Shown here in pieces: positions 1-64,000 of a stretch of DNA of 64,000 nucleotides (its first letter is position 1; the number at the start of each line of letters is the position of its first letter). The notes below the pieces were generated by a model. It searched no databases, was not told the origin of the DNA, and was given only the letters and a program-made list of their open reading frames with translations. The position numbers were made by a program, and so were the translations under genes. This DNA comes from Zoroaster sp. YZ-2022 (Eukaryota > Echinodermata > Asteroidea > Forcipulatida > Zoroasteridae). The DNA is taken from the NCBI GenBank assembly GCA_029582265.1, contig CM055816.1:97165056-97229055 (forward strand), in the 5' to 3' direction.

Positions 1-274
1 TATCAATTAAAATTTTAAATGTATAACCCATTTTGATTTTAAAATAAAAATCATATTCATACTTCTTTTTAATTTTTTTACCCATAACTTCGTCATAATT
101 TAAAAATTTGGATTTATCTAATATCAACGAGCGGTCTATACCATCGTTTTTCCAAAATGGTGTTTCGTATCCTTTAGATGGTTCCACAACATCACCTTTT
201 TGCGCATCGTCATAATTAAAAGTTTCATCATATTCATCTTTAAATGTTCTTGCCTTCATTTGGTACGCTTCCAT
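1..274 (-). CDS. Unidentified AT-rich ORF, cut by window edge
   Basis: Reading the minus strand from an ATG at 274, the frame stays open for 91 codons to base 1 and leaves the window, so the C-terminus is unseen. An in-frame TGA lies four codons upstream of the ATG, which supports this start. The protein is rich in Lys, Asp, Tyr and Phe, begins MEAYQMKARTF and contains TPFWKNDG and NYDEVMGKKIKKKYEYDF. There is no signal peptide or membrane segment. Codon use is strongly A/T-ending, unlike the GC-richer LINE ORF at 8255. I do not recognise the family. The composition is reminiscent of proteins of AT-rich large DNA elements (Maverick/Polinton or virus-derived), but that is only an impression. 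The frame itself is clear; reality as a gene is moderately likely. Confidence 0.45.
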   Translation of the reverse strand, partial: MEAYQMKARTFKDEYDETFNYDDAQKGDVVEPSKGYETPFWKNDGIDRSLILDKSKFLNYDEVMGKKIKKKYEYDFYFKIKMGYTFKILID

Positions 275-385
275 TCTCTCTAATCAATATACATTTACAA
301 AATAAAAAACGGATTTTTTTTTTTTTTTTTAACGTGAAGTATTTAGTTTATTCTAAAAAAAAAGCCGTTAGAAACCCTTGTCAAA

Positions 386-481
386 CCCCCTACTACTACC
401 CAGCAAATATATTTAAAAAAACATATTTTAAAATGTTCTGTTTTGCGACTTTGTTAAAATCCCCTACTACCACCCAGCAAA
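386..481. repeat. Two short direct repeats
   Basis: The string ccctactactacccagcaaa (386-408 region) recurs with one change at 461-481, each followed by an A/T-rich stretch. The period is about 75 bp. It looks like the remnant of a minisatellite; nothing coding was recognised between 275 and 540. Confidence 0.5.
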
Positions 482-540
482 TTTGGTTAAAAAATGATTT
501 TTTAAGCAGGTGCGCCAGGACCCCATCTAACATACTACTA

Positions 541-1796
541 CACTGAAGTCATTTCACTTGTTACATGTGTAAGACCATGTACACTCATTTCTACATTGGT
601 TACAAGTAGGTTAAACAGGTCAACAAAGTGGTTTCAATTGTGGGGGAGGGAAGTGTGTAACCACAAAAGTCAAGTTATGAAACCCAACAGACAGTTAAAA
701 TAAATATGTATGTCATTGCTTTATTAGCAATTTACAAGCATCCATACAACTCTTTGATTATTTCAATGTCTAACAATTTATGTACAAAATGGCATCTGAT
801 CTTTACAGACATTTTGGCAATCATGTGTACAACCTTGAAAAGTTAAAAATCAATGTATAATTTGTTTTCAAATTTTATAAATAATTTGTTAATTATTTGC
901 AGTATAGGTGAAAACAAAGACAGTTTATAAGCATGTCACAATAAGGAGATGCTTGATTACAGTGTCACTATCATTGTCAATTTATCATTATATTTTTGTT
1001 ATAAACTTGACCTGAAATTGAAAGGTTTTTCCATGAACAAAGTGAAAAGGGCAACCAATTATCAGATTTGATCCAGTGGATTATATTCTGTTTTCTTGTC
1101 AACAAAGGATCATGGTTGGGTTCATTTACACTGAAGTCATTTCACTTGTTACATGTGTAAGACCATGTACACTCATTTCTAGATTGGTTACAAGTAGGTT
1201 AAACAAGTCAACAAAGTGGTTTCAATTGATTGTGGGGGAGGGAAGTGTGTAACCACAAAAGTCAAGTCATGAAACCCAACAGACAGTTAAAATAAATATG
1301 TATTTCATTGCTTTATTAGCAATTTACAAGCACCCATACAACTCTTTGATTATTTCAATGTCTAACAATTTATGTACAAAATGGCATCTGATCTTTAGGT
1401 TGTAATTCTGTAGTATGGATGCAGCTACAGACATTTTGCCAATCATGTGTACAACCTTGAAAATGTAAAAATCAATGTAGAATTTGTTTTCAAATTTTAT
1501 ACATTATTTTTAAATTATTTGCAGTATAGGTGAAAACAAAGACAGTTTATAAGCATGTCACAATAAGGAGATGCTTGATTACAGTGTCACTATCATTGTC
1601 AATTTATCATTATATGTTTGTTATAAACTTAACCTGAAAGTGAAGTATATTATAAATAAAGATTAAATTTATTTTTGTACAAGACTTAATACCAAGAGAT
1701 AAATATCAATGTTGGCTTCATTTAAATCTAAAATTGAAAGGTTTTTCCATAAACAAAGTGAAAAGGGCAACCAATTATCAGATTTGATCCAGTGGA
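541..1796. repeat. Imperfect tandem duplication (two copies)
   Basis: Copy 1 (541-1080) and copy 2 (1129-1796) both start cactgaagtcatttcacttg and both end gatttgatccagtgga. They are nearly identical over most of their length, separated by 48 bp. Copy 2 has about 30 bp extra near 1397 and about 95 bp extra near 1640-1735. No open frame of note lies in either copy. It is a local segmental duplication of non-coding DNA or two tandem copies of an unclassified interspersed repeat. Confidence 0.85.
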
Positions 1797-2329
1797 TATA
1801 ATTACATTTAATTTTGTTTGAATTGGGAATTATTTACTTTTTGACAAAAACTCTTCTGCGGGGGGCAGTGGAAGATGGAAAGCACGGATGCAAGCTTTCT
1901 TCCAACTTTATCATGTAGTAGTTATAAGCTTGTTTTCTAATGAAAGGCTAATTAGCTGAAGGAAAGGAAAGGGGAAATATTTATATGGTCTTCCATGCTT
2001 CAGTGTCTTCAGTAACCCCCAACTTCCCCAAACAATTTAACCCACACTTCCTGCTCTTTGAATTTGCAGCCAAGTTTAATCCAGTTACTATACATGTAGT
2101 CCCCTTCTATCCTAAATCAACTTTGTGACTTTATGCCCATAATAACGTTGAATAGGTTGATCTGGCTACCTACAACCCTGGCAAACTTTTTTCATATGAG
2201 TGATTTTTAATGTTGATTTATCATCTATTAGTGGCACACTAAGTAACGATGTTTACAAATTTTAAAAGGTCATATCTCATAGCTTCAATTTGATGTATAA
2301 GTTGACATTTGTTATTTTTTCATAATCAT

Positions 2330-2390
2330 GAGGTCATATATGACCTCCAAACCACCTAATGTGACCTTTACTTCCTGTCCAAACAGGAAG
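2330..2390. other. Two neighbouring perfect palindromes
   Basis: At 2330-2347 gaggtcatatatgacctc is a perfect 18-bp palindrome containing two AGGTCA half-sites facing each other across 4 bp, the shape of a nuclear-receptor inverted repeat. At 2371-2390 cttcctgt-ccaa-acaggaag forms a perfect 8-bp stem with a 4-nt loop and carries two opposed GGAA (ETS-type) cores. No gene was recognised within 1 kb on either side, so a regulatory role is unsupported. Confidence 0.5.
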
Positions 2391-2610
2391 TTCAAATTCA
2401 ACACATTCTGACGCAAAATTGATGATAAACCCTTGCACAATATGATATTGGCATCATCGATAATTTGATTGAACCGGAAGTTGACTCGAACACCGTGCGT
2501 TTGTTCTAACAAACACTTAAGCTCTAGTTGTAATTGCATTGTTGGTACATGTATCTATCTCAGTACATAATTGTTTCCGTATGCTATCATTGTATATTGT
2601 TTGTATTCAT

Positions 2611-2673
2611 GTTTTTTTCTTTGTTTCCGCGCCTTGAGCGCCCAGCAGTGTGGATATGTGCGCGCTACAAATC

Positions 2674-2710
<37 letters not shown>
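2611..2710 (+). mobile_element. 3' tail of a SINE/LINE-like retroelement with (ATT)n
   Basis: A GC-richer stretch containing gcgccttgagcgccc and gtgcgcgctacaaatcttta is followed by about 12 ATT units (2675-2710). This is the usual look of the 3' end of L2/CR1-mobilised SINEs and LINEs in marine invertebrates. A similar tail lies in the opposite orientation near 31556. The 5' boundary of the element is not resolved. Confidence 0.55.
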
Positions 2711-2711
<1 letters not shown>

Positions 2712-2712
<1 letters not shown>

Positions 2713-3060
2713 TACCCGTGTCGGTTCTGCAGGGCTTCCAAGGAAATCATTGCTAAGCAAACTGTGGAAGATGGGACTCTGGAAAGGACAAAGGAGAATT
2801 ATGCAATAGATGCTGCCCAGAACAATGTGAGTGCCACTGGTGTGAAAAGGGTTCGGAATCCACTACTTAAATCAACTAGATGATTATCATGTGATTGATA
2901 ACTTGGCCCCTGACATTATGCATGGCCTGTTGGAGGGTGTTGTGCCACTTGAGATGAAGATGACAGTGAGTTCCTTAATTTCACAGGGTTGCTTCACACT
3001 AGTTGAATTAAACAACCGAATAAGTGCATTTAATTACGGATTTGTTGAAAAAAATAAATA
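2712..3060 (+). pseudogene. Fragment of transposase-like gene, same family as 15145-17423
   Basis: The frame starting right after the (ATT)n tail reads a Cys-x2-Cys segment (YPCRFCRASKEI) and runs to a stop near 2881. One base off, the next frame continues with DDYHVIDNLAPDIMHGLLEG, VVPLEMK and ISAFNYGFVEK, ending near 3060. The same landmarks (HPCRFC, LEYFYLTENYA, PYELKH, RSFNYGF) occur in order in the minus-strand locus 15145-17423, so this is a central fragment of a paralogue with one frameshift. No N- or C-terminal part is present, and the left break coincides with the ATT tail. The family has no established name that I can give. Inference: a dead copy of a DNA-transposon-derived gene. 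Confidence 0.75.
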
Positions 3061-3846
3061 AACCCAGTTCAATCACTCAGTCAGCTTTAAACAATCCAGG
3101 AGGGGCAAGTGGTCAAAAAGTCTCACAAATGTGTGTTTACCACTTATAATTAACACGAGTGTTTCATTTACATAGCCCCGTGCGTAATTAAGTCCGAACA
3201 AACTCCAATGATTCATGGACCAAAAATAAAAATGGCGACCTCCATGGCGCATCAAAACAAATTCCATAACGACCCCAATGTTTTGATGTTTTTAATATTT
3301 ACTGTCCATATAATTACATCTTTTAAATCAAAAGTTTACTTTGTGTAAATATTTCTTCAAGATTTTGAGTAAAAGTGGTCTCAAAATAAATAATTACAAT
3401 TACAAAATCCGAGTTTTGCGTTGTTTGTAACTGACGTTAACTTTCGTACTTCGTTGAAATCAGACAATCTGCAAAATTCACGAAAAAAACAGCCATTTTA
3501 AAATACATTTCCATACAGGAAACACAAATTAAGATAAATATCTAACTATTAACTTACATTTCAAAGCTGGTCCAAGTCATTATTACACTCTTTTTATGCA
3601 TAATATTTGATAGTATTTATTGTTGGGAGGAAAAGACGCGGTTCTCGTTGGCAGTGTTACGTGTAGAATTCAATGGGGATGACGTCACAAAGCGCGCGTA
3701 ATGCAAAGTGTATAGTGCACGACAACACAGATTTTGACAGCTAGCGCGCCGTGAATTGAATGTACGAAGTGACGATAGCTGAATACAAAGAGGAATTTTT
3801 TGTGAGAACATGTCTTATATTTACCAATAAATAACAACTCAGTATC
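3060..3846. other. Non-coding interval, possible promoter of the following gene
   Basis: No convincing coding frame. The last 250 bp (3600-3846) is CpG-richer and holds a TGACGTCA palindrome (about 3680) and gcgcgc runs, ending just before the ATG at 3847. A promoter role for the RAG1-like gene is inferred from position only; no clear TATA box is seen. Confidence 0.3.
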
Positions 3847-4852
3847 ATGTCAATGATGAACTTTGATTTTCATGCAAATGCACTATCAAACCTATGCCGA
3901 TGCTGTGGAAACAGACTAAAGAAAAAGACAGACGAACAACGGAAATTGTTACAGTGCTGCAACTGCAGGAAAGAGATAAGTTTAATTTTGGCATCAACAC
4001 ATGGGAGGACACTGCTGAACAGCATCCTCGTTACATTTGTAACAATTGTTCTAGGAAAGTGAGACATTTGCAAGCTGGGACAAGACAGTTTACCCCAACA
4101 GAGAATACCAGATGACTGGCCACCACATGCAAGATCTAGAGAGTGTAAAGTTTGTACACTATTTACACAACAATCAACACTAAAGGGAAGACCTAGTAAA
4201 AGGAAATATTGCACAACTGTACACAAAAGTGATGAGAAATTGCCATTCAGCATTTACGATAACAATGTCTTTGGTAATTTAATAACACACGATTTCACTG
4301 GCGACATTTCCCCACATCTGGACATTTTTGGACGAAGGGAGGATCATTCCATGTTTACATGTTCAATATGCCAATGTATTATTTCCTTGTCATCGGTACA
4401 GACACTCTGTGAACATTATTTCTGTTCGTCGTGTTTATCTAGTTATTTTAAGTTTAAGAAGAGTTCGCAGGTGAAATGTCTAACATGCCAACAATGTGTT
4501 AAATACAATGAGGTCAGGGAGAGTTCGAGAATTCTGCAAGTTCAACTAAAAAACTTGGATGTTGTTTGCTGTGTGTGCAATGCATGTAGGAAAACTCACA
4601 AAGCTAGCACAACATTCTTGTAAAACCCTGACAGATGCAGCTTCAGAAAATGGAGATGCACAATAGTTGAGACAATTATACAAACAAATGAGGATGACGT
4701 AGTGAAAGCTGCTAACATACTAACGAAACATGCATCCCAACATCCTCATGGACAACCCATCCATTATGCCATCGAAAGTGCAACTGACAAGTGGACGTGG
4801 CTTAAGTTATCTCAGCAAGGCAAGGCTGTAACCTTAAAGACAGGAGGCAGGG
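3847..4852 (+). pseudogene. Exon 1: zinc-binding segment plus RING, RAG1 N-terminus-like
   Basis: Frame 1 begins MSMMNFDFHANALSNLCRCCGN, matching the LCRICGN opening of the vertebrate RAG1 zinc-binding dimerisation region. Near 3940 the readable frame shifts and continues with AEQHPRYICNNCSRKV (RAG1: HPTEFCHNC). Near 4080 it shifts back and reads IPDDWPPHARSRECKVC (RAG1: EWHPHTPSCDIC) and a basic RPSKRKY. A C3HC4 RING follows at about 4351-4500 (CSIC, CEH, CSSC, CLTC), then SSRILQVQLKNLDVVCCVC, the position of the first C2H2 finger in RAG1. A TAA at 4621-4623 interrupts the frame. The neighbouring frame there reads LAQHSCKTLTDAA, which would supply the missing His. The exon resumes with EDDVVKAANILTKHASQHPHG and ends VTLKTGGR before gtaaat. 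This ordered set of Cys/His motifs is the strongest evidence for RAG1 relationship. Confidence 0.72.
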
Positions 4853-4941
4853 TAAATATATTTTTTCACATATCAAAAAAGTTTCAACCTCACCTAGTTT
4901 TATAGTGCAAATGTCATGAACACAATTTATAAGGGATTATA

Positions 4942-6707
4942 CAGGGTGTCCCTGAAAAAAGGAAACCCAAGTTTTCGGGTACATTACTCAATAATTAATA
5001 ATTATTTTTTCAAAAATGTACACATCATTGGAAAGCTCATGTTCTCTTCTTTCATATGACACCATAATCATGATGGATGGGTCACGCATGACTGAGCAGG
5101 GACAATTTGTACTTGGTATGGCACATTGACATTTGTTCAAGGCAAATGAGGAAGTTATGCACACGTTACAATAAGGAATAAGGACACAGTTACACAAATC
5201 AATTTGTTTTAGGAATTTTTATTCCATTCCTTTCATGACTAACATTTTTTTCTGATTATGTGCTTGTCAAAAGACAAAGTTCAATGTCCTTCCACATGTC
5301 CACCATTCTTGTCCACACAAGCCTGTGCCCTTGTTCTCATGGCCCTCATTGCACAACGGATCACTCCCCTCTGCTGCCGCAGGGCCTCAGCCTCTGCGAT
5401 GATTCTGTCACGCAGATCTCCGATGTCACGAGGAGTGGTGAAGACCTTGCTCTTTAGATATCCCCACAAGAAGAAATCACATGGGGTCAGGTCCGGTGAT
5501 CTTGGCGGACACTCGGTGGGATGACGCACGGCAACAACTCTGTCGTGAAACAGTTCTCTGAGCCTATCTCTAACGATGACTCTGTGGTGAGCAGGTGCTC
5601 CATCTTGCACCCACCATAGCCTTCCGAAACTTCCATCTTGTTGGCGATGAAAGTGTAGCTCGAGGTGTGGTATCACCTCGTCGTTTATCATGCGCAGGTA
5701 TGCTTCACCAGTTAGGTTCCCGTCGAAGAAGAACGGACAAATCAGTGTACCGTTTCCACATAGTCCTATCCAGACGGATACCTTTTCCCGATTCACGTTC
5801 CTGTCGAAGTTAAATGGGGGAGGATTATGAAGAGGCGCATACTCTCGCACGTTCTGGTTGTTTACTTTTCCATTCATGAAGAACGAAGCCTCGTCTCCAA
5901 TCAAGATATCCTCCACGAATCTTGGTCCGTGACCAAGTAGCCATTGACAGTACCGAAGTCGTCTGGGCGGGTCTGCTTGCAGTAGCTGGTGGCGGCAGAA
6001 CATCTTGTACGGATACCAATGGATGTCCATTTGTACCATTCGATGGAAGGAAGTTTTAGAAATCCCTAAGCCATTCCTCCTCGTAGAGACGTTGGGGTTC
6101 TCTTCCAGAACGCGTTGGACTGCTTCGATGTTATTTTCTGACCTAACGGTCCTTCTTCGCCCAGATCGACCTTTGTTTAGGTTTAGACTTGTACCTTCTT
6201 GTTAATATTTTCTGATGTTTTTCCAAATTGCAGGAAAACGCTGCTGGAAAGCCGCAGCAACTTGCTGTAGGCTTCCAGAGCGAGCCCATTCAGTAACGAG
6301 AAACACTCTGCTCTGTTGTGAGCTGCATGGTCAGGCAAGTTTATGGTTTCGTTAAGCTGCAAAAGCTAATAAATGGAACTGTGTTTATTATCATGTACAA
6401 TTTTTCAGAAATGAATAATGGATTTGCTTAGTGAATTGCTTGTTATGCAACACATTTCCTGTCTTTTAAAAACCATAATGAACCCAATGTAGCAGCCATC
6501 CACTTATTTTGAACAATTGGGTTTCTGTCAGTGCCACTTCAGATTGTATGTAATCGGTCATGCGTGATTCATTGATCATGTTTATGGTGTCATATGAAAG
6601 AAGAGAACATGAGCTTTCCAATGATGTCTACATTTTTGAAAAAATAATTATTAATTATTGAGTAATGTACCCGAAAACTTGGGTTTCCTTTTTTCAGGGA
6701 CACCCTG
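4942..6707 (-). mobile_element. Complete DD41D mariner-like element
   Basis: The element starts cagggtgtccctg (4942) and ends cagggacaccctg (6707), flanked on both sides by TA (4940-4941 and 6708-6709). The terminal inverted repeats extend about 130 bp with very few mismatches and share gtacattactcaataattaa and ttggaaagctcatgttctct. Length is 1766 bp with one transposase gene on the minus strand. It sits wholly inside intron 1 of the RAG1-like gene. Near-perfect TIRs suggest recent arrival. Confidence 0.93.
5281..6328 (-). pseudogene. Mariner DD41D transposase, two lesions in N-terminus
   Basis: The C-terminal 252 residues are intact (6039 to 5281). Catalytic landmarks are LIGDEASFF (first Asp), WWVQDGAPAH (second Asp) and SPDLTPCDFF (third Asp). 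There are 41 residues between the second and third, the DD41D spacing known from rosa-type mariners. The protein ends ACVDKNGGHVEGH. The same frame extends upstream through an HTH-like region (KGRSGRRRTVRSENNIEAVQ; TRRNGLGISKTSFHR) to a TAA at 6204-6202. Beyond it the N-terminus (from an ATG at 6328, MQLTTEQ) is readable only with a one-base shift near 6310. A full product would be about 345 residues. As it stands the copy is probably inactive. Confidence 0.88.
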
Positions 6708-7279
6708 TACCTGACGTAACTTAAAGGGACAATATCGTCACGATGGAGAGGGCATGGAATTGGAGTGCTAGTTTTAGATTATAAATCTAGTGACTGAAAA
6801 CAATAATCCACATAATAAGGTCATATTACCGTTGCTGCTGCATAAGTGAGTCAGTAATTTTCAGTCACTGTGTTCATCTTAAACTAGGACACCGATTCCA
6901 TGCCCTGTTCCAAGTCTGCTCTGATCGTGATCACACCACGGCAGATTTCAGTGCCATACTTAACATTGTTAACATTTTGTACAGATTTAACTATATATTA
7001 ATAAAATATAAATTCCTATCCTAAAATATTTTCTTGTATAAAATGTACAAAATCATTTAATTTAATCTACAGCCAGTTCACATATGTCAAGTGCCACATG
7101 ATATGGAAAAACAACCAATTACAACTAAATGTGAAAGTAAAACACCAACTATGCCACCCAACAAGGCACTGGCCATGATGCGCGACTGCCATTTAGCATG
7201 GGACCAGATGCGCAAACTTAGACGGTATGAAAAATTCATTTTAAATTGACATGAACAATTTTTTTAAATCATATTTATA

Positions 7280-8222
7280 CAGTGTGTCTAAAAAAAATGC
7301 AAACAAAATTTAACGGAATGCCAGACGTAGAATGAGTAACCAACATAGATAATATAGGTATGGTGTGAAAGATACACCTTTCCACTTTAAAATGTGACAT
7401 CAAACGTCCAAATCCGATAATTTTTGACAGAGTTATGAGTACTTTTCCAAGAGAGGTCAAATTGACGATGGGTTTTTAAATGCAGTGATAATCGATTTTG
7501 TTTAGATCCCTTCCCACTCAACATACTCTCGCTCGATACACAGGCGACATCGTCTCTCCATGTCTCCCATCCCATCTGGAGTCTGCTGCAGGACGTCAAT
7601 CTCAGCTGTTATTCTGTCACGGAGAGTCTGCAGGTCCGGAGGGGAGTCGTGTACACCTTGGATTTCAAGTATCCCCAGAGGTAGAAATCACACGGGGTGA
7701 GGTCTGGAGATCTCGGTGACCATTCATGTACATGATTCAACGCTATGACACGGTCTCCGAACGCTTCATGAAGGCGGTCTCGGACAGCCAGTAGACGATG
7801 AGCTGGAGCGCCGTCTTGAGCCCACCACAGGCGCCTAAAGACAACTCGCTAAACACTATCCGTCCCCATGCTAAAAATGTTTAGCATGTAAACATGTTTA
7901 CAAACTGATAGCAAGAAAGTGTTTAGAAATGTGTTTAGTCGCTAAACACATTTTTGTAGGCCAAGCAATTATCCACACAGAGGCAATTAGGCTACCTTTG
8001 TCCCAATGCCTAAAATTGAAAACTTGGTCCCATCGTCAATTTGACCTCTCTTGGGAAAAGTACTCATAACTCTGTCAAAATTTATCAGATTTGGACGTTT
8101 GATGTCTCATTTTAAAGTGGAAAGGTGTATCTTTCAAACCATACCTATATTATCTATGCTGGTTACTCATTCTACGTCTGGCATTCCGTTAAATTTTGTT
8201 TGCATTTTTTTGAGACACGCTG
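7280..8222 (-). mobile_element. Internally deleted mariner relative
   Basis: Terminal inverted repeats of about 190 bp begin cagtgtgtctaaaaaaaatg (7280) and end tttgagacacgctg (8222), with TA on each side. Between them a minus-strand fragment of transposase (about 7500-7850) reads WAQDGAPAH, WSPRSPDLTPCDFYLWGYLK and a stop, the same family as 5281-6328. The N-terminal half and first catalytic Asp are missing. A 110-bp A/T-rich stretch with repeated gctaaacac/gtgtttag words (7855-7970) fills the deletion. It lies in intron 2 of the RAG1-like gene. Confidence 0.85.
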
Positions 8223-8254
8223 TATATACATATATATGGATCAAACTCAATGGA

Positions 8255-9972
8255 CCGGTAAGGCACCGGGCATTGATGGCATCAACCCGGAGTACATAAA
8301 ACATCAAGGAAAAAAGGCGAATGAATGGCTGTGCTCCTTCCTTTCCACCTGTCTCCGCTGCCTGAAGCTACCAAAGACCTGGCGCCGCGCCAAGGTGATT
8401 GCCCTGCCGAAGCCTAATAAGCCTAGGGATGACCCCAAGGGATACCGGCCTATCTCTCTGCTGTGTGTTCCATATAAGCTCCTGGAACGTCTCCTCCATG
8501 CACGTCTTAACACAGTGATCGACCCCCAGCTGCCCAAAGAACAGGCTGGCTTTCGAAGCGGTAGGTCAACGGCGGACCAAGTGACCCTCCTATGCCAGGA
8601 CATAGAGGACAGCTTCCAGGCAGGTGAGAAGGCGGGCACCGTCCTCCTGGATCTCACAGCTGCATATGACACTGTGTGGCTGCGTGGACTACATATGAAG
8701 CTTCTGGAAACCATCCCAGACAAGCACATGGTGAGCTTCAGAATAGAGATGCTGAGCAACCGCAGCTTTCGGCTACACACCAGCAATGGCCAAAGCAGCA
8801 GGGTGAGAAAACTCAAGAACGGTGTCCCCCAGGGCTCACTGCTGGCACCAATGTTGTTCAACATCTACATCCATGACCTGCCCGCAACCCAATCAAGGAA
8901 GTACGGCTATGCAGACGATCTGGCCATCCTACTCAGCAAGCCATCCTGGGAGGCAGTGGAAGAGGGCCTCTCTGAAGACATGAACATCCTGTCTTCATAC
9001 CTTAAGAACTGGCGCCTCAAGCTCAGCGTGAGTAAGACAACATCATCAGTGTTCCACTTCAACAACAGGGTGGCGACCCGTGACATGAATGTCATGGTGG
9101 ATAACGCCCGGCTACAGTTCCAGCCTGTTCCTACGTACCTTGGTGTGAAGCTTGACAGAACGCTGACATTCAAAAAACATCTGGAAGGCGCCAAGGCAAA
9201 GACAACCGCCCGCGCAGCACTGATACGCTGCCTAGCCGGTACCACATGGGGAGCCAAGACGAAGACACTGCAAATCTCGACTAAGGCTCTGGTGTTCTCC
9301 ACCGCAGAGTACTGCGCCCAGGTTTGGTGCCGTAGCCCCCACGTCAAGAAGCTGGATCTTGCCCTCAACAGCGCCCTGCGGATTGTCTCTGGATGCCTAC
9401 GAGCCACTCCGGTAAACCAATTGCCCGTCCTCGCTGGCATCGCCCCGGCTCAAATCAGACGAGATGCAGCCACGCTGGCCCTCGCTCGAAAGGCACAGAC
9501 TAGCGAATCCCATCTCCTCCACAGGATCGTCACAGAAACACCACGACGCCAGCGCCTGAAGTCCCGACGCCCCTTTGCCACATACGCACAGGAGCTGCTC
9601 CATACAACACCAGCTGATGCTTCCAAGGCCGCCTGGATCAAGACGAGATGGAGGGACCAGTGGAAGTCAGCAGAACCATCTAGGCTGCCCATATTCATCA
9701 ATGACCCCATGGACGTCCCTGGCCAGGACTTGCCCCGAAAGCAGTGGACAACACTCAACCGCTTGAGGACAGGGGTGGGACGATACGGTATAGCAATGAA
9801 GAAGTGGGGTCTAACGGAGAGTGCCTGCTGCGAGTGTGGGGACCCAACACAGACTGTAGAACACATAATCACCAGCTGCCCCAAACATCGTCCTCCGAAT
9901 GGAGAACACGGTTTGATCGACCTCGACGATGACACGTTGGCCTGGCTCGCCTCAACGGAGCTGCAGGTCTAA
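8255..9972 (+). CDS. Reverse transcriptase (C-terminal part of LINE ORF2)
   Basis: The frame is open from the insertion point to TAA at 9970-9972, about 570 residues; the apparent open frame upstream of 8255 is mariner TIR and target DNA, not protein. Reverse-transcriptase blocks appear in order: GKAPGIDGINPEY, GYRPISLL, EQAGFRSGRSTADQV, LLDLTAAYDTVW, NGVPQGSLLAPMLF and the YADD active site (codons 8908-8919), followed by TYLGVKLDRTLTF. The C-terminus has a Cys/His cluster (CCECGDPTQTVEHIITSC) as in Jockey/I-group LINEs. The endonuclease and any ORF1 are missing by truncation, so it cannot mobilise itself. The clade within the Jockey/I group is not decided. Confidence 0.9.
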
Positions 9973-9997
9973 AGACATACGCCAGAAGAAGAAGAAG
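8255..9997 (+). mobile_element. 5'-truncated non-LTR retrotransposon with 12-bp TSD
   Basis: The 12-bp word aaactcaatgga occurs at 8243-8254 and again at 9998-10009, directly flanking the insert. The insert starts in the middle of a reverse transcriptase and ends in an (AGA)n-like 3' tail (cgccagaagaagaagaagaa). This is the signature of target-primed reverse transcription with early stop. It lies in intron 2 of the RAG1-like gene, only 32 bp from the end of the mariner relative. The open ORF and intact TSD indicate a young insertion. Confidence 0.93.
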
Positions 9998-12686
9998 AAA
10001 CTCAATGGAGTCAATTATTCTACACTTTATGTACATTTTATACAGGTACTTTGCTACTCCTGTCATCACTTCTGAGAGATCTATGCGCTTACAACAGAAT
10101 AAACTTCTCAAGGACTATATTGAAGGGGAAATGGTCCCTCTGAAATGTCCAAGTGCCAAGGCCGATGCTGTCAATGGCTACATAATGAAAGATGTGCCTT
10201 TTGTCAAAGTAAATTACCTTTGTGCAATGATACTGGACTATTTGGACCGACTTGACCAGTAAGTTTGTACTTGTTCATATCAGTACATTTCTAGTTTTAT
10301 TCTTTTGACAAAACAAAATATTCGAAATATTGCACTGGTTATTAACTTGATTTGTTTTTCTCTTTAGGACTAGTTCCCTCACGTGGCATGATGGTGTAAT
10401 ACCCAGTGATGAGATATGGGTCAAATTGGGTGGTGACAAAGGTGGATCATCTTTTAAAATGGCCTTCCAGATAGTCAATGTGACACATCCCAATAGCCTC
10501 AAAAACACGGGCGTGTTTGCATGTTTTAATGCAGATGACAGCTATTACAACCTCCAGAAAACCCTTCCACAGGTACTCTGCCAAGTTGATGACTTGGCAA
10601 AGCTAAAATGGCGGTAAGTACTTTAGACATTGTCATTACGAGTAGCAAATTATTATCAATGGCCATTTACCAAGTTTAGTTATGACATGGTGTAGTATAA
10701 TACTTTATTTATTTATTGCAGTGGACATGTATTTCGCTTTTTGAGCTTCGGAGATCACGCCTTCCTTACAAAGTTGTATGGAATCTGTAGTTCTAATGGT
10801 ATGTATTGCACTTTTCCCTTGGTCAGTCAATATGTTCATAACAAAATAACCTTAAATACAAAAACTTTAGTATTGCACTTTACCTTTGGCCAGAATATAT
10901 TAACATGTACACGTATAAACAGTCATAAACAATATCAAGTTATCAAAATATGTTTTAAAATGGTTTCTCTTTTTACTTGCAGCATCGTGCTGCATTTACT
11001 GCAGAATAAGCAAGTCTGATATGCAAATCCCACTGTGTGAGAGGGAACATGCCTTCAAAAGATCGTTGCGGTCCATCAATGAGCAGTACCATCTATTTGT
11101 TGATGGGGAGAAACGAAACAAGGCCAAGGATGTTTCCTACAGTGTTGTTAGTAGGCCCATGCTCCCAGTTGAAATTGACTGTAAGTTTCAATAGTTTATA
11201 TTAAGGTGTGCAAATTATTCCAGTAAAAAATACTTCTATAGAACATTTACATGTGTAAATGATTTTCAAAATTTCCTTTTAATATTCAGGTCATCATTCC
11301 AACACTGCACATATCACTTGGTGTCTACAAGAAATTGTTTGATTTGTTTGAGATGGAATGTCATCAACTTGATGTGGCAATCCTTGAACAAAGGGCCATA
11401 GCAAGAGAGGATGAGTCAAATCAAACTACCAACTTCGACCAACAAATTGAATCCGAGACAGCCAGAAAAAGACAACTACACAAAGACCTACAGGAAAAGC
11501 GAATTCAATTGGAGAATCTTGAGGAAGAAATTCCTCTCCCTCTCCTTAATTGTACAAGCAAAACCACTAATGACGATGTTATCAAGGTTAAGTTGCTACG
11601 AGATCACATTGCTGACATGGTTGGTAATCATATCAACTTTGTTTAACAGGAGCAAAAGGCAGCTTCAACCGAATTGGAGTTTGGCACAGGACCAATTGTC
11701 AGTAGCTTGGATGATGTGCTAAACAGACACAAAGTGCAGAGACAGGCCTATCATGGCAAATCATTTGTAGGCAACCATGTCAACAAATGTTGTCAGGTAA
11801 TTAATGCAAACATTTTCTGACATAAAACGTCTTGTCTGTGATGATCTTAACACAAGTGAGCACTAGATACTTTTGGCTCAGTTTGCAGTCATTATACCAC
11901 TATACATTTCTACTGTTACTTAGATACCTGTCATTGAAGATCTCACAGCTCAACCTCTAAGGATGATTGATTATCTGGCACTTGATGATTTACCAATAGC
12001 AGCATACCAACGCATCCGGAGAAAATCTGCTGAAATCGGTCAGACATTCCAGGAGGTCTTTCTAAAATTTGCCGATGTCCACACAGCAATAAATCATGCA
12101 AATCCTCTGGAGCCTTCTGACATTGAACGTACAGGTACACTCCTCATGGTTTAACTTGCACAGCTATGCACAGGACACATACAAATGTTAAACTGATACT
12201 GGATTATTAAAAACAACTTTTCTTTGCTTCTTTCAACATATGTATGCATAAAATCATTCCTGCAAGTTTACCGGCAGTCATTTCCTCAAGCAAACATAAC
12301 TCTGAAGCTCCATCTCCTTGAAGACCACACCGTGGAGCAATTGAACAGGTTCCAGGTTGGTCTTGGATTGCTTAAGGCAAAGCTAACTAGCGTGATGCGG
12401 CGTCATCTTACAACATTTCCTGAGGTCAATTCAGAAATAAAATATTAATAATTAATGCTCAATTAATTTTCAAATTGGAACAGAAGCATATAAACAAGGG
12501 CTTTTTAATGGGTGAGGGAGTGGGCTGGGTTTCATAGGCCACTTAAATAAGTGTACATTTGACGTATTATTGTATTACAAAGAAGTTATGCACTGTCAGG
12601 ATTCACTTTCAAAAGTTGGTAAATGTATAGGTGACACTTTGGGAAGCCCATGTATGTTTTTAAGAGCTATGGGAGGCAGCCATTAA

Positions 12687-13657
12687 CTCTTTCTGTCCGG
12701 AATTATTTTACGTGTATGGAAGGAATTGTTTACACTATTGTCATTTGATAATGAAAACAACCAAGGTCAATTGTGGAAATTATTAATAATTTGTTTTATT
12801 TTTGGTCTATTGAAGAGACCCAAGTGTGAATATAGAGATGATACTTATCTGATGATTTACCCACAATTGTGGCCATCCAAATATAAAACATGTTTTCTGA
12901 AAAATAGATAAGCAATAAAAATGAAAGTTAGTATTATTAGTAAATTTGCAATGACACGTGAAATCATTCTCTTTTGAGATGTGAAGTTCTGAAAAGAACT
13001 GTTTGAAGTTCTGTAGATTATCATTTATTGTTGAAATTTCAATCAGTTGCCTCAACTGCTAGGCTATGCATCGATCTGCTGAGATTCAGCTGTGTACAGG
13101 TGTAGTGCAAAGACAGGAACAGATGAAGACCTAGTAGTAAGACCCTAAGGATGGAATTGGGGGTGATGTTTAGCCTACTGTGTGTGGGGGACCTTGGGTA
13201 TAGAAGACCCATTGGTTTCACTGCTAAGAAGTGGTCACAAACATAAATCTTGAAATGATCTTATCTTGAAATCATCTTGTCTTAAAATCATCTTGTCTTG
13301 GACAGACTGTAATTCTTTGAGACTTCATGATCTCTGTGCAAATAGAATAAGATATAATGGAAATACAATGGGCATATGGTTAGATAATTGTACACAATAA
13401 AATAAAAATTGCAACTCACTGTAATCGTGTGGAATGCTAACTACATGATCACATCAGATAATACCTACCATTTTTGTTATCTCCTGGTTATTAGAAGTTC
13501 ATGACCTATAATTCTTATTGGTCAGTTGCGCGCTTGGCTGTCAAAACAAGTCAAAACAAGACGCGCTGTTAGGTGATGACGTTCGAGCCTTTTAAAAGGC
13601 TTATTGTCGGTACGCGGCACGCGTGAGCCTTTTACAAGGCTTGCTGTCCAGAAAGAG
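12687..13657. mobile_element. Non-autonomous piggyBac-like element (TTAA target)
   Basis: TTAA at 12683-12686 is followed by ctctttctgtccgg, and the right end reads ctgtccagaaagag followed by TTAA at 13658-13661. The ends are short inverted repeats (ctctttctg) next to a duplicated TTAA, as in piggyBac-type elements. Near the right end gagccttttaaaaggctt and gagccttttacaaggctt form subterminal repeats. No transposase is encoded. Confidence 0.6.
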
Positions 13658-13661
13658 TTAA

Positions 13662-15140
13662 CTCCCAGCACTTGTGGGGATCAGAAAACATTAAAAAATG
13701 TAACGTTGAGGCACTGGCACTGCCAGCAAGAACAGAAGAAGGAAATGGTTATTATAATTGAAGTAATGTTAAATTTAAATATAACGTTAGGCCTGCATTT
13801 GTAACAATATTTAATGTTAGTGTCGAGTCTGGGGTTAGAATGAGTAAATCACAATAATGTTCATTTTTAGAGTAACTTTTGGACTTGGACAATATTTAAA
13901 TAAATTAAGTCAAGTGTAACACTAACACTACAGCTAGCATGGCTCGGTCTAAGAGTAGGAGGTTACATTGCAGACGATGAAAGATTTCACTGGTTCCTTA
14001 AATATTCCTTTGGTATTGCACAAAATAACATTCCTAGCAGTTGAAAAATGGCCAACATGTCTTAGGATAGTCCTAAAATCTTAATTCATTGATCCAAAAT
14101 ACAGAACACACACTATACGACACATGACACGTACTGTACATGTGCCCCGTGCGCGTGGCCGTGCTAACAATAACATCGTTAGGCCTAATGTGCACAAAAT
14201 ACCCATTAAGAATGACGGCGTGAACAATTTATTCACATCGGGGTCGATTTCGAACGTCTTTTTTGAACCTAAAAACCCCTGGCCCAGACTTACCTTTTAG
14301 ATGAAATGACTCTAGATGACTTGTTTTGACTATCAAAACTAATTTGCGGAGGATCTATAGCGGAGATTTGAAAAAATGGGCCTAAAACATGAGCGATTTC
14401 ACGAGCTTCTGATATTCGCTCAGCGCTGACGTCACATGACCCACTTCCCGCCGGAGCCTAGCAGTACGATTGTAAACAAAATTTGCATAAAAACATACTG
14501 GAAATGGACCTTTAATCAATATTCAACGATCGGAAAAATTATTTATGTAAAATTTGTCTGGTAGCCAATCAGTAATAAGTAAACAAAAAGGTCAAACGGC
14601 TGTCGGTTAGAATATTCATAATCTGGATGACGTCATGCACGCGTTGTTATCTACTGTCCATATGTGAACGACAGAGGGCGGTCTTTTTTATTGAGGGAAC
14701 AGCCGTGCACTAGCTAGCTGGAGCTGCCACTGTTACCGGAATTTGGATCACTGTGCTCGTTGGTGGCTGCCGTGGTGTCATCCTGCTGTTGTTTCTGAAT
14801 ATGGCATGAACATTTGCAATAATAATTAGTATTATTAAAAACTTGTCTAATGGCTGCATTTAGTTGATACTTATTATCAGGTACTAATATTAAAAGTAGC
14901 TGATGGTATCAAATAAATCACAATAAATAAAACACAAATAAATAAATAAAGCTATAGTCGAAGAATTGGGTAAACAATGCACAATTTAATCAGGGGATAT
15001 GGCTGTACACAAACATTATCTAAGTATAAATGCGTATGTGCTCAGATTAGACGAGATAACTGGTTCATCAGCAATGCATTAACTCCAATATAACACTTAC
15101 CTAATTAGTACCATGGCTTGTGCTTCATCACAATGTAACA
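13662..15140. other. Intergenic, no gene recognised
   Basis: No convincing coding frame on either strand. Two TGACGTCA palindromes (14427-14434 and 14628-14635) lie in a CpG-richer part (14400-14700). The tract 14880-14960 is A/T simple sequence. The 3' part of the minus-strand transposase-like gene begins at 15145. Confidence 0.5.
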
Positions 15141-15144
15141 GTCC

Positions 15145-17423
15145 TCATTTCCCTGTTGTTTTGAACTTCTGAAATGCACAGGCTGAGAATCTAGGGTAAT
15201 CTTTGGAGACGTATCTTTCAACATTGGGGGCTTCACTTTTTTCACACAGTAGGCAAACACGTGTAGTGAGTTTGCCACAGTTCAACAATGAAGTGAACCA
15301 CACTATCCAGAACATAAACATACAGGATTTTCCCAAAGTATCAACATCAAAGTGAGGGGTTTCTGATTCAGTATCAACATCCAGCACAAGGCCCATACCA
15401 GGACGATACACAATTCCATTGTATTTCACCCACTTTGCAGAGTACAGATCTTCATAGAGACCACAGTTCAGCAATTCTGAAATTATGGCACTGCTTTCAA
15501 CATTGGCCAATACTGTCACACTGCCATTACCTATCTCTAGGGCTCTAGAATTGATGTGGGCATTGGAGTAGAAGCAGTAACACTGTGCCAACTGATGTCT
15601 CATTGCCATTGTCTTGCAGATATTCTTGAAATTGCACACAATGTGAGAGAGCCGCCTGAAGAAATTGTGTTTAGCTTCGAACCGCATGGCCCAGAATCTG
15701 ACAATTGGTCCCGCAAGTCGTATACACCTTGGGTAGTGTGTCATGTAATGCTGTTTTGGTAGAAGCCTATTCTGTGGAAACAACTCTTTGAAAAGTTCGA
15801 GATGATCTGAAATTTGATGCTTAAGAAAGAAAGTTGCTTCACTTGATATAGCTGGTGCAAATACCACTGCCATAATCTCACAGTGATCATCATCTTCTGG
15901 AATCTTGTCTCCGAGCATCAAGGGCAGCACTCTCATCAAGCACCACATTTCACTTGCCTTTTGCTTCACTCTGCCATCAACGCTGTTGATAGAGTTCATT
16001 GAAATCTCTGCTGGCTTGCTGCCAGAGTCAGAAAAGCCATAATTGAAGGAGCGGATCCTTTCATTTAGTGTGTCAAGGGTCACATACTTTTTCTCCTGAA
16101 TGATCGCCTTTAATATATGCTTGAGCTCATAAGGGCATATCAAGGAAGTCGTGCATAATTTTCAGTAAGATAAAAGTACTCAAGATCATTCAGTTTTGAT
16201 GGCCCAGTAACTCCTGTCTCAGATATCAATGTGGGATCTTCCGCCACATCCCTCACATGCTGATCATGGGAAGCTCTATCTCTCAAAAGTCCTCTCCTTT
16301 CAAAGTAGGTAGTCTGCATCGTGTCTTTATGTATGATGCAGAATCTACATGGGTGGTTGGCGGCAAAACTTTCAGTGAACCCGAAGAGGCCATGCATGCC
16401 CAAATTGTCACCAGAAACTTGGCCTAAGGCTATTGTGACATGTATATTTGTGTTGTTTACACAGATCTGCATCTTTTCCTTGTGTAAATGCTTCAATTCA
16501 TCCACTATATTCTCAAGAATTCTGGAAAAGCTATACTTCCTGTCTGCTGAATAGTATATTTGTAGAAGGTGGCAATTGACCAGCAAGGAGTTGTATGCAG
16601 CAGGCAACTCTTTCACAATGTAGTAAAAGAAGCCAAGCTTGTGGACACCTGTGTGACTGCCGAGTGGATTTGTTGTTTCCAGATCATCGTTGAACAGACC
16701 TAGTGAAATGCAGTTAGGTTGAGACAGTAAAACACTGTTTTTGTAGTGCTGGCCATCATGGAAATCTCTGAGTACACCATCATTCTTTGACTTGTTCTGT
16801 TGGATAGCCTCCCATACACCAGGCAGCTCCAAGAAGTTTTTCAAAATTGCCAGGAAAGGCACATATGTCATTATGTCACACTTTACAACCTGAGTTGTAA
16901 CTCCTGAGATCCTATGGTTCTGCTGGCTCAATTCTGTGACCGAGTACCTTTTCTTGTGGCATTATGAGAGACCCCTCCCTCACAAAGTATTTGTTCTCCA
17001 TTGACTGAGATATGAGGCCATGAAATGTTGTTCGTGGAGCTCAAACTTGGACTGTAACGTAAGAGTGAATTTGTATAGATGTTTCACACTATCTTTTACA
17101 ATACTTGAAGAGTTCTCTGCAACCATGTCTGCATTAAGCATAGTCATCGACCCACTGGCTCGCATTTTAGCTATAAATACAGCTGCTTGTTTACAGACAC
17201 CGTGCTCATCATGTACTGACCACTCTGTTTCATCATGAGGGGTTTCATTTCCAATTTCAATGTCTGACTCGTATGAATTAATGCTAACACCATCATTGAT
17301 ATCTTGCTTAATTATAACTTCTTCACATTCTGGGTGAAACTGGAGTAGGTGTTTGCGGTAAGAACTATACCTAGAGAATGTGCGCATACAACCATCTTGA
17401 TAACACAAATATTTCATCCTCAC
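15145..17423 (-). pseudogene. C2H2-containing transposase-like gene, frameshifted
   Basis: Read on the minus strand, the first block (17423-16980) begins with a C2H2 finger (CYQDGCMRTFSRYSSYRKHL ending in His-x4-His) and an acidic linker. One base shift near 17000 leads to MENKYFVREGSLIMPQE. The second block (16931-16140) has NPLGSHTGVHKLGFFYYIV, a candidate acidic residue in VSGDNLGMHGLFGF and a CRFC pair. The third (16143-15145) has ELKHILKAI, SFNYGFSDSG, KQHYMTHYPRCI and RFEAKHNFFRR. This matches a large family of unnamed, transposon-derived proteins in fish and invertebrates; I know its appearance but no accepted function. Between blocks two and three a small deletion has removed the PDI...LEGV motif still present in the paralogous fragment at 2712-3060. 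The pieces read as one unspliced ORF with at least two lesions, hence pseudogene. Confidence 0.72.
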
Positions 17424-17439
17424 TAATTACATTGTGCAT

Positions 17440-18051
17440 TGTTCTGAGATGCCATCTCATTTGAGAAACTCTAGGAATTTCCTTTTTACGACAAGCCTAA
17501 TCACTGCTAATCACATTGATCTCGGCTGTTATCCGTCTCTCAAGGTCATCCAGGTCCGCTGGTGGAGTAACATAAACATTGGACTTCAGATGTCCCCACA
17601 GGAAAAAGTCCAATGGCGTTAAGTCTGGTGATCTCGGCGGCCATTCCACGGGCCGGTTCAATGCAATCACAAGACAGAGCAGTGATTAGGCTTGCCGTTG
17701 CTGATATGCTGAGGAGGGCACGAATCTGTGTGGAACGAAATGGCGGTCACGTGGAGGACTAAGGGTTAAGAAAATTCTCAAAAGAATTGATAATTAACAA
17801 AGAACATGCCACACTTGCCTCTCATGGCCTCTGATCCAGTTTTGAACTTAGCAATTTTGTGCGCAAGCCAATTTTAAGGTGGTTAACAAAAGTAGCCCGT
17901 GTTCACTCTGGCGTGAAATGCTGACGATAATCATGATGCTAATGAAAGCAGGTGACCATCTTCAACCAATGTGTATAGAGAGATTTTCTGAATATAATAC
18001 AATTTTCATTTTTGAGACCCTTTTCTGACTACTTTTTTTTGATACACCCTG
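17440..18051. mobile_element. Mariner remnant with internal inversion
   Basis: At 17509-17675 the minus strand encodes LNRPVEWPPRSPDLTPLDFF, GHLKSNVYVTPP and ERRITAEINV of a DD41D transposase. Immediately after, at 17682-17762, the plus strand encodes the remaining C-terminus (AVIRLAVADMLRRARICVER, NGGHVED, stop). The right end (tttttttgatacaccctg, ending 18051 before TA) fits the plus-strand piece. The word acaagcctaatcactgct near 17492 is the inverse of agcagtgattaggcttg near 17682, so the block between them appears inverted. The left TIR is not found. Confidence 0.7.
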
Positions 18052-18072
18052 TAGAGTTAATGACTTTACCAA

Positions 18073-18269
18073 CTGGGCCCAATTTCATAGAGCTGCTTAA
18101 GCAGAAAATATTGCTTAAGAATTTCCTGCTAAGCAAAAATGGGCAGGATACCAGTCACAGATGGCACATGTGACATGGTATTTTGGCTGGTAACCTTATT
18201 CTTGTAAGCATTTTTTGTTGTGCTTAGCTACTTTTTGTGCTTAAGCAGCTCTATGAAATTAGGCCCTGG
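18073..18269. mobile_element. Foldback MITE (Harbinger-type ends suspected)
   Basis: Left end actgggcccaatttcatagag runs on to ctgcttaagca; the right end is its inverse (tgcttaagcagctctatgaa, then attaggccctggt). The arms are about 32 bp in a 197-bp element without coding capacity. The GGGCC...TTTCA ends resemble those of the larger element at 46789-47545. Confidence 0.75.
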
Positions 18270-18564
18270 TCACAAGCCTCTGAAATGTACCACACAGTAT
18301 GCTTTACTTCGTGTAGGCTACATAGTTTCAATCAAAATGACAACTTTGAAAAAGTCAGAACTGAACTCTATAAAGTAAAAACTCACTAGTAATTGACAAA
18401 AGTATTACCATATGCATGCCATAGGCATATATGGAACCTATCAGAAAACCTATATCTATACTGTCGAGCATTCTGGAACACACAATAATGTTTGATTCTG
18501 TGGTGAACCATTTAATTGAACTATCAGTTGTACTGTTTATTTTGTTAAATAATTGAATTGAACA

Positions 18565-18591
18565 AGTATTACATTGTTTTATGGCGCCAAC
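18565..18591. repeat. Detached copy of the 19250-19600 repeat end
   Basis: The words attacattgttttatggcgcc here recur at the end of each unit of the tandem array starting near 19250. One unit edge is therefore separated from the array by about 700 bp that includes the 145-bp hairpin. Confidence 0.6.
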
Positions 18592-18685
18592 ATCTAGTAT
18601 TGTTATACCATGGTCTTAGATTGTATAATTTCATTGGTCGAAAGCCTGTCACATGACAAATCACAAATCTTCATGTTACCCTCGT

Positions 18686-18745
18686 GACGTCACTCAAAAA
18701 GTGATGTTCACCTCTGACGTCACTCAAAAAGTGATGTTCACCTCT
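18686..18745. repeat. 30-bp unit repeated twice, with TGACGTCA
   Basis: The 30-bp unit from gacgtcactcaaaaagtgat to ttcacctct is present twice without change (18686-18715 and 18716-18745). Each junction creates a TGACGTCA (CRE-type) palindrome. Confidence 0.9.
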
Positions 18746-18956
18746 CAAGAGTGGTACATCACCCTGATCGTCCCCGGGAGTATCATCCCCATATATCTTT
18801 CACAAGTGCTACTTTTGATTGCAAGAAGTGAAAACAGCGACAGAGGTTGTTATATTGCTGGTACTCCGCAGAACACGCTATATTTCAATTTGATGCACTG
18901 TAGGGACCAGCTAAACAACTTGTCTGCTGTGTGTGAATTTGTTCGCTTCGTCGACC

Positions 18957-19068
18957 ATGCATGCAGTACGAATAGTTCGCGAATACTGCAACGAAACGGG
19001 ACGAGATGACAGCAACTTCAAGACACTTCCAGTTACAGACTTAGACAGTTTACTGGAAGATTTCTTCG
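18957..19068 (+). CDS. Possible coding exon, orphan
   Basis: An ATG at 18957 opens MHAVRIVREYCNETGRDD, SNFKTLPVTDLDSLLEDFF and stops short at a GT donor (g|gtaacg). The pattern resembles the N-terminal helical part of DUF3504/Crypton-type recombinase-like proteins (a conserved LD.LL..FF motif), but I recognise it only weakly. The 145-bp hairpin element starts 27 bp downstream and no continuing exon was found in the window. It may be an exon remnant. Confidence 0.3.
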
Positions 19069-19095
19069 GTAACGTAATCTAATACGGTATAACAA

Positions 19096-19240
19096 AATAA
19101 TTGTTGCCTGGCGTGATGGGGGTCCATGGGTTTTGTACACCCTCGGGGGCTGATGGCACCCTCGGCTTCGCCTCGGGTGCCATCAGCCCCCTCGGGTGTA
19201 CAAAACGCCATGGACCCCATCACGCCAGGCAACAATTATT
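19096..19240. mobile_element. 145-bp near-perfect hairpin
   Basis: The arms aataattgttgcctggcgtg... (19096-19161) and ...cacgccaggcaacaattatt (to 19240) pair over about 66 bp with three or four mismatches around a short loop (ctcggcttcgcct). This is a GC-rich foldback in AT-rich surroundings, most likely a MITE. A transcript would fold into a long miRNA-precursor-like hairpin. Confidence 0.85.
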
Positions 19241-19249
19241 AAATGTACA

Positions 19250-19600
19250 TGTAGAGCAGTATACTTCATGCACACAGTACACACAGCCGGTATCATACAC
19301 TCCTGTCATTGCATTGCTTGTGTACACACAGTGCAGTGTTCCACTTTGCATACCGATTTGCATAAAAGTATTACATTGTTTTATGGCGCCATCCCCATTG
19401 TACTTCATGCATACATTACACACAGCCAGTCATACATTCAGTCATGTCATTGCATTGCATTGCTTGTGTGTACAGTGTTCCACTTTGCATACCGATTTGC
19501 ATAAAAGTATTACATTGTTTTATGGCGTCATCCCCTATATACATCATGTAGAGCAGTAACTTCATGCACACAGTCATGACAGTACACACAGTTAAGAGTG
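19250..19600. repeat. Tandem repeat, about 130-145 bp unit, about 2.5 copies
   Basis: Each unit contains gtacacacag, cattgcattgcttgtg, gttccactttgcataccgat and attacattgttttatggcg. Units begin near 19250, 19395 and 19530; the last is partial. It can be read through in some frames but has no protein features. Confidence 0.8.
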
Positions 19601-20267
19601 AAGTTCAATAAATCACTGATGTTCTAATACTGTTAGTAATAAGTCAACAAGTTCATCATTTTCTCAATTCTTCATTATGTGGGATCAATTAAAGCTTCTC
19701 CCATAATTCTATCGGATTCGTGCCCTCATTCTAATGTTACTTCTAAACCTTTACAAAATGGTGAATTTTGGACCACAGTGACCACAGACGATAAACATTA
19801 AACGTTTCAAAAGCAAAACATACACAGATAATCTATAAACTTACTACTTCTGTCTAAGTTGATACCAAATAAAATGTAAACATATATCCTACCTGAAAAG
19901 CAGAGGAAACTGACAAGGATGCAAGCAGCGGATTGTAGAGGATCGAAGGTAGCAGTTTGACTTAGATAGTGATAGTTTGAAACCGCCGCCGCATGTCATT
20001 AAAATGCCGACCACAATGTCGTCACACAGCAGCTAGCAGCAGCTCCTCGTGGCTCAGGGTCATTCCACTTTTATGCAGGGTCATTCCAGAGTAATGACAT
20101 CTTTGACAAACAGGACTGAAATTTCAATTCCTTGTTTGCCATTAAATATCTTATTATTGACAAAGTTTTGTTATACAATTATGTTCTACTTCCCTTTGGA
20201 ATTTCCTGTGAGAAGCTGGAACAGGTCATCTTGCACCCCCAAAATAGCGGATTCGGTCCTACTGTAG
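19600..20267. other. Intergenic, nothing recognised
   Basis: AT-rich DNA with no protein, RNA gene or repeat that I recognise. Confidence 0.4.
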
Positions 20268-20690
20268 GCAACCAATAAGGATTGGTTGATGGTTGAACCA
20301 ATGTGATTGGTTACCGGACAACCAACCTAACTGGCCACTAGTGGACCAATGTATTGGTTAAAACAATAAGGATTGGTTCATGTCTGAACCAATAACCAAT
20401 AAGGATTGGTGGCTATTCCAATGTCAACCATTGAAGATTGGTTAATTGCTGACCCAATGTGATTGGCTGCTTGACAACCAACCTATTGGTCACGAATTGT
20501 GACCAATATCAACCAGTAAGGATTGGTTCATTGTTGAACCAATGCGATTGGTTGCTTGACAACCAATCACATTGGTCACTATTGACCAATGTATTGGTTA
20601 ACGGATTGGTTTATGGCTGAACCAATGTGATTGGTTGCCGGACAACCAACATGTTGGTAGTTTTTTCAACCAATCCGTTTTTAGGGTGTA
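20268..20690. repeat. Array of alternating CCAAT / ATTGG words
   Basis: About 420 bp is built from short variants of gattggtt and aaccaat separated by 8-25 bp, so that CCAAT boxes alternate in both orientations (well over fifteen). Phrases such as ggattggttcatgtctgaac and aaccaatgtgattggttgc recur with changes. The array consists of nested palindromes rather than a clean head-to-tail tandem. Confidence 0.8.
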
Positions 20691-21590
20691 ATGCTAAATA
20701 TGACTCACTGATTCATTTTGCTTCCCTGACGTGCATGGCCTAGCTTCGTTGTCTGGAGAAAAGATGGTCTGATTCTTGATCTTAGTTGCATAAAATGAAA
20801 GCGGGATTTGGTCATAAAGTGGCTCATCATCGGAGGATAATGACATACTCCTCAGTGTCTGAAGAATCCATCTAAAAGTTTACAAAAAAAAAAATAATAA
20901 TAATAATAAATAATTAATAAATAAATACGTTGTATCATCTAAAGATGACGAAAAACAAAATCATGATTCCTTACGAAGACAACTGGAACCGGCATATATT
21001 AATTACGCCGAACGTCATGAACGGTTACAATACAATCATGTCATTTCATAAAGTAAACAACGACGTCGGACATAGGTGACTAACTCCGGTATTCCACTCT
21101 GCTGAGTACTCTGCTCGCGTTGTCGTCGGATGCGCTAGCGTAAGATCCCACAATGCAACAGCGATGATAGTCTTTATTCCAGTCGTCTTTAATAATAATA
21201 ATTAATGAAGCGCTGTATTTGTTTCGTATGCGTGCGTTTTCACGAATGGATAGAGACTTCGACAAATAGATACGGCGTTGTTGCACAAGATTGATCAGGA
21301 GATACGACCTGTTTACACTCAACAAAATACCAACTTCCATCATACGACCTTTTAACTTTAATTAATAATTCTTTTTCGGAAAAAAAAATTACTTGCATAA
21401 AAAATACTTTACCAAGATAAACTTTCCAAAAAAAAATCATTTCTGGGAAAAATGCGAGTTACGGCCTTGTTGCACCGACGCGACGAAATATGATCAGTCG
21501 TGGATTTGAAATCGCCTGTCAATATATAGGCCTACTATCTGATTATTGATGAAATGAGTTCTGCAATCGAAAGTAAGTAGACTGTCGCGC
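20691..21590. other. Intergenic with A/T simple repeat
   Basis: Contains a poly-A/ATA tract (20881-20935) and no recognisable gene. Short minus-strand frames near 21080-21440 are AT-rich and show no domain. Confidence 0.4.
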
Positions 21591-22322
21591 TAAGCTCCAC
21601 GCGATAAATGTTGCCTTATCGCGATAAGGCTTTAGGCGAACAGTATAAATAGCCGTCGGTATTATGTCACCATTATTATCGCGATAAGATTATCGCGATG
21701 AAGCTTATTCCTCACGCGAGAGTTTTACGAGAAAACGTGAGAATGAACGTTGCCTATTTTCACCGCCCCGAGCCATGGCTTCTGTAATTCCATGATAATG
21801 CGCATGATGTGCATGTACATGTACTGCAAAGCGGCGGCACGGGTAGATCCTCACAGCCATAAACAAACTGAAACCCGAAATCCAAATCGATCTGATGACG
21901 TGTAGTGGTGATTTCTGATACATTTTTCCCCAGCCGTATGCGCACCACGCATCGCTACTGCATGTCACAAACTAAATCGATCGGTGTTTTCACTAAAATA
22001 ATAAAAATACAAACACCAGTCACATAATTCTGCAAAATTTACAAGTATTAAATTAATAACTTGTTAAGATTCGTCGTCTTAATTTGGATCAATCTGTTTG
22101 TTTAAAAAAATATCCGTCTAACTTCTAGCTTTAATAAAAAAGGTTTTAAATTAGGCCAATGTTATTATGGTGATTAATATAAAAATAAATAACCTTTAAT
22201 TTTTTTATTAATTGTATTTTTTTAAAGTAGTATTGTCTGTTTAATTAATTCCAATTAGGTATAACGTTAGTCTTGCTTTATTTAAAATTTGTTAACCTCG
22301 CTATAATGACAGACATATAAAG

Positions 22323-22359
22323 TTCTCTTTTTGAAATGTATGTGGCTCTGAAAAGAGCC
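22323..22359 (-). terminator. Replication-dependent histone mRNA 3' stem-loop and downstream element
   Basis: On the minus strand GGCTCTTTTCAGAGCC (22359-22344) fits every position of the histone stem-loop consensus GGYYYUHHUHARRRCC: a 6-bp stem and 4-nt loop. It is preceded by ACCACC and followed by ACATAC. Ten nucleotides on, CAAAAAGAGAA (22333-22323) matches the purine-rich histone downstream element bound by U7 snRNP. Together these direct cleavage without polyadenylation in S phase. No histone coding sequence is present on this strand; the nearest upstream coding sequence is the Tc1-like transposase. Confidence 0.85.
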
Positions 22360-22386
22360 GGTGGTTTTTGGTAGCTCTTGGCCTGT

Positions 22387-23277
22387 CTAGTACCCTGAAG
22401 CTCTGCCTTCTCTCTCCACGACTTTTGGTAGGACTTCATGCAGATGACTTGTGTACTTTTGGCACTTCTTCACAGTCATCTTCTGTGCCCAAAACTGCCT
22501 TGGCTGAATGCTTAACATGCTTCCTTAAGTGGCCTTTCAGTTCCGCCCATAGGTTTTCGATTGGATTCATATCTGGAGACTCAGCTGGTGTACGCCACCA
22601 GTTGATGCGCAGCTCGTCCATAACCTGTTGCGCTGGCCTACTTGTGTGCTTAGGATCGTTGTCCAGCTGGAAGCGGTGCGCCCTACCCAACCGGCTGGTC
22701 AGAAAAGGGTTCAGCCACTGGCGCAGAATAGTATCGCAATAATAATGTGCGGCCATGATTCCATCGAAAACGCTTATGCCAGTTGCGCCTCGCATGGAAA
22801 TCCCAGCCCACACGTGGACTTTAAGCGGATGCTTGGGTTTTTCTTTGAGGGCAGCTGGCATATTCATTTTCCGGAAAGATCTCTTGTATGTCGCTCAATC
22901 TGGATTGAACTCTCATCTGACCAGATGACATCATCGAATGTGTCTTTCTTGGCAAGACACAGCCTCGCAAAATCTAGGCGCTTGGGCCGATTGGCTTCCC
23001 GAATGAGTTGACAGTAACTAGTACCTTTGAGAACCCATCCGAGCTTCCTCCTGGCCCGTCGAATGGTCGGCTGCGGAATGACATTGCCCGTTGTAACAGT
23101 CTGCAGTTCCTCCGCGCTTAGCTCGCTATTTTGTTCTAATTTGTGATCGATGATGTCTTGTATTGCGCTGTAATTTTGCTGCTGCGGCCCGGCCTCGGCA
23201 AGTCTACCAGACATGGAGAGTCCCTGTGCGTTCAACAATGTGATGCGGTGACGAGTGTAGGTGCTGTATCGTGTCAT
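22387..23277 (-). pseudogene. Tc1-like DD34E transposase, two frameshifts
   Basis: From the ATG at 23277 the protein starts MTRYSTYTRHRITLLNAQ with a helix-turn-helix region (PQPTIRRARRKLGW). The catalytic set is complete: VIWSDESS, FQLDNDPKHTS and MNPIENLWAELK, with 34 residues between the second Asp and the Glu. A one-base shift at about 22866 splits it into two overlapping frames (23277-22864 and 22867-22436). Near 22440 a second shift would give a typical C-terminus (HEVLPKVVEREG) and a TAG at 22389-22387; otherwise the frame ends in TGA at 22436. A TATA box and start-site-like motif precede it, and a histone-type mRNA 3' end follows within 30-80 nt. A full product would be about 295 residues. 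Confidence 0.85.
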
Positions 23278-23328
23278 TGTTGAACAGTGCTTGCGTGAGA
23301 TGCAGCTTCAGGCAGGACAGAGAGCTTG

Positions 23329-23364
23329 GAATGATTCCAATGGGATTTTTTCCTCTTTTATACC
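23329..23364 (-). promoter_or_regulatory. TATA box and cap-like motif of the Tc1-like gene
   Basis: On the minus strand GGTATAAAAGAGG (23364-23352) is followed, 28 nt from the TATA core, by TCATTC (23334-23329). This is where transcription would start, and it resembles the PyCATTCPu cap motif of sea-urchin histone genes. The ATG at 23277 would then have a leader of about 55 nt. An inverted CCAAT (CCCATTGG) lies between the two, an unusual place. Confidence 0.6.
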
Positions 23365-23505
23365 ATTTTTTCGCGCCTTTTATGCAAAGTTAATTTATCG
23401 CGATGAAAGCAGTAAGCAATAACACAATATTATCGCGATAAATAAGTGCATTATCGCACGGAATAAATTAACTTATCGCGTATACAACTATTGCGTGGAA
23501 TAAAT

Positions 23506-24554
23506 TAACTTTTTGCTTAGGCTTACGTACGTGTACATGTATACTCAGGTGAGGACATTTGTACACATCTGTTCAACCATGGTTCAACTGAAAGGATCTC
23601 CAACTGAGGACAGTCCCTTCTTATATTTACACTTGTGTACAATGTACACTTGGTACATGTACATGTAGTTGTCACGCCCACACGGTGAGGACATTTTTAC
23701 GTTTTGTCTTTTTATTGCTCCATGGTCTGTTCGTCTCTGCGGGAAATTGCAAATACTGAGAGAATATATCCACTTTTTTATTTGTGTCCCAACCAAGCCG
23801 AACTTAAATTCAAGCCGATTATGATCGGAACTTCCTTAGATACGTGTTGGTGGAATTCACCACAAAACATACAAAATCACAAAGAAAATTTCGACGATTT
23901 CTAAAATAGTGGTATGAAAATGTTTAAAACTCAGTCATACTAAAATTAGTTACTGCCCCTAAGTTTAGATCTACACCTGCTAAACTCACATGAAGCCAAA
24001 GAGCAAACAAATTAACTGCAGATTAACAAGCCAGTGCAACATGTCACTTAAATTTGTTCACACTTTATTTTAAAATCCAATGAGCTGTAATATCTTTGCA
24101 ATTCAACAAGTTAGGTATTACAGGCTGACAGCATGGTTTGAAATCAGGCTTTAACATAAAATTTGGGATAAACATGTCAGAAGGAAGACACTAACGATGC
24201 CGAGCAAGAGGAACTTGACATCCCATTTATTTTTCTTGAATTGCCCTACTACATCTCTGTCCAAACTGTAGTCATGTCGTCGGCGTTTTCACGAAGTGGC
24301 GAATCCGTGCATAATAATTTTTTGGGCATTTTCGTTTGTTGCTTTATTCTTAATGTATTTGCTGTCCTTAACATTTTTGCAAAGTTTTAAGTCTTGAAAG
24401 CGTTTAGTTTACTAATTACGCTAATTGCAAAAACGGCGAATCGTCTGCTTCACGGATTTTCGTTTTCACGAAGTGGCGAATAACATTTTCCCCAGGGTTA
24501 AATTGTAATACTACCTTATAACGCGCTTGATGCTCGTCGTCACCTCGTTCCACA
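23506..24554. other. Intergenic; two copies of a TTTTCACGAAGTGGCGAAT word
   Basis: The 19-bp word ttttcacgaagtggcgaat occurs at 24286-24304 and 24463-24481, and again at 34303-34321. It is probably part of an unclassified interspersed repeat. Nothing else was recognised. Confidence 0.45.
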
Positions 24555-26119
24555 ATGGCGGCGGTAAATACGAAGTCGTTGCATATATTTTGTCGTGTGT
24601 ATAATTTGGCCTTAGTGTGGAATGCTACTCTCGGTAAGTTACAGCATTTTTGTTCCACCGTGGTTAAAACTGGGCACTCTTAATGATTATCATCTCTTAT
24701 TTTATATCAGATATTGAAGACTTTTACTCTAAAATATCCTATCCATTCGATCTCTATTAACGTTGAAGTGTCGGAATTACACGCATTTTAGCTTCGACCT
24801 ACTGTCGCTAATTCCGCATGTAACTAACAACATTAACAATTTGGTTTACTCTAACGTAAACCAAATTAATATTCATTATCCCCGAAGCATTAACATTAGC
24901 TTGGCTTGTTGTTGGTTAAGTTTGATGAGGATTTTATTTTGATTATATCACACAATTATGAAAATTGAAGGCTCTTTTGAGTCTTGTAAACATGAAAATA
25001 AATCCAGTGACAATATCTCGAGTAACATTGAATTGTCATTGATTGTTGAACGTCTTTTGGTTTTGTTTTATTGTAATAAATGGCACATATAGTGGAGAAT
25101 GTAGTTGATCAAAAGGAAGGCAGTCATCTTGCCTCGCCCCCAAGCAAGCTTACTGGGTTTACCCACTGATTTAGGGCAAATTACATACATGCATATGACT
25201 TTCCTGTTTTAATTCTTCACTCATTGTCATTTTGCTCATGGTACACAGCTGAAAAAATGTGAATAAAGACTCTGGAGAAAAAGTAAGGATGGGAATCTTA
25301 TGGAGCCTCTAAAGAGACAGGTAAACACAAAATAGGACATGTAAAAATATGCATTTTGTTCCCTCAAATATTTTTGTTCCATCAAATCAATATTTTGTTC
25401 CAACGAATCCCACGCAATATTTCATTCGAATAACCTGTTATTTGAGGGAACGACTGTTTTTTTTCGTTTTTTTTTTCATCTGTACCTTTTTAGGGGCTAT
25501 CAGTATTGGGCTACATCGGAAAGGTAATCTAAAGAGCTTTCATATCCCGCTGTGGCATATCAAAGGCTCTGTACCTGGTAAATTGTTTCGAGGTAACAAA
25601 ATATTAATTCGTGGTAATAAAATGATTTAGAGGGAAGAAAATAATTTTGAGGGAATGAAATGATTTCGAGGGAACACAATAATTTGTTGCATTCCATCAA
25701 ATTAATAATTCGTTCGAACGAAATAATATTACGTGGGAACGAAAAAAATATTTTGATGTAATGAAATGATTTTGAGGGAACGAAATAATGTTTTGCGGGA
25801 ACAAAATGATTTTGAGACAGTAATCATTTCAAAATATTAGTTACTTTGAGGGAACAAAAAACACTTATTATTTTTATTTTTTCGGGTCCAGAAATTTTTA
25901 ATTTGTTTTTGTAAAAATGTTTATTGGAACTTTCAAACAGTTTTTTTTCTTTAAATGTGTAAACGTCACATCGATAGAAGAGAGTTTATTTGTCAGCACT
26001 TGGCTTGAAAACTTTTGGATACATTTTTTTCATGTGCCACTATTTTTTATCCAACTGCAGGTAGAGATCCACTTTTGAGCAGTACCGGACGGCCATTAAA
26101 TAATGCCACAACGGAAATT
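24555..26119 (+). CDS. Possible first two exons of an unknown gene
   Basis: Exon 1 (24555-24633) begins in a Kozak-like context (cacaATGGCGGCG) and reads MAAVNTKSLHIFCRVYNLAL, then VWNATLG, with a consensus donor (tcg|gtaagt). Exon 2 (26061-26119), preceded by ccaactgcag, joins in the correct phase and reads RDPLLSSTGRPLNNATTEI before gtaagt. The hydrophobic-basic start could be a mitochondrial presequence. No third exon was identified in phase before the next gene at 27369, so the family is unknown. The intron contains the repeat at 25350-25860. Confidence 0.35.
25350..25860. repeat. AT-rich short-period repeat in opposed orientations
   Basis: Left part (25355-25450) carries ttgttccctcaaat and ttgttccatcaaat words. 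Right part (25590-25860) carries the inverse gagggaacgaaat and gagggaacaaaat words at about 20-bp spacing, at least ten times. The two halves can pair as an imperfect long hairpin. Confidence 0.65.
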
Positions 26120-27051
26120 GTAAGTATTAACAAAGTGTAAATGGTATGGAATTTAGATATTGAATGTGTTCATCAATCCAATAATGTGTCAGTAAGGCAT
26201 TTAATATGGTTGCCTCTAAGTAGTATTATATAGTCATTATGCAAAACGCTATAAGTGATATCAGTCTCAACATCTCTTCAGCTGTTAATATATTCTTAAC
26301 AATTTGCACACAACTGCTGTATGAAATTCTGTGTTTGTTTGGTTGAGGTTTTGTTAACTGTCTTGTATGTAATGCCAGCAAAACAGAGCAGTGGTAGGTA
26401 TTTTGGGGAGAATACTGAAGAATTACTCATAAGGGAATTCTTTAGAAAAAGGCTGTGCCCCTGGCTCAAGCTCAAAAGTGTGTTTCACTTCCATGTGTAA
26501 TCTACATTTCTCCACTAAACCCAGAAATGAACCAGTACACACTAAATAATTATACACAATTAAACCATAATTTGGATTGTGTTGGTCTTATTTCGCACCA
26601 TGTGTCTGTCACAATTTTATAACATAAATTGTGAATATCACCTTTAACAATTCTATACATAATCATTAATCTTTGATAATTCCATCGCTCACCATTTTTA
26701 ATACATTCTTATTAAGTTTACAATAGGACTACTAAAGAAACCATCGTGATAGTAGCCGGCTACGAAAACTCGAAACTCTGTGAGAAAATTGAGAACGTAG
26801 TTTGGCCCCATGCTAGCTATCTCATGTCAACCTGATGATTGGATTCTTCTAACTACAACCCCACTCCAGAGTTATTACGATTTTAAAATTTAACACGTCT
26901 AGTTGTGGTGCGAACCAACGTGAAGTGAAGCTCACACCCTGAAATCATCCGACTCATTCCTGATTACGTAACGTGGAGAAACCAAATATATGCTAATTCG
27001 CCAAGGGCGCTCAACCGCATATATTATCGTTTCTCAAAAATAAAGTCATTC
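26120..27051. other. Intronic or intergenic, nothing recognised
   Basis: No coding frame with recognisable motifs and no clear repeat. Confidence 0.35.
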
Positions 27052-27263
27052 TATTGACCCAATTCAGCTGACGTCATCATCACAATAATCCTGGTTGCGC
27101 CATTTTGGGAGTCAATGTCCCTGTGTGTTATACAGTGTAGTGCGCATTTAAGGTGGTATGTGCGTTTACACGCTCACAATATTTTTACGTGCAATCATAA
27201 TTGACTCCCAAAATGGCAGCGCATGACAGACAGTAGCCGTGTGACGTTGGTGCAAGGGGTCAA
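27052..27263. mobile_element. Inverted-repeat MITE, about 210 bp
   Basis: Left arm holds gcgccattttgggagtcaat (about 27096-27115); right arm holds its inverse attgactcccaaaatggcag (about 27206-27225). Outer parts also match loosely: attgaccca...gacgtcatcatcac against gtgtgacgttggtg...ggggtcaac. No coding capacity. Confidence 0.6.
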
Positions 27264-28683
27264 CAGTAAAACAATGTGACAGATAGAGGTGCCCTATTTT
27301 GACTATGTGCCTGGTTTCTTTCATTCTCGTTTGACATAGAGTACTCTTTTTCTGAAATAATGTTTTAGGTCGGTCTCAGATAGAGATGTTCTGGTGCAAT
27401 GGGACGCATACAGTTCAAAGAATGTTGTCTCTCTAGAAGATTTGTCATACACCACCCGAACCCTCAAACGGGGCTGAAGAGTGTGTATGAGATGGGAAGG
27501 AGAAACATGGGTTGGGCGTGTTTTGGCCATGGATGATGACTACACAACAAACGATGCAGACTCTGACTCCGACTCCGACTCTGATGTTCCTCTGTCGAAG
27601 CTCATTCTCCCCAAAAAAGCAGGTACACAAAAGTTGTTTCTGTTGCTTTATTATTCTGTTATACATGTACCTTGTCCCAAAAGTATTCAGAGAGCCAAAT
27701 GTAACATTTAATCTCAAAGAATGCTTTTGTATGGCCGGTCGACTTTATGTGCTCGGTATATGAGTAGTTCATAGGGCTACATTTTAATTTACATTATCGC
27801 TCATTCATCCCTGATTCAAAGTTTACTTTTGACAATGTGACAATGGCCAGAGTTGCTTAATGGCTATAGAAGCAAAGAATTGTTCACAGTTGGAAATTGG
27901 TAGACATTTACACATTAATAAATTCATGTTTTAAATCGGGACAATTTCACCTCATCTGCCTTTTAGTTATAGCAACTTTTAATGAACCTTGATTTGCTCT
28001 GTCACAGCATTAAATGGATTGTGATTTTTTTTTCTTCTATCAAATTTTTACAAGAGGGGAGTTTCTAACACCAGCTGCAAAGTACTTGCAATTTCAAGTA
28101 ACAATTTTAAGAAAGACATGGGGAGCAATTTGCCCAATGCCTCATGCTGCATAGGCGATCACTGTCACAATTAAAGGTTGGGTTTTAACTTCTTAATCTT
28201 ATTCTCGGATAATTTTGTGTTCTTTGGCTTTTACAAAGTTTTCCCTTTTTCTTGTCTCCTTCTTTAGGTGGGTGATACACATGCCATTGAGGACACAACG
28301 GCTGCTTCCTGTGACAATTTCTTCTGTGACAAAAAGTCTTTGCGGCGTGTCATAAGTGCCTTTGCTTTTTGTGCTATAACCATTTTGTAACAAATGACAA
28401 GTGCAATTCTCATAATGTACATCTTTGTGCAAGTGATATACATATTAACGACCAATTTGCAGTTGGTGGTCATAAAGTTGTATCTTTGTCAGTAGCTCCT
28501 TCTCTTGGAACTATGGTGGACCAAGAAGTAGCAAGATCTTTTCCTTTATTATTGCCTAGCCCCATTGCTGCAGTCCCCATTCCAGTTGTATCTGATGCAC
28601 AAATGATACCTGTTCCTCATGATGGCCTTTTAACATCGATAAAGGTATCTAATGCTGGTTTTGTACTTTTCTCATCCTCAAGC

Positions 28684-29560
28684 GTTCTTGACTCTCAGAC
28701 AGTGCTGTCTTCACCGGCTACACTTCCGAACCGTGGCAGTCTTATGTCATCTTCGCCTATGTATTTTGCTGGTAGTACATCCTGAAGTGTTCTTGACTCT
28801 CAGACATTGCTGTCTTCACCGGCTACACTTCCGAACCGTGGCAGTCTTATGTCACCTTCGCCTCTGTCTTTTGCTGGTGATGTTGTTTCTACATCCTCAA
28901 GCATTCTTGACTCTCAGACAGTTCAGTCATCACTGGCTACACTTCCGAACCGTGGCAGTCTTACATCATCTTTGCCTATGTCTTTTGCTGGTAGTACATC
29001 CTGAAGCGTTCTTGACTCTCAGACAGTGCTGTCTTCACCGGCTACACTTCCGAACCGTGGCAGTCTTATGTCACCTTCGCCTCTGTCTTTTGCTGGTGAT
29101 GTTGTTTCTACATCCTCAAGCATTCTTGACTCTCAGACAGTTCAGTCATCACTGGCTACACTTCCGAACCGTGGCAGTCTTACATCATCTTTGCCTATGT
29201 CTTTTGCTGGTAGTACATCCTCAAGCGTTCTTGACTCTCAGACAGTGCTGTCTTCACCGGCTACACTTCCGAACCGTGGCAGTCTTACGTCATCTTTGCC
29301 CATGTCTTTTGCTGGTAGTACATCCTCAAGTGTTCTTGACTCTCAGACAGTGCTGTCTTCACCGGCTACACTTCCGAACCGTGGCAGTCTTATGTCACCT
29401 TCGCCTCTGTCTTTTGCTGGTGATGTTGTTTCTACATCCTCAAGCATTCTTGACTCTCAGACAGTTCAGTCATCACTGGCTACACTTCCGAACCGTGGCA
29501 GTCTTATGTCATCTTCGCCTATGTCTTCTGCTGGTGGTGTTGTTCCTACATCATCGGTTC
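28684..29560 (+). repeat. Coding minisatellite, eight units of 105 or 114 bp
   Basis: Units start at 28684, 28789, 28903, 29008, 29122, 29227, 29332 and 29446. Each encodes LDSQTV.SS.ATLPNRGSL..S.P..FAG, and 114-bp units add DVV. All unit lengths are multiples of three, so frame is kept. TCA at the unit boundary is TGA in two units (28783-28785 and 29002-29004). A second frame is also open across the whole array (28652-29602). A 105+114 bp alternation suggests a higher-order dimer. Confidence 0.92.
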
Positions 29561-30300
29561 TGTCCCACTGTACAAATACCTCTGTTGGGCCTGTTCCTGT
29601 AGGCTTGCTTGAAGCACAGATACCAACAGTACCACTTTCTATTCAGACCACATCTTTTAATTCTCCTGAGAAGAGACCGGAAGACTTTCGTGTAGATGGG
29701 GAACCAAGGGTTTATGATCCACTTCCAACGAAGCAAAGAAACAGTCGGAATTACATAGTTAAAACGAAAAGAAACAACGGAGAGGCTTACAACTCTGAAA
29801 AAAGTGAGAAACAGATGCAAGCAAGGAGAAATAGCTCAATGGAGAGACCCTGTACTGGTTGCGAATCAAGAAATATTGATTGTTGGAAGATAACACAGGA
29901 AGAGCGTCACGTTCTTCGCAATACCTACTATGATCAGAGTAATTTGCAGCTGCAAAGAGAGTGGTTGAATCGCCATATAACAGTTAGTCCACTTGTTGGT
30001 AAAAATGGTAGAAAGAGTCTTACACGTACATATTTTCTTGCTTGTAGCAGTAACACCTTTGAGAAAAGGAAGGTTTGCCGACATGTTTTTGAAGACTCTG
30101 GGTATTGCCGAACGCCAAGTCCGGACAGTAGTAGAGAAACACAATCCACTGGGCATATTTGAGAGGGAGAAGAGGGGTGGACGGCAGAATCCAGCCAAAT
30201 ATGAGCGACTAAGGGCTGAGGTGAATCAGCACATCGATCTCTTTCCCAGAATGGAATCTCATTACTGCAGTACCTCTCTTCTGATCTTAACTACCAAATA

Positions 30301-31419
30301 ATGTATCAAATGTACAAGCAGAACCATCCAAATGGTGCCTCACTGTCGCTGTACAAATCTGTATTTACATCACTCAATTTCAAGTTCCACCATCAAAAAA
30401 ATTATATCTGCGGGTTGTGTGATTCATATCGACGGGGAACTGTTGAGCAACAAGTTAAGCTCCAGGACGAATATGACAGGCATCTTAGGGAAAAGGAGAA
30501 AGCAAGAGAGTGTAAACACTTAGCAAAAGAGAGGGCATTGGGTGACAAGTCTTTTTGTGCTGCAGTGTTTGACCTACAACAAGTGATATACTTGCCACAA
30601 TCAGCAAGGTCAGAGCTTTTTTACAAACGCCGTCTGGCTTGTTCTAACTTCACCATTTACGATCTCAGTAGCAAGGATGGGTTTTGTTATCTTTCGCATG
30701 AAGGACAGACAAAGCGAGGGTCATGTGAAATAGCCTCCCATGTACACCACTTTTTACAGCTTGCTGATGGTAAAGGGGTTAAGGAAGTCAATTTGTTTTG
30801 CGACGGATGTGTTGGTCAGAACAAAAACTCCATACTTCCAGCAATGATGTTGTATTTTGTAGGGCTTTCAAAGTCTGTAGAGGTTATAACTTTGTCCTTT
30901 TTTGAGACGAACCATGGTCAATCAGAAGGTGACTCGATGCACAGTTGCATTGAGCACGCCGTGAAGCAAGTAGGTGAGATCATAGTTCCATCACAACTTG
31001 TTACCATATGCAAAATGTCAAGGAAGTCTCCCGGCCCATATAGCATCAACTCTATTCGATCTTCAGACATCATCGACTGGAAATTGTACAGCCAAAAGCG
31101 GGGGATGCTGCGTGTTAGAACATCAGAAGATTGCCAGAATGTTGACTGCACCAAATTCATGCAAATAAGGCTCATGAAGACCAAACCCGATGAAGTAAGG
31201 TTCAAATACTCACATTCAGCCCTTGACTTCTCTGTTCTGAAAGTTGGAAACAAACGCCGAAGTGGAGATGAAGTCGTACAGCCAAATCCTTTGTACTACC
31301 TCGGGCCACCGAAGCTTTCTCAGGCTAAATATGATGATCTCCGTAGTTTGAGCACAGGGAATACGCCTGTAGTAGCTCATCCTGAGTATCAAGCATTCTT
31401 CTCAAATCTTCCACACTGA
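30301..31419 (+). CDS. RNase-H-like/DDE catalytic part of the transposase-like gene
   Basis: This 372-residue open frame begins MYQMYKQNHPNGASLSLYKS. A zinc-binding start (YICGLCDSYRRG) is followed by a basic helical linker. Candidate catalytic landmarks are AAVFDLQQVIYLP (Asp), VNLFCDGCVGQNKN (Asp) and FFETNHGQSEGDSMHSCIE (Glu/Asp). The FCD.C.GQNKN signature is typical of the DUF7869-type family, thought to be a transposase-derived RNase H fold; the exact superfamily is unassigned. The true start lies upstream in the broken part. The uninterrupted length suggests it decayed recently or is still selected. Confidence 0.7.
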   Translation: MYQMYKQNHPNGASLSLYKSVFTSLNFKFHHQKNYICGLCDSYRRGTVEQQVKLQDEYDRHLREKEKARECKHLAKERALGDKSFCAAVFDLQQVIYLPQSARSELFYKRRLACSNFTIYDLSSKDGFCYLSHEGQTKRGSCEIASHVHHFLQLADGKGVKEVNLFCDGCVGQNKNSILPAMMLYFVGLSKSVEVITLSFFETNHGQSEGDSMHSCIEHAVKQVGEIIVPSQLVTICKMSRKSPGPYSINSIRSSDIIDWKLYSQKRGMLRVRTSEDCQNVDCTKFMQIRLMKTKPDEVRFKYSHSALDFSVLKVGNKRRSGDEVVQPNPLYYLGPPKLSQAKYDDLRSLSTGNTPVVAHPEYQAFFSNLPH

Positions 31420-31770
31420 ATTTAATTATACAGAAAGATTGAAAGATCTTTCCATGCTTACCTTTTCATTGTTAACTTAGTCAACAAATTTCATCTTTTG
31501 AAGGTTTTCCAAAATCTTTTCCCTATTCGATGCATTTTAAAAAGTATTCTTCATTAATAATAAATAATAATAACTGGAATTTATAAAGCACCTTTGCCAA
31601 AGGATCCAAAGCGCTGTGAACAAAACAAAAGAAAAACGAACAAATGAGATCAAAACAAATAGGTTTTTAAGAGTACTTTAAACTGTTCGACAGATGATGC
31701 ATTCCGGATGAAGATGGGGAGAGAATTCCATGTTCGGGGACATTGCCATTAAATTTGGTAATGTTTTGCC
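31420..31770 (-). mobile_element. SINE/L2-like tail in reverse orientation
   Basis: attaataataaataataata (about 31555) followed by ctggaatttataaagcacct and caaagcgctgtgaac is the inverse of the usual ...GCGCTTTG...GCTTTATAAATT...(ATT)n 3' end. The rest of the element (to about 31760) is weakly defined. Confidence 0.55.
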
Positions 31771-34190
31771 TAAATTTACTTAATCTTAATACCAGATTCA
31801 CATCATTATGCTATTACTAGTCCAGGTATATTTCTCGTATTTTCTGAAAGCCATCATACTGATGCAGTTGTCGACTTAAATTGTGCTAATGCATTGTATT
31901 ATCAGTTAATAGCTAGATTTTATACGAGTCTCCCTGACTAGTTAAAAACACACAGCACAGTTTTCCAGTCAATATTAAGGATTTAAGAATGCCCTCTGCT
32001 GATGATGTTCGCAGTACATTTTAGTAAAAGGTAAACATTTTTAAGAGAGAAAACATCTTCAGTCCCATTGGTTGTACACAAGAGCATCAGACCTTTAAAG
32101 TTCCGTATGTACAGTGTTAAGAAGTCTACATCAACACAGCTTTTTTTTAAATGATTATTCCGATTATTCAAATTTTACGTTAAATCCACATGAAAATGCT
32201 TCTCGGTAAATTTTTGTTTACAAAATCAAACGAAATCACTCTAGACATATTTTCATATTATGTACTTAAGTTTGCAGGTTTGAGATTTTTCAGGATTTTT
32301 CCTGATTTCAGGATTTTTCATTGATCTCCTTTCACCTTCAGATTTTCTTGAAAAGGCCAAAACTACAATCACATAAATGAAAGAACTAGCCCTTGTTATG
32401 ACCAAACCTCCAGATTGTTATTTGAAATGATGTAGAGTTTGTAAACCTCTAAACTGTAACATACTGTACGTTGTATATCATGGGGGCTTCATCTCCACAC
32501 CAAGAGGAAACTGTTATCCAATTTTCAGGATTTTTAATTTGCATGCAATGTCACCCCTGAGTTTGTCGATGTAATTTCCTTTTGCAGCATTGCTAAAACG
32601 AATCAACCAGCTCTTTATATCAATGTCAAGACTTAAAGTTTTATTTATAAGAAAAGGTACTTATTGATCAAACTCCAAAACATTTTAGTTTAAGTTTTAA
32701 TTGATTGCAAATTATGTTGACATTAAGTGCAATTTGTTATACTGTATAAGTATGTAGAGGTCTGCGTTGGCAGGCTCTGGGTTGATTCCCTATAATGTGG
32801 ATCTCGGTGTGTGGGTGTGTACCCACTAGGATACAGAGAAGAACTCACAGAACACGAGCAAGATTACGCTTCATGGGTCGACAGTTTATTCACTTCCATC
32901 GTCCAAAACCCGTAAATAAAACAAACCCCTGTAAAGTGGTACATAAAGCACAATAAATTCTACATGCCAATCACTTCCATCCTAGACATTGAGTGTCTTC
33001 TTCATACAAGTAAATAATTCAAGTGTCCAAACTCACCCAACACTTTCTGTTCAACCATCATGTACAGTACATGTGACTGGCACAGCTGCCTCCCTGGTAT
33101 CTAATCACCACCTGGTATAAATGGGTACAGATTTATGGTAACCAAACTATCATAGGAGTACATGTGGACATGTATCGTTCAGAAATTACACAGAAAAGAC
33201 AACTCGACCTGCCCAGTACATGGCCTGGAAAATATACACTAAAATGCACACTTTAACCACTTCCCGATTTAGTTTGAAAACATCCCATGACATTATCTTG
33301 GTTACAAAAACCCTAAGTCACTTACTTCCTTTTAATCGAGTAAAAAGGAACACTTATTTCTGTCTCTGTCATACAAACATCTGAACCGCAAAGTTTCAGG
33401 AAGAGAGAGAGCGCGCGTTGTTTTACGTCGAAGGAGGGCGCCCTTTATAAAAATCGTCAAAATCTCAAACTCTACAAGTATATCACATTTTTTTATATAA
33501 TATTAAAACTTAGTACTAACTGAAACAGTCACAAGGAAAAAGCTACTTTGGAGATGGTTTTTAATTCATATTTATGTCTAAATAAATTTGAGGTTGTGCA
33601 ATAATGGGAATGAACTTTGTAACACCTACATCTATTTACAATGCATGTAACAGTTAAACAAGATTAGGGGAACTGTTTTAATGCCCATTTTAGCCTGTAC
33701 AAATCTACTTTTGTAACATATGCACAAGTTTTAAAACTTAGATTTTTTGTTAATGTGATTATTGGCATTCACAGAAATTCCAATAAACTTGCAGGGTTTT
33801 TCATTTCACAAGATTTCCGAATGAATTTTTAACAATTAATTTTTTACTTAAAAAAGTGTTATTTTAAATTTGTTGTAATTTATTTATTGTAAACTGATTT
33901 CCAAAGAAGTTAAACTTTTTAACAGTTAAATAAAATATAAAAAATGAGTATTAGCGATCTAAAAGTTGGAGGCCATTTAACCCCTTGATAATAAACAATA
34001 TTTTAAACAATTTCTGACACTGCGACTGCACTGGAACCCCTGGATTGTAAATTTAGCACAATCCCACCGCCCTAAAAAGATGAAAACAAATGAAACTATA
34101 GCATCACATGACGCACGATACCCTCGTGAATAAACCTAGGCCTAAATCGTGCATAAATCAAATTTAAAGTTCCAATTGGCAGCGATCCGT
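31771..34190. other. Long non-coding interval
   Basis: No gene recognised. The only hints are gggttgattccct near 32780, which resembles an incomplete tRNA-type B box, and a run of tttttcaggattttt-type words near 32285-32320. The rest is AT-rich unique-looking sequence. Confidence 0.4.
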
Positions 34191-34565
34191 TAGGTGTTTG
34201 GTGAATTTGCCCTGATCTTAAATATTTTGTTTAACGTTATCACAAAATGGCGATTACGTTGCGCACTGTGTGTGGCGAATCCGTTGTGCTCGGCATTTTG
34301 CGTTTTCACGAAGTGGCGAATCCGTTTCGAACTTAACAGCTGTGTACCAAAACATTCAAATAATGAAATAAGTATCTATTCATGTTATTTAACTTATACA
34401 ACACCATATCACTAGAAAATATTTTACACTTTCGGTTAAAAGACCGACGAAAATACATTTTCAAAATGTGACCAACTTCAAAAGAGCATTTCTCAAAATG
34501 CTGTGTTTCTGCTGCGTGGGCGGATTTGCCAGTTCATGAAAACGCCGACGAATTGTACTGCCTAC
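34190..34565. mobile_element. Inverted-repeat element with cgaagtggcgaatcc ends
   Basis: gcgttttcacgaagtggcgaatccg near 34300 has a diverged inverse near 34508-34546 (cggatttgccagttcatgaaaacgcc). The same word is found twice at 24286-24481. This suggests a dispersed MITE-like family; the boundaries are not fixed. Confidence 0.45.
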
Positions 34566-35737
34566 TGCCGACTGGTTGACCAATGATCACGACTCACAAA
34601 TTCACATTTTTTACTAATATGTACCTAAACAGTTGCTGTGGTGGGGAGGGCTTAATGGATTGTCAATGGCAGAACATCACATTTCCATTACAAAATTATT
34701 CAATATTTTGTTTTAGGAATAGAATTTTAGGAAAAAAAGTATTTCCCCAAATATTGCGATGTCAAGTTTAACTTAATGTTCTGGCAAATTTCCAGAAATG
34801 TTATCCAGTTTCTTAAAATTGAGTGACATTTTTAAGGTGCACTCTCGTAAACTGTTGAAGCTAGTTGTCAAATCGTGCCACAAATTCTGCATGAACCGCG
34901 TGCTACTTAATTTCAAACTGGGGGCATGCCCACCACCCTGATGCAGATTATTGTTTATGCAGCAGCAGACACAGGTGGCGCAAATTGATCAACATGCAGT
35001 TCATGCATAATTCGTGCCACAAATTGTTAACTGGTTTTTAAAAGCAACAAGAGTGTAGCTTTAATTGAAATATATCTCTAGATTTTCTATAATTTCCATC
35101 ACATGAAAATGCTTCCACAAAATCATTCCTCATTTGTAATAGGAATTGAATTTCAGGAGAAAAAATATTCCAAAAGGTGTTCTAATATCAAGATTTATTC
35201 TAAAATTTGAAGAATGTTTTGTAAAACTCTAAAAGTGTTGTGACAAATTTCCAGAAATGTTATTGAATTTCCTTAAATTGAATTGTATTTCTGTACTTTT
35301 AAGATTTTCTTCATTTTTGTGGAAATGTTCTTAAGGGTGAAAAGGATCGGAACAGTTTTTGATTTGATATAATCTGTTTGTAAACTGTAGAAAGCACTGC
35401 TGCTTATTTTGATTCTTACAAAACGTTTCTCATAAAAAAACGTTTTTTCAATGCTGCCCCTCAAAAAAAACACTGACTTTTTCACAGGTTAGTATTATGA
35501 AGTACTTTGCCAAAACAAATCCCACAATAATTCATCAAAAAACTTTAATTTTCATATTAAGAATGTATTTTGATGACTGGAAAATGTTAAGGCACAGTTA
35601 TGAAATGATTATTAAATTCCAGATCATTTTAGAAATTTTAAAACTAATTGGTTGAATTCTCCATAAATGTTTTTAGAGATGCTGGATAGTTTTTAAAATT
35701 GTTGAAATATTCCCTTTGAGTTAATGGAAAGGAATGG
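34566..35737. repeat. AT-rich DNA with diffuse degenerate repeats
   Basis: Phrases such as ttccagaaatgttat recur near 34790 and 35251, and related A/T phrases near 35140 and 35640. A decayed long-period repeat is likely. No gene was recognised. Confidence 0.35.
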
Positions 35738-36006
35738 AAGAGAGTAGGGGTGACATACAACAGCTGACTATACGGAGCTCCAGGAGTGCCATTTTCTTCC
35801 CATTTTAGCTATGAATTCTAGTTGTTTTTATGCCTGAAAGTCTTTTGCGTCATGAAATTATAAGTCAGGTACAATGATCTGTCTGTAAGAATTCAAAAAT
35901 CAGAGTTTAACTGGATTGTTGTTGTATGAACTTTGTTGAAGTTGATTGTCACACATAATGATACTGAAAGAGAGTAGGGGTGACATACAACAGCTGACTA
36001 TACGGA
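35738..36006. repeat. 39-bp exact direct repeat, 230 bp apart
   Basis: The 39-bp word from aagagagtaggggtgacata to gctgactatacgga occurs at 35738-35776 and 35968-36006. The second copy lies 134 bp before the LINE ORF1 start, so it may mark the 5' end of the LINE, with the first copy a truncated relative or a repeated promoter unit. Confidence 0.85.
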
Positions 36007-36139
36007 TGATGAGGGCGCAACAACAGTAACACGTTTTCTTGACTCCGCAATTTAATTCATGTTTTATCTATTTACTGAAACTCAGTCTAACTGATAGCCT
36101 AATCTGTATCCTATTCACGATCCTACTCGACCACTGATC

Positions 36140-37069
36140 ATGTCGGACACACAGGAAGCCAAAAAGTCTCGAGCATCGAAGAGAAATGAGGGGAAATCCA
36201 GGCCAGAATCACGAACCGAGTATCAGACAGGACAAAATGGCTGCCACTGCACATGTGAATGCAACAAAGGCGGGAACGATGCAGTCCACACGAAGCTCGA
36301 CAAAATTCTCTCCTCACTGGAGAACATGGGGTCGAGGCTTACACACTTGGAAGACAAGTGGGAGAAAATAAACGATGTCATCAATAGTCAGCAAAGCGAA
36401 ATCAGCGAACTTAAAGAAGCTGTGTCCTACATGGAGAAGGAGAATGATACAATCAAGAAAAAACTCGACAGCAAAGGAGAAGACCGTAGAGTGGCTTACC
36501 TTGAGTCCTCTATTGACGATCTCCAAAATCGTAGCCGGTGGTACAATGTCATCTTGCACAACATCCCAGAAGGCTCTGACGGTACTCTACAGTGTGAGGA
36601 GTTTGTATCCAAATTCCTCACGGATCACATGAAACTCGAAGGTGCCAAGCACATCGAGGTAGACCGAGCTCACCGTACTGGACAGCGACGCCGGGACGGT
36701 AAATCAAATAATGGAGATCATCCCTGTGACCGCCAAGGATCTGCCCGTCCAAGACCGATACATGTCAAGCTTTTACGGTTCACCGATAAAGTCAAGATCC
36801 TAAGAAATGCATCTAAACTTCTCAAGAACAATCCACTAGAGGGCTCCGCCATTTTTCTGTCAGATGATGTGACACCCAAAATAAGACAAATGCGCCAAAT
36901 ACTGAGGGAAAAGCACCTCCCCGGTTTACGTAAAGACACTCGAGTAAACTTCGCCTATATCCCGTGGTCTCTCCCTGCAGTCATCCGCTATCAGCTAGGA
37001 GTGGGGAATTTAAGTCATTTTCGGTTGCGGAAGCCAAGTGAGTGGATGTGTATACTAAGCTTGTTTTAA
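36140..37069 (+). CDS. LINE ORF1 protein (RNA-binding)
   Basis: The 309-residue frame starts MSDTQEAKKSRASKRNEGK with a basic, Cys-containing N-terminus (CHCTCECNKGG). A long heptad-rich coiled coil follows (about residues 50-125: LDKILSSLENMGSRLTHLED and on to LESSIDDL). An RRM-like block begins NRSRWYNVILHNIPEG and the C-terminal domain runs VDRAHRTGQRRR...IHVKLLRFTDKVKILRNA. This is the usual layout of L1/L2-type ORF1 proteins, which trimerise and bind the element's RNA. The last 30 residues look atypical and may reflect a late frameshift. Confidence 0.85.
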   Translation: MSDTQEAKKSRASKRNEGKSRPESRTEYQTGQNGCHCTCECNKGGNDAVHTKLDKILSSLENMGSRLTHLEDKWEKINDVINSQQSEISELKEAVSYMEKENDTIKKKLDSKGEDRRVAYLESSIDDLQNRSRWYNVILHNIPEGSDGTLQCEEFVSKFLTDHMKLEGAKHIEVDRAHRTGQRRRDGKSNNGDHPCDRQGSARPRPIHVKLLRFTDKVKILRNASKLLKNNPLEGSAIFLSDDVTPKIRQMRQILREKHLPGLRKDTRVNFAYIPWSLPAVIRYQLGVGNLSHFRLRKPSEWMCILSLF

Positions 37070-37206
37070 CTTTTATATAAGTATTGTATACACTGTGCTT
37101 AAAGATTAAGTATTATCTATTCTAACTTGTTTTGTCATTATGTGTAACACCAGTAGTGAGACCGGATGTTTATTAAATTAACTTTCATACCTACTCAATT
37201 TGTTGA

Positions 37207-40150
37207 ATGGTTCCATCGATGGTTAATGATACACCAGTAGTTGATCCTAACGTAGATCCGGATATTAATTTAGATGTGCCTGATATTGCATGCGAGTACT
37301 ATGATCAAGACCAGTTGTTAAATATTTGTTGTCAATTAGATGATTCTAAAATTCTGCATATTAATGCTCGTAGCTTGGCAAGCAGCATCTCTGATAATCA
37401 GCAGTATCTTGATATCCTAGGTAATGATTTTTCTATTATTGGTGTTTCCGAAACATGGTTGAAACATATTGATGATCCCCTGGTAAGCTCAAGGGTTATG
37501 CAATGGAAGGTTTTTGTAGACAACACAAACGAGGACGGGTGGCTCTATATATAAATGATGATCTCACTTACAAGATTCGCCATGATCTTTATCATAACAC
37601 TGAAGACTTTGAGTCTTGCTTTATTGAAATTGTGAATCCTACATCAGGTAATATCCTAGTTGGGATTGTATATAAACCCCCAGATGTTTCTTGCCCCAAT
37701 TTTAATGATTCATTTAATGACATTTTAGCCCACGTTCAAAATGATAGAAACAACGTATATATTATGGGCGATTTTAACATTAACTTATTGCTCTATGATA
37801 CAAGTAAAAGTGTTCAAGATTATATTAATACATTGTCATCCAATTCCTTTTTCCACTTATCAACAAACCCACTACAATTACTCCTGATAGTACCACACTC
37901 CTTGATAACATTCTTACTAATGAGTTTTCAGATCATAGAACTGGTATTTTACTTACTGACATAAGTGATCATCTTCCTGTGTTTGCAGTTGTAAATAATT
38001 CCTCCAGAAACAACTCAACTAATTTGAAAACACCCAAACGTGACTTCAGTGAAAATAATATTCAGCAATTTACTCAAGATCTATTTGATACTAATTGGAT
38101 TTCATTAATAATTCTCACAGTGTCAATGATTCTTATTCATATTTTCTTGAGTATATTTATTTTATTCTTACAATAAACATTTTCCTAGGAAAAAGATTAA
38201 TACTTGTATCAATAAGAAAAAGTCACCTTGGTTAACTGAAGGAATTTATAATTGTATAAGAAGGAAAAACTACCTGTATAGAAAATGTCTTGACAACCCA
38301 ACATCTTACAATAAGCTCGTATACACTCAGTATAAAAATATTCTAACTGGCTTGATTAAATGTGCTAAGAAGAACTATTTGTATCACAAATTTAATAGTG
38401 AAAGGCACCTGGAGACTTATTAATTCTTTACTGAATAAATCTAAGTCTAATACTAATGATCCATCTTATTTTGTCCATAATGGTGTAAATATTGATGATC
38501 CAAATAGCATTGTTAACAATTTTAACGACTATTTTGTAAACATTGGAAATAGGATAGCCAGTAACCTTCCATTGTCTGATTGTTCTTATCACTCCTTTCT
38601 TAGAGACAGGTGCTCTCATTCATTATTTTTGAATCCTGTTACGCAAGCAGAAATTGTTAACATAATCAACAAAGCCCATACGGGTAAAGCCCCAGGCTGG
38701 GCCGGTTTGAGTAACTTTGTCATTAAAAAAGCCAGGAATGCTTTAGCTGTACCACTTGCTTTTCTTTTTAATCAGTCAATTTCCCAGTTTTTTTTTCCTG
38801 ATGGCCTGAAAATTGGTAAAGTGGTTCTCATACACAAAGGTGGTAATAGACATGATATAATTAATTATAGACCTATTACAATTTTACCTGTATTTTCTAA
38901 AGTATTCGAAAAACTTATGTTCAGTCGTTTAATTTCATTTGTAAACAAGCATGGTCTATTGTCTCAATCTCAATATGGTTTTAGAGCTCAACCGCTCAAC
39001 AGAGCTTGCTGCTCTTGATGTAATTAATACAATTATTGATGCTTTTGAGAACAAACAGTTTTCTGTTGGTATTTTCCTGGACCTGTCCAAGGCCTTCGAC
39101 ACAGTAAATCATGATATCCTTTTAAATAAGTTAGAGCATTATGGTGTGCGAGGGCCGGCCTTGGACTGGTTCAGGAGTTACGTATCAGATAGAAGGCAAT
39201 TTGTTTCATATAATTCTAACATCTCTTTAGAAAAGCCCATTACTTGTGGAGTCCCACAAGGCAGTGTTTTAGGTCCCTTATTGTTTATTAGTTATATCAA
39301 TGATATTTGTAGTTCCTCTGATGTTATGTCTTTTTGTTTATTTGCAGATGATACTAATTTAATTTACAATCACCATAATGTAGATACAGCCATTCAGAAT
39401 GTCAATGTTGAACTTATTAAAATAAGTAGATGGCTTATTTCAAACAAATTATTGATTAACTTGCTTAAGACTAACTACATTATTTTTTGTCCACGGCAAA
39501 ATAAGTATCAGGCCACAGTTTCCCTCAGTTTTGATGGTACTGAACTAAATCAAGTCAAATCTACTAAATTTCTTGGACTTTGTATAGACGAAATCTCACC
39601 TGGAATAATCATATTGAGGTATAGTGTTGCAAAATTTCAAAAAACGTTGGTGTTAATATGAACCGTTTGAAGCACTTTGTACCTAGATATATTCTCTTAA
39701 CTATATAATTCCTTTATTCTTTCATACCTGAATTATGGTCTACTTGCCTTTGGGGGATCATCAGCTATATATGGTATCAACAAACTTTTTTAAATTACAG
39801 AAGAAAGCTGTTCGTATTGTAAATAATGCAGGTTATCTTGATCATACCACTCCTTTATTTGCCAAACTTAATATTCTGAAACTGAATGATCTTTATCACC
39901 ACCGACTGGGAGTATTTATGTACAAGTATGTTCACAACTTACTCCCACAATATTTTAATCACTTATTCTCGTTTAATTCTTCTGTTCACTCATACGAAAC
40001 ACGTAGTTCGTCTAAAGGTAATATGTTTGTGAGCCATAATAGAACTTCCTTTTTAAAAACAGTCCATTCCAACGTGGTGTCATTTACTGGAACGAACTGA
40101 AAACTGGTTTAACAGAGAGTACTACTGTTCTTTCATTTGCCAAAAATTTG
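37207..40150 (+). pseudogene. LINE ORF2: endonuclease and reverse transcriptase, frameshifted
   Basis: Endonuclease motifs: ILHINARSL, IIGVSETWL, ALYINDDL, VGIVYKPPD and YIMGDFNINLL. Reverse transcriptase: NKAHTGKAPG, INYRPITILPVFSKVFEK, GIFLDLSKAFDTVNHDIL, TCGVPQGSVLGPLLF, FADDTNLIY and STKFLGLCID. A C-terminal KLQKKAVRIVNNAGY block follows. The readable frame changes at about 37515, 37900, 38990 and 39600-39730, so no intact protein is made. Endonuclease would nick the target and the RT copy the RNA at the nick. Confidence 0.88.
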
Positions 40151-40510
40151 AAAAAATCGATTATCCAAAGCTACGTTTAAGAAATTATTACTTATAGATT
40201 AAGTCATTTCATACATTGTACCGAGTCTCACTCTTAAAATGTATTGTCCTGTCTTTGTCCGTATGTTGTTGTTTTTAAAGTCTTGTCCTGTCCTAGGGAA
40301 AGGTACAAAAGCTATGCTTCAACTTTTCCCTACATGTTGACATCAAATAATATTTTAATGCTTACTTTAAATTTTTGTAGCTAAATTATATGCATTGTAC
40401 ACATTGTAAACTCATATGTTAATTTCTATGGAAAAATTTTATATTTTATATACTGTCAGTGAGGATGTCAATATGGAATAAATGTCGAATTTAATGAAAT
40501 AAAACAATTT

Positions 40511-42540
40511 GAATTTAGTAACGTTATTAAAGAGTTCGACATCTTTCAATGTTTCGTGGGGCGTGGGGGAGGCTGCGCATATAGGGTAAGCTTTGGCTAG
40601 ATTGACACAAGTTTAAAAGGTCATCATAGTGATTTATCAGCAAAAAAATATTACAGACTGGTGATATGGATAAACCTAATGAGTTAGTGCCACAACACAC
40701 GGATCCAGTTGAGGGTGATTTCGGGACACTGGCGTACCCCCAACCCCCGTGGGGATGTGTTCAGGCAACATTTGGGGAAAAATAGACTGCCCAAGGCGGG
40801 GAGTATTGTGGGTAGTGTAGATGTTATGCAGTAATGCTCAGTCTGTGGCATGTAGGGATTGACTAAATATCCCGTGTGATTGCTTAACTTTAAGCAAACT
40901 TATAAGCCAGTTAAACAAGCTATATAACAAAAAAGCATCCCATTAGTTATTTTCAAATGAAAAAAACACAAAACCTGATTGGTTTTTATCGTAAAAGAGC
41001 ATTTTCTATCCAGGCTTTAGAAATGAAGGCCCTTGCCCATCTCAAAATAAGATTTTGCCCAACCACAGAATGATAAATTGTACAATTTTTAAGTATTTTT
41101 TAATTTGTTAAAATACGACGCGTACTTGGCCGTAAATGAACAATAAAAATATACAAGTTACTATGTGAAACATTCAAAGGCACAGCTCTTACACAGGAAA
41201 AACTCTGGCCATTTGAAAATTGTAAACGATTTCAATGTTATATGCATTTCACTGAACTTTTGGATGACCGACAAGTAATCCACATTTTAACCACAACCAC
41301 AGAATGATAAATACCCACAAACTGACAAAACAAATTGTCCCAACCACAGAATAACCACAGTTGTGGTTATTCTGTGTGTTTTTTTGGTGATTTTGCCCAA
41401 CCACATAATAAATTACTTTGTGCTGTACAAATGGGAAAGATTTTTCCTCGGTCTCGGTCTATCCGGTCTCGACTACAACACTGCTCCACACCCTTAATGT
41501 GGTCTCCCATTGTAGTTTTAGTATAAAAGTATTGTTTGCCACTAACCCTAACCCAGAGAGAAAATAGTGACATAGGCTGTGTTTTTAGGGCTCGGTTGTG
41601 TGGCACATGTTGCCTCTGTTCTCAACTCTGTTTCGCAGGATAGCGCTGCCTGTTTAAACTAACATACTAAACCCAGGCTGACATTGAATGGGATCTGCTA
41701 CAAAAGAGGGTTTGAGCATAAATTGCTGCTCCAAAGTTGAGCTGTGATTAACTTTTAGTTAGGGTTCAAGAACGTTCAACCAAACTTACATGGCCAGCCA
41801 ATTATAGAAAACAGTCATGAATAAAGTGTAAAACATGATGGAACACAAATTGAGCAAAACAATCTGCAAACTTATTTTTGTTACATTATCAATCTGTATT
41901 TTTCATGGAATCTGTTTCACTAACACTTAAAAATGTATAACTTCACAATGCCAGGCAGAAAATTTTAATATTATTTAACAAATGAATGTATTGTAAATAA
42001 TGCATGAGGTACATGTTGGGCACTGTACACCACGTAACAAAAAAAATTATCTGAATGACTTCATTTAGTGCCTCATCGTGCTCATCGTGAGCAAACCCAA
42101 GATTGGATAAACTTACTTTAATGTATGACCCTGCTACTTCAGCATCTTCAGAGAGAACAACTAATATATTTAATAGTCGTCATGAGAATGGGGGTATTAA
42201 AGCTAAGATAAAGCTGAAATATGTAATGAATAACGTTAATATATAAGTCTAACGTTAATAGGCCTGTAATGAATAACGTTAAAATGCTTATAATATTCCA
42301 CGAAATCCTGAATTCACAACAAACATAAGCTCTGCTAAAGCAACCATATTGGACGCATTTTTTTAATTTTTAAAAGGGGCTAATACATATAATTTTTCTA
42401 CAACAATTTATAATAAGTTTTTACAAACAAACATCGTTTGCTTCACTCCCCTTCAGCTAACGTTAGTTTTTCTTTGGACTGTTTTACTCTTTTTCTACCT
42501 AAGAGTTTGCTTATTTCTCTTTAATTACACCCAATATTAC
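40511..42540. other. Non-coding interval with CCACAGAAT words
   Basis: No gene recognised. The word aaccacagaatgataaat occurs near 41063 and 41297, and the hairpin at 41345-41376 is built of the same letters. Otherwise it is AT-rich. Confidence 0.4.
41345..41376. other. Perfect 15-bp stem hairpin
   Basis: cacagaataaccaca-gt-tgtggttattctgtg is an inverted repeat with a 2-nt centre. It carries two opposed TGTGGT (RUNX-type) cores. No gene context. Confidence 0.6.
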
Positions 42541-42640
42541 CTGAAATAATTTCGTTGGCAATATCGCATGTTGTCAACAGTGCGATCTGCAAACCTGAAT
42601 TGAGAACAACATTGACACTCGTATCGGTGTTGTCGGCCAT
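42541..42640 (-). CDS. Possible first coding exon, unknown gene
   Basis: On the minus strand an ATG at 42640 reads MADNTDTSVNVVLNSGLQIA, then LLTTCDIANEIIS, to a donor (tttcag|gtaata). Upstream (42650-42960 on the plus map) the DNA is CpG-richer with tgaacgttgcaaacgttcgcc and a TGACGTCA palindrome, as expected of a promoter. No continuing exon was recognised between 40500 and 42500. A host gene is possible; the family is unknown. Confidence 0.3.
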
Positions 42641-45090
42641 TTTTAAATCGCCCACGAACACCTCAAAACTATGTTCGCCGTCTGTTGCTAACGTTCGCGG
42701 CGCACAATTGGTTCCACTCGAAATTGTTGGCGAACGTTTGCAACGTTCACGCAAGCGGAACGTACCGCAGGTGATTTTTAGGAAATCACTGACGTCACTA
42801 CTTTCCTTCTTTCATGATGTCACGAAGCCTTAAGTTGAAGCCACAGTGTTCCAATATTTTGGGACGCCATGTTTACACAATGAAGCATCGTGGAGCCGGA
42901 GCCTGAAATTTCGGATCCTGAGCCGGAGGCTTTTTTTTTCTTCTGCAAACAAGAATTGCTATCCCGCGATATTTCAGCCAATCAGATGTCTTATACATAT
43001 TCATGACCTATTCTATCTGTCTCAAAACACTTAAATCTCTGGCTAGCCCAACATACCAATGATCTACCAAAACAAAGTCCCTAGGCAGACCAGAGACTCT
43101 GCCAGAAACTTGAAATGTAAACAAACCAACCCAAGCCCATACCTTGGCTGATGATAGTGAAGTAATCACATATCAGTTATACTGTACAAGGCATGAATAG
43201 ACAATATACACACTGCGTTTGCAACACAGTATCGATAAAATCGATAGTGAATTTAATAATATAACTACCGGTACTAACAATTGATATGGAAACTAAGAAA
43301 ACAGCAGTTTCACTCAGCTGAAGGCATAAGTCTAGATGGTCTTAACATCTGGAATACTTGAAACCAGTGATGGTGAGCTAATGAATTTACAAATAACGCG
43401 GAAATATTTTTTTACAACAAGGTTTACTAACAAAATGTGGAAACTAGGTGAATTAGTGGAAACTAGGTGAATTCTGGAACCTCCATTCATTACATTACAA
43501 TAAAAGTGTAAGCAAACTGATCCAACTGAACCAGCAACAATACAAAACTGGGAAATGCAATTAAGTAAAATGATAAGAATTAAACAATAATCAGAAAGAA
43601 AGTAAAATAATCCAGTCACAATTAACTGAATCAACTCTAGGTCAACATCCAATAAAAAAATGTACGTCTCAACTAAATCAGAAAAACAGAAGGAAAGTAA
43701 CACTATAAATGAAGTATAATAAATGTCAAAACAATTTTTCATGATTGGCAATTCTTTAAGTACAACTGTTACAACTGGTCATCAACTTAAAATTAACTAT
43801 TTATTACACTTTTATAGCAGACATGTATTCCTCAAACCTTGAGTCTGAGTCATTTTATATGGTGATTGAAGTCAAAGTTACAATGAAAGTCTAAAGACAC
43901 TTTTCAGAAAATATATAAAAAAAGGTTTTTCGAATTTTACCAGGATTTCCAGGTTAACAATTAAGACTTAATTTTAGCTTTGAACTCATGAACTGTAAGA
44001 AAGTCTTTTCTGTAGTAAAAAACAAAATCTGTCAGGAATGTATTTCTTGATGCATAACTCCAGCCTATGAAAGCTTCAGCAATAGTGAAAATACGTTCAG
44101 GTTGTTTGTATTTATGTTAATGTGAAATTCAGTTTGTCTCATAAATTTTACAAATTTATTTGGAAAAAATAGTTATACTGAAATGATAGACAAAAAACAT
44201 ATAATGGTTGATGCTTTAAACAAGTTATAAAAATAGAATCATCTGATTTGTACAATTTGTTTGTACAGTCCTTTTTGCTTTTAAATATCTTTCATCTAGC
44301 CCCCACCCCCATATAATTACATTATTGTGTGCCCATGAATTTAGGGTATGGTTCTGCGTTAAATAGCTTGTTGTGAAAAGAGGCATCAGTATATAAAACG
44401 TACAATTATTTTTAACCACGTTATTTCAACTCAGTACCACCACATAGAAAGCCTATAATTATACATAGCCTATGGTACCACTAAGTTATTTCAACTCGAT
44501 CAGTACATACATGTAAGTTATTTCATTTAACTACATGTACATACACATTGCATTTGGATTACATTGCGCTGAGTTATTGACTACGCACTAGTTCTTATGA
44601 ATCTAGCTGCAAGAAGTTCAGACATACTGTACACTGTACATTTACATTACATTTATGTACACGTATGTATATATGTACCTACAAATACTGTAAATAATCA
44701 AATATAACGCGCGCGCGCCCTTACTGTACTGATCAGTGGGCCTGCATCTAATATGCATGTGTTAATAATATCCTACGTCATCTTAAAAACGTGCCATGTG
44801 ATTGGCTGAAATATTGTGGGATGGCAATTCTCGTTTGCAGAAAAAAAAAATCGCGAGCCTAGCCGGAGCCGGTAGTTTGGAACAGGCCCTAGCTAGCTAC
44901 CAACAAAGGCCAAAGTTCAGCATCGGGAAAAATATGACGTCAGATCTTCAGGCTACAAAGAATTACGCAAATAAAACTCTAAGGTTTGCGCCGCTTGGCG
45001 GCGCTATACAATCTTTTGCTGTGATATGGTTGTGTGGGATAGGCCAAAATTTTATAAAATCAATAAAATCAATAGACAAAATATAAATAA
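42641..45090. other. Non-coding interval
   Basis: No domain-bearing frame. An 18-bp word (ggaaactaggtgaatt) is doubled near 43438-43475. A short gcgcgcgc run lies near 44707 and a TGACGTCA at about 44936. A 139-codon AT-rich minus frame at 43332-43751 has no motif and is not called. Confidence 0.4.
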
Positions 45091-45099
45091 TTTAGCATT

Positions 45100-45810
45100 T
45101 ATATGCTACGAAAGCCCATTAGTGCCATCGGCGATGATCGCTTTTTTATTTTCGAGAGCAGTTAGGCCTATTTTTATTTTCAAGAGCAGTTATTTATATT
45201 TTCCAGAGCAGTTATTTTTATTTTCGAGAGCAGTTATTTTTGTTTTCGAGAGCAGCTATTTTTATTTTCGAGAGCAGCTATTTTTATTTTCGAGAGCAGC
45301 TATTTTTATTTTTGGGATATTTACGAAACAAAGTTTTGGTTGCGGGCCTTACCTTATTTTATGTACAATAACGATTACAGGCCTGATAGCGGAATGGCCC
45401 CGTTTCACAAAGGCCATAGGACGCGCAGTCTATTTTTAGTAACTTTCGGTTTTATCGCTATTTATATTTTCCAGAGCAGTTATTTTTATTTTCAAGACCA
45501 GTTATTTATATTTTCGAGAGCAGTTATTTTTATTTTCGAGAGCAGTTATTTATATTTTTCGAGAGCAGTTATTTATATTTTCGAGAGCAGTTATTTATAT
45601 TTTCGAGAGCAGTTATTTATATTTTTCGAGAGCAGTTATTTATATTTTCGAGAGCAGTTATTTATATTTTCGAGAGCAGTTATTAATATTTTCGAGAGCA
45701 GTTATTTATATTTTCGAGAGCAGTTACTTATATTTTCGAGAGCAGTTATTTTTATTTTCGAGAGCATTTATTTATATTTTCGAGAGCAGTTATTTATATT
45801 TTCAAGAAGC
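45100..45810 (+). repeat. 22-bp minisatellite element, copy A
   Basis: A left flank (gctacgaaagcccatta...ccatcg) is followed by units of cgagagcagttatttatatttt, about 22 bp. A spacer of about 155 bp (45311-45466, with tgcgggccttaccttatttt and ccataggacgcgcagtc) separates two arrays of about 6 and 16 units. The same flank-array-spacer-array order is found inverted at 58205-58640. A mobile element carrying an internal minisatellite is inferred, like the non-autonomous Helitron (HINE/pearl) type. Long open frames through it are an artefact of the repeat. Confidence 0.85.
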
Positions 45811-46580
45811 GCGGACGCCTAGCCTGTGCATATGTAGTGTAGCTAGTGCATGCAGCTTGCATACATATATTCCTCAAAAGCGCGGACGCAAAATTACGAC
45901 CATGGCATAAGTACAAAATCAGCTCGGTAAGTGCAGTCGTTGCGCATTTTTATTAAACATCTAATCAGATAAATGTTCTACTTATGATAAAAATGATCAC
46001 AGGCGAAACAAACTGTGAGGTTCAGTTATAAAAAAAAAAAAACATTTCAATCCTCGTTATCATTTTGGCAGTGTCCGAAAAGTGGGCATGCTTACAACTT
46101 TGTTCCCTAAAATTGGGCTGAGATGAGGGACGTATATTGGCACTTGTACTTGTAGTCTTGTTGACGGAGTTAAAATATGACACTTTTACAACCTTCAAAG
46201 AAAAATTCCTTGTTAATGAAGTTTCAAAGGCTTTGTTGTGATCAATGACCCAAGGCCGGGTCAACTCGTACCAGGTCCAAGATCATCAACCCAAAAACCT
46301 GTTCCCTGAAATACTGGCTCATGCAGTTTTTGAAAATGAAATTTTGTTTTAGTAATATAATTTTTATTTTTTAAATTTAAATATAAAGTGATGTAAAGCA
46401 GTGGATTATATATTTGATGTGTATGTGTGGCTCATTCAAAACACACAAATGAAACAAATCACGAGGTCAGAGTTAACTAAATAAAAAATGTCATCTGTAA
46501 ATAAAGATTAATTTCTCTTCGGCATTCACTTATTTAAACCTACAATGTATGTCATTATATTTCTATATTTTCTTTTCCAG

Positions 46581-49500
46581 TTACAACATGGGTGATCTTT
46601 CCAAGTATATGGCCAGTAGGTCGATTCCACAAGAGGTGATAGAGAGGATGAAACATGAGAAAGTAAGGACTGATTTTCTATTGAAATATTTTTTCTGTTG
46701 AATTTATAGAGGTGTGTATACATGTACATTGTAATTTGTATCTCATATTAGTATACGCAGACCCTATCATTATTACCTGATGGGAACCAGGGGCCGATTT
46801 CACAAAGCACTAAGACGCGTCTTATCTCGAGTTAGGAAGAGTTTAGAAGAGAACGACTCTTTCGTGACAGACGGAATCCGTTAGATAGTTTGAACGACGT
46901 GGAAATTGTCCGTATATACTGATTGACGGGGCAGGGGATAATACAACTGCCAGACAGGGTTGGTGAACTAATACAACATGAAACACGGGTAATTAGAATA
47001 TAATAAACGGACGTTAGTAATTTATTTCTTATTGTTCTAACGACCGTCAATTAATAGCATAGGCCTACCACCCTCAAGCGTTTTGTTTTAATTTTGTTTA
47101 GCGCCACCATTAGTCAGTGTGTTGATATGTGTAAATATATTGCGTAACCACGCTACAGATCATTATATCGATATCCGTCATTTGATCATTTCACGCACTA
47201 GAGTTTGCAGACATTTCCCAAAATCATGAAAATGTTTGGAGCCAAAAAGTTGTACAACGTCAACTCGCCAATCAGTCATCTTGAATCGTGTTGAGCGCAT
47301 GACGTCCTGACGGCCGTTTCATTAGAGTAGTAAAATAAATATAAATTAGCCGTCGCATGAGCAAATTTAGCCTCGTTCAATAAATAGCTTACGGCTTTAT
47401 TATATTTCCGATGCGTCTTGCTTAAGACGCGTTTTGTGAAATCGATCTTAGGATTAATCTTAGGTAAGATCGATCTTACAGCTGGGACTCTTCTTAAATC
47501 CTAGGATCGATCCTAAGATAAGAAGAGTTTTGTGAAATCGGCCCCTGGAATGCTTAATTGCCCATAATTTGTCAAAGAGGCATAAATGTTCCCAAAGCCC
47601 CTCAACTTTCTGAAATACATTAATCAGAACTAGAAAAAAAGCTTTCTGCATGTGTTTCTAGTGCATGTAGTAGTTATTTGCTTGTTTTCTTAAGTTTAGT
47701 AGCATTCCGTTCATCATTATTAAGACATTATTTGTAAGGTTATCCCCACATATGCACCAATCCCTTTGTCAATTGGATACTTTATTTTTATGTTTTTAAT
47801 TGCACCCCATCCCACTCCAAATCACACCCGTCCCAACCAACCCCCGGCCCTAGGCCCACCCTAGATCCTCCACTGGATAATAAATGCTGTTATTGGAGAT
47901 TTTTTCACATGGGGGGGGGGGGCAAACAAAACCCTGGCTACAAGCCTTGGCAACTTTCATTGAAGACATTCTGCAGAAAATCTGAGAGTTGGTCTTCAAT
48001 TCATAAGGCTAAAATTTAAAACAAAGTACAGGGTGTTTAAAAAAAGGTAATCCTACTTTACAGAGTTAATATGACCAAACTCTATGTTTACCAGCAAAAA
48101 GCTTGGTATCATCTATCTAAAAGCTATGTGCTTTTCAATGATACCTTGGTTCCTTTCCAGGGTCATGCATCATTGAGCACCATCGTCTTAACGTGGTGCA
48201 AAATTGGGGTTGGTACACTTCCAACAAAATCTTCACAGTGTGCCTGAGAACATTCGAGATGAAAGAGCATAAAAGACATGAAAAAGACTCAGATTCATTC
48301 ACCATCCACCTCCCCTCTCCAAACACAGTTGACATCGATGGCGCATGTCATTCACAGCTCGTCTCACGGTACCTGGATCTTCTCACAAAACATGCAATTC
48401 CCGCTGAATCCTGTCACCAAATCCTGCATGTTGCGCGGTGGGGTACTGAACACTTTGTTCTTCAAATTACCCAACAAAAAGAAGTCACTGGGTGTGAGGT
48501 CTGGTGACCTGGGAGGCCATTCAATGATGTGGTTCAAAGCAATGCCGATTTTTGTTTACCTGAAAGTGTACCAACCCCAGTTTTGCACCACATTTTTAAG
48601 ACAATGGTGCTCAATGATGCGTGACCCTAGAAATTAACCAAGGTATCAAAAGCACATAGCTTTTGCTTCAAAATGATACCAAGCTTTTTGCTGGTAAACG
48701 TATAGTCTGGCTGTATTAACCCTCTAAAGTAGGATTACTCTATTTTTGAAACACCCTGTACATTTTTCTAAATTTTACGCATTTCCTGATTTACAGGTTG
48801 ATGAGCAGACAGTATACTGTTAATGGAGGAGAGTGAGTTGAGCATGCGTAGGAGACCGGATTGCTGTGAAGCATTTTTGTCATAAAGTAGCACACAGTCA
48901 TCAGCTGAAAAAGATGAAGAAGATGGAACAGCAAACAATGGAAAGATAGGAGAATTGCTACAGAAATTGAGACAGAAACTCCATACCCGAAGAGTAGGAG
49001 ATCGGAAGCCAGGGGTACAACTTGGGAAACAGAAACCCAAACAGGAAACCAGAAACATTGATATTGGATGGCTACATTATGATGTAGATGATCAAAAATT
49101 CAAGCTAGTCCGGAAGCCACAAGGAGGTGGAACACGGACACTTACTGTGAGTAGGACATCAACAGCTGAGACTGTCAAGAAAATTGCTGCGGGTCTCTTT
49201 TTCAAAGATGGTAAATCAACAAAGGGGAAATTTGAGGACCAGGAAACAAGTTTGGTCGATGTTGCACACCAACACATCCCTAGCAGTCGTACTGTTGATG
49301 AAATGTACATGGAAACAAAGATGCTGCGATTCTACATTCAGACAAGAAATAAGACTGCTGAAGGAGACCGTGACATATCTTCTAATTCTGAGTCTGAGCT
49401 GGAGACATCAACTGCTGCACTCGATGAGGTAATTAATTTTACATTATCTTTCCTGTATGAACGTCTTGCCTTTACAATAAATTTTGGAGGGAAATAAGTC

Positions 49501-52500
49501 ATGTTTATTGTACAGAAATTCTTATCCAATTATCTTAAAAACACTGCTACTTGGAGATTATTTAAAAAAAAAAAAAATTAACATAAGGCTTTAATAAATA
49601 TTCAGAGGTAGAATTTGTGTCAGTCTTCTGACAGCATCGAAGAGTGTGTTTTGTCATTTCACCCTGTTTACCATGTGACCAAATTAATTAATTGACTTTT
49701 GAAGACAGGTTCTATGAGAATCTCACTTTCTGTAAAATGAAATAATGTTATTTGTAAATTTACCATAGTCTTTGATTGCCACTTCAAGCTTTGAAGACAC
49801 AGACACACCCACCATCAAGTTTCATCGAATATACCAGGTAGGGACCTTTGCATATTACAAGGGCCACATTAAACAATTTTTCAGTGACTGTATTTGCTGC
49901 AAAATAGTTTAACTTTTCTAAAACATTTGGTTTTGAAGTCAATATGTAATGCCACCCACACAGGGCCAGCTGCCACTTAATTATTGAGCAATTAAGTAGT
50001 CACAACCCAAAATAATCAAAGAAACAACTTATTTATAATGCCAAGGTGAAAATGTAATTACCAATTCTTCACTAAAAAGTTTAATAAACTATTTATGGTG
50101 GAGGGTATACTGTAATACTTGTTTTATAAACATAAAAACAAGTTAATGGTAGTTTAAGGTGGAAAAAAAATTAATTGCAATATAAAAAAAATATTGTGTG
50201 CACAGGAAAGTGAACCCTTCAAATAAGAAGTGGAACGTGGCAGTGGAAGTGTTTTAAAGAGACTTACACAACCAAGGCAATATCAAACTACCAAAATACG
50301 TGTAGACACCTGGCCACAAGCAACTTAATGTAGACCATAAGAAAGGCTAGTGCTACAGGGAAACGGCAAAGCGGAAAAAATAAAAGCATTTTTTGTACCA
50401 GTATTGCAGGTACTTGAAAGCTCCCTCTTCATTGTTTAGGATAAGAGCCAATCAAGTTTATGCATTGGTCAAATGAATTATGCCTTTGTGGTTCATGTAC
50501 TTTTGGTGAATATTTACTGATAACTTCCTGTGTTTGTTTCTTCAGACACATGAGGAGCCTGCATGTACTCCAAGTACATCAGCCTATGATAGATATGTGG
50601 ATTTGATCAGCAGTGATGATAATGATGGAGAAGATTATGCCTTAGCTGCTGCTATCGAAGAAAGTCAACCAGTATCAAGAAGAGGGTAAGCCACTGCAGT
50701 TAATAATAAACAATGACAGTTCAATCTTGTTGCATTATTATGAAAATTACTGGCTTATAATGGTACATTTTAGACATCTTGTCATTTAAGAGACAATCGT
50801 ATTTACTCCAAACAGGTAACAGAAAACACTTCAAGAAGTCATTTCATCCCCTGAACAGTCAGTCACAGGAGAGGCTGTACAGATCATTGTAAATAGAAGG
50901 AGGTTGTGGAAGTCAGTAATGTATGCCATCCGAGACCAAAGGTTCAGTTTTGCCAGACCAATCACTGTTTCCTTTGCTGGAGAAGAAGCTGAAGACGGGG
51001 GTGGTCCCACCAGAGAGTTTTTCAAGTAAGTGTACCTGAGTGCCAATATTTAAGCATCACAATGTAACAAGTATGGATGTCTGGTAATTTCTTCCCACCT
51101 TGTTGTGAAGATTACAGTTACTTTGAAATTGTGAATAGCACATTTTTTGGTAAATAATTGACACAGTGTACAATTAAAATAATTAATTGCCTTACATGTA
51201 GGGTAGTGACTACATGATATAAATATATATATATAACCACTACCATGAATGGTTGACCCATGGTTGTTTGAACTCAACCAAGCTAGCTATTCAATGTCTT
51301 CACAACATTTAACTTTTTCATTTTATCAAAGTACATGTCAAGGTACAGGTTATGAACCACCCACTGCCGCCACCACCACTGTTAGGGAAAGCTGAAACTC
51401 AGAAATGTTGCTCATCGCAATATTTCCAGCTGACCTTCCATACAAGACAGTCATATCCTAACCCATATTTTCAATCGGGTTACTGATGAGAGAACTAGCA
51501 AGCCTGGACATCTTCGACAATTATGGAGGCAGTCTGCAGTTAAGATACAACATTGAGCACATGCAAAAGGAGACATACAGGACAGCCGGACAGTTCATCA
51601 GATGGAGCTTGAGCAACAGAGGTCCAGGACTGAATGGCCTGAACCCATCAGTATTTCAGGCTATGGTGGGGAAAGGTCATGTTAGCTTGTGTGAAGTTGA
51701 CAACATTTCTGATGCAACATTTCGTGAAAATGTACAGAATGTAATGTTTTATTCAAATTCCCTTTTCACATAGCAGTCAAAGTCATTGGGTCATTCAGAT
51801 TTTACTGACCTGTCAGGCTGGTTAGTTGTGATGTGCTTGTGAAGACTTTTGAGTACCTGTGAAGCAGCTGTAAGTTCTTGCAGAATACTTGTGAAGTACT
51901 CGACTACAGTTCTCAGAACCATAACTGGTATGATCAGCGGCGGATCTGGGGGGTCAGGACCCTCCTTCCCAAAGAATTTTGACTCAGCACCCACGTGTAT
52001 TTCAAATGCACACACCCAATATGACGTACCAATAAGCGCACAGCATTAACAGCACCTAACGGCCACCATACATGACAACATGGCAGACACATTTTAAATT
52101 TCTCCCTACGGTGGACCTTCTCTTTCCGAAATCCTGGATCCGCTCTCGTATCATTTAAATTTTTCTCTCACAATTTGACTAATAGACCATTTGAAGGTTT
52201 GTCATCACCATGCTCAGTGTATTATTCTTCAAGAACCCTGCCACTTTGAGTTTGAAAGTAGTACTTGTCAACATTTCTTGTCTTTGAAATTTTGACATTT
52301 CACCCGCATTATACGTTTATACATGGTCTCCAACTGCCTGACCCACTATATATGCTTTGCACGACTCTGAAAATGTGATTGTTTTTATTTCCTGCTTATA
52401 GAAATGTCAATTTCAGAAACCATGGTGGTATAAAACATGCAGACAGACAGGGGCGCACCCAGTGGGGGGCTCGGGGGCTCCCCCCCCCCCAGGGCTTAAC

Positions 52501-54817
52501 AATTTGTTGGGGGGTTCTAAAAAAAAGAAGGAAAAAGACAAAAAGAGAGATTGAGAAAACTGTCAGCGAAAGTGCTGTTTAAAGTGGAGCATGGGGGGGG
52601 GGCGGTATTCCATGAGGTTCAATCCTCTTGTGAGGTGGTTTGTGTATATATTTCAGTACAGACAAACTTCATATTGTAGAACTTATTTTAGTCTTAATGA
52701 CAATTTGAATTGGTTAGCTGCACTCCAAAAGTCCCCATTCTGGTAATATTTTAAGTTGAGTGAGATTTGACTTGATATTATGTAAGCCTTTCATCAGGTC
52801 AACTGTAATTTAGAATTCAGTTACAAAATGTCAAAGGTCTTCTCTATGATTCTGTGTGGTCCACGGGCTGGGAAAGACATAGGTCTTGGGATAATATGTT
52901 GTACAAACATGCACCAAATAATCTAATATCTCTTTATTCCTTCCTATGTGTAATACAGTTACAAGGCTGCTCTTCTGAACAGTTTAGAGCGACTGTTGAA
53001 GAACTAAGTGACTGGTTGATAGACCAGGGGATAACAAATGTCCGAAATGTCCGAAATGTCCAGAGAACTGAACTTGTGCAAGGCCTGTTAGATCACTACT
53101 TGGTGTACAGGTAAGGTGGTAATGCCTGCGCTTTCAGACAAGATCAATGGACTACATGGAAGGACCTACATTGTAGCTGTCACCCGCGTGGGAGGGGGGG
53201 GGGGTTATTATGAGATAGTGTGGTCAAACTGTAACTGTAAAACATGAGTGAAGTGGACTAGTGAATATTGGTGTTGAACACAATACCACTTTATTGTATG
53301 GCCACTTATCAAAGACTGACGCGACAGCAGCATGGTCAGTGCAAACAGGGAAACTTCTGTGTGTTAGCCAGTGGAGGACACCAACAGATCAGCTGTAACA
53401 GCCATTCCTTTTGTATGAGCCCATCCCCTCCCTTCCTTTCTCCTTTTAATTCTCTCTTTTGTGGGGGACTTGAGCACTAGCACACTCATCCCCTTATTCC
53501 ACTAAATGTCATTGAAGATAGCTGCTTATTTATGAAGCATTATACAATCTTATAGGTTTTGTACATTGTGATAACTCATTGTTGATTGGCGCCATTTCCA
53601 CTTCTTAATTAGCCAACCCTGCATTCACAATGAATGTTCTATTCCTCTATACAGGGTTCAGCCAGCACTGAACAAGTTTATCAGTGGACTAGGGGACGAT
53701 TTCTGGCAAGACATTCAGCAAAACCAGGATTCAGCTAGATTCCTCTTAGTCAAACATGACACACCCTTGACGCAAAAGGACATGAAGGACCTGTATGAAG
53801 TGGACACATCTCCACAGGGCTCCAACCACAGGGCACTGGAAGATGACACACTTTACTGCTTCGAAGTCTTTCTGCAACATTGCTCAGGTAATCGAGTTGG
53901 CAGAGCATGGGCTTGCCAAGGTCACACACTCGACTCTTAGTAATAGAAAGTCTTTTAAACATAAATCTTTGAATCCAAATAAATAATTTACATTATTTCG
54001 TCTGGGGAAGAATTTTACAAATTCCTCATATACTTAGAACAATTTCTGCCAGGTCTCACCGGGATTTGTGAAGATTAATAAGAGTCATCAACTGTATACA
54101 CCTTTATTGTGACAGTTAATGACATTTTCCATCAGAGTGGCCAAAATGTTGACAGTAGTGAGTGAATATATGACCATTCTGGAAAGCACCGAGTATTACA
54201 TAACTCACAAGAATTAAGTTGGTATGAAGTTATTGATTCATGTTTATCTACAGAGTCAAGTCCTTTGGTGTCCCAAGGGGCAAAGGGTATGCAATTGTCC
54301 CTTTCTGTTATGGGGCAAACGTAGATATGCCTATGGTACAAACTCATAACAAGTAGCTTTCATAAAGTTTCCTCATTAAATAAATGATTACATGTATATT
54401 CACTGTGCCGAACATTCAAAACAGAAAGCAATTGGATGTAACATTTTACATGTTGGGACAAAATTTCTTCAGAAAGGCTTCTCTGTTACCACAGTTTAAG
54501 CATGTTATCATTCCTTGTATCAGCCCATTTCCCATATTTGTAATTCAAATTTAAAAAAATACATAAGATGATTACTTCCCAGTTGCATACCTGAGAGCTG
54601 GCAAGACATATACATTTACATGTATACCTTCTTTTTTTCAGGGCAACATGCCTCAACAGGACACGTGACATTGTCACAACTACTGGACTTTTGGACCGGA
54701 ACAGACTGTATTCCTCCAGGTGGTTTCAGAAAGCAACTTACAATGAGCTTCTACACCCCTGTTACAGGGATCAAACGTTTACCGTCTGCTCACACCTGTG
54801 GTCCAGTGCTATTTTGA
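46581..54817 (+). CDS. G2E3-like HECT-type E3 ubiquitin ligase gene (with lesions)
   Basis: Ten exons can be followed: 46581-46662 (ATG 46588), 48797-49432, 49769-49837, 50546-50685, 50816-51025, 51479-51740, 52959-53110, 53655-53887 and 54642-54817, with one or more possibly missed. N-terminal SAM-like start (MGDLSKYMASRSIPQEVIER); a domain with IDIGWLHYDV and GGGTRTLTVSRTSTAETVKK typical of the multicopy 'G2/M phase-specific E3 ligase-like' family; a ubiquitin-interacting motif (EDYALAAAIEESQ). The HECT domain follows: PITVSFAGEEAEDGGGPTRE, then AGQFIRWSLSNRGPG, and LPSAHTC with the catalytic Cys. Phases agree at nearly every join. Oddities: a frameshift near 48818 and TAA near 48881, a TAA at the start of exon 5 (50817-50819), a GG where the acceptor AG of 51479 should be, and a stop five residues after the catalytic Cys. 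HECT ligases pass ubiquitin from E2 via this Cys to substrate. This copy is probably impaired. Confidence 0.75.
46789..47545 (+). mobile_element. PIF/Harbinger-derived non-autonomous element
   Basis: The ends ccaggggccgatttcacaaa and its inverse ttttgtgaaatcggcccctgg bound 757 bp. Just inside the left end the plus strand reads FRDRRNPLDSLNDVEIVRIY, stop, LTGQGIIQLPDRVGELI, which resembles the N-terminus of Harbinger transposases (FRDR.NPLD...). The rest of the transposase is deleted. Right-end subterminal DNA is full of gatcttaag/taagatc words. It lies in intron 1 of the HECT gene. Confidence 0.75.
48029..48758 (-). mobile_element. Internally deleted DD41D mariner
   Basis: TA (48027-48028), then cagggtgtttaaaaaaaggt; the right end is ttgaaacaccctg followed by TA (48759-48760). 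The TIRs match over about 190-220 bp (aaaagcttggtatcat; aggattac). Between them the minus strand keeps LNHIIEWPPRSPDLTPSDFF and LGNLKNKVFSTPPR, then stops. It lies in intron 1 of the HECT gene, 38 bp before exon 2. Confidence 0.88.
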
Positions 54818-54843
54818 AATAAATGAAAAAATCCACAATAAAC
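54818..54843 (+). terminator. Candidate poly(A) signals after the HECT gene
   Basis: AATAAA overlaps the region just after the stop (54819-54824) and a second lies near 54837 (cacaataaacag). Both are close to the stop codon, giving a very short 3' UTR if used. Confidence 0.4.
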
Positions 54844-55689
54844 AGCTCCATTGATTTGACTGCAGGGGGCAGTATATATTATTTCTAGCCACTGTACATG
54901 CCCAAATGCAGTTGCATATTTCTATTTGGATGTAGCATTTACATATTTAGTATACAATATGAGTATAGTTTGTTGACAGCTAAATATAAATAGTGACTGG
55001 ATTCAGACTATACATACACAGCTGATTTTGGCAATACATGTGTTTAACCATATTTCTTTGGGGAATTTAAACAGGTGCTGTTGGAAACATGATGCCAATT
55101 TTCTAGTGAACAACAAACATCTTAGAAATCGTCTCTTGCCCAGTATCAGCATTCTTTATTGTAAGTCAGCTACAGTACATGGTGCACGATGTATTCATCA
55201 CAACGATTCACGCTACAAAGTGTGCTGGAACTAATACACAAAAATACATTTATCCCCAAACAAGCCTTTCAAGTTGAACTGTAAATGAACAATAATGAAT
55301 ACTTTATCGTACACTGTAACTTACAAATCAGATTTACTGGGCCAAAGTTTTAGATAGCCCTCACACTCAATGCTTAATATGAGTGTTTGGAAATTACATA
55401 TTCCTCTGTGCAACAGTAATAATTGTTTAATCAGTATTTTTCAAATTTTTGAATGTTTTTGTAAACTTTGAAATTACAGATGATTTGGAAATAACCATCA
55501 TGTAACACACATATCCAGGCCACAAGGAGATGATATGCTGATGCACCATTACAAGTGTGAAAATGTAATGTTAAATGTACAATGTACATGTATTCTTAAC
55601 CTCTCATGGACCTTAAAAGTTGTCAGCCTTTGAAGTAGTAAGTGTAAAAAGTTTTAGAAAGTACTTGCACACAGTGCACAGTCTTGGTT
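54844..55689. other. Intergenic, nothing recognised
   Basis: AT-rich DNA without a recognisable frame or clear repeat. Confidence 0.4.
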
Positions 55690-55870
55690 AAAGTTAACGT
55701 TTTACATGATAGCCACCACACGTTTTTAGTTGTTGTTTACATTTAACGTTTTTACATGATAGCCACCACACGTTTTTTAGTTGTTGTTTACAGTTAACGT
55801 TTTTACATGATAGCCACCACATGTTTTTAGCTATGTGTTGTTTACAGTTAGCGTTATGATAGCCATCACA
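55690..55870. repeat. Minisatellite, about 55-bp unit, about 3.5 copies
   Basis: Units contain gttaacgtttttacatgata, gccaccacacgttttta and gttgttgtttaca. They begin near 55693, 55745 and 55795, with a shortened last unit near 55850. Confidence 0.85.
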
Positions 55871-56398
55871 TGAATACAAAGTTTTGGAAGTGTATTAAAA
55901 TGTTTGGGAAAGCCAATGGCCTAACATTAAAATTTGTGTTGTGACCCTGTTTTCAGAATAATTGACCATGAAAGAAGCCCCATTAGTTTTGTGAATCTAA
56001 GGCCAAACCTCATTTAAGGTAATTAATAAAGACAATCGGGTTAGACAATACTCGACTCCTACCTTTTTTATATGCCCGAGTAACAGCATGTATAAACTAA
56101 GAATTGGGTGTGCAATTGAAATCAGCTTCAGTGTTGCTGCATTGCCAAAGACACTTCAAAATAATAACAACAACAATAACAATAAATGAATAGAAATCGG
56201 GGTGAGTTTCTGAACAAAAATTAGGATGGCATCATCGTTCTCATGTCGTATTTTCTACGTTTGGTGGAGAAACAAGTACATGTACACGTGTTTCGTTCCT
56301 GGCATGATCAAATTTAATTTTTCTTATTCATTTCCATGCACCAATTAACCATGCGAAATAACACTGGTTAACCTGAAAGGGGTTGAATTCTATACACC
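55871..56398. other. Intergenic, downstream of the integrase-like gene
   Basis: Contains an (AAC/AAT)n-like simple stretch near 56160-56190. No gene recognised. Confidence 0.4.
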
Positions 56399-58204
56399 CT
56401 ATTTCATTTGTTGTAGAATTGTACTTTTCAGAAAGTGGTACAGACTAAGCCCTTCTTCAGCATATTTAGGTGCATTGATGCCAAGTTCAGTCATTAGCAG
56501 TGTGCCGAGGTCAAAGACGTCTTTGTCACAGGGATGTACACTTTTAGGTGTATGCTCAGTTTCACAAACTTCCATTTCATCAAGCTGAACTGGTACAAGA
56601 AAGTTATGCACTCCATACACCTCCGGGATCCCATACATGATGACAGGACGACCAAATGGGCTGTGGTGGTATCTTGATGGAGCAATTCGATGACAATTCC
56701 ACTCGGTTCTGACAGTGTCCAACTCATCCTATAATTATAAATAAAGATTATGGGAATAGAATTCAGTATTTAAATTACCCACATACAGTTTCAAGGGTAG
56801 GTGCAGTGGAATTGAATACAGTGTGTTCATTTCTAGCCAAAGAACTCGGTACATACTTACAAACATGCCAGTATGCCTAAGTATTATGCTTTAGAGTCCA
56901 AAGAAAGCATTCATTTTGAATTTTCAAATTTTCATGCCACATTTGAGGGCGCTGTTTTTGCTTATTCAGGAAGGGAACCCAGAATTGAAAAGTAAAAAAA
57001 CAACATTCAACTTCAAAGTCTGGCTTGGAGTCCACTTATTTGTTTTAACATCTCACAACATCTATTGGATCATTGCAAAACAGGTATACCAAGCAAATTA
57101 ATCAGCTAATGCAGGAAAAAGTTATTAGGACAATCCACAGATTCAACATTTTTACACCAGTGTGTAGTAATCCTGCTGTTGTTATCTACAGTACATGACA
57201 TCATAGATTTGCTTATAAATATGGATATTCCATAAGCAGAAGACTTGCAATTATAGCCCAGAGCTGTCATGAATTTAAATATAACAGGTAGGTTATAGTG
57301 TCATGGGAAACAAGTTGTTTGGCATGGTTTAAAGTGATAAAAAACCTATTGCACCCACCCTTTAAAGGCACCCATAAAAAAGAAACTGGGATGAGTACTT
57401 TTTAGTTTTTACCTGAATTATATTCATGAAGCACAACTGGATGAGAGATTTGTCCAAGAAATCACCAGTGAAATGACCATCCTCTTTAAGTTCTTCAAAC
57501 AAGTTCATCCAATACTGGGAGCAGTGTTTCCTCAGAATGCTCCACCAGAACTCAATGCGCTGGCTGTTCTGACTGCTTCCTTCGAGGAAGTTCCTCTCCC
57601 CTGCAAATGCATCTTGAGAGTTTCTTCTCAAGAACTGTTGCATCTGTCGAACAGAACTGTTTTTCCGTTCCAGCGTCGCCCCGAAGTAGTCTAGGACAAC
57701 CTACTTTGTCTCTCAGTTTCCATGAAATACCCCGAAATAACGCCAGGGTCACTATTTGTCAGAGAGGCTTCAAGCCAGAGGATCTGTATTGAATACCCGT
57801 CAATACATCCGTTAATACAAACCCCGTAAGGCTTTAGTTTGTCATAAGAGTCCAGGTGCCACACAAAGTTTGGGTCTCTTCCGTTGTACGTCCTTCTCTG
57901 TAGCCGCCGCCGCCTTCTTTGCTCGACTCCCTCTGGGTCTAGTAATCCCAGAAGATGGCGCACTGTTTCTCGGTTTACCAGAATTCCATTCTGAAGGCAT
58001 CTCAGGTGCATCCACTGGTAACCACAAAGTTGCCCTGAGGTACTCAACTGCCCTTCTATAAAACATGCACCATCAACGATGTCTGTGTGGTGTTTTCGGC
58101 GATAAAGGCAAAGTTCTCGGAATTTACGGTTTAGGTTACGCTTGCTGATAAAGATATGATTAGAAGCAAGTGAAGCAATTATTTCGTCATAATTAAGTCC
58201 TAAA
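56399..58204 (-). pseudogene. Integrase-core (rve/rva_4-like) gene, two exons seen, two frameshifts
   Basis: On the minus strand a coding exon follows tttag at about 58202. It reads LNYDEIIASLASNHIFISKR, RNLNRKFRELCLYRR, NRETVRHLLGLLDPEGVEQR, and the catalytic block NFVWHLDSYDKLKPYGVCIN (first Asp). It continues LLRGDAGTE (second Asp) and SQRIEFWWSILRKH (Glu), ending IIQ at a donor (57413). Exon 2 (56728-56399) continues in phase: DELDTVRTEWNCHRIAPSRY and FGRPVIMYGIPEVYG. The D-D-E set is complete. One-base shifts occur near 57720 and near 57672 (a run of five A). This matches a family of integrase-core proteins common in fish and invertebrates, related to retroviral/Ginger-type integrases; cellular function is unknown. 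The upstream part is replaced by the minisatellite element at 58205. Confidence 0.75.
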
Positions 58205-58640
58205 CTAAAGTAACGCTCTTGAAAATAAAAATAACTGCTCTTGAAAATAAAAATAACTGCTCTGGAAAATAAAAATAACTGCTCTGGAAAATATAAATAG
58301 CGGTAAACCGAAAGTTACTAAAAATAGACTGCGCGTCCTATGGCCTTTGTGAAACGGGGCCATTCCGCTATCAGGCCTATAATCGTTATTGTACATAAAA
58401 TAATGCAAGGCCCGCGACAAAAACTTTGCTTCGTAAATATCCCAAAAATAAAAATAGCTGCTCTCGAATATAAAAATAGCTGCTCTCGAAAATAAAAATA
58501 ACTGCTCTCGAAAATAAAAATAACTGCTCTGGAAAATATAAATAACTGCTCTTGAAAATAAAAATAACTGCTCTCGAAAATATAAATAACTGCTCTCGAA
58601 AATAAAAAAGCGATGGCAATAATGGGCTTTCGTAATATGC
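58205..58640 (-). repeat. 22-bp minisatellite element, copy B (inverted)
   Basis: The inverse of copy A at 45100-45810: same 22-bp unit (gctctcgaaaataaaaataa), same spacer (58300-58445: aaagttactaaaaatagact, aaggcccgcgac) and same outer flank (aatgggctttcgta near 58620). Arrays are shorter, about 4 and 8 units. It abuts the 5' end of the integrase-like exon. Confidence 0.85.
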
Positions 58641-58734
58641 TGATTTATTTTTGGAAATTAAGTTTCAGATATCATACTAAATTTATTATGGGCAAATTAA
58701 AATATGTTCGATAACAGGCCATATGTATGCCTTG

Positions 58735-58865
58735 ATAGCCCATGTGGGGCCCACGTGGGTTGATACGGGCAAATCCCACTTCATGCCTGCCAAGATAGCC
58801 CATGTGGGACGCAAGTGGGTTACATGTGGTACATATGGGCCCTAGTTAATCCAGCTGAAACCCAG
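58735..58865. repeat. Array of GCCCATGTGGG / CCCACGTGGG palindromic words
   Basis: gatagcccatgtgggg, cccacgtgggttgat, gatagcccatgtgggac, tacatatgggcccta and cagatgggcccctggg follow at 15-40 bp intervals. These are variants of a near-palindromic word in both orientations, like the CCAAT array at 20268-20690 but with other letters. Confidence 0.55.
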
Positions 58866-58869
58866 ATGG

Positions 58870-59560
58870 GCCCCTGGGCCGGTATTTATCAAGCAACTTA
58901 AGTCAAAGTACGGTGCCTAAGTAGGTACTTAAGTAAAGTACTATACTTAAGTGGAATTCTCCAAGCTACTTATCTAAAGTATCCTACTCAAATCCACCCC
59001 TAAATCTGAGACACCTCTCGGGGTATCTTAAGTCCAAGTGCGTTGGCTTTTTGAACATAAATTCTAATCATTTCGTAAAGGGAGCTACTTGGAGATGGTA
59101 ATAATCTGAAATTCCTCTTCATACTCTTCAACCGACCTGCACTTTTCAGCCTCTGCAAAGTTTGGTTTCCTTTTTGGCTTTTCCATGACAGCTCTACACT
59201 AGTGGATACCGGCCCATGCACAGTTGTTTCCAGTGCAAGAAGGTATAGGCCTACGACCAACGCATTACCTAGGATGAATTTATTATTATCAGTCATTAAT
59301 CTTACACAATGTGTCATCATGGTCATTCGGACGCACAAGCTGACCCATCGCCAAACCGCATAAATCTACATAAAAACAATGTGAAATGTGACATACATCC
59401 TTGGAAACGACCTTTCGACAGATCTAGGCACCATACCTAAATTGGTGTATCCTACTTAGCTATGTAGGTACTTAAGTCAAGTTGTGGATTCCAACATCAG
59501 TATGGTACTTAGCTTAGTATGGTACTTACCGCTTAGGCATACCTAACTTAATGAATTGAC
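58870..59560. mobile_element. Putative foldback element with cttaagt words
   Basis: Starts gggccggtatttatcaagca, similar to the GGGCC...ends of the Harbinger-type elements, and is rich in acttaagt and gtaggtactta at both ends (58895-58980 and 59440-59545). A 112-codon minus frame (59000-59338) lies inside without recognised domain. Boundaries uncertain. Confidence 0.35.
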
Positions 59561-59699
59561 AACATGAGACGTGTGTGAGTTTAAAGCTCCATAAATATTA
59601 CACCTAAATCACCATTACGGTCGTTCGTAGGTGGCTTAGCTCCTCATCAGATTGCTAGTTTTGCAGCCAAGGTAACCGAGGACTGAAATTTAGGATAGT

Positions 59700-62600
59700 C
59701 AACCTCAGCCATGAGTGATATAAGATCAAAGAAGCCCCCAGACGGTCTCCCCCGCTCACCCACTCGCACCAACAAAGATGGCGGCACCCAACAAAGATGG
59801 CGGCGGGTGTACACATGGCGCTAAACACCGAGCGGAAGTCATCAGGTCCCGATCAGACCACATGCCGCCAGCAATCCAGGAGAAGTTACCCTATGAACGA
59901 CCTAAAAGACAATCTTACCAAGGTAATTCTGTCAGATCCGGCCATTTTGACCCCCATCATTGAAGGGTAGCAGAGGCTCTGGTCACCAAGCTCCAGTCAT
60001 CCCAGATCGCATCGACTCCATTGTTGACAGGCTGGCCAAATCCGAGCCACTAACATCCTGGTGAAATCGCTGGAGCCTGAGGTCAAACAGAAGTGTACCA
60101 ATCTCTCCAGATGGATTCTGAAGATATGGTGACGCCATAACCCTAGAAGATAAATATTCACTCTTCATGAGACACACAAAGCCCTCCAGAATAAGCTCGA
60201 TGACCTGGAACAATACAGTCGGAACTGTCTTATAATTCATGGCTGGATGAATCGAATGACCACAGAGAACCACCTGAATCTGTTGTTTCCAGATTAAACA
60301 TAGCTATGCCCAATCTGCCACACATCCTGCAGGCTGAATGATATCGATCGTGTTCCCCACCGACTCGGAAAGCCACAGCAAAGCCCACACATAAGTCAAG
60401 GAAACAGCATTACTAAGACCTATGATCACCGTCAGTTCTGTGAGCTATCGGCATCGAGCCAAAGGGCCCTTCCAGGAAAAAACGATCTCCTGAAGGGCAC
60501 TTTGGAATGGGTATAGAGCACCGAAAGTCTCACCCCAGCCTGCGCCTCGCCTTGCTCAAGCAAAACAGCTCAACAGAATTCTAAGAGTCACCAGCGCCTC
60601 GGTCCTGGATGGCCGTATCATCTGCCTCCTTCAAGAACAAACCACAAGGTAATCTGTGTCATCATCATGGCCCAGCTTTGAAAACATCTAACTCTATAAT
60701 TCCATACTCAGCTCACTGTTCACTCAGCTGCCACTCTGCTTAATTCATCATTGTTATTATTGTTTGTTTTAACTCATTACATCTGCATTGTCATTAATTC
60801 TATTAATTTGATTTGTTTTACCCATCTTCATGCGGTGCCAATTCACGATTTTTTGTAACAATTGGCTTTATCTCTATTTGCTACTTTGTGGTTATGTTAA
60901 TTTAATTTATGTTAATTGTCCTTGTTCAATATATATTCATTTGTATTGTATTGTTAACAAGTTTGTTTTTGTAATACCCATAAAAATCCCCTGTGTTTCT
61001 TGTAATCGATAGCCCTGTTAAGGTGAATCAACTTCTGATCATTGTTCCTTAATTTGCAACAAAAATGGGTTCATTTAAAATGCACGACCCTATCCCCATG
61101 CGAATATGACAAATTATCTACCAATGATGTTCCCTGGCTTTTGTGTCCACAGTATGCAATTGTCTAATTCATTTCCATTTAATTTTCCTAGACAATGATG
61201 ATTTTCAGAACGTTGTTGACGACGACTTAAAAATTACAACTAACAATGTTTCATACCTGTGACCCGTACCATAATTCAACTGATGACGTCAACCCATTTA
61301 ATCTATGTATGTCTAACTTTGATAGTCTCCCCAACCCCTGACCCAAATAATCCCAACCCTGTCGTTAGCCAATTGTCTTTATTCTGCTGAAGATGAATTC
61401 ATTAATATTTCCAAATATCCCAAATTCAAAACTGTTCAATTATTCACTTTAATATTAGAAGTCTCCTCAAAATTGTTGATCATTTTAAACTTTTGCCTTC
61501 TCAATCTTTTAAGTAAATTCTCAATAATTGCCCTTTCAGGAAACTTCTGGTTGGAAAGACTCATCTCCAGACATGTTTTCTCTCCCTAATTATAAACGGT
61601 GCATTACCATATGACCTGATAAAATAGAGCGTGGCATGACCTCTTTTATGTACTCTACTGCTCTGCCAGCCATAAGTGAGGAGAGAACATCAGTCTCATC
61701 AACTCAATGGAATCGCTTTTGTTGAAATTCAAAATCCTTATAATAATATATTACAAATGATCTACCCCCCTCGAGGTCTGTAATTTTAATATCCGATATT
61801 TCTGACCACTTTCCCAACCACTTCATTTCCGAATCTCTAAAACTGCAGTCTACCATCCCCAAAAAAAATCACACTCTAATAAATACACTAAAAAGATAAC
61901 CTGCAATTTATGGCATCAGGATCTTAGGACTGCTTGATTGGTCATCTGTTTTCAATGCAAATGAAACCAAATTTGGCTTATGATAATTTTATGTAGTATC
62001 TTTAATCATATATCCATGATGCAAATAACTTTCCTACAAACCAAAAATGAAATCCAACATAACAACATACGTTCCAAAATTGCCATGGGTCTCTGATTTC
62101 TCTTTTAGAAGCCGATAAACCTAAAAAATAGACTTCCCACTACCGTAAGTACCTTAAAAAACTGTACTTTAGAAAGATAATCTCATTTAGCTTACAAAAA
62201 GATATAAAAATGTCTGTAACGAATGTTCTGAGTTGGAAAGAAAGAATATTACTTTATTCAACACCTTCATAAGAGAGAGAAAATAATATTAAACTAGAAA
62301 TTCTAAGAGTTTATTACGCACAAAACTCAAGGTGTTCAAAAGTGACGTGTGATGATGTCCTCATCATTGGGATCGTTATAAATGTGACTTAAAAGATTCG
62401 TCAGGTAATGAGTACTTTTGCATTGATGAAAAGAGTTAATACGATTGAAAAAAGCGCATCCGTTATTGGCTTTCAAACGCCCAAACCACAACATCTATAT
62501 AAAATATATTTTACATCCTGCAGAGAACTTTGGCTGAAATGCAAACGTCCCCGTGAAGACCGCCATGTTTTCCAGTAGATAACGATCTCAGTCTCTCAGC

Positions 62601-64000
62601 GGTGGTTTGTAAAACCGCAATGATTTTGGCCTAGAAAAGCGAAATTTTGAAAAAAAAAATCAGCTTTGACCTTCCGGTAACAGACCGGAAGCTGAAATGT
62701 CGAATGATTTTGACGTTAACTTTTCAAATGTTGCCGTGTTTTGACTGTCTGGATCCCAGATTATGAACTTATCCCATAGCTTTAGTAGTTACCTTTTTGA
62801 TATACAGTTGATAGCAAATGGTCATTTTAAAAACTTAAATGACTTGTAATTTGATGACGTGATCATGACGTAACAAATTCTAGATCTACTCATCATGACA
62901 TGATACGGTCTTTATATGTGAAGATTTCCACGGTTGTGTGGAATGTTTAACTGCACTGAAATTCGATGTAGGAAGGATTTAGCCGAGAAGAAGTAAAAAA
63001 AAAATAAAAAAAAAATAAAATAAATATAAAAAAAACGGAACAATTACAATAGTTGTTCGGCTGAAAAGCCGAACACCTAAAAACCTGGAAAATTATAAAC
63101 TCGGTTTTGAACAAAAGTCCCTCAGAAAATACTGGGTATCTCTCACAATGAAAACTTAATTAAAGATCCTTCCGCCATGGCTGACATTTTTAATAACTAC
63201 TTTTGTTAGTATTGGCCCTAACTTAGCCAATAATATTCCCCTGCGATGCAAGACCAAATTTCACTGATTACCTTTCTGATCCTAATCCCCATCTCTGTGT
63301 TCCATAACCCGATTTACTAAAGAAGAAGTCTGGTGATATTGCTGTTAATAATCTAGCTAGTAAAACTCAGTTGTGGCTTAGACTTTCATTAATACGTTTG
63401 TTATCAAAAAACGTTATCAGTGCAGTTGCTGATCCTTTTACTTACATTGTTAACGTTTCCTACTCTACCGGTGTGGTTCAAACGATATGAAAATTGCAAA
63501 AAGTCACATTCAATCCCTAAAAAATGCCGAATTTGAAAATGTTAGTAATTATCGTCCTATTTCTATTCTTCCAAGCTTTTCGAAAATCTCTTAGAAAGAG
63601 TTGTTTATGAACGCTTTGCTCGGCTTTCTTCCGAAACATACTATCACTTTCCAATTAGAATCAATTTGGGTGTCAAATTAAACATTCTACTTCATGCAAT
63701 TCTCCATTTTATTAATAATGTAGTGACAGGGAATCGATTCAACTCACAACATACTTTGAGTATTCTTTCTTGGAGATTTCTCTAAAGCATTTGATACACT
63801 AAACCATGACATTTTGCTTGTATAAATTAAACCATTACGTGGAATTCGTGGAAAATCACAAGATTGGTTCACCAGTTATCTGTCTAACAGGAAGGCAGTG
63901 TGTTTCAATCCCGATTCTACTATATCCACCTGTCGCACATTATCACGGTGCAGGGTACCCTCAGGGATCAAATTCTAGGGACCCTGCTTTTCTAATTTAC
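59700..64000 (+). mobile_element. Second, heavily decayed LINE, continues past window
   Basis: ORF1-like remnant near 60180-60245 reads ALQNKLDDLEQYSRNCLIIH, the RRM start of an L2/CR1-type ORF1. An endonuclease-like stretch lies near 61440-61600 (LSGNFWLERL). Reverse transcriptase near 63745-63990 reads LGDFSKAFDTLNHDIL, GIRGKSQDWFTSYLSNRK and a degraded VPSGIKF block. Stops and shifts are frequent. It is broken by an insertion at about 62331-63077. Same orientation and group as the LINE at 35968 but not the same copy. Confidence 0.7.
62331..63077. mobile_element. Hairpin-ended insertion inside the second LINE
   Basis: The left end ggtgttcaaaagtgac and the right end (inverse ggtgttcggcttttcagcc) share ggtgttc. 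Just inside the right end gttcggct-gaaa-agccgaac (63055-63074) is a perfect 8-bp hairpin. Internal DNA has a long A-rich tract (62994-63040) and no coding capacity. LINE-like sequence seems to resume after it. Confidence 0.4.

Follow-up and report, generated by a model that had tools for sequence, protein, structure and literature searches.

A probable fossil copy of a Chapaev-type transposon with a RAG1-type N-terminal region in the starfish Zoroaster sp.

In RAG and Transib systems a dimer binds the element ends, cutting proceeds via hairpins, and insertion leaves a short target duplication; in Chapaev this duplication is 4 bp long. According to the 2015 paper of Kapitonov and Koonin, in which Chapaev was placed and its relevance to how the RAG1 N-terminus arose was argued, Chapaev transposons carry a Chapa domain, combined with a RING domain in two subgroups, and the target duplication of Transib is typically 5 bp (PMC4411706). 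A further source unites EnSpm, Mirage, Chapaev, Transib and RAG1 in the CMCT clade, to which C(2)C and H(3-4)H motifs are common (PMC12730594). N-RAG-TP is described as consisting of RAG1 N-terminal-like sequence throughout (PMC8355894), and two papers report the RING domain to be missing from the RAG1L of echinoderms and echinoids (PMC7204232, PMC9885083).

The DNA analysed here, referred to as the window, is a stretch of 64,000 nucleotides from contig CM055816.1 of Zoroaster sp. YZ-2022. It contains a locus which, named by its architecture and ends, is with a probability of roughly 0.88 the fossil of a cut-and-paste DNA transposon of Chapaev type. The first-pass annotation had described an N-RAG-TP-like element or host derivative with nine exons at 3847..12448. 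The evidence supports an N-RAG-TP/Chapaev-like transposon whose N-terminus is of RAG1 type and whose core is of DDE type; its extent is longer, other elements are nested in introns 1 and 2, and ten exons were counted. The features are as follows.

3154-14707: putative Chapaev-type transposon, whole (ends and ten exons), about 11.5 kb
3154..3163, + strand: left terminal inverted repeat CACGAGTGTT; the alignment to the L030 and C20 copies breaks off there
3847..4851, + strand: exon 1, broken, with RAG1_imp_bd (Chapa)-type zinc motifs, RING and zinc pair
3892-3909: LCRCCG, exon 1
4023-4049: HPRYICNNC, exon 1
4114-4128: DWPPH, exon 1
4144-4155: CKVC, exon 1
4360-4491: RING, exon 1
4567-4587: zinc pair CCVCNAC after the RING, exon 1
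4940..6709, - strand: mariner-like element in intron 1, inverted arms 4940-5140/6509-6709, type read from ORF 5284-6201
7073..7224, + strand: exon 2, seen by tblastn with protein P0001; AG/GT borders, in-phase joins to exons 1 and 3
7271..8231, - strand: mariner-like fragment in intron 2, inverted 178-bp arms (95%), type read from ORF 7502-7848
8232..9990, + strand, ends approximate: non-LTR retrotransposon fragment in intron 2 (Pfam RVT_1, E 2.1e-34, ORF 8116-9969)
10046..10258, + strand: exon 3
10368..10613, + strand: exon 4, with GGDKGG (10429-10446) and NADD
10722..10798, + strand: exon 5, with FGDH (10747-10758)
10983..11180, + strand: exon 6, with CCIYC (10988-11002); in phase with exon 7 only if it ends at 11167
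11290..about 11622, + strand: exon 7; an end at 11619, with a GT donor, puts it in phase with exon 8
11650..11796, + strand: exon 8
11924..12134, + strand: exon 9
12267..12448, + strand: exon 10, with KLHLLEDH (12305-12328)
14698..14707, + strand: right terminal inverted repeat AACAGCCGTG, paired in L030 with CACGGCTGTT, with TCCT on either side

With Chapaev, as characterised in PMC4411706, the locus shares a Chapa-type zinc front, a RING and a Transib-superfamily core; by this comparison, made from description and not from sequence, it differs in that the window copy is decayed and its subfamily has ends of its own, CACGGCTGTT. Unlike members of the CMCT clade the window copy is without the E, and no feature was seen that excludes membership. 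N-RAG-TP of Aplysia, compared likewise by description, is alike in being a transposon with a RAG1 N-terminal-like protein, whereas here a RAG1-like core follows the N-terminus (PMC8355894). RAG1 and RAG1L (ProtoRAG, TransibSU) are similar in domain order, core fold and the 19-residue spacing from Asp to CxxC; the window, in contrast, gave no PF12940 match, the residues around the catalytic acids are different, identity in the structural alignment is 16%, and no RAG2L was seen among its ORFs scanned.

All motifs named in the first-pass annotation (LCRCCG, HPRYICNNC, DWPPH, CKVC, the RING, the Cys pair, GGDKGG, NADD and KLHLLEDH) were found. Exon 1, previously read as one open frame, proved to be interrupted: the frame is lost between 3909 and 4023 and regained between 4049 and 4114, with HPRYICNNC in a frame different from that common to LCRCCG and DWPPH, and a TAA stop lies within the exon at 4621. 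A profile of the family's pre-RING region was aligned by hhalign with the N-terminal part of a RAG1-like gene from this genome. The score was 49.3, compared to a maximum of 19.5 in 100 shuffles with Cys/His positions fixed; the profile consisted of 10 rows, one being the joined window sequence, which are not independent (L026 and L028, for example, are 99% identical). This score bears out an N-terminus of RAG1 type, beyond a generic RING. RAG1_imp_bd, used as a stand-in for the Chapa domain, was detected by Pfam (E up to 1) in 8 of the 10 family rows, and zf-C3HC4 in all of them. The RAG1_imp_bd match of the window itself reached 22.6 bits, just below the Pfam cut-off of 23.3, and came from a single piece of exon 1; neither the HPRYICNNC piece nor the RING piece of this exon gave such a match, nor did the whole proteins P0001 and P0004 (E up to 1 and 0.1). 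Taken alone, the RING was no more RAG1-like than TRIM2 (53.7 vs 52.1). A single-sequence PDB search with it placed TRIM2 and TRAF6 above RAG1, and TRAF6 was equal with 1rmd. The GGRP at the border of exons 1 and 2, which we take to resemble the start of the RAG1 nonamer-binding domain, was not supported as such by any test.

Seven of the nine junctions (1-2, 2-3, 3-4, 4-5, 5-6, 8-9 and 9-10) are in phase with GT/AG sites. At junction 6-7 a stronger donor (11181) is out of phase and a weaker one (11168) in phase; donor 11181 is favoured because relatives keep the residues between the two (VELD, VEVD). At junction 7-8 the phase is kept only by an intron of 30 bases (11620-11649), the next donor being out of phase, and the C20 copy is longer in this region. 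The earlier statement that the exon phases join thus holds in that exons 2-10 are readable, at the price of the weaker donor and the 30-base intron.

The joined exons 2-7 matched Pfam PF06918, presumably a mark of Chapaev, with an E value of 1.2e-20. The Asp of GGDKGG (exon 4) and that of FGDH (exon 5) are likely the first and second catalytic Asp, respectively, the DDE positions being taken from the model and from spacing in relatives. NADD (exon 4) is probably not catalytic, as FGD agrees better with the 19-residue spacing and with how the strands are ordered in the model. CCIYC in exon 6 is a CxxC pair as in RAG1 ZnC2, and KLHLLEDH in exon 10 an HxxxxH pair. The predicted structure of the relative P0001 has the RAG1/Transib fold across the length of the catalytic region, with 16% identity to the RAG1 core in the structural alignment. 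Modelled on this relative, the DDE RNase-H-like region proposed earlier is supported, whereas the notion that a RAG1-like N-terminus had been joined to a different transposase does not agree with a predicted core of RAG1/Transib fold over its length. Compared with sequence profiles of RAG1L the core gave a probability of 23%, the alignment being confined to the Glu region, and a PDB profile search with a 7-row alignment returned three weak rows, RAG1 not among them. No kelch (RAG2-like) match was obtained among the 10 window ORFs scanned.

Extent and ends were determined from related copies. The C12 copy (L030) and the C20 copy can be aligned to the window from 3153/3154 onward, and their flanks differ. 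Inverted ends of the type CAC...GTG are present on the left in L029, L030 and C20 and on the right in the window, L030, L056 and L058; the left end reads CACGAGTGTT in the window and CACGGCTGTT in these three copies, and AACAGCCGTG is preserved intact at all four right ends. In L030 both ends are present, identical over 10 bp, and bounded by copies of TCCT, a 4-bp duplication that is clean in this copy only. The window copy's own ends are without a matching duplication (TTAA left, CACT right), and a search for end pairs in C20, L032-L034 and the window revealed no convincing pair. The first 307 bases (3154-3460) were found at five places in the genome including the window, four of which start at the first base. 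The left flank of the window copy recurs in L029, which lies at a distance of about 100 kb on this contig, and the right flank in L056 and L058, which upstream of the equivalent of 6879 have a different sequence in common with each other. Since these flanks are common to different copies, the locus must have been reshuffled, probably by segmental duplication, and the window copy may be a composite whose two halves have flanks in common with different copies.

Several other elements were observed in the window. Another transposase-like protein family, recognised by the words LNERIRSFNYGF and LNNRISAFNYGF, flanks the element on both sides (2846-3061, + strand; 15148-17426, - strand); three right-hand ORFs of this family that were scanned gave no Pfam match, and neither did ORF 5284-6201 of the mariner-like element in intron 1. 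A DDE_3 transposase fragment lies at 22439-22894 (- strand; Pfam E 9.9e-12), and a 399-codon ORF at 30220-31416 (+ strand) has a weak match to DUF7869 (E 6.1e-5, below cut-off). The ORFs at 36098-40097 resemble, by eye, a non-LTR retrotransposon (coiled-coil, endonuclease-like and reverse-transcriptase-like pieces); the piece 38356-39015 had no RVT_1 match in Pfam. An ORF resembling an integrase core domain (57694-58314, - strand; PF24764, E 7.2e-10) adjoins a tandem coding repeat of FIFSRAVIFIFESSYFYF type, which is present also at 45166-45907. Short direct repeats occupy 18480-20667, several with AACCAAT...GATTGGTT-type units (families D2, D4 and D6).

Relatives are numerous. Querying the genome with the RING region gave at least 150 matches, the full number scored out of 585 candidates, 34-100% identical, at least four of them, the window included, at 86% or more; about 100 of the 150 are without internal stop by eye. 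With the catalytic region, for which 140 of 918 candidates were scored, the matches numbered at least 186. Exon 1 is open in some copies (L013, L023, L028), and GGDKGG/GGDHGG and EQG.E are common to the relatives. Most of the closest proteins belong to starfish (Asterias, Acanthaster, Patiria); a sea cucumber and a lancelet contributed one each.

The window copy itself has decayed. At 12375/12376 it lacks a 75-bp segment, kept in L056 and C20, that codes for NEQGGE... and includes the expected catalytic Glu, so that the third catalytic acid is missing. Because exon 1 is broken and this segment lost, the copy is, as judged from its sequence, incapable of transposase work. Non-synonymous and synonymous changes were counted by NG86 after removal of gap and stop codons. 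The counts were 9:0 against L056 (527 codons), 4:0 against L029 (259 codons), 13:3 against L058 (506 codons, ratio 1.17) and 27:5 against L030 (237 codons, ratio 1.36), which looks approximately neutral rather than constrained; against C20 they were 42:20 (796 codons, dN/dS 0.55), which is less clear. The ratio to the distant L032 was 0.12 (562 codons), with a dS of 1.57 that is near saturation. By these ratios the family's evolution is under constraint, and the recent changes of the window copy look mostly unconstrained, with the same reservation as to C20. These data also bear on the host derivative of the first-pass annotation, that is, a host gene domesticated from a Chapaev transposase which would have kept part of the protein and shed catalysis with the Glu. 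The missing 75 bp do not shift the frame, and with two unusual splice choices exons 2-10 form a continuous reading frame, as such a gene would have it. We consider domestication very unlikely, however, because the inverted ends are still recognisable, related copies are many, frame changes and a stop break exon 1, the Glu segment is gone and substitutions are relaxed.

Still less probable is a RAG1 or RAG1L gene of the TransibSU/ProtoRAG type in place of Chapaev, even though domain order and fold are alike. Window pieces gave no PF12940 match at E up to 10, and the window is not among the 13 places of the genome that have one; the core matches PF06918 instead, and its relatives carry GGDKGG/GGDHGG and EQG.E. 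The sole duplication found, in L030, is 4 bp long, compared to the 5 bp given as typical of Transib in PMC4411706. The least credible explanation is an unrelated RING gene that came by chance to lie next to part of a transposase: the RING by itself lacks specificity, but the same domain order recurs in the full-length proteins P0001, P0004 and P0006 and at loci C20 and L032. Domesticated gene, RAG1L gene and chance neighbour were each rejected on this evidence.

For a Chapaev-type transposon, one protein would do all the work in intact relatives. Its front would consist of the zinc modules (in Pfam terms, RAG1 importin binding), followed by a RING and zinc pair like those of the RAG1 dimerisation domain, and its core would be a RAG1/Transib-type RNase-H DDE domain in which a zinc site of CxxC/HxxxxH type separates the second Asp from the Glu. 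By analogy with RAG and Transib, a dimer would bind the CAC...GTG ends, nick and then cut via hairpins, and insertion would produce a short target duplication. The RING probably mediates dimerisation and might act as a ubiquitin ligase. The window copy would be a relic, afterwards split by nested elements and reshuffled by duplication.

Genes of RAG1L type are present elsewhere in this genome. L001 (G000:C2:32196065-32200735) and L003 (G000:C1:102180779-102184834) are RAG1-like genes with a PF12940 core and damaged frames; upstream on the same strand they have a RING, a CxxxxC...H zinc pair and a RAG1_imp_bd match (E 3.1e-8, L003 piece). L002 (G000:C22:3650982-3655652) represents a second type of RAG1L core, a 557-codon match without internal stop, accompanied on the opposite strand by an ORF that by eye is kelch-like and PHD-like; the two lie tail to tail, an arrangement known from RAGL transposons.

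The bearing of the locus on the origin of the RAG1 N-terminus, claimed from the start, is real, and was argued for Chapaev already in 2015 (PMC4411706). Literature searches on Chapaev, RAG1 and AlphaFold, on echinoderm RAG1 and on starfish, covering mostly non-subscription papers, returned neither a report of this element nor a structural match of Chapaev to RAG1, which shows little. The copy itself adds one more dead member to a kind already known, and its setting matters more. What the analysis contributes is the predicted full-length likeness to RAG1, a better position for the second catalytic Asp and, as a side observation, RAG1L genes with a RING elsewhere in this genome; the predicted match of the core to RAG1 backs the placement by Kapitonov and Koonin beyond sequence motifs. 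By a slight preference we suggest that Chapaev is collinear with RAG1 end to end (zinc modules, RING with zinc pair, and a RAG1-fold core in which the active-site spacing agrees), and that the whole RAG1 plan predates the Chapaev/RAG split and was inherited whole. If so, RAG1 would not owe its N-terminus to a fusion with N-RAG-TP, parts would have been lost in Transib and in the RAG1L of echinoderms, and the RAG1L with a RING in this genome would have survived unreduced. Since numerous related copies, several of them open in exon 1, occur here beside RAG1L genes that keep the RING, fusion versus inheritance would be testable in one species.
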